This document shows positions 1-38,557 of a stretch of 38,557 nt of DNA, in pieces (position 1 is the first letter of the stretch; the number at the start of each line of letters is the position of its first letter). The position numbers and the translations under genes were made by a program. The notes under the pieces are model-generated. The model had not been told where the DNA came from. It made no database searches and was given only the letters and a program-made list of their open reading frames with translations. The DNA lies in assembly GCA_015232855.1 (NCBI GenBank), contig JADFYW010000030.1, positions 1 to 38,557 of the forward strand, given 5' to 3'. The stretch is from Fibrobacteria bacterium. Lineage in GTDB: Bacteria > Fibrobacterota > Fibrobacteria > UBA11236 > JADFYW01.

Positions 1-38
1 ATTCCTCTGTGTTCTCCGTGTCCTCTGTGGCTGACGAC
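1..38. repeat. Partial ctctgtg-type intergenic repeat
   Basis: The left edge is a run of ctctgtg/ctccgtg words. It resembles the dispersed ctctgcgc/ctctgtgg intergenic repeats seen at 5986-6136 and 17953-17980. It is cut by the window edge, so its full form is unknown. Confidence 0.35.
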
Positions 39-106
39 AATTAATTGGTTTTATTACCTTAAAAAGTATATTGTCTCTGATATCCACAAACCCTCAAGGT
101 ACTCTT

Positions 107-712
107 ATGGTTGATTATTGTCCGGATTCCCGCTTACAAAAGCAAATAGATTTTATTAAAGAAATTGACGGGCTCAAGACTATTTTGCGTCAGTCCCTCC
201 ACCTTAACGATGACCGGCGGGAAAATGATGCAGAACACGCCTGGACCGTGTCCCTCATGGCGGTATTGTTGTCTGAATATGCCTCAGCCCCTGTAAATAT
301 TCAGCGTGTGGTAAAAATGCTCCTTATTCATGATATTGTTGAACTCGATGCGGGTGATCTTTTTGCTTATGATGATGACCAGGCCAAAGCAGCCCAGCGC
401 AAACGTGAGTATAAAGCGGCGGAGAGGATATTTTCCATATTGCCGGAAGACCAGGCAAAAGACTTAAAAGCGCTTTGGACAGAATTTGAACAGGGAAAGA
501 GTGATGATGCCTTGTTTGCAAATTCCATGGATCGTCTGAGTCCTCTTTTACTCAATTATACCACGGGTGGTAAAATGTGGAAAAAACACGGTGTCAAAAA
601 AGACCGGGTACTCACCCGAAATAAATCCATTAAAAAGGGCTCTGACAAGTTATGGGAATATGCAGAGCACCTTATTAATGGTGCCGTTGAAAAAGGATAT
701 ATAGGGACGTAA
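107..712 (+). CDS. HD-domain phosphohydrolase (YfbR/HDDC2-like)
   Basis: Predicted metal-dependent HD-superfamily phosphohydrolase of the 5'-deoxynucleotidase YfbR/HDDC2 type, which removes phosphate from nucleoside monophosphates in the cytosol. The metal-site pattern is visible: H in NDAEHAW, the HD pair in LLIHDIVE about 31 residues later, and a downstream D in MDRLSPLL. About 201 aa, normal for the family. The frame is open back to a TTG at 71, but the ATG at 107 has AAGG eight bases upstream and the protein then begins just before the first predicted helix, so 107 is preferred. It is a single-gene unit, with the next gene convergent. Family assignment is good; substrate is inferred. Confidence 0.8.
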   Translation: MVDYCPDSRLQKQIDFIKEIDGLKTILRQSLHLNDDRRENDAEHAWTVSLMAVLLSEYASAPVNIQRVVKMLLIHDIVELDAGDLFAYDDDQAKAAQRKREYKAAERIFSILPEDQAKDLKALWTEFEQGKSDDALFANSMDRLSPLLLNYTTGGKMWKKHGVKKDRVLTRNKSIKKGSDKLWEYAEHLINGAVEKGYIGT

Positions 713-766
713 TTATTTTTGGTTTCTTAGCAAAAACAATAGGCAACCAAAGCAATAATGTTATCA

Positions 767-824
767 ACCACCCCCTTTATTCCCGGGTATTTGGGGGAGG
801 GGGATCAAGGGGGAGAGGGGAGTC
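767..824. repeat. G/C-run intergenic repeat, possible bidirectional terminator
   Basis: A run of Cs followed by tcccgggta and then several G-runs (ggggg) lies between two convergent genes. The C and G runs can pair into a hairpin. Its composition is unlike its surroundings and resembles dispersed intergenic elements of many environmental genomes. Function as a terminator is inferred. Confidence 0.4.
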
Positions 825-846
825 TATCAGAAAACCAGACAGCCCT

Positions 847-1749
847 TTATCGAAAAAAGGCGCTCACCCCTGCAAATTCATCTTCCTGGATTCCCATATC
901 ACCTGGGCGTATCGGGCTTAAATCCGCGTAGGTTTTAACCGGGAAATGGCTGTCTGATCCTCCTGAAGCAGGGATACCCTTTTCCTGCAAAAAAAGTCGG
1001 ACTTTTTCTTCAATTTGTCGGTTGGTTTCCTCTCCTTTGTAGCCGTTTTCCTGATAACAATATGAAGCTTCAATGGCATCGATTCCTTTGGCACAAAAGG
1101 TTTTAAAATATTGGCTCCGTAATTTTTCTGGTGTGAAAAAAGGGTGTGCCCATACTGCGTATCCTCCAGCGCTATGGATAAGTTCAATCGCCCGCAGGGG
1201 GTCGAGTTCTTCTATGCTTGCTCCATCGGGTACGTAATAGGGTTTATCGGCGATATACACCCGTGCATCGGCCCATGAGGTAAAGCGTTTTTTGATATGA
1301 GGAGGATAGGTTTTGCAAACTTCAGCCATATACGTTAGCACAAAAAGTTTCTGAATGTTTTTTTTTCCTGAAAAGCGAATAACGTTTTCGGTGGTGATAT
1401 CAAAGCCCTCATCATGAAGGCCGTTGATAAGGGTTATGGCGGTATCAATGGAGTCTTGCCTGAGGTGATGAAATCTGTCTTCCATAAATATGCGGTCCGG
1501 CCCCTGGGGGTGCATATTAAAACCAATCACATGGGAAAGCTCACAGGTGAACTCAGTACCCAGGGCGAGCTTTATACCTTTTTGTCTGGCATAGGCATAG
1601 AGAGACTCATCCGGGAATTCATCGTGATCACAAATGCCGAGGCCTTTCATGCCCCGTTTTGCGGCCATATCAATAAGGGTTCTGCCAGGGGTGAGACCGT
1701 CTTTGGAGAGCTCGGTGTGATTATGGAGATCGTAGTCGTAGAGAGTCAT
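847..1749 (-). CDS. PHP-domain phosphoesterase
   Basis: Cytosolic metal-dependent phosphoesterase of the PHP superfamily (TrpH/YciV-like, acting on nucleotide or nucleic-acid phosphates). The 300-aa protein shows the ordered metal motifs: DLHNHT (residues 7-12), ICDHDEF (about 39-45), LGTEFT with the conserved Glu, WAHPFF, and the terminal GGSDSHFP. This is a complete set of His/Asp ligands, so the enzyme is probably active. Its ATG overlaps the stop of the upstream nadD gene in an ATGA junction, so the two are translated as a unit. A role in NAD metabolism is not implied by the family. The exact substrate is unknown. Confidence 0.85.
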   Translation of the reverse strand: MTLYDYDLHNHTELSKDGLTPGRTLIDMAAKRGMKGLGICDHDEFPDESLYAYARQKGIKLALGTEFTCELSHVIGFNMHPQGPDRIFMEDRFHHLRQDSIDTAITLINGLHDEGFDITTENVIRFSGKKNIQKLFVLTYMAEVCKTYPPHIKKRFTSWADARVYIADKPYYVPDGASIEELDPLRAIELIHSAGGYAVWAHPFFTPEKLRSQYFKTFCAKGIDAIEASYCYQENGYKGEETNRQIEEKVRLFLQEKGIPASGGSDSHFPVKTYADLSPIRPGDMGIQEDEFAGVSAFFR

Positions 1750-2375
1750 AGTAAAACAATACTGTTATAGAGCCCATGTTCTCTGATAAACTGTGATACG
1801 CGTTTGTCCAGCCAGCCTGTTTTTTTCCCCTTACGGAGTTTCGTAGAGGAGATGTTCCGTTCGAGAAACTCAGATGCATAGATATGAGGGGGGGCGGTGT
1901 ACCACTTTCCTTTGGGGGCGATGCCGTCCCGGGGAAGAGTGATAAAACGGTAGGTTTTGATAAGGTCCTCCCAACGATACCAGCTATGGATGGTCTCGGC
2001 GTTATCGGCTCCCAACACAAAAAACAATTCAACCTCGTCGGTGAGCTGCTTTTGTAAAAGATTCAACAAGCTCCAGGTTGAGCCGGTTTCCTGGTCGGGG
2101 CAGCCTTTGTTACTGGGGCAGCGGGCAGAAATTTCCATATCGAGATCAGATATTCTCACTGCCCTTATTTTTCCAAAGGCCAGGCGCGCCATTTCCAGCC
2201 GGAGAGTGGCCGGGGTGCAGATGTCCCGTTTTAACCGGTGGACTCCGCAGGGAAGTACAATCACTTCTTCACAGGGGGTGTGCTCCACTACCCAGTTAAT
2301 AACATCCTGGTGCCCTCGGTGGGGTGGGTCAAACACACCGCCAAATACCGCAATCTGTTTTTTGTTTCCGGCCAT
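1746..2375 (-). CDS. nadD: Nicotinate-nucleotide adenylyltransferase NadD
   Basis: Transfers AMP from ATP to nicotinate mononucleotide, giving deamido-NAD+ in the last steps of NAD synthesis. The nucleotidyltransferase signature GGVFDPPHRGH sits at residues 12-22, and the ISSTKLR motif (ATP phosphate binding) is near residue 175. About 209 aa, typical of NadD. One base separates it from the upstream membrane protein, and it overlaps the PHP gene by four bases, so the three form a minus-strand operon. The NadA gene, from the same pathway, lies 16 kb away. A short insert around residues 88-100 (NKGCPDQETG) is a little longer than in E. coli. Confidence 0.9.
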   Translation of the reverse strand: MAGNKKQIAVFGGVFDPPHRGHQDVINWVVEHTPCEEVIVLPCGVHRLKRDICTPATLRLEMARLAFGKIRAVRISDLDMEISARCPSNKGCPDQETGSTWSLLNLLQKQLTDEVELFFVLGADNAETIHSWYRWEDLIKTYRFITLPRDGIAPKGKWYTAPPHIYASEFLERNISSTKLRKGKKTGWLDKRVSQFIREHGLYNSIVLL

Positions 2376-2376
2376 G

Positions 2377-3036
2377 TTATTTTTTAGTAATGAGCATTTT
2401 CCGGTCTTTAATTTTTATACCCTCAAGCCGGTTTATCATCTTGTTATATTTTTTGTCGTCCTGAAAAAATTTGGAAACATCGATGTGAGTTCGTTTTCCT
2501 AAAAGCATAAAGGGGGCCGGCTGTCCGTTTATCTCGGCCCGGGTGCTTATGAGCATAAGTTTGCCGTCCTGCATACGCAGATACCCCTCAACTTCGGCAT
2601 TGATGTATCCTGTTATATTTAAAGTTTCGATAAATTTTTTGAGGGGCCCGGAGACGTTATTGGTAGGGACCACGCAGCGTATATTAAACAGGCTATCTTC
2701 CAGGGTAACCTTGTATTTAATCTTTGCGTCTTTAATTCTTTTGTTGGTTCTGATAAGGTGATTAATCTCACGGGAATTAAAAGCAGTTGTTTTTACGGAG
2801 TCGGACCGTACAAAAGACGTTATTTTTGTGATAACTTTTTGTTCTGCGGTTTTATCTACCGGCTCATGGATGAGTTCAAAGGGGGTATCAGATACGTAGG
2901 ACTTTGCCGGAGCAACCAGGGCAAAATAAACGACTACTGAGACTATGGCCAGGATACCGAAGAGGCCCAGAAACAGGAAAAAGAGGGCCCTTGCCATAGA
3001 AAATTCACGTTTATGCTGGCTTTGTAAGGTGTTCAT
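2377..3036 (-). CDS. Membrane-anchored protein of unknown function
   Basis: Not recognised as a named family. The 219-aa protein has a short charged N-terminus and one strong hydrophobic segment at about residues 16-43 (ARALFFLFLGLFGILAIVSVVV). A hydrophilic, probably periplasmic domain of about 170 residues follows, with alternating beta-type sequence. It resembles in outline single-pass anchored proteins such as the YpmS/DUF2140 type, but that is only a shape comparison. M14 is an alternative start that would put the TM at the very N-terminus. It is the first gene of the unit leading into nadD, one base downstream. Confidence 0.65.
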   Translation of the reverse strand: MNTLQSQHKREFSMARALFFLFLGLFGILAIVSVVVYFALVAPAKSYVSDTPFELIHEPVDKTAEQKVITKITSFVRSDSVKTTAFNSREINHLIRTNKRIKDAKIKYKVTLEDSLFNIRCVVPTNNVSGPLKKFIETLNITGYINAEVEGYLRMQDGKLMLISTRAEINGQPAPFMLLGKRTHIDVSKFFQDDKKYNKMINRLEGIKIKDRKMLITKK

Positions 3037-3463
3037 TATGGAGTAAAGGTAATGAAATTAACGATACTTTGCTGTTTCGTGGCAATAAAGTTTTATGAAT
3101 TTCTCAAATATTTCCCCGTATTGTTTGTGCAATTTAATGCAAAGTTGCACGAGTCGCTAAATAATGCCCAAATGAATCAAATCTAGAAAACAATAAACAT
3201 TCAGTATTCGGTAAATTTTCTTCAAAAACGCACTTTATTTGCGTGCTATCCAGAAATATCACCGAATATTATCCAATATTTGCTATTGTATTAGAAACTT
3301 GATGATAGATATATTATGCATAAGAAAAAGGAAAGGAAATTAATGACAAAAAATCCCAAAACCAAAAATAATACTACTCAAATGTGCAGTATTATTGTAT
3401 TTTTAGATCAAAGGATTACTGTTTGAATTCTACAATAAATTAGGGAATTATGGATAAAAATGA
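3037..3463. other. AT-rich intergenic region with possible gene remnant
   Basis: No intact gene is visible. The stretch is much richer in A/T than the flanks. It contains one small open frame, 3343-3426 (27 codons, starting MTKNPKTKNN), preceded by GAAAGG. Members of the KilA-N family begin with similar Lys/Asn-rich sequence, so this may be the detached 5' end of the pseudogene that follows. It may also hold the promoter of the minus-strand gene ending its upstream side at 3036. Confidence 0.35.
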
Positions 3464-4261
3464 ATTCAGGGACTAGAAGGCTCAATATTTTCTTCAAACA
3501 AACAGGACTATATCTCTTTAACAGATATTGCCAAATCAAAAAATAGTGATGCTCGTGCCGCAGATGTTATAAAAAACTGGATTCGCAACAGAGGAACCAT
3601 AGAGTTTATTGGAACATGGGAACAGTTGCATAATCCAAATTTTAAAGTGGTCGAATTCGACCACTTTAAAATGAATGCCGGTTTAACCAGTTTTGTTTTA
3701 AGTCCTGGTAAATGGGTAGAAACAACAAGTGCAATTGGAATTTTTGTCAAAGGTGGCAGATATGGCGGAACTTATGCACATAAAGACATTGCTTTTGAAT
3801 TCTGCTCAGCTATTAGTCCAATTTTTAAGCTTTATCTCATTAAAGAATTTCAGCGTTTAAAAGATGAAGAACAAAAACAGCTTGGTTGGGATATCCGACG
3901 AAACCTTACTAAAATAAATTACCGAATTCATACTGACGCCATTAAAGCAAATCTCATCCCATAAACACTTTCCAAATCACAGATTAATCAAGTATATGCC
4001 AATGAAGCTGATGTATTAAATGTTTCTTTGTTTGGGATGACAGCAAAGCAATGGAGAGATAATAATCCAGATTCAAAAGGAAATATTAGAGATTACGCAA
4101 ATATTTCTCAATTAGTATGTTTGTCAAATTTGGAAAATTTGAATGCGGTTTTCGTCAATGAAAATATCCCTCAAGATGTAAGACTGCAAAGATTGAATAA
4201 AATTGCAATTAGTCAAATGAAAATATTGATTGAAGAAAAAGTTGTTAAAAAAATTAAATAA
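3464..4261 (+). pseudogene. KilA-N domain protein, degraded
   Basis: KilA-N domains are DNA-binding modules common in phage and mobile-element proteins. From about 3506 one frame reads YISLTDIAKSKNSD, then NWIRNRG, FIGTWEQLHNPNFKVVEFD, and GGRYGGTYAHKDIAFEF, the classic KilA-N core. After NLIP the frame meets TAA at 3962-3964, then continues in the same frame as TLSKSQINQVYANEADVLN and LFGMTAKQWRDNNPD to a normal end at 4261. A single AAA-to-TAA change would explain the interruption. The 5' end has no start codon in frame, because a TGA lies at 3461. So there are at least two lesions: lost N-terminus and internal nonsense. The low GC and phage-type family suggest horizontal origin. Confidence 0.8.
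3639..3672. repeat. Perfect 34-bp palindrome inside the KilA-N pseudogene
   Basis: The sequence centred on tcgaattcga is perfectly self-complementary over 34 bases (core 3651-3660, outer arms rich in A/T with gtgg/ccac). It lies within codons for the conserved FKVVEFDHFK stretch of the KilA-N domain, so it arises at least partly from protein constraint. A cruciform or protein-binding role is possible but unproven. Confidence 0.85.
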
Positions 4262-4529
4262 AAAAGGCACAAAAAGGCGGTTGCACCAGACCAGCCTTCA
4301 TATATTAAAGATAGTTTGGGAGGCTGGCTGGAGAACCGCAACGTTAAAAGGCATTCCAAAAGATTTCCTAAAGACTATATGTTTCGACTTTAAAAAGATG
4401 AATTCAAATCCTTGAAATCACAACTCGTGATCTCAAGTTGGGGTGGACTTCGCTATTTTCCCAGATTTTTTACTAAATTAGGTGTTGCAATGCTTAAGCG
4501 TTTACCTCTTCAGGACCAAAAGAAAAATA

Positions 4530-5915
4530 ATGAAACAACAACCGCAAAAATTTGATGCAATTATTATAGGTGCCGGTATTTCGGGCCTGAGTGTGGCAGC
4601 TTATCTGTCTAAGGCCGGGAAGCGGGTTAAAGTGCTGGAGAAGGCAGACTGTGTGGGCGGTACTATGCAGACCATTCAGGAACAGGGATACTTAATTGAC
4701 TATGGGCCCAATACGGTGGTACTTAATAACACCCGGATTTTTGATATGATTTCTTTTGGTGGGCTTGATGAAGAGATGCTGCCCGCTGATGCCTGCGCCT
4801 CCAAACGTTTTGTAATAAGAAACGGACGTCCACAACCTCTCCCCACGAGTCCTCCCGCTTTTTTTATATCCGGACTTTATTCCCCTGGAGCAAAACTTCG
4901 TTTGCTACGGGAGCCTTTTATTGGAAAGGGGCCGGAAGGGGAAACGGTAGCTGATTTTGTAAAACGTCGGCTCGGAGATGAATTTTTTAATTATGCGGTG
5001 GATCCGTTTATTTCCGGTGTATATGCGGGTGACCCTCATCGGCTCTCTATACAATGGGCTGTCCCTAAAATACATATACTCGAAGAGAAATATGGCGGAC
5101 TCATCAAAGGGCTCTTTTTAGGCGCTAAAGAACGGAAAAAAAAGAGACTGGAAAGTGGCGAGTCTGATAAAACCACTGCCCGCATTTGTAATTTTCGAAA
5201 GGGCATCACGGCACTTCCTGAAGGAATGGCGGCGTCTTTGGGAGAAGCTGTCGAGCTTAATTGCGATATTGCTTCTATTATAAAAGGGGAGGACGGTTAT
5301 ACCGTTAGTTGTAAACAGTCGGGAGAAGAAAAGAACTTTACTGCAACTTCTCTGGTGTTGTCCGTACCCACCGACCCCCTTGATGAACTGATGACTTTGG
5401 TTGATTCGGACTATAAAGGCGGTATGGCTTCCATGCCTTACGCCCCCGTGGCCCAGGTGTTTTTGGGGTATAAGCGCTCCGACGTCACCCATGCCCTTGA
5501 TGGTTTTGGGTTTTTATGTCCTACAGTTGAAAAGCGTAAAATCCTTGGCGCCCTTATGAACGCCTCGATGTTTCCGGGCCGGGCACCTGAAGGGTATACC
5601 GGGCTCACCTGTTTTGTGGGGGGGATGCAACATCCGGAACATGCCGTCCTTGAAGAGGATAAGCTCATTGGCAATGCGCACAGCGAACTTCAGGAATTAC
5701 TTGGTATCCAAAAACCTCCTTCTTTTTCTCTGGTCAAGCGATACCCCAAAGCCATACCTCAGTATCACCTCGATTATCCGAAGTATCTCACAATCATAGA
5801 GTCTTTTGAAGCCAAACACCCTGGCCTCTATCTCAGCGGAAACTTCCGGGGTGGCATATCAATAGGGGACTGTATCTCCCAGGCTGCGGCCACCGCCGAT
5901 AAGATTATTGGATAG
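4530..5915 (+). CDS. hemG: Protoporphyrinogen oxidase (HemY/HemG type)
   Basis: FAD flavoprotein that oxidises protoporphyrinogen IX (or, in the coproporphyrin branch, coproporphyrinogen III) late in haem synthesis. It has an N-terminal dinucleotide-binding fold IIIGAGISGLSVAAYLSKAG at about residues 11-30, with the Glu of VLEKAD and the following VGG. Near the end LYLSGNFRGGISIGDCISQA forms the second FAD contact. The ATG at 4530 gives 461 aa, normal for the family; the frame is open to 4482, but the extra 16 residues are not flavoprotein-like. Acting beside a haem-rich respiratory operon makes sense, although it is on the opposite strand and converges with it. Confidence 0.88.
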   Translation: MKQQPQKFDAIIIGAGISGLSVAAYLSKAGKRVKVLEKADCVGGTMQTIQEQGYLIDYGPNTVVLNNTRIFDMISFGGLDEEMLPADACASKRFVIRNGRPQPLPTSPPAFFISGLYSPGAKLRLLREPFIGKGPEGETVADFVKRRLGDEFFNYAVDPFISGVYAGDPHRLSIQWAVPKIHILEEKYGGLIKGLFLGAKERKKKRLESGESDKTTARICNFRKGITALPEGMAASLGEAVELNCDIASIIKGEDGYTVSCKQSGEEKNFTATSLVLSVPTDPLDELMTLVDSDYKGGMASMPYAPVAQVFLGYKRSDVTHALDGFGFLCPTVEKRKILGALMNASMFPGRAPEGYTGLTCFVGGMQHPEHAVLEEDKLIGNAHSELQELLGIQKPPSFSLVKRYPKAIPQYHLDYPKYLTIIESFEAKHPGLYLSGNFRGGISIGDCISQAAATADKIIG

Positions 5916-5985
5916 TTAAACAGTCTTCCACATTTAGCAAATTGGGGAAATAAACTTCCCTAATTAGATTCTGTTCAGGATTAAC

Positions 5986-6136
5986 CCTTTTCACCGCAAA
6001 GGCGCAGAGAGCGCAGAGTTTCCGCAAAGAGTAATAATAAACACACATGATGTAACACAATGTGCTGTATATAAATAAAAAAATACTAACCTCTTTGCGA
6101 GTCCTTCGCGTCCTCTGCGCCTTTGCGGTGAAAAGG
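5986..6136. repeat. Inverted gcgcagag/ctctgcgc repeat pair between convergent genes
   Basis: Two arms of about 46 bases (5986-6031 and 6091-6136) are near-perfect reverse complements, sharing caccgcaaaggcgcagag and its complement, and are separated by 59 bases. They lie between hemG and the end of the oxidase-like operon, so a folded transcript could stop transcription from both sides. The same ctctgcgcctttgcg word recurs at 17953-17980. Confidence 0.8.
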
Positions 6137-6156
6137 ATGTGTTTTGAACAAGTCTT

Positions 6157-6534
6157 CTACTTCTTTTTTACCGTTTGCACCTTTTCACCTTCTACCGGGT
6201 CCACAATATCCCTGAACTGGGTGTCGGTTAAGGTAACGATAAGAAAAGCCAACACAAAGAACCCACCCAGCAAGAAAGAAAGGATGTGGAGGGGCTTTTG
6301 GAGTTTGAGGCCCATAAAGCAAAAGGCGACGATGAACACCTGGACGAGTCCGATGCAAGCGACAATAACATCATTCAGAGGGCCCAGGTTCCAGATAAAA
6401 GGGCCGGGAAGATGGTTGTAGGTTTCAAAATCAACACGGCCGATAAGTATCTGCAGCAAGGCGAGGACAATAAGTACGAACATACCACCAAGGATGCTTG
6501 TACGGGAAAGTGTTTTTTGGCTTGAGCTGTTCAT
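6157..6534 (-). CDS. Cytochrome oxidase-like subunit IV
   Basis: Small membrane subunit of the caa3/CtaF-type subunit IV group (COX4-like, prokaryotic). The 125-aa product has three hydrophobic segments: GGMFVLIVLALLQILIG, a long one around NDVIVACIGLVQVFIVAFCFMGL, and ILSFLLGGFFVLAFLIVTLT. The frame is open to 6588, but those extra residues read through the end of the upstream gene. The ATG at 6534 (MNSSSQKT) leaves a 17-base gap to subunit III and is preferred. It is the last gene of the ACIII/oxidase-like operon. Subunit IV carries no cofactor in known oxidases. Confidence 0.75.
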   Translation of the reverse strand: MNSSSQKTLSRTSILGGMFVLIVLALLQILIGRVDFETYNHLPGPFIWNLGPLNDVIVACIGLVQVFIVAFCFMGLKLQKPLHILSFLLGGFFVLAFLIVTLTDTQFRDIVDPVEGEKVQTVKKK

Positions 6535-6551
6535 GAATTCTGTCTCTTGTC

Positions 6552-7184
6552 TCAGATTAAATAAAACAACGGAAAAAGTATAAACCAAACTAACACTCCC
6601 AGTTGCCAGTAACGGGCGAATAACTGAATAGGAGTATCATTTGTACTGCTATATTGGTATAACATGGCGCGCTTGGTAAGTCTGATTGCGATAAACAATC
6701 CAATAACCATATGTATGAGCAACAGGCCATTTATCAGGAAAAATATTGAACTATATTGGGAAGCTCCCTGGCCGGTGAAACCCGGGGCGCTAAAGAGACC
6801 GGGCCAGAGCAGGCCTTCTTTAATCAAACGGGAAAACTCATGGTATTTATTACCCAGAAAGAAAAAGCCGGCGATAAGGATTAAGGTTAAGTGCCCTACT
6901 AAAGAAAAATGGTTGTCTTTTTTTACCGCCCGCATGACCATGGCCGCAGCGTAAGTACTTAATAAGATATAAGCTGTTGCCCATACCGCCCCATTGTCTC
7001 CGATAAGCCGGGAGGCTTGGCGAAAGGCGTTCATGTTACCGAGTCTCAGGACGGTGTACAGGGTAAACAATGAGCCAAAGAGCACGGTCTCTGCTCCTAT
7101 TAAAAGCCAGATACCGAACATTGCGGATTCACGCTTTTGTGTTGGTTCCAGGCCAGACGATTGGGCAGCTTGTATGGCAGTCAT
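6552..7184 (-). CDS. Cytochrome oxidase-like subunit III, eroded
   Basis: Membrane subunit of the CoxC/CtaE family, 210 aa with about five hydrophobic segments. Recognisable features are FGIWLLIGAETVLFGSLF (the conserved Glu in helix III remains), YILLST, NGLLLIHMVIGL, and the YWQLGVLVWFILFPLFYL end. Compared with normal subunit III, the HG.H motif of helix V has become LLLIH, and the YWHFVD motif has become YWQLGV, so a conserved His and Asp are lost. The ATG overlaps the stop of subunit I (ATGA), implying coupled translation. Loss of these residues parallels the losses in subunits I and II. Confidence 0.85.
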   Translation of the reverse strand: MTAIQAAQSSGLEPTQKRESAMFGIWLLIGAETVLFGSLFTLYTVLRLGNMNAFRQASRLIGDNGAVWATAYILLSTYAAAMVMRAVKKDNHFSLVGHLTLILIAGFFFLGNKYHEFSRLIKEGLLWPGLFSAPGFTGQGASQYSSIFFLINGLLLIHMVIGLFIAIRLTKRAMLYQYSSTNDTPIQLFARYWQLGVLVWFILFPLFYLI

Positions 7185-8749
7185 GAGCTTGCCTCCGCAG
7201 TATGCATGGCAGGTGGTTCAGAAAAATTCTCTGTTTGGGGAGGAGTGGTGGCCTTCCACTCCAGGGAAGAAGCTCCCCAGGGGTTGTCCTCCGCCCGGGC
7301 ACCTTTTTTTACAGACATAATAAATAAAACAATAACACCAATAAGCCCGGCCACGGCAATTATCCCGCCTATGACGGACACTACCTGTGAAGCGGCCATC
7401 CCCTCAATTACCTGGTAATGCCCACGGGGAAGTCCTCTGGCACCAGCGATAAGCTGAGGAAGAAAGGTGATGTTTAAGCCGATAAAAAGTGTAAGGCCCG
7501 CTAACATGCTTAGGTTCTCGTTAATTTGTTTGCCACTCATTTTGGGCCACCAGTAATACAGACCGGCCAACAGGGAAAATAATACTGCGCCCAGTAAGTA
7601 GTGATTACTTCCTACGGCAAAAAGGCTTCCGCTTAATTGGCTATTGAGTGACATAATGTTGAGTGCCGCTGCTGCAAGTAATCCCACCGGGAACATGATA
7701 ATAGCGAATAGGGAAAAGACCAGGGCCGCGTTGAGTTGGATACTCCCCTTATACAAAGTTGCAAGCCAGCTTAAAATACAATTGAAGCAGATGGCCACGA
7801 GTATCATAAACAAAAAGGAAGTCATCGTTGAAGCAGCAATAGACTGGCCGGAAGAAGTAAGGTGCCCGCCCCAGCTGAGTATGCTTAAAAATGAAATAGC
7901 AAAGAAAGAAACGACTTGTCCGGTATAGCCAAATACGGGCCTGCGACTCATGACCGAAACCGTGTCTCCGATAATTCCAAAGGCAGGCAGTAGGGCCATA
8001 AATAAGGCGGGCCTGGCAAAGAACCAGAAGAGTTGCTGGTATAACAAAGCATCGCCTCCCAGTGCCGGGTCAAACAATCCAAGACCCATCATTTTCTCAA
8101 GCAGCAAAAGAGCAAAGGCCCCGCCCAGGAGAGGGGTTGCAAAAATCTGTATAATGGCGGCGGCTTGTAAAGACCAGGCAAATAAAGGTAAATCAGACCA
8201 GGCCAGACCTTGTGCGCGATGTAATTGAATGGTGACGGTGAAGTTGATGCCTGTAATAATAACAGAGACCCCCAGGGTAATTACTGCAAATACCATCATT
8301 ACAAATGGGAAGCCCTCGGTAAGGGATGCTGGCGCAAGAGCTGTCCAGCGTAATATGTTACCGGCGTGCATAGATAAAAATGCAAGTAAAAGACCTGCAA
8401 ACCAAAAGTAAAAGCTCAGGCGGTTAAGACGGGGGAAAGCGACATTAGAGGCGCCCAGTTGCAGCGGCAGGAAAAAATTCCCTAAAGACGCCGGAATAGC
8501 AGGCACCATAAAGAGGAATATCATAAAAAAACTATGAAAGCTGAGGGCCTGAAAAAAGGTCTGTTGTCCTTCTACCATAGCGTCATTGGTTAAAAGGTCA
8601 AGCCTCAGGCCAATGCCCGCAATAAGGGCCAGCACTGCAGCAACACCCATTCCCACCAGATACATAAGCGCGATGCGTTTACTGTCGACACTCTTTAGCC
8701 AGGAAGCGGCTCCTGATTCGCTCAGATAATTTGAAGTATTCTCACTCAT
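7181..8749 (-). CDS. Haem-copper oxidase subunit I homologue lacking the haem a3-CuB centre
   Basis: A 522-aa, 12-TM protein aligning along its whole length with aa3-type CoxA (NFFLPLQLGASNVAFPRLN, RRPVFGYTGQVV, SWLATLYKGSIQLN, YYWWPKMSGK). Both low-spin haem ligands are kept: H72 in helix II (FHSFFMIF) and H383 in helix X (SNHYL). The O2 site is gone. GHPEVY of helix VI reads ARPALF (246 is R, 250 is F). WAHH of helix VII reads WGGH (only H296 kept). The haem a3 ligand in VAHFHY is S381. The HD pair for Mg reads S373-G374, and the helix VIII Lys reads C324. The frame is open and coupled on both sides by ATGA overlaps. It is probably a membrane electron carrier, not an oxidase; that is inference. 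Confidence 0.9.
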   Translation of the reverse strand: MSENTSNYLSESGAASWLKSVDSKRIALMYLVGMGVAAVLALIAGIGLRLDLLTNDAMVEGQQTFFQALSFHSFFMIFLFMVPAIPASLGNFFLPLQLGASNVAFPRLNRLSFYFWFAGLLLAFLSMHAGNILRWTALAPASLTEGFPFVMMVFAVITLGVSVIITGINFTVTIQLHRAQGLAWSDLPLFAWSLQAAAIIQIFATPLLGGAFALLLLEKMMGLGLFDPALGGDALLYQQLFWFFARPALFMALLPAFGIIGDTVSVMSRRPVFGYTGQVVSFFAISFLSILSWGGHLTSSGQSIAASTMTSFLFMILVAICFNCILSWLATLYKGSIQLNAALVFSLFAIIMFPVGLLAAAALNIMSLNSQLSGSLFAVGSNHYLLGAVLFSLLAGLYYWWPKMSGKQINENLSMLAGLTLFIGLNITFLPQLIAGARGLPRGHYQVIEGMAASQVVSVIGGIIAVAGLIGVIVLFIMSVKKGARAEDNPWGASSLEWKATTPPQTENFSEPPAMHTAEASS

Positions 8750-9660
8750 TGCAAACTCTTCAGGTAGGCGATTAATGCGTTCATTTCTTTTGCTTTAAGG
8801 GGGTAGGCCAGCATAGTAGGCTTAAACCCGGCGGCTACTTCTACATTTGGCTCAAGTAAAGACCGAACCACATAAGCAGAATCAGCAATCACCGCTTCTG
8901 CGCTGTCAAGAGCACGTTCGGTCCCAAAAAAGCCTTTAAGGGTCGGGCCGACTATCTTGGAGCCGTCAACAGAATGGCAGGCGTTACAGCCTTGCTTCTC
9001 ATAGACATAGAGACCATATTCTTCTGGTGTTTTTCCAATACTCGGGTCAAATTTGACTTTGATCCAATGGGCGTAATCTTCTTCTGACAATACTTTTAAA
9101 ACTGCATCCGCAGCACCGCTCGTGTTATAAATGGCAAACAAACCCTCTTTGTTGGGGTTAAACCAGGTAACGGTTTTGCGGTTGGGTACGACCCCTTTAC
9201 CGACGCGCATTGAAGGAATAGAAATGCCATGCACATTATCAGCAGAACTCATTTCGAGTTTAACCGGAAGGTTCACAGGCACAATCAGGCTGTCCGGACT
9301 GGTGCCATCGAGATAATGGAACTGCCAGGCGGCAGAAGTTGCCGTTACACCGAGCACCAAAGCGGTATTAGGAGGAACCTGTAATTTTATAAACCCACGA
9401 AGCCCGTAACAGAAAAAGCCTGCTAAAACGATAAGTATAAGAGCCGTCCAACCCGTTTGTATCATGGCCTGTTTGCAGGGAGAGGACTCTGAAATTGTTT
9501 GAGCCTGGTTACGTCCTTTGATTACAAAGAAAATGGTAAGAAGCGAAATGATAACCACCAGAACCAGAGAAAACCCCAGGTAACCATAAAACGTACCATC
9601 CACGTATGTTGCCAGAGATGATGCCTTTTCGGCCAGCCAGAATGAATTGTTTGCGTTCAT
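8746..9660 (-). CDS. Cytochrome oxidase-like subunit II with cytochrome c domain, CuA lost
   Basis: Homologue of caa3-type subunit II, 304 aa. Two TM helices (about 24-48 and 70-90) precede a cupredoxin domain at about 98-200, then a class I cytochrome c domain with CNACH at 225-229 and a likely distal Met at M283 (FKPTML). The cupredoxin fold is clear: AWQFHYLDG, DNVHGISIPSMRVGKGVVPNR, and an SEEDYAHWI end. The first CuA histidine position is kept (H144), but the CAEYCGxxH..M loop is replaced by YNTSGAADAV, so both Cys and the later His and Met are missing. CuA cannot form. It ends in an ATGA overlap with subunit I. No good ribosome site is seen upstream of its ATG. Confidence 0.9.
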   Translation of the reverse strand: MNANNSFWLAEKASSLATYVDGTFYGYLGFSLVLVVIISLLTIFFVIKGRNQAQTISESSPCKQAMIQTGWTALILIVLAGFFCYGLRGFIKLQVPPNTALVLGVTATSAAWQFHYLDGTSPDSLIVPVNLPVKLEMSSADNVHGISIPSMRVGKGVVPNRKTVTWFNPNKEGLFAIYNTSGAADAVLKVLSEEDYAHWIKVKFDPSIGKTPEEYGLYVYEKQGCNACHSVDGSKIVGPTLKGFFGTERALDSAEAVIADSAYVVRSLLEPNVEVAAGFKPTMLAYPLKAKEMNALIAYLKSLQ

Positions 9661-9683
9661 AAACAGTTATTATTAACGGCACA

Positions 9684-9763
9684 TGTCATCGCCCGGCTTG
9701 ACCGGGCGATCCATCCCTGAATCGACGATCTGCTGGATTGCCCGGGCAAGCCGGGCAATGACA
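9684..9763. repeat. REP-like inverted repeat (ccgggc family)
   Basis: Two 30-base arms, tgtcat-cgcccggcttgacc and its near-complement ending gggcaatgaca, face each other with about 20 bases between. It sits inside the respiratory operon between the 102-aa gene and subunit II. Close copies occur at 19105-19184 and, as a single arm, at 35917-35946. Confidence 0.85.
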
Positions 9764-9798
9764 TTGTGTCTAGGTTAAATATCATATTAAAATCCAAT

Positions 9799-10107
9799 TT
9801 ATTTTGCTTCCTTAACAACCATATCCATCGCTTTTTTAACAGGAATCCGTATAGCGCCTTTTTCTTTGTCTGCCCAGTTATAAGAGGACAGCATCTTTTG
9901 TTCGTTTTGTTTGAGTTGGATTAAAGCACTCGTGCCCTGGGAGATTTCTTTCTTTTTCACCTCTTTAGATACATAACCCCGGGTGCCGTACACCGATATT
10001 AGGGAAAGGGCCAGTAGTAAAAGGGAAGCAGTAAAAATTATACCAAAACCTACACTCAGGACCTTCCCGGTTGCGTTCATCTGTGATAAAGTGTTTTTAA
10101 TCTCCAT
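9799..10107 (-). CDS. Small single-TM protein of the ACIII/oxidase locus
   Basis: 102 aa with one TM helix (about 18-42), a charged linker of Lys/Glu (47-54), and a C-terminal motif SYNWADKEKGAIRIPV at 75-90 followed by an amphipathic helix. I recall similar short anchored proteins with an SYGWVD..G..RIPI motif beside oxidase and ACIII genes in Planctomycetes/Verrucomicrobia-type genomes; that comparison is from memory. AGGTTAAT precedes the ATG, and it follows actF by ten bases, so it belongs to the operon. It may link ACIII with the oxidase-like module or help assembly; no function is proven. Confidence 0.7.
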   Translation of the reverse strand: MEIKNTLSQMNATGKVLSVGFGIIFTASLLLLALSLISVYGTRGYVSKEVKKKEISQGTSALIQLKQNEQKMLSSYNWADKEKGAIRIPVKKAMDMVVKEAK

Positions 10108-10117
10108 TTGTATTAAC

Positions 10118-11290
10118 CTATGCGTTCGTGAATTTAAGGGATTCAGGCAGCCTCGGATCCTTTTGAGGTATCAGGGAGGATTTTTCCATTCTCTTTAAAA
10201 GGAAATAGAAAAACAGCCCGCCGATAAATAAAAAGCTTCCGACATCACCTAAGGTAATATGCATCCCCTTGGTATTAATATTCGGCATAATCAGCCAGTA
10301 GATATCAAGATAATTCGCAAAAAACAACCATACCGCTACAACAAACAGTGCGAGTAGATTGCGTTTCACGATGCGTGAAATGAAATAGAAAAAAGGAATT
10401 ACAAAATGAATGAAAATCATGGCTACACTTAAGGTCTTCCAGCTGCCTTCTGCACGAAGGTGAAAAAACGGAGTCTCTTCGCCCAAATTACCATACCAGA
10501 TTAAAAGGAACTGACAATAGGCGATATAGGCCCAGAAGGCATTAAACCCAAAAAGGAGTTTGCCGAGGTCATGGTAGTGTTCAACGGTAATTGCGTCTTT
10601 TACATAACCTTTTTTCTGCAGGAGGTAGGCTACCATAATAATCATTGAGTAAATAGCCACCGCAGAGCATGAAAAATAATACACCCCAAAGATGGTCGAA
10701 AACCAATGGGGATTCAGGCTCATTATCCAGTCAAAAGAAAAGAAGGTCTCAGAGGCAGCATATAATATAATCCCCAGTGTTGACCATTTTTGGAGTGACA
10801 GGGTAATTGCTTTATCACCAGATGTATCCTGGACAACAGATTTTTTGAGTAACCACCAGGCAAGTATCGCCCAGATAGCAAAAAACACGACCGTACGGCT
10901 AATAAAGAAAATAAGATTGAAATAACTGGCTTTTGCCTGCATGATAGGGTCATGGGCCACCGCTTCAGCATGGGACCAGTGAAAGAGTGTATGTATACCA
11001 ACAGCGAGGAGAGGAATAATTAAAACTCCCATCCACATAAGATTCGCAGTGATGTTCTCAGCGATCCGGCGGACAACCACGCTCCACCCTGCCCGGGTGA
11101 GGTGTTGTAAAAGTACAAAGGCTAAACCGCCGAGAGAAATGGAGAGAAAAAAGCAAAAGGCGGTGAGATACGAAAAGGCAAACTGGCGGGCGTCCATCAT
11201 AAGAGCCACCGCAGAAGCGGCCGCACCCAGCGCTGTAACTATCAGAAAGATAGCCTTACCCTTGCCTGCTGAAAACTTCGTCTGCTCCAT
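10118..11290 (-). CDS. actF: Alternative complex III subunit ActF
   Basis: Integral membrane subunit of alternative complex III, the quinol:cytochrome c (or HiPIP) oxidoreductase. The 390-aa protein has about ten hydrophobic helices and the pattern expected of ActF, a shortened relative of the NrfD/ActC fold: AGWSVVVRRIAENI, HTLFHWSH, FISRTVVFFAIWA, SFDWIMSLNPHWFSTIFGVYYF, and FNAFWAYIAYCQFLLIWYGN. It holds no cofactor in solved structures but forms proton half-channels with ActC. AGGAAGG precedes the ATG, and seven bases separate it from actE. Confidence 0.92.
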   Translation of the reverse strand: MEQTKFSAGKGKAIFLIVTALGAAASAVALMMDARQFAFSYLTAFCFFLSISLGGLAFVLLQHLTRAGWSVVVRRIAENITANLMWMGVLIIPLLAVGIHTLFHWSHAEAVAHDPIMQAKASYFNLIFFISRTVVFFAIWAILAWWLLKKSVVQDTSGDKAITLSLQKWSTLGIILYAASETFFSFDWIMSLNPHWFSTIFGVYYFSCSAVAIYSMIIMVAYLLQKKGYVKDAITVEHYHDLGKLLFGFNAFWAYIAYCQFLLIWYGNLGEETPFFHLRAEGSWKTLSVAMIFIHFVIPFFYFISRIVKRNLLALFVVAVWLFFANYLDIYWLIMPNINTKGMHITLGDVGSFLFIGGLFFYFLLKRMEKSSLIPQKDPRLPESLKFTNA

Positions 11291-11297
11291 AACCTTC

Positions 11298-11915
11298 CTA
11301 CTTCAACTGGCCTTGTTTATCGGGTGGTACATCCTGCAATGAAGCGTTGCCACTTTTTTGCAAGGCCCGCACATAGGCGACAATGGCCCAGCGGTCTGCG
11401 ACAGGTACTTGCGAGCTCATGGCCGGCATGGTACGCACGCCTCTGGTAATTACATCAAATATTTGCCCGTCCTTCATCCCGAGAATGCGGGGGTCGGTAT
11501 AACTGGGGGATGGGGTAAAGCCTTTTTGCTTCATGATGCTATTTCCATCACCCAGGGCCCCATGACATACCGTGCAGTAAATAGCAAAACGGTCTTGTCC
11601 GTGTGTCATTATTGCGGGCGTGATTTTTACAGGGTTGTTCACAAAAACAGAGTCGATAATACCATTATAATAAGCTTCATTTAAATTTAAATGCCCCCGG
11701 GGGACCGTTCCCGGGATAAGGGGGCGCATGGCCCTTCCGTCGGGATAGAAGGTGTTTTCGCCAAAGGCCCGGAATTTTTCCTGGTTATCCATATTTAACA
11801 CAAGATGTATGGGAGGTTTGGTTGACTTCTGGCCGCGACAACCAGAAAATACCAACACACTTAAAAGTGCACTCACAAGCACGACAAAACATTTATGGGT
11901 ATACCGGTTATTCAT
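11298..11915 (-). CDS. actE: Alternative complex III subunit ActE, monohaem cytochrome c lipoprotein
   Basis: Membrane-anchored cytochrome c of ACIII. The N-terminal signal ends in lipobox VFSGC (C26), so it is a lipoprotein on the periplasmic side. The conserved ActE stretch NMDNQEKFRAFGENTFYPDG and RPLIPGTVPRG is present. One haem site, CTVCH, is at 114-118, with a likely Met ligand in RTMPAM. 205 aa, typical. GAGGAA precedes the ATG, which directly follows the actD stop. It should pass electrons from ActA to the next carrier; here that could be the cytochrome domain of the oxidase-like subunit II. Confidence 0.92.
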   Translation of the reverse strand: MNNRYTHKCFVVLVSALLSVLVFSGCRGQKSTKPPIHLVLNMDNQEKFRAFGENTFYPDGRAMRPLIPGTVPRGHLNLNEAYYNGIIDSVFVNNPVKITPAIMTHGQDRFAIYCTVCHGALGDGNSIMKQKGFTPSPSYTDPRILGMKDGQIFDVITRGVRTMPAMSSQVPVADRWAIVAYVRALQKSGNASLQDVPPDKQGQLK

Positions 11916-12461
11916 TTATTCCTCTATAACCTCTATGTTTTTCCCACCGATTTCTTCTAAAAAACGTCTGGTTTCTTTAGCGTTAAACTGCGGGTCTTTT
12001 GCTTCTATGCTAATAAAAAAAGCGTCATTTGAAAAACGTAAAAAGTTTTTACTGGAAAAGAGCGCATGGTATAAAAGCGGTAGTTTATTAAGAGCAAACA
12101 TACCAAGGAGAGCGCTGAAAGCAGCAAATAATATTGCGCCTTCGAAGGTCCAGATACCAAAAGAGGGGTAATCATTAAAAGGTTTACCGGCAATAACCAG
12201 GGGATAGGCAATTTTACTTGACCAGTACTGGAGATAAAAAGCACTCAGCATACCCGTCATACTACAGATAAACACAAAAATTCCAAGCTTTGAATCTTTT
12301 AAGCCCATGGCCCTGTCCATGCCGTGAACAGGAAAGGGGCTGTGGGTGTCCCATTTTTTATAGCCTTTATCCCGAACCTTTTCTGCTGCCTTAAGCAAAT
12401 CACCGGGATTCGCGAATTCAGCTAAAACGCCGAAGAGTTTGCTGTTTTTCTGCTCAGCCAT
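11916..12461 (-). CDS. actD: Alternative complex III subunit ActD (DUF3341)
   Basis: 181 aa with the DUF3341 layout: a soluble N-terminal alpha/beta domain (FGVLAEFANPGDLLKAAEKVRDKGYKKWDTHSPFPVHGMD), two TM helices (about 58-80 and 105-128), and a second soluble domain ending in FLEEIGGKNIEVIEE. ActD is a structural subunit without cofactors. The start codon overlaps the actC stop (TAATG), with a strong GGAGGTGAG ribosome site inside the end of actC. Confidence 0.92.
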   Translation of the reverse strand: MAEQKNSKLFGVLAEFANPGDLLKAAEKVRDKGYKKWDTHSPFPVHGMDRAMGLKDSKLGIFVFICSMTGMLSAFYLQYWSSKIAYPLVIAGKPFNDYPSFGIWTFEGAILFAAFSALLGMFALNKLPLLYHALFSSKNFLRFSNDAFFISIEAKDPQFNAKETRRFLEEIGGKNIEVIEE

Positions 12462-13855
12462 TAATGCTCACCTCCGTGACTCCCGTGATGGGGGTCCGCT
12501 TCAGGCATAACGCCTTTAACTTCAGAGAGCGCAATGGCTGGTCCGAAGCGAAGGAAAAGAAGAAACAGGGTGAAAAATAATCCGAAACTGCCTGCGAAAG
12601 TACATACATCAACCCAGCTGGCCCGGTAATAATCCCAGCTGGAAGGGAGAAAGTCTGCATGCAAAGTGATTACAATCACAAAGCGTTCAAACCACATACC
12701 GATGTTGATAAAAATAGTGATAACAAAAATAATCCCCATATGGGTCCGGCATTTCTTAAACCAAAAAAGCTGGGGGATAACGACATTACAAATAATCATG
12801 GACGCATAAGCCCACCAGTAAGGGCCCGTTGCCCGGTTCCAGAAGGCAAAGCGTTCAAAGGGGTTGGCGCTATACCAGGCGATAAAGAGCTCCATCATAT
12901 AGGCGTACCCCACTATGGACCCGGTGGTAAGCATAATTTTAGCCATATTTTCCATATGACGGCGGGTCACGATATGTTTGTATCCGTAAATTTCTCTGGC
13001 GATAATCATCAATGTTCCCACTAATCCGAAACCAGAAAAGACAGCGCCGGTTACAAAATAAGGGGGAAGAATAGTGGTGTGCCAGCCCGGAAGGATGGAA
13101 GCGGAAAAGTCAAAACTAACGACACTGTGCACAGAAACTACCAGGGGTGTGGCAACAGCGGCAAGAATGAGGTATGCGCGTTCATAGTGTTGCCAATGCC
13201 GGTTAGCACCACGCCAGCCCATTGAAAAGAGTCCGTAAATAGTTTTTCTTACTTTGTTCGTGGCCCGGTCGCGTAAAGTGGCCAGGTCGGGGATAAGGCC
13301 CATGTACCAGAAAAGAGTTGATACCATAGCGTACGTGCCGATTGCGGCAACATCCCAGAGCAGGGGAGAACGGAAATTCGGCCACATACCCATTTGATTG
13401 GGAAGCGGTACCATGTAATAGCCCATCCAGACACGACCGATGTGAATAATCGGATAAAGCCCTGCGCAACAAACTGCAAATACCGTCATGGTTTCTGCAA
13501 AACGGTTAATACCCGTACGCCACTTTTGGCGGAATAAAAAGAGAATAGCAGAAATGAGTGTGCCGGCGTGACCAATACCGATCCACCAGACAAAGTTCAC
13601 AATGGCCCATCCCCAGGCGTTAGGTGAATTGAGGCCCCACACTCCGGTACCTTCCCAGACAAGGTAACCAACCATACTGACGTAAAGTGTAAAACCCGTA
13701 AAAGCAACAAATAAAGAAATCAACCACCAGGAGGGTGTTTTAACAAGAGGCACCTCTGCTGCACGAACAACGATTTCCGTCACATCGGAAAAAGTCTTGC
13801 CGCCTTCTACCAGGGGCTGCCGTACTGCGGGATCTTCTACCATATGAGCCGACAT
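12461..13855 (-). CDS. actC: Alternative complex III subunit ActC (NrfD-like)
   Basis: Quinol-oxidising membrane subunit, 464 aa with about ten TM helices of the NrfD/PsrC fold. Diagnostic stretches include [21 protein letters not shown] (the GHAGT motif near the quinol site), [34 protein letters not shown], and [21 protein letters not shown]. It partners with the Fe-S domain of ActB and passes electrons from quinol toward ActA. Its ATG overlaps the actB stop by one base (TGATG), with GGGGAG as ribosome site. Nothing looks damaged. Confidence 0.94.
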
Positions 13856-16800
13856 CAGTGCTCCCCACGCCCGGTTTGGTGTGAATCAATTTTTTCGGGA
13901 TGCTTGCTTGCTTTGGCCATTTTAGGATTAAGGTTGGTGACCCGGGAAAGAAAAGATGTGCGTGGCCTGATGTTGAGTTCAGCCAGCAGTTCGTAATTTC
14001 GCTTATTGTGCTTAAGTTTTGTGACTTTTGCGTTTTTATCGTTAATATCGCCAAAGGTGATTGCACCTGATGGGCAGGTCTGCTGACAGGCCGGGACAAT
14101 GTTTCCGTCCGGAACCATCTCTTCCCCTTTATTTTTATGGGCGATACGCTGTTCATTAATACGCTGTACGCAGTAAGAACATTTTTCCATTACACCCCTG
14201 AAGCGGACCGTCACATCGGGGTTCTGGGCCATCTTTTGGGTGTTTACATATTTATTCGTCAGGTTATAATAGTTGAACCGACGTACCTTATAAGGGCAGT
14301 TATTGGCACAATAGCGTGTACCCACACAGCGGTTATAAGCCATATCATTAAGGCCGTCGCTGGAATGCGCCGTGGCCGCAACCGGGCATACCGCTTCGCA
14401 GGGGGCCATTTCGCATTGTGCGCAGCCTATTCCCTGAAACACGACCTGGGGATTATCAAGATCGGTTCCTGCAAAGTAACGATCAATTCTAAGCCAGTGC
14501 ATTTCTCTGTTGAGTGCTACCTGGTCTTTACCTACGATAGGAATGTTATTTTCTGCCTGGCAGGCAACCACACAAGAGCCGCAACCCGTGCATTTGTTTA
14601 AATCTATTACCATGCCCCATTGCTGGCCCTTGTCGTATTGATGTTCGTCCCAAAGACTCTCATAGGCGCCATGGCCCTGATGAGATTTATGATGGACATT
14701 TACATCTTCAACCCGTACAATATCGCGGCCCTCCATAGACCAGTGTTCCTGTACGTTGGCAAGGTCATATTTCTTCCCGGTATTTTTGAGGCTTGCGTTA
14801 TAAGCGGCACTTAACGAAGTACTGTTGCGTAAGGGATACACATTTACACCGGCGCCCGACCCAATGGTGCCCGCTTTGCTACGCCCGTAACCGAGGTTCA
14901 AAAGAATAGTGTCATCAGCTATGCCTGGCAAAATAGAAACCGGAAGTTCAAGTTTTTTATCACCACTTTTGATTTCAATAACAGGACGGTCCCATTGTCC
15001 AAGAGGAATGCCTTTGTTGTCTTTTAAAAGTATCGCTTTGCGGAGGCCATATTTTTCTGCTGTTTTTAAGCTCATAACCGCAGCATTATCCCAGGCAAGA
15101 CGGGTCATGGGGTCTGGGAATTCCTGCAACCAGCCGTTACTTGCAAAACGCCCGTCATAGAGGGATAAGTCTTCTTTAAATAAGAGCTCAAGTTCGCCGG
15201 CCTTGGTGGCTTTAAGAGATTCTATTTGAGTTTGGCAGCAAGTCACAAGAGTACCGTAAGAAACACCAGCGGCCATATTGTAACTATCAGAACCCTTCAT
15301 CAGGCCGTCATGTATCCAGGTCCGCCATTTTTTATCAAAGCCTTCTGCGCCTTCCCGGGATTTCCAGTAGTTGCGGACAATATCATAACCCTTTTTAAAA
15401 GGATACCCACTGAGTCCGGCCAGTATCTCCAGCGCAGATTGGGCCTGGTATAACGGGGCTATTAACGGCTGGGCGATATTGGTAACACCATTAAAGGCAG
15501 CGCCATCGGACCATTCTTCAAGGTAATGGGTTTTGGGAAGGTGCCAGGTGCTAAGCTCTGCGGTTTCGTCAACCATACATCCCGCATGGATAACATTTTT
15601 TACTTTTTTCAATTGAGTGACAAAATCAAAGTCTGCCGGGGCAGTATACACCGGGTTAACACCGAGCATTACCAGGGTGGTTACCTTTTCGTCTGCCATG
15701 TCTTTTACAAGCAGCTCAAGTGAGTTTACTTCTCCAGCTGTTTCCGCATTAAAACCTGCGGTGGATGAGCGCTTATAATGAACTGTGCGGCCAATGCAGC
15801 CAAGGGCCATGTTAATAATATGGGCCAATACATGCAGGGCAGGTTCCTGGTCTTTGCCCACACAAATAAGACTCTGTTGGGGCTGTTCTAAAATATCCTG
15901 GCAGACGGACGCTATCCATTTACCGCAGTCTAAATCTTGCGCGGTTGCTGCGCCCTCGGAAATAAGGCCCTTAAATGCGTTAGGGACACCAGCAGGAAGT
16001 GCTACACCGAGTTTATTGAAAACATAATCAGAGATGAGCCAGAGAGACTTACGGACCTGGCTTGGCTTAAGCCTGAGTCGATGGTCAGCTCTTGCGCCGG
16101 TCAAAGAAAAATCAGATTCGACTATATAAAGGCGGTTTACCCGTCCGTTGTCGGGGTCGCGTTTTTCATTAAAACCTTTTGCGTTTATCAGAGCGCCTGT
16201 TTCCCGGCTGAGGAAATCACAATCTATGGCAAGTATCCGTTCTGCTTTGGTAAAATTATAATGGGCGTCCACTACCTGCCCGGTAGCGGCCTTTAAACCT
16301 TTTACTGCGTTATCGCGGTTAACGGGCTCCCAGCTGTGCCATTTGGCGCGGGGTAAAGCATTTTGCATATGCTTTTTAACAGCGGCCAGAGAGGGCGAAG
16401 TAATATACTCGCTCAGAATAGAAAGTCCTTCTCCGGCATTTGCCTTGTGGGTCGCCATTAAGAGTTCCATCTCTTTCTGGAAGACTCCCCAGGTTGATGG
16501 CTTCCCTTGTTTGAGAGGAGTTTTACTGCGTTCAGGATCATATAAATTAAGCAGAGATGCCTGGTGAAATACGGAAGCCGCACCCAGGCTTGACGGATGA
16601 AGAGCATTTCCTTCAATTTTGGTGGGACGACCCTCGTGACTCTCAACGACCAGGCCGACTACTTCCTGACCTAATGACATGGAAGTGGCGAAATTGAGGG
16701 GTTTACCCGGTACCAGATATTCGGGGCTATTATTATAAGGAAGAATTTTTTCTTCGGGCCGTCTTATTGATTTGCAACCACTGAGCCCGGCTAAGGCCAT

Positions 16801-17037
16801 GGAAGAGGCCATCAGGCCCAGAAAAGAACGTCTGTTTACGGGGTCAAGTAATTCGGAAGCCCTTTCCGGAAACTCGTCTTTTACGAACTTCTTATAGGCT
16901 GGGCTTTCCGCAAACTCATCCAGGCTCTTCCAGAAATGTTTTTTGCCCTTATTTTTAAGCGAATCAAAAAACCTTCGGGAAGCCCCGTTTCCGTATGTGT
17001 TGTTTTCGTTATTATTTAGCGATGACATGCGGAACAA
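13855..17037 (-). CDS. actB: Alternative complex III subunit ActB (molybdopterin-like plus Fe-S)
   Basis: 1060-aa periplasmic subunit fusing an inactive molybdopterin-oxidoreductase-like domain (about 90-780) to an NrfC/PsrB-like ferredoxin domain (812-990). The Tat/lipoprotein signal [21 protein letters not shown] is at 68-88, with the twin Arg and a Cys. Fe-S cysteines are [11 protein letters not shown] (816-826), [13 protein letters not shown] (872-884), [11 protein letters not shown] (904-914), CSYC (953-956) and CQQTC (984-988), fitting the usual three 4Fe-4S plus one 3Fe-4S. The frame opens with a TTG at 17037, but the ATG at 17028 may be the true start. Both overlap actA. The subunit appears fully functional. 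Confidence 0.94.
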
Positions 17038-17654
17038 TCTATCCTTGTGTTGATATGATAGCTTTCTAATAGCTTTTTGCCTTGTTCAATTTGATTTGGC
17101 ATGGATGTGAGAGCAGCGGTAATAAGGTGTTTTTCTCTGAGAACTTTTTCCGGGGCCTTGTGACAATCAAGACACCACGACATACTGAGAGATTGTTCCT
17201 GCCGGACTTCGGCCATCTGATCAACTCTCCCATGGCAGGAAACGCAACCCACCCCTTTATTAATATGTACGCTGTGATCAAAGTAGGCGTATTCGGGCAG
17301 TTTGTGGACCCGCTTCCAGGGAACAGGCATTCCTGATTCCTGATATTGTTTGAGCTTCATAATTTCAGGTGAAGCCGGAAGGATAAGATTGTGGCAGCCC
17401 ATGCAAACATCCGAAGAAGGAACACCGGCTACAGGGGAGACTTCAGCTCCGGTATGGCAATAACGGCAATCCATACCCAAATCCGTCACATGTAGTTTAT
17501 GGCTGTATTTAATGGGTTGTACGGGTTGATAACCAACAGTGAGATGATTGTCTGATAACCAATACCAGATGACAAATATACTTGCAAGGCTACCTATAAT
17601 TACAGTGACTACTGCAACCGGGCCAAGAAGGTTTGTCCATCTGGGAAAAATCAT
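17016..17654 (-). CDS. actA: Alternative complex III subunit ActA, pentahaem cytochrome c
   Basis: First gene of the operon, 212 aa. One N-terminal TM anchor (about 9-31) is followed by a periplasmic domain with five CxxCH haem sites at 63-67, 84-88, 137-141, 161-165 and 207-211, plus many extra His as axial ligands (YSHKLH, FDHSVH). Five haems is the known number for ActA. It takes electrons from the ActB Fe-S chain. GAGAGGAAA lies six bases before the ATG. The last haem motif ends one residue before the stop, within the overlap with actB. Confidence 0.94.
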   Translation of the reverse strand: MIFPRWTNLLGPVAVVTVIIGSLASIFVIWYWLSDNHLTVGYQPVQPIKYSHKLHVTDLGMDCRYCHTGAEVSPVAGVPSSDVCMGCHNLILPASPEIMKLKQYQESGMPVPWKRVHKLPEYAYFDHSVHINKGVGCVSCHGRVDQMAEVRQEQSLSMSWCLDCHKAPEKVLREKHLITAALTSMPNQIEQGKKLLESYHINTRIDCSACHR

Positions 17655-18017
17655 TGATTTCCTCTCGGAAAAGTAAAAAACTGACTTTGCTTACCAACTA
17701 ATTACCTGGCACATAAGCCTCTGCTCAGGCCCATTTGCCGGGTATTCAGAAGCCCAATCATAAATAAATTAATGGATTTTTTCAATAAGAAGCCTGATCT
17801 GAATTCAGTAGGGTGAACCATACGTAAGTATTGATGATTTCAATGAAAAAGTCCAAACGAACGAAAGCGCACAAAGATTAATGATAAGGAAAAAAGCCGT
17901 AATGTATTTAATTATAGCTAGTTATAGCAAAGTTAGCCATTCCCCTTTTCGAAACCTCTACGCCTCTGCGCCTTTGCGTCAATTAAACAAAAACAATGAC
18001 AAACTGACAATGGAAAA
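17655..18017. other. Intergenic region upstream of the ACIII operon
   Basis: 363 bases without a credible gene. It must hold the promoter of actA on the minus strand, but I cannot identify -35/-10 boxes with confidence. A copy of the ctctgcgcctttgcg repeat lies at 17953-17980 near the nadA end. Confidence 0.5.
17953..17980. repeat. Single copy of the ctctgcgcctttgcg repeat
   Basis: The words cctctgcgcctttgcgtc match one arm of the inverted repeat at 6091-6136. It lies downstream of nadA. Confidence 0.6.
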
Positions 18018-19034
18018 TCAGCCCTCAGTATAGCGGAACATTTCGCTGATACAATGCAGGGCCCGTTTCCGGATTTCTTCATCCAGTTCGACAATGTCTT
18101 TTTGTTCCGGGGCCTTAAGTACTCGAAGAATGTCTTCCAGGGTATTGGCCTTCATATATTTACAAAGGGTACAGGTACCTACGAATTTTTTATCGGGTAG
18201 TTCAAGTTGCAATCTGGCAGAAAGGCCGCATTCGGTTAAAAGGAAAAACGCGTTTGCAGTAGAGGCTTTTACATAATTAATCATCTGGGAAGTGCTTCCC
18301 ACATAATCTGAATGCTTCAACACTCCGGCATTACACTCGGGGTGACTCAGGACTTCGGCATCGGGATATTGTTGGCGAATATATTGAATCATATCCTCAT
18401 CATATTTTTCGTGGGCATAGCAGGTGCCATGATGGATTTTTATGGTTTTATTGATTCCTCTTGCTTTAAGGTCCTCAATCAGATTGAGCCCCATCAGTTT
18501 GTCGGGAACAAAGAAAATCTTGTCATTAGGAACATTTTCCGCAATTTTATAAACATTAGAAGAGGTAACACACACATCACACTCTGCTTTTACCTCAGCG
18601 GTGGTATTTATATAACAGATAAAGGTGAAATCAGGGTTTTCGGCTTTTAAACGCTTTACTTCTTCTCCGGATATCGCGTCAGCCAGAGTACAACCGTTGG
18701 GGCTTGAAGGAATCAATACTTGTTTTTCAGGGTTTAGGATCTTGGCGGTTTCAGCCATAAACCGTACCGCACTGAAGACAATTGTTTCTGCATCAGTACC
18801 CTGGGCGTTTTTGCTGAGTTCATACGAGTCTCCGCTGTAATCCGACACTCCATGGATGACTTCGGGAGATACGTAAGAATGGGCCAGGATAACCGCATTC
18901 TTTTCTTTTTTGAGTTCGTTTATTTCATTAATGAGGGGAGCGTATTCTTTGCATTTCTCCATAGTGTACTTGCAGACATTCCCGCCAATCTTAATATTCC
19001 CCAGTTTCTTATATAAACTTTCTGCTGTAACCAT
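18018..19034 (-). CDS. nadA: Quinolinate synthase NadA
   Basis: 4Fe-4S enzyme condensing iminoaspartate with dihydroxyacetone phosphate to quinolinate in de novo NAD synthesis. The 338-aa length fits. Motifs include AVILAHSYVSPEV, SDYSGDSYELSK, and the three cluster-ligand regions PNGC (C115), HPEC (C234) and GTCTLC (C288/C291). GSTSQMINYV is the phosphate-binding loop. No nadB or nadC is adjacent, so it is a lone gene here; the REP-like element 19105-19184 lies just upstream. A weak GGA ribosome site precedes the ATG. Confidence 0.95.
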   Translation of the reverse strand: MVTAESLYKKLGNIKIGGNVCKYTMEKCKEYAPLINEINELKKEKNAVILAHSYVSPEVIHGVSDYSGDSYELSKNAQGTDAETIVFSAVRFMAETAKILNPEKQVLIPSSPNGCTLADAISGEEVKRLKAENPDFTFICYINTTAEVKAECDVCVTSSNVYKIAENVPNDKIFFVPDKLMGLNLIEDLKARGINKTIKIHHGTCYAHEKYDEDMIQYIRQQYPDAEVLSHPECNAGVLKHSDYVGSTSQMINYVKASTANAFFLLTECGLSARLQLELPDKKFVGTCTLCKYMKANTLEDILRVLKAPEQKDIVELDEEIRKRALHCISEMFRYTEG

Positions 19035-19104
19035 AATAAATTCCGATGTAATTAATAAAATGTTCTATTAACTAGAGTGTAAAAGTTTTTAAACCGCTAA
19101 CAAC

Positions 19105-19184
19105 CGTCATCGCCGGGCTTGACCGGGCGATCCATCCCAAAGTCGAGATTTTGATGGATTGCCCGGTCATGCCGGGCAATGACA
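19105..19184. repeat. REP-like inverted repeat (ccgggc family), second copy
   Basis: Two 30-base inverted arms (19105-19134 and 19155-19184) match the element at 9684-9763, with the same spacing of about 20 bases. It sits between nadA and its upstream neighbour. Confidence 0.85.
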
Positions 19185-19597
19185 TGTTCAATATTCTGAT
19201 TACTAATGCTTCCTTTTGAACAAATATTAATTGCTACTATCCTCCTGTACTCAAATATTACCCGACAACTTAAGCTGCAAAGTAAAACATAATAAAGTGG
19301 CAATGATTTGCCATAAAATCAGGAATCCCAGCTACGCATGCCTCCGGCCAGGTCTTTTGCCTGTTAAGAGTTGCAGGCTTTTAGGATTCTTTTTTAACAG
19401 GGATCGAAGTTCAGAAGCCATAATTTTTGGCGCAGAGCCAAAGGGGAGCAGCCAGAACATTCGGGCCAGTTTTGTTTTGAAAGCAATTGATTCATTTGTC
19501 ATAAGCAAAAACCTTTTCAATGTTTTAACCCAATACTCCAACACTCCAGTACTCCATTCTACCCACAGATTCTGCTGAGGAATCAGAAATTTAATTC
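19185..19597. other. Intergenic region with ctccaacactcc repeat
   Basis: 413 bases with no supported gene. A short run of actcc words (atactccaacactccagtac) lies at about 19532-19560 and resembles another dispersed intergenic repeat class. A 70-codon minus-strand frame at 19332-19544 starts inside this repeat and is not credible. Confidence 0.5.
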
Positions 19598-20188
19598 TTA
19601 CTCTTTAAGTACCATGTCGATACATAAAACTGCTGCGAAAATGAGTTTGCGGATTGGGTTCTCGGGGGTGACACCCTCTGCAATGTTGAGCATATAGTTA
19701 TCAGCTGAAGTAAACATTTCTTTGCCTAACCCCGTCCATTTTTTAGTCACATGGGCCAGTTCTTCCTTGCCATACATAAAGCGGAAGTCCCAGCCGGTCC
19801 ATTTGCCTTTCAGGGTACACACCGCCCGGCCTTCTTTATTCAGTACATCAAAGCTCCCGCCGATAGTAAAGAGTTTTTGACGGAAACCGCCGATTTCCCG
19901 TTCTTCTCCGTCATACACCTTTACCTGAGAACGAAAGAACGAAACACCCCGCTGCACGCGAATATAGAGTTCCCCACCAGGGGTCCGAACTTCAATATTA
20001 AAGGGCGTCATCTTTTTATAGGTTTTATCAAAGCGTAACATCCGGGTAAAGAACCCGAGTTTTGGCTCTCTGCACTGGGCCACAATAGTACCGGTCTCCG
20101 GGTCATAAATATCAAAATTATTAGCGGCTTTAAACATGCCGATATGTTCTTTGACCAGGAAAGTATTTTTAGAAAGGGACGGGGTCAT
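19598..20188 (-). CDS. Phospholipid scramblase/LURP-one-like protein
   Basis: 196-aa protein of the tubby-like scramblase/LURP-one-related superfamily, made of a 12-strand beta barrel around a central helix. Supporting features are the N-terminal FLVKEHIGMFKAANNFDIYDPETGTIVAQCREP, the strand repeats VQRGVSFFRSQVKVYDGEEREIGGFRQK and FDVLNKEGRAVCTLKGKWTGWDFRFM, and the hydrophobic C-terminal helix (IRKLIFAAVLCIDMVLKE). The bacterial function is unknown; membrane association is likely. It appears monocistronic, 27 bases downstream of the LRR lipoprotein gene. Confidence 0.75.
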   Translation of the reverse strand: MTPSLSKNTFLVKEHIGMFKAANNFDIYDPETGTIVAQCREPKLGFFTRMLRFDKTYKKMTPFNIEVRTPGGELYIRVQRGVSFFRSQVKVYDGEEREIGGFRQKLFTIGGSFDVLNKEGRAVCTLKGKWTGWDFRFMYGKEELAHVTKKWTGLGKEMFTSADNYMLNIAEGVTPENPIRKLIFAAVLCIDMVLKE

Positions 20189-20215
20189 GGGAAAAATTAC
20201 CTAAAGTGTTTCTGC

Positions 20216-23200
20216 TTACTCGCAGGTTTGAGTGGATTGCCAATCGGCTTGTCTGACTGTTAGCCAGGTCTTAATTTCTTCAGAAAGTAAACAAAGCTTA
20301 TTATTGTTAACTAAAAAATAATCCGTCTGAAAATTCACAATAGAATCCGGCAAGCTTGTTAATTCATTGAATCCTACAGAAAAATCACAGAAATTACTTA
20401 AATTTCCAATTGAAGATGGTAATGAAGTCAACTTATTTCTATGAGCAAAAAATTCTTTTAAATTTTTTAAAAACCCTATTGAACTAGGTAATGTCTTGAG
20501 CTGATTATCATATACCCATAAATACTTTAAACTGTCCAATTCACCAATATCAGCGGGTAAACTTTCTAACTGATTATTTGTTGCCATTAAACTTGTAAGC
20601 TTTTTACATAACCTAATATTATTATCAATATGCACAATTTGATTATTTGTCACATATAGCCCTTCTAAACTATTAAGCCTGCCTATTGTTGAAGGTATCA
20701 CTCTAATTAAATTTCTACCTATGAAAAGGCTTATTAAACTCTTGAAATTACCAGGTAATATGTTAATCGTATCAATTTGATTATAATCTAGCAACAAACT
20801 TTTTAAAGAATCAATTTCACCAAGCCAATATGGAAAAGAAGATAAACTATTTTCACTTAAATCACATTTTCTAAGGAGCTTTAAATTATTTAAACTGGCA
20901 GGGAGTTTTGTTAATTTGTTTTTTCCCAAAAACAATTCAGTTAAAGAACTTAGGTTCCCGATTTCTTCAGGTAAAGATGTGATGTTTAAAGAACTTAAAG
21001 AAAGAAGTTTCAAATATTTTAATTCTCCTATTGTGCTAGGAATGCTTGAAATAGGTAGATTGTTGATTTCAAAAGATAAGGCTTTTCCGTCTTCCCAATT
21101 TCCTACAAAAGCATTAACTTCACGGTCCTGTAATCCAATGGAATCTAAAATCCCTCTAATTATCAGAGAGTCGCTTTTCTCAAAATAAGATTGTAAACTT
21201 ACATCTCCTTCTTTTAAAACCACTTTAGTAGAAGAGATGTTTTTGTTTTCAATAAATGCAGTACCTGAGCTTGTTTGCCATTCTCTAAAAAAATAGGGAT
21301 AATTTGCCGTAGCACTAATATCAATCGTATCTCCGTAGTTCACTATTGTACTCGCCGGCACGGCTCCACCTTCACTAGGGGAAGAAGTAAAAGTCAGATT
21401 GAATTGAATAATTTCATAGGCAACATTAAGTTCAAAATTTTCTTGAACATTTATAAAATCATGATATGCGTTTTCCTTGGCGGTAACATTTGGAAATCCG
21501 TTAATTTTTACTTCTTTTATTTTATACCCCTCTTTAGGAATAAAGCTCACACGTCTGGATAGTCCAATTTCTACCACAACATTGCTTTCGGGTGGGTCCA
21601 TTACCCCTAAGCCGGAATCTATTATAGTAGAGATGGTAAATGTCTTCTTCTTAAAAAATGCCTTTACCGCGATATTACCTTCAGTCACTTCTATCCAGGG
21701 ATCTGTTTTTGTTGAATCCGTACTTAAAACATATTTTATGACACCTTTGTACCCCTCTGATGTTACTAATTCCCAGCGATCTAGCTCGTACCCCTTCTCA
21801 TTATCGGGGTTCGCTTTTAATTGAACTGGGACACCCCAAAAAACTTCCTGCTTAACAAGCTCTGGTGCTCCACCCTCGTCTGGGTCTTTCAATAGAATAA
21901 CCTCTAATGGAATCCGATCAAACTCTGCTGTGGCATTGATGTTTGCGACCATATTAAATACTAATGGATTTACGGTATCCAAAACCAAATCAAAACCTGA
22001 CCAGCTTTTAAAACGCCAACCGTCTAACGGAACCGCGGTTACGGTCACTTCATCTTGAAATAAATGTGTATTTGTGTCCGGAGAAATAATAACAGACCCC
22101 TGTAGAGAGTCTTTAACTGTCATTTCTAAAGAGAAAGCCTGTTTTTTAAATGTTACTTCTATTTTGTGGTTTGCTGCTACCTTAGAAAAGGTATACTTTT
22201 TGTTGTTATCTGCTACACTATTGCTATCCCCATCAATCAGAAGTTTTTCAACTAAATAACCTGTATCCGGTTCAAAAGTGAATTCCATGTCCCTGGTGCT
22301 ATCAACTTTGACAATTCCACCAATACCTGAAGGCTCAATTTTTCCACCTTCTCCCACTATAATCTCAATAGCAAAAGTGCCTCGTTTACGAACAGAAATT
22401 TGAAACTGATTTGAGCTATCACTTAGCTCCGGCTGATTAATATTTTTTATTATCAAATAATAGGTTCCGTCATTGGTTAATTTTGCAGTATCAATTTGTA
22501 AAACGGAATCTTCAGATATTTCCTCTGTTCCTTTCCTCCACGCATAAGTCAGAAAATCTGTATGAGCTATTACTGGCCTTACCTCAACCGAAGATCCTTC
22601 TACTATCAAAATATTTTCGATTTTGGATATAATTGGTGGACCATGTACAACAGACACTTTAAATGTATTAGTCACTTGTTCAGAATTTTGTCTTACTTCT
22701 ACGTGGTATACACCGGTATCCTGAAAACCAACATTAGTTATCTTTAAAGAGTCAGTTTCTGAAAGGATGCTATCCCCATAAAACCATTTATATGATAAGG
22801 AATCTTCCTTGTTAAGGGTAACGTTAAGTGTAGTATCATTGCCATAATATATCTGTAAATCTGCTAAACCTCTTACGATTTTTAACGGTGCTTTCGGGTC
22901 TGTCACATATATAACAGCATCACTCTTTATAGTATCATTCTGAGTATACACGATAACTAGAACCTGGGTACTATCCATTACAGAAGAAACCGTATCAATC
23001 AAATATCCATTTGTTGTAACACCTTCCAACAATTGATTATTGTGATACCAGGCATATTGGACATCGTTATTATCAACTTCCACTTCAAACTGAAGCGATT
23101 CACTCTTCAATACAACGGTATCTTTTAAACCTTTAACCAGTCTTATTGAATTCTTTTCAGATGGATAATCGGTATTCCCGGATAGACTGTCCTCAACAGA

Positions 23201-23581
23201 ATCAGATGCCGCTAATAATTCTTGTACTTCATCAAAATTCCCGGGGCCATCTTTCGTCACCTTGGAATTTTTTGCGTAAAGGACTTTTCCTTCTTTGGAT
23301 CCTATTATAAGCAAGGTGAAATTATCAGACAACTGATCTGGATAATAAAGTTTTTCCGGAAAAATATCCCCATCTTTCCATTCATAGATTGTAACAGTAT
23401 CTGTGCTATTTTCGCTTATTCCTAAAAATCGAATTTCATCATACTCTTCTATATTAAAATTTTCCGTGTTTAAATTTAAATAGCGCTTTTGCTCCGGTTC
23501 TTTAAAAATACAAGAAAATAAATAAAAGCAAAAAGCGAAAAATAGTATGAGTTTAATCTTATGTAAGACACTGTTTACCAT
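20216..23581 (-). CDS. Surface lipoprotein with Ig-like, InlB-type B repeats and leucine-rich repeats
   Basis: About 1121 aa from the ATG at 23581. The frame is open to 23662, but only this start gives a proper signal, KLILFFAFCFYLFSC (lipid Cys at 24). Numbering from the longer frame: three Ig-like domains at about 150-425 (ending GVYHVEV, GTYYLII), four or five divergent B repeats of the InlB type at 430-855 (GEGGKIEPSG, AVPLDGWRFKSWSG, FIPKEGYKIKEVKING), then about ten 23-residue leucine-rich repeats at 860-1115 (NKLTKLPASLNNLKLL, NQLESLPADIGELDSL). It is probably exposed at the cell surface for binding; the ligand is unknown. It is AT-richer than the respiratory operon. Confidence 0.8.
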   Translation of the reverse strand: MVNSVLHKIKLILFFAFCFYLFSCIFKEPEQKRYLNLNTENFNIEEYDEIRFLGISENSTDTVTIYEWKDGDIFPEKLYYPDQLSDNFTLLIIGSKEGKVLYAKNSKVTKDGPGNFDEVQELLAASDSVEDSLSGNTDYPSEKNSIRLVKGLKDTVVLKSESLQFEVEVDNNDVQYAWYHNNQLLEGVTTNGYLIDTVSSVMDSTQVLVIVYTQNDTIKSDAVIYVTDPKAPLKIVRGLADLQIYYGNDTTLNVTLNKEDSLSYKWFYGDSILSETDSLKITNVGFQDTGVYHVEVRQNSEQVTNTFKVSVVHGPPIISKIENILIVEGSSVEVRPVIAHTDFLTYAWRKGTEEISEDSVLQIDTAKLTNDGTYYLIIKNINQPELSDSSNQFQISVRKRGTFAIEIIVGEGGKIEPSGIGGIVKVDSTRDMEFTFEPDTGYLVEKLLIDGDSNSVADNNKKYTFSKVAANHKIEVTFKKQAFSLEMTVKDSLQGSVIISPDTNTHLFQDEVTVTAVPLDGWRFKSWSGFDLVLDTVNPLVFNMVANINATAEFDRIPLEVILLKDPDEGGAPELVKQEVFWGVPVQLKANPDNEKGYELDRWELVTSEGYKGVIKYVLSTDSTKTDPWIEVTEGNIAVKAFFKKKTFTISTIIDSGLGVMDPPESNVVVEIGLSRRVSFIPKEGYKIKEVKINGFPNVTAKENAYHDFINVQENFELNVAYEIIQFNLTFTSSPSEGGAVPASTIVNYGDTIDISATANYPYFFREWQTSSGTAFIENKNISSTKVVLKEGDVSLQSYFEKSDSLIIRGILDSIGLQDREVNAFVGNWEDGKALSFEINNLPISSIPSTIGELKYLKLLSLSSLNITSLPEEIGNLSSLTELFLGKNKLTKLPASLNNLKLLRKCDLSENSLSSFPYWLGEIDSLKSLLLDYNQIDTINILPGNFKSLISLFIGRNLIRVIPSTIGRLNSLEGLYVTNNQIVHIDNNIRLCKKLTSLMATNNQLESLPADIGELDSLKYLWVYDNQLKTLPSSIGFLKNLKEFFAHRNKLTSLPSSIGNLSNFCDFSVGFNELTSLPDSIVNFQTDYFLVNNNKLCLLSEEIKTWLTVRQADWQSTQTCE

Positions 23582-23691
23582 ATCTAAACCATTTTCTAAA
23601 AAAAGAAAAATTCTCTTTGGAGAAGGTAGAAAAGGGGGTAACGAATGGGGAGGGTTCAGCAATTTTTCTTTCTATTTTCAGAAATGCATAG

Positions 23692-24282
23692 TTACAGATC
23701 AACGCTCCCCACATTCTTCTCTCCTCTATCCTGGCTTAAAAGAAGGAATATAGTTACAGCTGTAGCAACAGCAAGGCAACCTAAGGTCCAACCTATCCAT
23801 GCTGCGTTTTTTTTCGGTTGCTTTTTTGACTGTACAGGTACAGTTTCTGTTACGTTTGAAAGAGCCGAAGAACTTTTGGTGGAAATAGATTTAGGCCTTC
23901 CATATTCGTCATATTGTTGTGTATACTGCTTCCGTCGTTTATACTCATTTTTTACATCTTGGAACATCAGATTTATTTTCTCTGACACGTACATATCTAG
24001 CAATTCAATATTGGGAGCAAGTTTAAGTAACTGATACATATAACTTTCCGCTTTATCCTTCGTATTTGCATCTGTGGCATAAACAACCCCTAAATACTTG
24101 AACATAAAAATCTTGTCCTCTTGAGAAGAATTTGGATTTGTCTTACGATAAGTTTCTAATTCTGTCCTAATTTTCTCAAACTCCCCTTCTAAATAAGCGG
24201 CTTTGATTTGAGCTTGGTTAATGGGTATTGCATGAACTATGCAGACCCAATTAAAAAGAATGGTAAAAAAAATAATCTTCAT
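23692..24282 (-). CDS. Secreted or anchored TPR-like protein with C-terminal TM
   Basis: About 196 aa from the ATG at 24282 (MKIIFFTILFNWVCIVHAIP, a signal peptide); the longer frame to 24339 runs over a terminator and is not used. An alpha-helical region of TPR-like character follows (AAYLEGEFEKIRTELETYRKTNPN, FKYLGVVYATDANTKDKAESYMYQLLKLAPN), then a basic Ser/Lys linker and a TM helix near the C-terminus (AAWIGWTLGCLAVATAVTIFLLL). This layout resembles small envelope-stress or assembly proteins, but I do not recognise the family. It lies between two large lipoproteins. Confidence 0.65.
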   Translation of the reverse strand: MKIIFFTILFNWVCIVHAIPINQAQIKAAYLEGEFEKIRTELETYRKTNPNSSQEDKIFMFKYLGVVYATDANTKDKAESYMYQLLKLAPNIELLDMYVSEKINLMFQDVKNEYKRRKQYTQQYDEYGRPKSISTKSSSALSNVTETVPVQSKKQPKKNAAWIGWTLGCLAVATAVTIFLLLSQDRGEKNVGSVDL

Positions 24283-24297
24283 TTGATTCAAAATAAT

Positions 24298-24325
24298 AAA
24301 AGTGCAGGGCGTAACCCCGCACTTT
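24298..24325 (-). terminator. Rho-independent terminator after the 1624-aa lipoprotein gene
   Basis: On the minus strand, aaagtgcgggg, a short loop and ccctgcacttt form an 11-bp stem with one mismatch, followed by tttattatttt. It lies 20 bases after the lipoprotein stop at 24345. Confidence 0.8.
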
Positions 24326-24344
24326 ATTAGCATATACAAAATTT

Positions 24345-27300
24345 TTATGGTACAAATTTCATTACACTCACACCGTAAGTGGATTGTCTGTCATCAAAAG
24401 CGATATAGGGTGTTGATCCGCTTAAAGAAATTCTCACTGAATTAGCACCTCCGTTAGGTAAGAGAGAAGTCAGGCTCGGATAACCCACATAAGACCATAC
24501 ACCTTCAGCGTATTTTTGCACATTAACATGGTAGCCAGGATATACAGTATATGCAATATACACATTACCGGCAGCATCCACCGCGAGATCACCCATGTTT
24601 CCAGAACTTATGCTGTTGGTAAAATCTTGTGCACCAAGATGTGTCCAGGAACCGCCATCTACGCTTTTAGCCACAGATATGGCATCAGTAGAAGCTGTGC
24701 GGTAAGAAATATACACTGTGCCACTCTTGGCTACTATTTCAACACCCTCTATTGGGAGAGTGAGTGATCCACCGTTAATGGTGGTCCAGCTTGAGCCATT
24801 CAATTTGCGCACACTAAAACTGTTATTAGAAAGCCTGAATGCGACAAACAAATCCGTTCCGTCTGAAGCAAGTCGCACTATATTAGCCGGATCCGAAGAA
24901 ACATTGGTGGCTACTGTTTCCCAGGTGGTACCGTTAAATCTCTTTACATAAGCCTGGTAGGGACTCGCATTGTTTACATATCCTACATATACGGTATCAT
25001 TATGCACCACGATACTTTGGTTGCCATAAGAGCGATACCCATTTGCTACTATTGCGTTCCCCAGAGTATCCCAAATAGATCCGTTCCAATGCATAACAAT
25101 TACATCATTACTAGCGTTTTCCTGGTATAGCATATATACATGAGGCCCGTTCACCGCCAGGCCGGTATTATTCCTGGAAGAAGATCCCGTTGGGTCGATA
25201 CCGCCAAGTTTTTCCCAATCGTAGTCATTGGTGGTGAACCAAACGCTTACGGGACCAGTTGTCCCTGTTCGTAGGGCAACATATCCGGTACTTCCATTAT
25301 ATACTATTTTTGGTATATCTGAATCAGCACCGTTAAAACTCCTTGGAGAAGCGGCCTGCCAAATACCGTTGGACGCAACTGTTACGGACCAGGAAACACT
25401 ATCCCTTAATCTGAGAGCCGCAGAGGTGGTCTTGGGGTGCCGGTCTTCTACATATGCATATACCGTGTGCACTCCGGTATCGGAAATGCCGGGTGTCCAG
25501 GAGACTGCGCCGTCAGTTTCTATCGTAACGCCTGAGGGGCTACCGCCATATTTGTAATAATACATAGCTGAAGCAGCCGTGTCAGTGGCCTTCAGTGTAA
25601 TGCGATATGCAGTGTTTATGTTTAATGTGGTATCTTTTGGTGTTCCCAGCTCGGGGGCGGTGTTTGTATAAAAAGAGGGTTCATTGGTAGAAGACCAGGT
25701 GGTGTCCCGGCCGTCAGAAGCACCTACCCGCCAGTAATAGATGGTGGTCGCAGCAAAACCTTCAGTATGGCTGTATGACGCTTCTGCGAGGTCTGCCACA
25801 AACTCTGTCGTGGGGGAATTGTCATTGGAGTCAAGCTGAATGATATACTTCAGGCTGTCACCGTCGGCGTCAGAGGAAGCTGTCCAGCTAAAATCAACCT
25901 GGGTATTTGTTGTAATAAGCCCACTCACATTATTGGTTACCAGGTTTGACGGTACTGTCGGAACACGATTGTTGGTAGTAAGGCTCCTGGTGGGCGACCA
26001 GGTGATATTCTCCTGGGCATCACGTATCCGCACACGCCAGTAATAGGTGGCATTACCCGTTAATTCCTGGCTTGTTGACCGGTTAGTACTGGAACTTGTG
26101 GAGGTCACATACACCGAATCCATGTTCGCTGTGTCGCCTTTTCCCAGAAAAACTGTTTGTTCAAAGGAGGGAAAACTCTTCCACTGAAAAGCAGTAGTAC
26201 CGGCCGCAATCTGAGCTTCGTGTTCGGGGCCCACCAGCATGTCGGTAGTGTCCGGCAGATTCACGGAAACCATCCAGACCACACTCTCCGTTATATTATC
26301 ATTTGCATCCTTTATTTTCATTTTCCAGTAATAGGTTGTGTATTTAGCCAGGACTGCGTCTTTACTCGCATACGTAGTGTAGTCGCCTACAGCATCCATG
26401 GATGAGGTATCTTCGCCCAGCCACAATTGATATGTGAAATTGGGGAGAGTACTCCATTCAAAATTAAAGCTGTTGTTATACGCCGGGTTCAGTGTTGTAT
26501 CTTTGGCTGGCTTCACCAAAATATCCTTTTCTGGTTCGGCAACCGTTACCTTCCAGGTGAGTGTATCATAGAGATTATGTTGATCTTTCACCGTAATAGC
26601 AAATATGGTATCCCCGGAAAATCGGGGTGTAATAGAAAATATCGCCTTATCCCCGGTACTTTGGTCAAAAGAAACCTGAAGTGCTCCAGCCATATTCGCA
26701 TAACGCAAATCCTCGTAATTTTCAGGATCATTCGCATAGATAGTATCCCGGTAAACTACACCGGGTTTAATTTCAGAAGGCATTGATGTATCTGCGGTCG
26801 TGAACTGGGGAGGGCTGTTAACCTGAAATTCCCGGGGAGTACTGTAGACGGTGTCGTGCCCATCGGTAACTCCGATACGCCATTTATAGGTGCCGGACTC
26901 TGTATATCCAACGGTATCTGTAAATTTGGTAGTGTCATGAAGTTTTGCCAGGGCTGTTGTGGGTAAATTTTCTGTTTTATCAACAAAGAGAATATAATCC
27001 AACTCATCCCCTTCATCTTGATCGGAAGACTGACTCCACCAGTAAGTCACCGGTGTATTTGCTTCGATAAGTACACTGGCATAGGGTTCTTTAAGGGATG
27101 ATTTGCCGGGTAAATGATTGGGTACATGAAAAGCGTAGATGTGACTATAAAATTCTTTTTTTGTAGAATCTTGCATAACAACCTGCCAAACATAGGTCTT
27201 ATTTCCAGTTAGATCAGATTTATAAAAGCATAATGTCTCATCATCCTGGCATGAATAATAATAACTCGACTGAAAAGTACCGTCTCCTTCCGGTGCCATA

Positions 27301-29219
27301 TCTGCGGGGGTATATCCTGTGTATACGCGATATTTTGCGTCATTTTCCTTTTTCCAGCTCAGTTTAACCGTCCATACTTCTAAAGTACTGTCCTGCCGCG
27401 GTGAAACCAGAAAATCTTTATATTCGATATTGGTTTTACCCTGAATTTTCCAGATATCTCCACTGGTGTTACTTTCCGGGCCGCTGACGGCTTCTATCAT
27501 CCAGAAATATGTTTTTCCACTATCAATTACTGCTTCGTATTCCGTTTCAGTAATATCTTTTGCCAGTAAATCGCTTGGAGGATAGTTCCGGTCATCCATG
27601 TATACATTGTAGCTTACTGCATTCCCATTGACCGGGTCCCATTTGAGTTTTACGGTTTCATTGTCTTTTAAACAAATATAGCCGTTCCAGGGTTCCACAT
27701 GCTTGGGTTGTTCCAGGCTTGATTTTTTAACGATTACATGCACTGAGTCTTTTGCAAGATTACCTTCTCTGTCAACCAGTCTGATAACAGCGGTATATTC
27801 TCCGTCATCAACATATTTATGTGCTGCGATGGTAAACCCTGAATCGACAGCAATCCAGTCGTCTCCATCACCCCAAACCCACTGTATGGTATCAATACCA
27901 CCAAAGACATCATAAGGAAGAAAGGTCATGGTAGCCCAATTGTCTTCTATGATAGTAATAGTATCGCTTGGTTTTTCATTACCTTTAGAGAAGCCTCCCA
28001 CATTTAAAAGAATGGGATTTGGACTACGTAATTGTACACTAAAGGTGTTAGAAGCCTCGTCGCCGTCTTTATTCACAGCGGTTACTACCACCTCGACATC
28101 TCGTAATCCACTTTTACTATCAGCGGAGCGCTTAGATAGACCAGACTGCAATTGAGAAAGGGAAACATCCAGTTCAGGGATTTCCGTCGAACCCAGAGAA
28201 CTGCCGTTTTTAATTTTCCAATCATATTGTTTGATTTCTATACTGTCTGTGGTTTGGGGAAAGACTTGCAGCGTTACATCGTTTGATTCCTCATTTACAA
28301 TCTGATCTACGGTTTCCAGTTTCATGCCGTTACTAAGAGTCGGCGCGTCCCTCAACTGGATGTTCATACCCATGATGGTATTATCAGCCTCAAAACCCAT
28401 TACCGCACCTGTTACTCCCTGATTTTCCTCTTCAGGTACTTCAATCATAACACCCTTTTCTCCTTTGGGGACGTTGGTTAGAGTATAGGAACCGTCTGGT
28501 CCGGTTTTATCCTGTGAGCCTCCACCGGCAGATTGAACGGTAATACCTGAAATGGGTTCGCCATATTTATCTAACACAACACCCGATACCCTTGCTCCAG
28601 GCGTTTCAACCTCTATATCGCTCTCTAAAAACGTGGTATCATATTGTGTTAATTTTGTGAGTACCGTTTCCCCGGTACCGTTGCGATGATGATTTGCCAT
28701 GAGCTTGACACTTTTATAATTGATAGGGATTTTATCGAAGACAAAAATACCTTCTCCGTCGGTGGTTGCATTTAACATTGTTCTCGGAATGGCAACACCC
28801 GTTGCTGCCAGTGCCTGATTGCCCGAAACAGCACGGCCTTTGATAATATGATAATTCCATACCAATTGAATAGAATCTTTAATTTCATATTTTTGCCCTG
28901 CACTTACTTCTACTTCCAGCTGCGATGTATCTTTGTAGTCGGCATGATAAATATAAATGGTATGGTTGCCCGGTTTTACACCACCAATTGAAAAGGAACC
29001 ATCTTCTTTACTTATATCGGGGGTGGCGGAATCGCCAACGATTGAAACGGTGGCGCCCTGGATAGGATTACCATCTTTGTCAACCAATATACCAGAAACG
29101 GTAGTAGTGGTTCCGTCTCCACCTGCTTCACCTTCTTTTTCGGAGTCGCCTGTGAGCTGAGCACAAGACATGAGGAGTGCTATTATGGCTGAGAGCACAA
29201 TCAATTCAAATTTTTTCAT
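24345..29219 (-). CDS. Giant multidomain lipoprotein (carboxypeptidase-regulatory, PKD, FN3-like)
   Basis: 1624 aa from the ATG at 29219, with AAGGG nine bases before; signal MKKFELIVLSAIIALLMSC, lipid Cys at 19. Three carboxypeptidase-regulatory-like domains occupy about 40-300 (VSGILVDKDGNPIQGATVSI, VSGVVLDKYGEPISGITV). A PKD domain is at about 410-510 (WVWGDGDDW), and a chain of FN3-like and cadherin-like modules runs from 515 to 1290, with repeated TYYWRV/WRIGVTDG words. A C-terminal beta-propeller-like region has recurring VYISYRT, VYIAYTV and VYVGYVN units. There is no catalytic motif. It is probably an extracellular scaffold or adhesin. A good terminator follows. Confidence 0.85.
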   Translation of the reverse strand: MKKFELIVLSAIIALLMSCAQLTGDSEKEGEAGGDGTTTTVSGILVDKDGNPIQGATVSIVGDSATPDISKEDGSFSIGGVKPGNHTIYIYHADYKDTSQLEVEVSAGQKYEIKDSIQLVWNYHIIKGRAVSGNQALAATGVAIPRTMLNATTDGEGIFVFDKIPINYKSVKLMANHHRNGTGETVLTKLTQYDTTFLESDIEVETPGARVSGVVLDKYGEPISGITVQSAGGGSQDKTGPDGSYTLTNVPKGEKGVMIEVPEEENQGVTGAVMGFEADNTIMGMNIQLRDAPTLSNGMKLETVDQIVNEESNDVTLQVFPQTTDSIEIKQYDWKIKNGSSLGSTEIPELDVSLSQLQSGLSKRSADSKSGLRDVEVVVTAVNKDGDEASNTFSVQLRSPNPILLNVGGFSKGNEKPSDTITIIEDNWATMTFLPYDVFGGIDTIQWVWGDGDDWIAVDSGFTIAAHKYVDDGEYTAVIRLVDREGNLAKDSVHVIVKKSSLEQPKHVEPWNGYICLKDNETVKLKWDPVNGNAVSYNVYMDDRNYPPSDLLAKDITETEYEAVIDSGKTYFWMIEAVSGPESNTSGDIWKIQGKTNIEYKDFLVSPRQDSTLEVWTVKLSWKKENDAKYRVYTGYTPADMAPEGDGTFQSSYYYSCQDDETLCFYKSDLTGNKTYVWQVVMQDSTKKEFYSHIYAFHVPNHLPGKSSLKEPYASVLIEANTPVTYWWSQSSDQDEGDELDYILFVDKTENLPTTALAKLHDTTKFTDTVGYTESGTYKWRIGVTDGHDTVYSTPREFQVNSPPQFTTADTSMPSEIKPGVVYRDTIYANDPENYEDLRYANMAGALQVSFDQSTGDKAIFSITPRFSGDTIFAITVKDQHNLYDTLTWKVTVAEPEKDILVKPAKDTTLNPAYNNSFNFEWSTLPNFTYQLWLGEDTSSMDAVGDYTTYASKDAVLAKYTTYYWKMKIKDANDNITESVVWMVSVNLPDTTDMLVGPEHEAQIAAGTTAFQWKSFPSFEQTVFLGKGDTANMDSVYVTSTSSSTNRSTSQELTGNATYYWRVRIRDAQENITWSPTRSLTTNNRVPTVPSNLVTNNVSGLITTNTQVDFSWTASSDADGDSLKYIIQLDSNDNSPTTEFVADLAEASYSHTEGFAATTIYYWRVGASDGRDTTWSSTNEPSFYTNTAPELGTPKDTTLNINTAYRITLKATDTAASAMYYYKYGGSPSGVTIETDGAVSWTPGISDTGVHTVYAYVEDRHPKTTSAALRLRDSVSWSVTVASNGIWQAASPRSFNGADSDIPKIVYNGSTGYVALRTGTTGPVSVWFTTNDYDWEKLGGIDPTGSSSRNNTGLAVNGPHVYMLYQENASNDVIVMHWNGSIWDTLGNAIVANGYRSYGNQSIVVHNDTVYVGYVNNASPYQAYVKRFNGTTWETVATNVSSDPANIVRLASDGTDLFVAFRLSNNSFSVRKLNGSSWTTINGGSLTLPIEGVEIVAKSGTVYISYRTASTDAISVAKSVDGGSWTHLGAQDFTNSISSGNMGDLAVDAAGNVYIAYTVYPGYHVNVQKYAEGVWSYVGYPSLTSLLPNGGANSVRISLSGSTPYIAFDDRQSTYGVSVMKFVP

Positions 29220-29465
29220 AATGAACCCTTTTTTATATAAAATCAATGACCCTGTTTATATCAGGCTGTTTTAAAAACAGATTTGATGGTTTGAAACGCA
29301 TATATGATGAATGCACATTCATTATTTAGAATACCAGATAAATTACCTTAGTAATTAAGTAAAATAATAAAATCCCCAATGAAAGGAACATCTTCCTGAT
29401 GATTTGTGCACATTATTACTGAATAACCATTTATATCCTAGTGATGCAGTAGAGTATACCTGGTT

Positions 29466-30473
29466 TTAGAAGCGCCATGCAAGTCTGAGATCGAAAGGTT
29501 TTTTGGGTGTACTACTGAAATACAAGTCAAATTTCTTTTTTGCGCTCATTCCGGCAAAGGTAGCGTCAACCATGTTTAAAACCCATACCCCTGCGGTTAC
29601 TCCAACCATAATATTTGCTAAAAGCAGATCATCCTCATAGGCCTCTTTCAGGCCCTTGATTTCTTCATCAATTTCATCTGCACCGGCTCTCTTGCAGGCC
29701 TCATAACTAACACTTGTTTGTTCATTACAAGCTACGGAAATATCGTTAATTCTCTTTTTTGCTTCACCACTTCCCTGATTTAGCTGGTCATAGTTGTAAT
29801 TTCCAAAATCTTCTTTTTCAATTGCCGAATTCCAGGCTGTGAGATACTGATAAATTGTATATCCAAGAGTTCCAAGACCCGCCACCAGGCTAATGGAACC
29901 CCGAATCGGGTGACTGGTATAAAACTGTCCCCAGCCCGGAACAATCGCTGAACGCAGAATAGCAGCAGAAACCTGGCCTTTTTCGCCTAAAAGCTCTTTC
30001 ATAAAGTCATCCATGGCAGCAGGGCCCACAGTAGTGGTGGCGGTTGAAAGGACTTCACCGGTTTCAACAGAGAGGATCCTCGCGGTTATCATTCTTTTTC
30101 CAAATGACTCTGAAACAGAGCCTACCAGCATTCGGTCTGCTACCAACAATTTACCCAGTTTTATCTGGATTTCTTCTGCTACCAGGTCCGACTGGGCCAG
30201 TTCGAGTTCGGCCATCATTTTTGAGAACTCCTGACGTTCTACGATTTTATATCTGCCGCTGCTGTGAAAATTGACCACTGCGAATTCTGAAATGGTTCTT
30301 CCTGCGTCAGCGGGAATGTTTTCATCTACTTTAAAGGGCATGATGGCGATTGCTTTCTGGCCCTCAAACTTGTCTTTTTCAATAAGCTCAATAAAGAGGG
30401 TGCCCAGTTCTTTTTGAATTGCAAAAGAAGAACTGAGAAAGAGAGTAAGGAAAAGAAAAAATGGAGCTTTCAT
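29466..30473 (-). CDS. CsgG-like/DUF5683 envelope protein
   Basis: 335 aa with signal peptide MKAPFFLFLTLFLSSSFA. Residues 38-160 match the CsgG/FlgO-like fold used in envelope assembly proteins (AIAIMPFKVDENIPADAGRTISEFAVVNF, YKIVERQEFSKMM, VADRMLVGSVSESFGKRMITARILSVETGEVLS). The second part has the DUF5683 signature AAILRSAIVPGWGQFYTSHPIRG (170-192) and two hydrophobic helices (about 193-212 and 285-305). Its likely place is the outer membrane or periplasm; the family is common in FCB bacteria. It is transcribed toward the 1624-aa lipoprotein gene across a 246-base gap. Confidence 0.75.
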   Translation of the reverse strand: MKAPFFLFLTLFLSSSFAIQKELGTLFIELIEKDKFEGQKAIAIMPFKVDENIPADAGRTISEFAVVNFHSSGRYKIVERQEFSKMMAELELAQSDLVAEEIQIKLGKLLVADRMLVGSVSESFGKRMITARILSVETGEVLSTATTTVGPAAMDDFMKELLGEKGQVSAAILRSAIVPGWGQFYTSHPIRGSISLVAGLGTLGYTIYQYLTAWNSAIEKEDFGNYNYDQLNQGSGEAKKRINDISVACNEQTSVSYEACKRAGADEIDEEIKGLKEAYEDDLLLANIMVGVTAGVWVLNMVDATFAGMSAKKKFDLYFSSTPKKPFDLRLAWRF

Positions 30474-30620
30474 ACAATACCTGCTGGTTTAAACCTATTC
30501 TGGCCCTCTTGATCATCACTTGTTTCCCATTCAATCTTACTTGGCGAAATGGTATGGCCAATCAAAAAATTAAAAAAAGAAGACAAGGAATGACATTTAA
30601 ATATTGGATTAGTGGAAAGC

Positions 30621-31612
30621 TTAGGCAATATATTTAAGAATATTATCTCTGGTGCAGAGATATATCGGGATATTTATAATGGTGTAGTTATCCTCAATTT
30701 TAAACTTATGAAGCGGGGCAGCTGAAGCCACAATGCCATGTGATTGTCCGGTAACAGACAAATAATAAAGAATGTTTTTATAATGATTTTTCTTAAGCGT
30801 CAGTGCTGCTTTACATTCAATTGGTATTTTTTTGCATGATATTTTGTAGCATCTATCTGTGCATACTTAGAAGGACTGCCAAGATTATTAGCTACTGTTT
30901 GTATGATATTATCAAAAAGTTGTGGCTGGTATGCTTCTTTACGCTGAAAATCTTCTCTTTGCGTTCCAATGATATCCTCTAATACTTGAACAGAATCTTC
31001 TTTGTGGTAAAAAGCCTTTACCGCTTCGGGGTAACCTCCCACACGCATGTATGTATCATATTGTTCCAACAGAAAAGCGTGTCGAGATGGAGGTATCTTT
31101 GTCGGAGCTGATTTTAAAAATTCATAGAATTCTTCTCCATGGGTAAACCTGATAAATTCCAGAAAGCTGAAGGGAAAAAGACGCAGACTTCTGGTGCGCC
31201 CCACAGGAATACGGGTTTCTTCAGGGAAAAATCTGTTCATGGATGACCCGGTAAGAATAACCTTTACCCCGGGCCAATCTTCTTTAAAAGATTTCACATA
31301 ATTTGCCAGAACCGGGTATTCCTGGGCTTCATCAAGAAAGAGAATAGCCCCTTCCCTCACCGAATAGCTATCGTGCATAAGGCTTTTAAAGTCCTCAAAA
31401 TCTTCTGTCTGTGTAATTGCACGCCGAAGTTTTGCGTCTTTTTCCAAATCAAACGCATAACTTTGGATGTTTTCAGCCTTCTTTAATTGTTGCAGGGCAT
31501 TATTTACAAAATATGACTTACCAACTTGTCTGGCCTCTTCAATAATTATGGTTTCATGGTGATCCCAATTCAGCAATTGCCAAATAAATTAAGAATTTAA
31601 ATCTCTATCCAT
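30621..31612 (-). pseudogene. AAA_14/DUF4143 ATPase, nonsense and frameshift
   Basis: Family of predicted ATPases with a C-terminal DUF4143 domain, frequent in accessory DNA. The original ATG is at 31612 (MDRDLNS), followed by TAA at 31589-31591, then FIWQLLNWDHHETIIIEEARQVGKSYF in the same frame (Walker A with the usual G as A). Walker B is FLDEAQEYP, then LTGSS, and RSLRLFPFSFLEF. Near 30825 an A-run (seven As on the minus strand) breaks the frame; one more A would restore it to PIECKAALTLKKNHYKNILYY and LSVTGQSHGIV, ending at 30621. The total of 992 bases fits 331 codons minus one base. A longest open part runs 30800-31576 from a TTG. Confidence 0.85.
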
Positions 31613-31821
31613 AGATATATTTTACCAATAAACAACTTTTTAGGAAAAAATTTTCCCATAATAGCCATATTTTGGGAAATACTAGTGGAAACAAACTATT
31701 AAGAAGTAGCTGTATACACACTCCGTCTCAATCTTCCGGCGATGGGTCCACCATAAAACTTTATTAGCCCGTTCAAGCCAAAAATGACCCGATTTCTATG
31801 AAATTAATAGAAAAATACTAC

Positions 31822-31850
31822 TTGATATAAAGCAATATATTGCTTATAAT
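31822..31850 (+). promoter_or_regulatory. Promoter of hipBA
   Basis: TTGATA (31822-31827) and TATAAT (31845-31850) are separated by exactly 17 bases, a near-consensus sigma-70 promoter. It should give a start near 31857, about 29 bases before the hipB ATG. Confidence 0.85.
31830..31845. promoter_or_regulatory. HipB operator 1
   Basis: Perfect 16-bp palindrome aagcaatatattgctt lying in the spacer of the hipBA promoter, where a bound repressor would block RNA polymerase. A second copy follows 40 bases on. Confidence 0.75.
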
Positions 31851-31870
31851 ATAGATATAAGTTAATATCT

Positions 31871-31884
31871 AGCAATATACTGCC
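31871..31884. promoter_or_regulatory. HipB operator 2
   Basis: agcaatatactgcc repeats operator 1 with two changes. Centres are 40 bases apart, about four helical turns. It ends one base before the hipB ATG, leaving no Shine-Dalgarno sequence. Between the operators, agatat and atatct (31853-31870) form a further inverted repeat. Confidence 0.65.
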
Positions 31885-31885
31885 T

Positions 31886-32188
31886 ATGAATTATGAAATA
31901 ACTCTAAATAAAAACATCCTTAAAGACTTGGGAAATAATCTTAAACAACAGCGTTTAAATCAAAATCTGTCTTCTGGCGAACTTGCCCGGAAAAGTGGTG
32001 TGAGCATACGAACAATCACCGGGTTTGAACGAGGGGAGAAAAACATTTCTCTTATAAATTTTATGGAATTACTACGAGCATTGGGATTAATTAATAATCT
32101 GAGTGGGCTTATACCAGAACTTCCTACTATCAGCCCCATAGAGCTTATGAAGCTTGAAAAGAAAAAAAGAAAAAGAGTAAGGAAATAA
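31886..32188 (+). CDS. hipB: HipB-like antitoxin, XRE-family HTH
   Basis: 100-aa DNA-binding antitoxin with an XRE helix-turn-helix at about 15-72: LGNNLKQQRLNQNLSSGELARKSGVSIRTITGFERGEKNISLINF, with the expected Ser/Arg recognition helix and glutamate-glycine turn. A basic tail (KKKRKRVRK) may contact DNA or the toxin. It ends one base before hipA, so the pair is coupled. Two copies of an agcaatat-type palindrome in its promoter imply autorepression. No ribosome site is visible before the ATG, so the message may be nearly leaderless or poorly translated; no better downstream Met exists. Confidence 0.88.
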   Translation: MNYEITLNKNILKDLGNNLKQQRLNQNLSSGELARKSGVSIRTITGFERGEKNISLINFMELLRALGLINNLSGLIPELPTISPIELMKLEKKKRKRVRK

Positions 32189-33448
32189 ATGGGGGTTAAA
32201 GTCTACATCTGGGACAAGTATGTGGGGGCTCTTGTGAAAACGGAACAGGGGATTGCTTTTCAGTATGAGCCTGGGTTTAAAAAATCAGGTCTTAATCTAT
32301 CTCCCATAAACCTGCCGTTGGACGGTAAAGAAGTTTTTATTAACGAAACAGAATGGAAATCGACTGAAGGCATACCGGGTCTGGTTTATGACTCCTTGCC
32401 TGACCGGTTTGGGACCAATCTGCTAAAAATTTATTTTGCTGAAAAAGGATTAACTGACAAAGATATCGATGTATTCGCCAAGTTACAATATATTGGCTCT
32501 CGCGGTATGGGGGCACTTGAATACCGGCCGACAGTTGAACTTGAACAAACTAAGGATGTAATTTCTTTAGAGGAAATTGAAAAGATATCCTTACTGAGTA
32601 CCAAAGGCAAAGAAGCCCTTCAAACCAATGTAAAAGATAAAAAAGCCTTAATGGAAATTATACATATTGGAACCTCTGCAGGAGGTGCAAGGGCTAAAGC
32701 CTTAATAGCCATTAACAAAATAAATGGAGATATCAAATCAGGGCAACTTCCTTTAGGATCTGATTATGAATATTTCCTGATTAAAATTGATGGTGCCAAT
32801 CAAGATAAATTGTCTGAGCCCAGTGGCTATGGTAGACTTGAATACACCTATTCCCAAATGGCGGCTGATTGTAGCATCCATATGGAACCCTGTTTTCTTT
32901 ATAAGGACACCCACTTCTTAACCAAAAGGTTTGATAGAGGTACAAATGGGGAGAAAATTCATGTCCATTCCCTTTGTGGAATACTTGGACTGGATTATAA
33001 CCAGGTGGGACAATATTCCTATGAACAATATTTCATGGCATCCAGAAAATTAGACCTAGGCCATGATTCACTGGAAGAAATCTTCAGAAGGATGGTGTTT
33101 AATGTATTAGCCCATAATTGTGACGACCATACCAAAAACTTTTCCTTTATGATGGACCAGACCGGCCGCTGGTTTTTAAGCCCCGCTTTTGATCTTTGTT
33201 ATTCCTATGACAGTTCAAACGAATGGGTAAACGGCCACAACATGAATGTAAATAATAAACGAAAAAATATTACCTATGAAGATTTAATGACGGTGGGAGA
33301 AAAGTTTAACATCAAACGGCGGAAAAAAATATTTGGCCATATAAAATCAGTCGTGGATAATTTTCAGGTTTATGCCAAGAAAAACCAGGTGAAGAAATCT
33401 CTTATTATTGAAGTTAATAAAAACCGTCCAAAGTTAAATTCTCGATAG
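32189..33448 (+). CDS. hipA: HipA-like serine/threonine kinase toxin
   Basis: HipA toxins phosphorylate a tRNA synthetase (GltX in E. coli) and cause dormancy. This 419-aa protein has an N-terminal couple-HipA domain (about 1-115, IPGLVYDSLPDRFGTNLL, GSRGMGALEY) and the kinase core. That core has a G-loop-like GTSAGGARAKALI (161-173; S163 may correspond to the autophosphorylated Ser), catalytic AHNCDDHTKNFSF (D312, N317) and the metal Asp in SPAFDLCYS (D335). All key residues are present, so the toxin should be active. The start immediately follows the hipB stop. Its protein target here is unknown. Confidence 0.92.
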   Translation: MGVKVYIWDKYVGALVKTEQGIAFQYEPGFKKSGLNLSPINLPLDGKEVFINETEWKSTEGIPGLVYDSLPDRFGTNLLKIYFAEKGLTDKDIDVFAKLQYIGSRGMGALEYRPTVELEQTKDVISLEEIEKISLLSTKGKEALQTNVKDKKALMEIIHIGTSAGGARAKALIAINKINGDIKSGQLPLGSDYEYFLIKIDGANQDKLSEPSGYGRLEYTYSQMAADCSIHMEPCFLYKDTHFLTKRFDRGTNGEKIHVHSLCGILGLDYNQVGQYSYEQYFMASRKLDLGHDSLEEIFRRMVFNVLAHNCDDHTKNFSFMMDQTGRWFLSPAFDLCYSYDSSNEWVNGHNMNVNNKRKNITYEDLMTVGEKFNIKRRKKIFGHIKSVVDNFQVYAKKNQVKKSLIIEVNKNRPKLNSR

Positions 33449-33588
33449 CTACCAAATACATTATGCCCTGTTTTCAAAATCCTTTTTTTTGTGCTATGTT
33501 AGATAATATATTTTTCAACATACCCACCATGTAAATCGGATAATTACTTTGGCCGCCTTGAATATCAATATTCAAAGTAGGATATTAG

Positions 33589-35844
33589 CTACTTCGAAGT
33601 CGCCGTAAATATCCCGTCCCAGTCATTACCTGGTGGGTCTATTAAATAAGCTTTACTGCGACTGATGTAAACATGGGATGGTGTAGTCTTACACCCCGGG
33701 TTCCGATCCGGGTGATGGGGCTCAAAATCAAGGCATTCTTCAAATATTTTAATGGCGTCTTCCCATTTTCGCTCCAAATACAGCTTCCGGCCTTTTTCAA
33801 AAAGCGAAACACATTTTTCCTGTTCCGGTGTAACTGTTTCTTTCATACACAATATCTCATAAATTTTCACCGGCTGGGATTTGCCTATCACACGGATAAC
33901 ATCTATTAACCGGCCATACACACCATCACCTGCCGATTTCATGGTCTCATCACTCACCAGGGAAAACACCCCGTATTGTTTAGCACCACTTTCTAATCGA
34001 GCTGCCAGATTTACTGCGTCTCCCATCATGGTATAATTCATACGTACATGAGAACCCATATTGCCCGTGACAATAGGGCCGGTGTTAATGCCTATGCGCA
34101 TACGCATATTATGTACTATCTCCGGCCATTTATCACCTTCACTTTTCCATTTCTCCCGCAATTCCACCAACTTGGCCTGCATCAACAATCCGGTCTTACA
34201 GGCTTTAAAAGCATGATCCGGCATTTCCATGGGTGCCCCATAAAAAGCAATGATTGCGTCTCCTTCATATTTATCCAGTGTTCCCATATTCTCCAACAAT
34301 ATATCCGTCATGGCAGAGAGATACTCATTCAATAATTCAACCAGCCTGGTAGGGGAGCCTATCTTTTCTGAGAAGGTGGAAAAACTTTGAATGTCAGTAA
34401 AGTAAGCGGTGCGAATCCCCTCACTGCCACCCAGTTTGGGCTTAATCCGATTTGCATACATGTCATCTATTACTTCTTTGGAGAGGTAGGTCTTAAAAGA
34501 GTCAAACAAGAATGAACGGGCCTGGTCTTTTTCAAAGAAGATGATGAGAGAAGCAATTAAAGTGAACGCCACACCAGTAACCAACCCTTCGGCAATGGGG
34601 AAGAGATAACCAAGATAATATAAATAACCACCGCCCACATAGCAGGCAATAGCTACACCCAAGAAGGTAAAATAGCAAAACATGACCTGGCGAAGTTTAA
34701 ATAGCAGCAACATAACCAGTACTACACAGAAGGAGAAAAGGATAGCTGACCAGCGACCGAAATATTTGATAGCGGAATCAGAAAGTAACGTTGCTGAAGA
34801 ACGGGCATGAAACTTAACCTTAGGTACAATATCACCATTATACCTGGCAGACATGGGGGATAAGGCGTTATCTCCTAACAATGGGTCAGAAGCGCCAATA
34901 AAGACAATCTTATCGCTCAGCTCTTCCTTTCCAACAATTATTTGGGGGGGATCACCGTCTAATGTATCTCCATCCAGAATTCTATAATAGGCATCCATAG
35001 ATTTGGAAATATCAAACATGGTGTAAAAAGGAATTTTGTGTTTAAAACTATACAGCATATTTGTTTTATCATCTACAACAACCCTATGGCTACCTACAGA
35101 AACACCTCCATTTTCCCAGACTATTTCAGCAGTATCAAGAAAAAGAGAAACCGCTAACAATGATATAGCTGGATATAAATACCCGTTGCTTCCCCCTATT
35201 AAAGGTAAACCTCTGTAAGCACCATCCCGGAAAGGCTCCATAATGCCGTGATGAGCAATATTTACCTGGGTCTGTAAAAGCTCGGGATAAGGCAGTACAA
35301 CCTCATTTATATTGCAGCCAGGAACCGTACCTTGTTTCATAGCATATTGTATGGGAACGATGGGCAGGCTATCTTCCTGAGTGTCGGATAAGTTGGTCGG
35401 GGTGAAAATGAGAATAATATTAGGGACCTCATCCAGCATATACTGAAAAGCTAAATCTCCCTGATTTGGACCATCACTTTTACAATTATCCTGATTGTGG
35501 CTGAAAAGCACATCTATAACTATTACTTTGGCGCCCATAACATTGAGATAATCAATAAGCCCTGCATAAACTGATTTATCTAATGGCCATTGCTGATTAC
35601 GCAAAAACAGATCGTCAATGCCTATTATCGCAATATCATCCGTAGGTTTTGAATCACCGGTAACCTGAATCCAGGAATCAACTATTTTCCACTCTAAAAC
35701 ATTAACAATTGGAATGGTAAAGACCGCTAACATCAAGATAAATGCAAAAATAGCCGCCATACCTAAGGCAAACCATTGTCGCTTATTGGGGGGTAGCTTG
35801 TGTACGGCTTCTTGAAGTTCTTTGTATTTTGTTATTAGGTACAT
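33589..35844 (-). CDS. CHASE2-domain class III adenylate cyclase
   Basis: 751-aa membrane signalling enzyme making cAMP. An N-terminal TM (29-50) precedes a periplasmic CHASE2 sensor (about 55-350, IAIIGIDDLFLRNQQWPLDKSVYAGLIDYL, GAKVIVIDVLF). Three TM helices (about 364-436) lead to the catalytic domain at about 475-660. Metal Asp residues are D484 (YFTDIQSFS) and D529 (KYEGDAIIAF). K525 and D609 fit adenine specificity, N612 and R616 are the transition-state residues (GDAVNLAARLE). A short TPR-like C-terminal part (675-720) follows. All catalytic residues are kept. The signal sensed by CHASE2 is unknown. Confidence 0.92.
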   Translation of the reverse strand: MYLITKYKELQEAVHKLPPNKRQWFALGMAAIFAFILMLAVFTIPIVNVLEWKIVDSWIQVTGDSKPTDDIAIIGIDDLFLRNQQWPLDKSVYAGLIDYLNVMGAKVIVIDVLFSHNQDNCKSDGPNQGDLAFQYMLDEVPNIILIFTPTNLSDTQEDSLPIVPIQYAMKQGTVPGCNINEVVLPYPELLQTQVNIAHHGIMEPFRDGAYRGLPLIGGSNGYLYPAISLLAVSLFLDTAEIVWENGGVSVGSHRVVVDDKTNMLYSFKHKIPFYTMFDISKSMDAYYRILDGDTLDGDPPQIIVGKEELSDKIVFIGASDPLLGDNALSPMSARYNGDIVPKVKFHARSSATLLSDSAIKYFGRWSAILFSFCVVLVMLLLFKLRQVMFCYFTFLGVAIACYVGGGYLYYLGYLFPIAEGLVTGVAFTLIASLIIFFEKDQARSFLFDSFKTYLSKEVIDDMYANRIKPKLGGSEGIRTAYFTDIQSFSTFSEKIGSPTRLVELLNEYLSAMTDILLENMGTLDKYEGDAIIAFYGAPMEMPDHAFKACKTGLLMQAKLVELREKWKSEGDKWPEIVHNMRMRIGINTGPIVTGNMGSHVRMNYTMMGDAVNLAARLESGAKQYGVFSLVSDETMKSAGDGVYGRLIDVIRVIGKSQPVKIYEILCMKETVTPEQEKCVSLFEKGRKLYLERKWEDAIKIFEECLDFEPHHPDRNPGCKTTPSHVYISRSKAYLIDPPGNDWDGIFTATSK

Positions 35845-35916
35845 GTACTACTTTTACAATAATGTTTGCTTAGGGAATGGTGGCGTTTTTCGTCTTTTTT
35901 GTTCACTATCGTTCAC

Positions 35917-35946
35917 TGGATTACCCGGTCAAGCCGGGTAATGACA
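35917..35946. repeat. REP-like element, single arm
   Basis: tggattacccggtcaagccg and the following ggtaatgaca match one arm of the elements at 9734-9763 and 19155-19184, with compensating changes (a/t for g/c) that keep its internal ccggt/accgg symmetry. Confidence 0.75.
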
Positions 35947-35994
35947 TTGCTAAGAATCATTTTCATACCAATGAAACAAGGTACTCTTTTATCG

Positions 35995-38557
35995 TTAATT
36001 TAGTTCATACCAGAATAACAGATCCACTATTTGAGCAACTTGTTCGGGATCCGCTCCCCGTACACCCCCAAAATGCATCAATTTCTTTCCATCTTTTTTC
36101 TCGCTGGCATGTGCTGTTTTTAATTTATCCGTTAATACCCGTTGCCGGATAAGTTCCCGTAAGCGACGACGATCAAGTTTTTTGGGAGAGGCCTTTTCGT
36201 GGTCACCGGAGGCCCGTGTTTCCTCACCTTCGTCTTCTACACTAAAGCCTAAATATTTTCCCAGGTTAGTCCCTTCTGGTAAGAGCTCGTTGGCTTCTTT
36301 CAGGGCGTTTACAAAACTGTCCATGTCATTATCGCCCTGGGCTTTCAGATAAAAAGAAAGGGCCCGGTTAATGGCGATGCCCGCGTCTTTCTCTTTCTTA
36401 AAAGCTTTTTCTAAAACATTCAGTGCCTTTTTCTCATCACCGGTCAGAATGATTGCACAAGCGTAATTACTCATGGCTTTGGGTGACTTGTCTTTTTTCG
36501 TCAGCTTCTCAAAAACCTTTTCCGCTTTTGGATAATTACGCATACGAGCGTATAACATCCCCAAACGATTTAGGTCTGCAGCAGACATTGATTTTTTGGC
36601 TTCCAAATCTTTTGCTGCCTGCTGCCAGGAGCCCGAGATAGCCTCGTCAACTTTTTTGCGCTCTAATTCTACAGCCTGCTTGAGTTCATCAATTTTCCAT
36701 TCTTTGGGTGGGTTCTTTAATGAAACGGCAGCATAAGTCTTCCAGGCTTCGCTGAGTTCGATAACCGAAACTCTCTGACCTTCAGAGATGGCCTGATTAA
36801 ATTCTTCGGCGGCTGTGGTCCAGGCAGTAAGAAAGCCCTTATTTATTAAGGTTGTTTCCACCGGTACCCAAAGTGTCCCTTTGTGAGAAACCATCCGCTC
36901 ACGCTCATCACCAAGCGCCATCCGGTTTTTGTCAAAAATGCCCGTATCAAACATCACCAGTACATGGTCTGGATAAGAAACAATAGCTGTTTTTATCCCC
37001 ACAGCGGTTAACATAGCAGCATATAACACTGCGCTGTCATCACAGTCACCACTTTTGAGTTCCATGGTCTCGCGTGGATATTGCACCCGGTCAAGCACCC
37101 GATTTCCAGGCGAACCCGCCGGATCTTTGATATACTTTATGCCATGCTTATGCAGAGCTTGAAATATAGCCATGCCATTGGACAACTCCGTATTCATATA
37201 CCATTCTTTTTTGGATTGGGGAATGGCGTTACGGGCAAATTTATTAACTGAAGGTTCCCGGTAGGTTACAAAAGCAGCCAGAGCATAAGGTTCTTTCCAA
37301 TCCATGGTATTGCGATCAAAAACCTGTACCGGAGCGGTTAGCTGGCGTTTTTTGCGCTTGCCGTTTTGAAGATAGGTTAAGGTCACCTGGCTATTAAAAG
37401 ATTTGGTTTCAGTGTTGTTAAGGACTTTTTCGCTGTTTAAGATTAAATTCAGTTTTAGCTCGTCTTTCCCACCGGGGTCAAGAGATTTAAGGGAGGCCTG
37501 AGCGGGAAGGTCCATAAGGGCGGGAATATGCACGCTTACCTGTATGTCTTGCAGGGGGGCCGACGCCACACTGGCAATGCTCACTGTTGACAAGGGGTTT
37601 TGCTCATAGTAACGGACCCGCGAAGGAAAAATTTCTTTAACAGAGAAGTTCTCGATATCAAGACCAGGTCCCTGATACTCAAACAAAATCTTTTCTGCGG
37701 CACCCTTGCCGGCTTTAACACCAATGCGGTTAGAGGTCATATGGGAGACCTTTAAATTAAATTCAGGCGACTTGTTAAAGAGTTCCCGTACATCCTGGAC
37801 CGTTCCTTTAATCTGCAAGTCAAATAAAGCGCTCTTTTTTTCCAGATAGCGTAATTGCACTCCTTTGATAAAAGCAACTTTTTTAAGCATTTCCTGAGTA
37901 CGGGCGATACCCTGGTCTCCTAAGCCGGTAACATATAGTTCCACAGAGCCCTGGTTGTAGGCCTCACTACGCCAGTATGATTGGAGATTTTTAATCAGCT
38001 CTTGTGCCAGGGCTGAGCCGCCCACTTCCAGGCCGAATTGTGCGGCTGAGAATTCTTCCTGGGAATTCTTTTTTACCCGTTTTGTTTTAGATGCTATAAT
38101 TTCAGCGTTGTCTGCTTTCACAATATGAGCGTTCAACTGTACCGGAACCGTATAAAACTGTTTCCCGTAAATTGTTTTTGGCGTTGGTTTCCCTGCACTT
38201 ACTCCGCCACGGATAATGAGGTCGGCCCCATGCCTAAAAGCAAGACTGGCCAGGTCTTTATCATCTAAGCCCTTTGCTTTTTCGACTTCCTGGATTTTTT
38301 TAAACTGTTCCGGTTCTACAATCTTATACCCTTTTTCCAGTAAATACTCTTCAAATTTGTGGGTCGCTGTTTTTTCAAACATCTCTTTGCCTTCACTGCG
38401 TTCATCCAGTAATATCATAAGGCGTGGTTTATTTTTTATTTCATAGAGCAGTTGCTGAGCAATTAAATCCCCTTCTGTTTTACCCATCTCCACTTCGGCT
38501 GCCACCTGCACTTTAATTAAACCGAATTCCTTTTTTGAAGAGATTACAAAATGATTT
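35995..38557 (-). CDS. Envelope protein with FlgT/CsgG-like, transglutaminase and TPR regions (5' partial)
   Basis: At least 853 codons. A GTG at 38511 is the first start codon in the window, but the frame stays open to the right edge (reading SSKKEFGLIKVQVAAEVEMG), so the true start, likely with a signal peptide, is outside. The N-terminal part is CsgG/FlgT-like (ILLDERSEG, YKIVEPEQFKKI, LAFRHGADLIIRGGV). A transglutaminase-like core is at about 450-545 of the GTG frame, with SGDCDDSAVLYAAML (Cys), YPDHVLVMFD (His) and LWVPVETT. TPR repeats (about 640-750, LGMLYARMRNYPKAEKVFEKL) and a basic tail follow. The catalytic Cys and His are present, so hydrolase or crosslinking activity is possible. 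Confidence 0.8.
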   Translation of the reverse strand, partial: NHFVISSKKEFGLIKVQVAAEVEMGKTEGDLIAQQLLYEIKNKPRLMILLDERSEGKEMFEKTATHKFEEYLLEKGYKIVEPEQFKKIQEVEKAKGLDDKDLASLAFRHGADLIIRGGVSAGKPTPKTIYGKQFYTVPVQLNAHIVKADNAEIIASKTKRVKKNSQEEFSAAQFGLEVGGSALAQELIKNLQSYWRSEAYNQGSVELYVTGLGDQGIARTQEMLKKVAFIKGVQLRYLEKKSALFDLQIKGTVQDVRELFNKSPEFNLKVSHMTSNRIGVKAGKGAAEKILFEYQGPGLDIENFSVKEIFPSRVRYYEQNPLSTVSIASVASAPLQDIQVSVHIPALMDLPAQASLKSLDPGGKDELKLNLILNSEKVLNNTETKSFNSQVTLTYLQNGKRKKRQLTAPVQVFDRNTMDWKEPYALAAFVTYREPSVNKFARNAIPQSKKEWYMNTELSNGMAIFQALHKHGIKYIKDPAGSPGNRVLDRVQYPRETMELKSGDCDDSAVLYAAMLTAVGIKTAIVSYPDHVLVMFDTGIFDKNRMALGDERERMVSHKGTLWVPVETTLINKGFLTAWTTAAEEFNQAISEGQRVSVIELSEAWKTYAAVSLKNPPKEWKIDELKQAVELERKKVDEAISGSWQQAAKDLEAKKSMSAADLNRLGMLYARMRNYPKAEKVFEKLTKKDKSPKAMSNYACAIILTGDEKKALNVLEKAFKKEKDAGIAINRALSFYLKAQGDNDMDSFVNALKEANELLPEGTNLGKYLGFSVEDEGEETRASGDHEKASPKKLDRRRLRELIRQRVLTDKLKTAHASEKKDGKKLMHFGGVRGADPEQVAQIVDLLFWYELN

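Follow-up and report, generated by a model that had tools for sequence, protein, structure and literature searches.

An alternative complex III operon of a Fibrobacteria genome whose oxidase half is predicted to lack copper sites and the oxygen-binding centre

We describe an operon in which the electron-delivering half, alternative complex III (ACIII), is intact and the oxygen-consuming half is fully encoded, yet without copper sites and the oxygen-binding haem ligand, an arrangement which suggests that an old oxidase has been retained as a part with another job. The operon lies on contig JADFYW010000030.1 of a Fibrobacteria metagenome-assembled genome (GCA_015232855.1; 350 contigs, 80% complete), the whole analyzed stretch of 38,557 nucleotides being referred to below as the window. 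In the reading that we favor, and to which we give about even credence, the oxidase half would be a copper-free, oxygen-inert appendage of ACIII, serving as scaffold or dock, with electrons leaving through the haem c of CoxB. Its basis in the sequence comprises the loss of CuA, CuB, the haem a3 ligand and proton-channel residues, the absence of an operon Sco gene, the intact Act genes and haem c motif, and reading frames that are open at deep divergence.

Results

The gene at 7181–8749 is read from the minus strand (522 aa, ATG start, no internal stop; the plus-strand reading contains many stops), and Pfam, phmmer and fold all identify its product as subunit I of an A-type oxidase. It covers the entire Pfam COX1 profile (280 bits, cut-off 34.8), its top phmmer match is 2yev_A (E 5e-79), and its score against TIGR02891 (CtaD_CoxA), 421.5 bits, is below the equivalog cut-off of 670.75. 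An AF2 model (pLDDT 87.2, pTM 0.90) returned aa3 oxidases as top Foldseek matches, with TM-scores on the query of 0.88–0.93 (50 oxidase structures listed). The original prediction, made from the letters of this DNA, of a full-length, in-frame CoxA homologue with a retained oxidase fold was thus borne out.

The gene belongs to an operon (Table 1) with the order actABCDEF-small-coxBACD, as in related operons, and with 4-base overlaps of CoxB/CoxA and CoxA/CoxC. The actABCDEF set with its haem and iron-sulphur motifs identifies the first half as alternative complex III; no Pfam family was matched by ActF at E 0.001. The open reading frame of CoxD is listed from 6588 with a TTG start, the first ATG being at 6534.

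Table 1. Features of the act-cox operon and of the place of the missing Sco gene (conserved-position counts for ActA and ActB leave out loci L115 and L015).
Feature	Coordinates	Strand	Remarks
CoxD homologue	6157..6534	-	COX4_pro 27.9 bits, slightly below the cut-off of 28.9
CoxC homologue (subunit III)	6552..7184	-	rapid evolution (28% identity to order-mates); 4-base overlap of its start with the end of CoxA
CoxA homologue, oxidase subunit I fold	7181..8749	-	lacks haem a3 ligand, two of three CuB ligands, cross-link Tyr, K-/D-channel residues; H72/H383, R49, R442 kept
CoxB homologue	8746..9660	-	CuA site without its two cysteines, the second His and the Met; H144 (first His) and fused cytochrome c kept
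Sco slot of related operons	9661..9798	.	no Sco here; mostly a dispersed repeat of this genome
Small membrane protein	9799..10107	-	matched at the same place in several related act-cox operons
ActF	10118..11290	-	identified from its position in the operon and from matches to relatives
ActE monohaem cytochrome c	11298..11915	-	CXXCH present
ActD	11916..12461	-	PF11821, 201 bits
ActC, NrfD-like subunit	12461..13855	-	quinol site by analogy with known ACIII
ActB, iron-sulphur subunit	13855..17037	-	181/188 conserved positions kept
ActA pentahaem cytochrome c	17016..17654	-	five CXXCH; 32/33 conserved positions kept

Alignments by phmmer to T. thermophilus caa3 and R. sphaeroides aa3 and by MAFFT to related loci bore out every residue call of the original prediction: the low-spin haem ligands H72 and H383 are kept, the ligand histidines are replaced by R246 and G295 at CuB (H296 is kept) and by S381 at haem a3, and F250, C324 and S373-G374 stand in place of the cross-link Tyr, the K-channel Lys and the His-Asp pair of the Mg site. 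Two further losses, D102N at the D-channel entry and R443G at the second arginine of the haem-propionate pair, were added by this analysis, and R49, M76, W135 and R442 are retained. The names given to the sites (CuB, a3, K and D channel, propionate Arg) are those of R. sphaeroides and bovine numbering, transferred through the alignments.

The eight key positions (H72, H246, Y250, H295, H296, K324, H381, H383) read HHYHHKHH in 95 of the 97 distinct CoxA frames other than that of the window, a subset of known CoxA assembled from the best 80 of at least 547 loci in genome contigs and from searches of relatives and of the phylum; on this comparison, chance is excluded as an explanation for the ligand losses. 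The two exceptions are locus L042 (HQTDHVHH) and a 128-aa end fragment without these positions. With its ligands missing, the predicted protein could not act as a heme-copper oxygen reductase by the known mechanism.

Across the protein, 65 of 90 near-invariant positions are kept; each of 93 canonical proteins, when left out in its turn, keeps at least 90% (L042, window copies, frames shorter than 480 aa, loci L098 and above, and duplicates being removed from this set). The claim that the losses are clustered at one site held in part: 20 of the 25 lost positions fall in residues 231–447 (Fisher p 0.004, the region having been picked post hoc), but the enrichment around six anchor residues is weak once the anchors are removed (p 0.05 to 0.34), the anchors having been picked mostly for being lost, so that p-values including them are biased. 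Retention is high in the low-spin region (residues 45–110 and 383–410; 22 of 24 near-invariant positions, p 0.016, region also picked post hoc). The two low-spin histidines are kept as predicted, which is weak evidence by itself: at a background retention of 72%, two of two is expected about half the time and is no proof of haem retention. A low-spin haem may be retained in the CoxA homologue and, since CtaA gave no match in the 80%-complete genome, both haem a and haem b are possible, for its canonical oxidase as well.

The changes extend beyond CoxA, the one gene in which the original prediction had seen them: CoxB has lost its CuA site, the operon is without Sco, and CoxB and CoxC have likewise evolved faster. 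The CuA region of CoxB reads NTSGAAD, where order-mates have CTQYCGTNHSYM or close variants, and the fused cytochrome c domain is intact (CNACH at 225–229, Met283). CoxB keeps 35 of 53 conserved positions, and ActE 25 of 28, its CXXCH included (both counts leave out L115 and L015). Only 41 of 115 CoxC positions near-identical in six order-mates are kept, some of the losses reflecting an N-terminal stretch absent from the window protein.

A Sco gene was found upstream of cox in 22 of the 23 related loci compared, a chosen part of those fetched (L115–L124 and 13 of L003–L082, with no act genes seen in L005 and L122, and L009 and L013 lying outside the act-gene comparison). In the window none was found with the order-mate Sco (PF02630, 39.6 bits) and the second-operon Sco (22.0 bits, slightly below cut-off) as queries, and the second operon accounts for the sole Sco match of the 80%-complete genome (23.3 bits). 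The gap between the small protein gene and CoxB is 138 bases. The exceptional locus, L120, encodes a canonical CoxA; thus, absence of Sco alone is no proof of copper loss. Loss of both the copper sites and their chaperone is a coherent change, with a parallel in the joint absence of CuA and SCO from bo3 oxidases (PMC6431628, available part). The dispersed repeat occupying the missing-Sco place (9676–9790) is an element of ~80 bp, palindromic as judged from its matches in both orientations; its 69 match rows in the genome represent dozens of copies, many rows being two orientations of one place, and another copy lies at 19106–19185 of the window.

A comparison with act-cox operons of other phyla (six order-mate loci, 5 to 8 loci of other phyla) indicates that only the oxidase half has changed and that the Act half is intact. 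Mean identities to other phyla (window/order-mates) are 42.3/43.9 for ActB, 58.6/59.8 for ActC, 39.4/37.2 for ActD, 36.4/37.1 for ActE and 39.0/37.8 for ActF, vs. 39.3/57.4 for CoxA, 30.5/42.1 for CoxB and 26.9/40.8 for CoxC; ActA is intermediate (45.1/51.3), i.e., slightly faster than in order-mates. These identities and the conserved positions rule out decay of the whole operon. In the ActB/C/D/F tree the window is sister to six same-order operons (SH-aLRT 100) with an end branch of 0.62, and in the CoxA/B/C tree it stands beside the same order (support 93, not starred) on an end branch of 3.92 substitutions per site, so long that its exact place is unsure; the CoxA-only tree (end branch 2.69) leaves the placement without resolution. 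Derivation of the Cox half from the lineage of the second operon was also considered, and the topology that unites the window with L115 and L015 is disfavored (p-AU 0.018).

All four Cox frames are open despite this divergence. When order-mate genes were mutated without selection to the same identity, CoxA acquired a mean of 12.8 stops, and stop-free runs numbered 0/500 for CoxA, 0/500 for CoxB and 2/500 for CoxC in a simulation that is lenient in allowing substitutions without indels. GC3 of CoxA, CoxB and CoxC (0.46–0.49) is inside the range of the Act genes (0.41–0.51), and that of CoxD (0.58) is above it. The original prediction had named homologues in the same operon with all ligands kept as the sign of a recent pseudogene. 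Part of this was found: all ten same-order genomes returned encode a CoxA with all ligands and the fetched operons share the gene order; yet a recent pseudogene is ruled out by divergence this deep with open frames. Selection probably acted on the Cox genes through most of the branch, judging from the open frames, GC3 and gene overlaps.

The search proposed earlier for homologues sharing S381/R246/G295 returned none with the same residue set, either among the readable CoxA of 126 class and 167 phylum genomes (the window's own included) or among the best 80 of at least 547 relatives in genome contigs. The latter were kept from at least 598 pattern matches, at least 547 of which encoded a relative, in a scan by exact peptide patterns from P0001, so that distant ligandless forms may escape it. 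One phylum match (L114) is a fragment without the key CoxA positions.

The same genome encodes a second operon (G000:C111, locus L115) of the type ACIII-Sco-cox, with canonical CoxA ligands and its own ACIII and Sco, as well as a bd oxidase subunit I. The CoxA of L115 groups with Planctomycetota L015 and Desulfobacula L014/L037, and its Act genes group with L015. Two order-mate genomes (G006, G007; loci L120, L121) each have two CoxA/CoxB sets, the second adjoining act genes; the second CoxA copies have T at the first Mg-site residue and keep the haem and CuB ligands, and the second set of G006 (L120) lacks Sco.

Discussion

We infer that the cox genes of the window are expressed and that their products probably still assemble on ACIII, with CoxA, CoxC and CoxD forming an inert membrane scaffold or docking surface in which CoxA perhaps still carries one low-spin haem. 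Menaquinol electrons would pass from ActC/B/A to ActE and on to the haem c of CoxB, and would exit at that point toward a soluble carrier or some other reductase, bypassing CuA, haem a and oxygen; reduction of oxygen itself would fall to the other ACIII-caa3 and the bd oxidase of this genome. In R. marinus, the acceptor for ActE is the cytochrome c domain of the caa3 subunit IIc, within a supercomplex seen at 20 A (PMC5928083, available part). In the window, this dock or outlet is favored because the electron-entry haem c is kept and the downstream centres, the low-spin haem perhaps excepted, are lost. That ACIII passes menaquinol electrons to a non-oxygen partner, a copper-free, oxygen-inert module with one membrane haem and one haem c serving electron routing and not the reduction of oxygen or NO, is a more tentative proposal, which we rate slightly below an even chance.

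Several observations count against the favored reading. The arrangement is known from a single 80%-complete MAG with no second homologue found to share its losses, and the acceleration of CoxA, CoxB and CoxC is explained equally well by relaxed constraint and by a new role. In F. johnsoniae, CoxC contacts ACIII (PMC8361435, available part), and the strong change of CoxC in the window argues against simple retention of old contacts. In F. johnsoniae, ActE is also dispensable for electron transfer to the oxidase (PMC8552683, available part), so that a path from ActE to CoxB is not universal.

The docking module or outlet ranks before three alternatives. Next to it stands drift, which we consider rather unlikely: the second ACIII-caa3 would have taken over oxygen, and the old Cox half would be a passenger under relaxed constraint on its way to eventual loss, with nothing but weak selection on folding or operon coupling keeping its frames open. 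The joint acceleration of the three subunits, losses reaching past the active site, a Sco gene already gone with its slot taken by a repeat, and a canonical CoxA and CoxB elsewhere in the genome are all as such a passenger would have them; yet at 3.9 substitutions per site four frames and the 4-base overlaps of CoxB/CoxA/CoxC persist, GC3 of the three genes is that of their Act neighbors (that of CoxD is not), and the haem c motif is kept along with most near-invariant CoxA positions (65/90).

A new redox enzyme, in which CoxA with a single low-spin haem (plus the CoxB haem c) would serve transmembrane or quinone electron transfer, is improbable in our estimate. The six retained residues H72, H383, R49, M76, W135 and R442 and the well-kept low-spin region speak for it, but no new cofactor motif was seen, CuA as the normal relay from haem c to the low-spin haem is gone, and the two histidines alone are not significant. 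It is close to the original interpretation of selection for a new role as a one-haem membrane protein of oxidase shape, which stands as regards the predicted inability to reduce oxygen by the known mechanism, the retained fold and the exclusion of a recent pseudogene, and gives way in that the change is wider than CoxA and the clustering weak. A chimaeric contig, base errors or misalignment would be conceivable for an incomplete MAG in so many contigs, but we regard an artefact as very improbable, given that both halves of the operon fall with the same order in the trees (Act at support 100, Cox at 93, not starred), the frames are open, the CuA, CuB and Sco losses are coherent, and the alignment is anchored by invariant neighbors.

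Compared with known ACIII-caa3 (act-sco-cox) operons, e.g., that of Rhodothermus marinus, the window is alike in gene order, the CoxB-fused cytochrome c and the ACIII cofactor motifs. The supercomplex described in PMC5928083 (available part) reduces oxygen, whereas the window, where the two halves are joined in gene order, lacks CuA, CuB, the haem a3 ligand and Sco. With A-type heme-copper oxygen reductases (CtaD/CoxA) it shares the fold, Pfam COX1 and low-spin ligands, but not the catalytic-centre and proton-channel residues. The bo3 quinol oxidases retain CuB and haem o3 and reduce oxygen. According to the available part of PMC6431628, SCO genes are found in ACIII-fused clusters, and SCO is missing from bo3 oxidases, which have lost CuA from subunit II; the window resembles them in both absences, but loses the CuB/high-spin site too and keeps haem c. 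The same source, in that part, describes a "Degenerate B family oxidase", compared here by description only, which is likewise an oxidase relative possibly without oxygen reduction, but of the B-family. The unusual cbb3 of Nitrospina gracilis (PMC3578206, available part) also has altered residues around the CuB centre; there the change is the replacement of a conserved Trp next to the centre, in what the authors continue to treat as an oxidase, whereas in the window the ligand histidines are gone. No description of a CoxA of this kind was found in a mostly open-access literature judged largely by titles and abstract openings.

If real and expressed, the operon would indicate that a heme-copper oxidase scaffold can outlast its active site and copper, and would serve as a natural experiment on the role of the oxidase half in the ACIII supercomplex beyond oxygen reduction. 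When domain hits lead to the annotation "cytochrome c oxidase subunit I", an oxidase can be ascribed to an organism whose gene lacks the oxygen-binding centre.

Additional Observations

An independently altered oxidase was seen in an Alphaproteobacteria MAG (UBA1301; L042:9023-11578), whose CoxA has Gln and Asp for CuB histidines, Thr for the Tyr and Val for the K-channel Lys and keeps the low-spin and a3 histidines, and whose CuA site has Tyr and Gln for two histidines and Leu for Met; its tree sister, L074, has a canonical CoxA. These replacements raise the question of whether L042 could be an oxidase with haems and without copper.

Adjoining the operon of the window on the opposite strand is a protoporphyrinogen oxidase gene (4482–5915, plus strand; TIGR00562, 289 bits). 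Two very large proteins, possibly surface proteins, are encoded at 20216–29246 on the minus strand and carry Ig-like, InlB-type and leucine-rich, or carboxypeptidase-regulatory domains. The Fibrobacter succinogenes major domain TIGR02145 was found in 55 of 61 class genomes searched and in 1 of 14 control genomes, with 38 copies in the window's genome, none in six of the ten same-order genomes and one or two in the other four.
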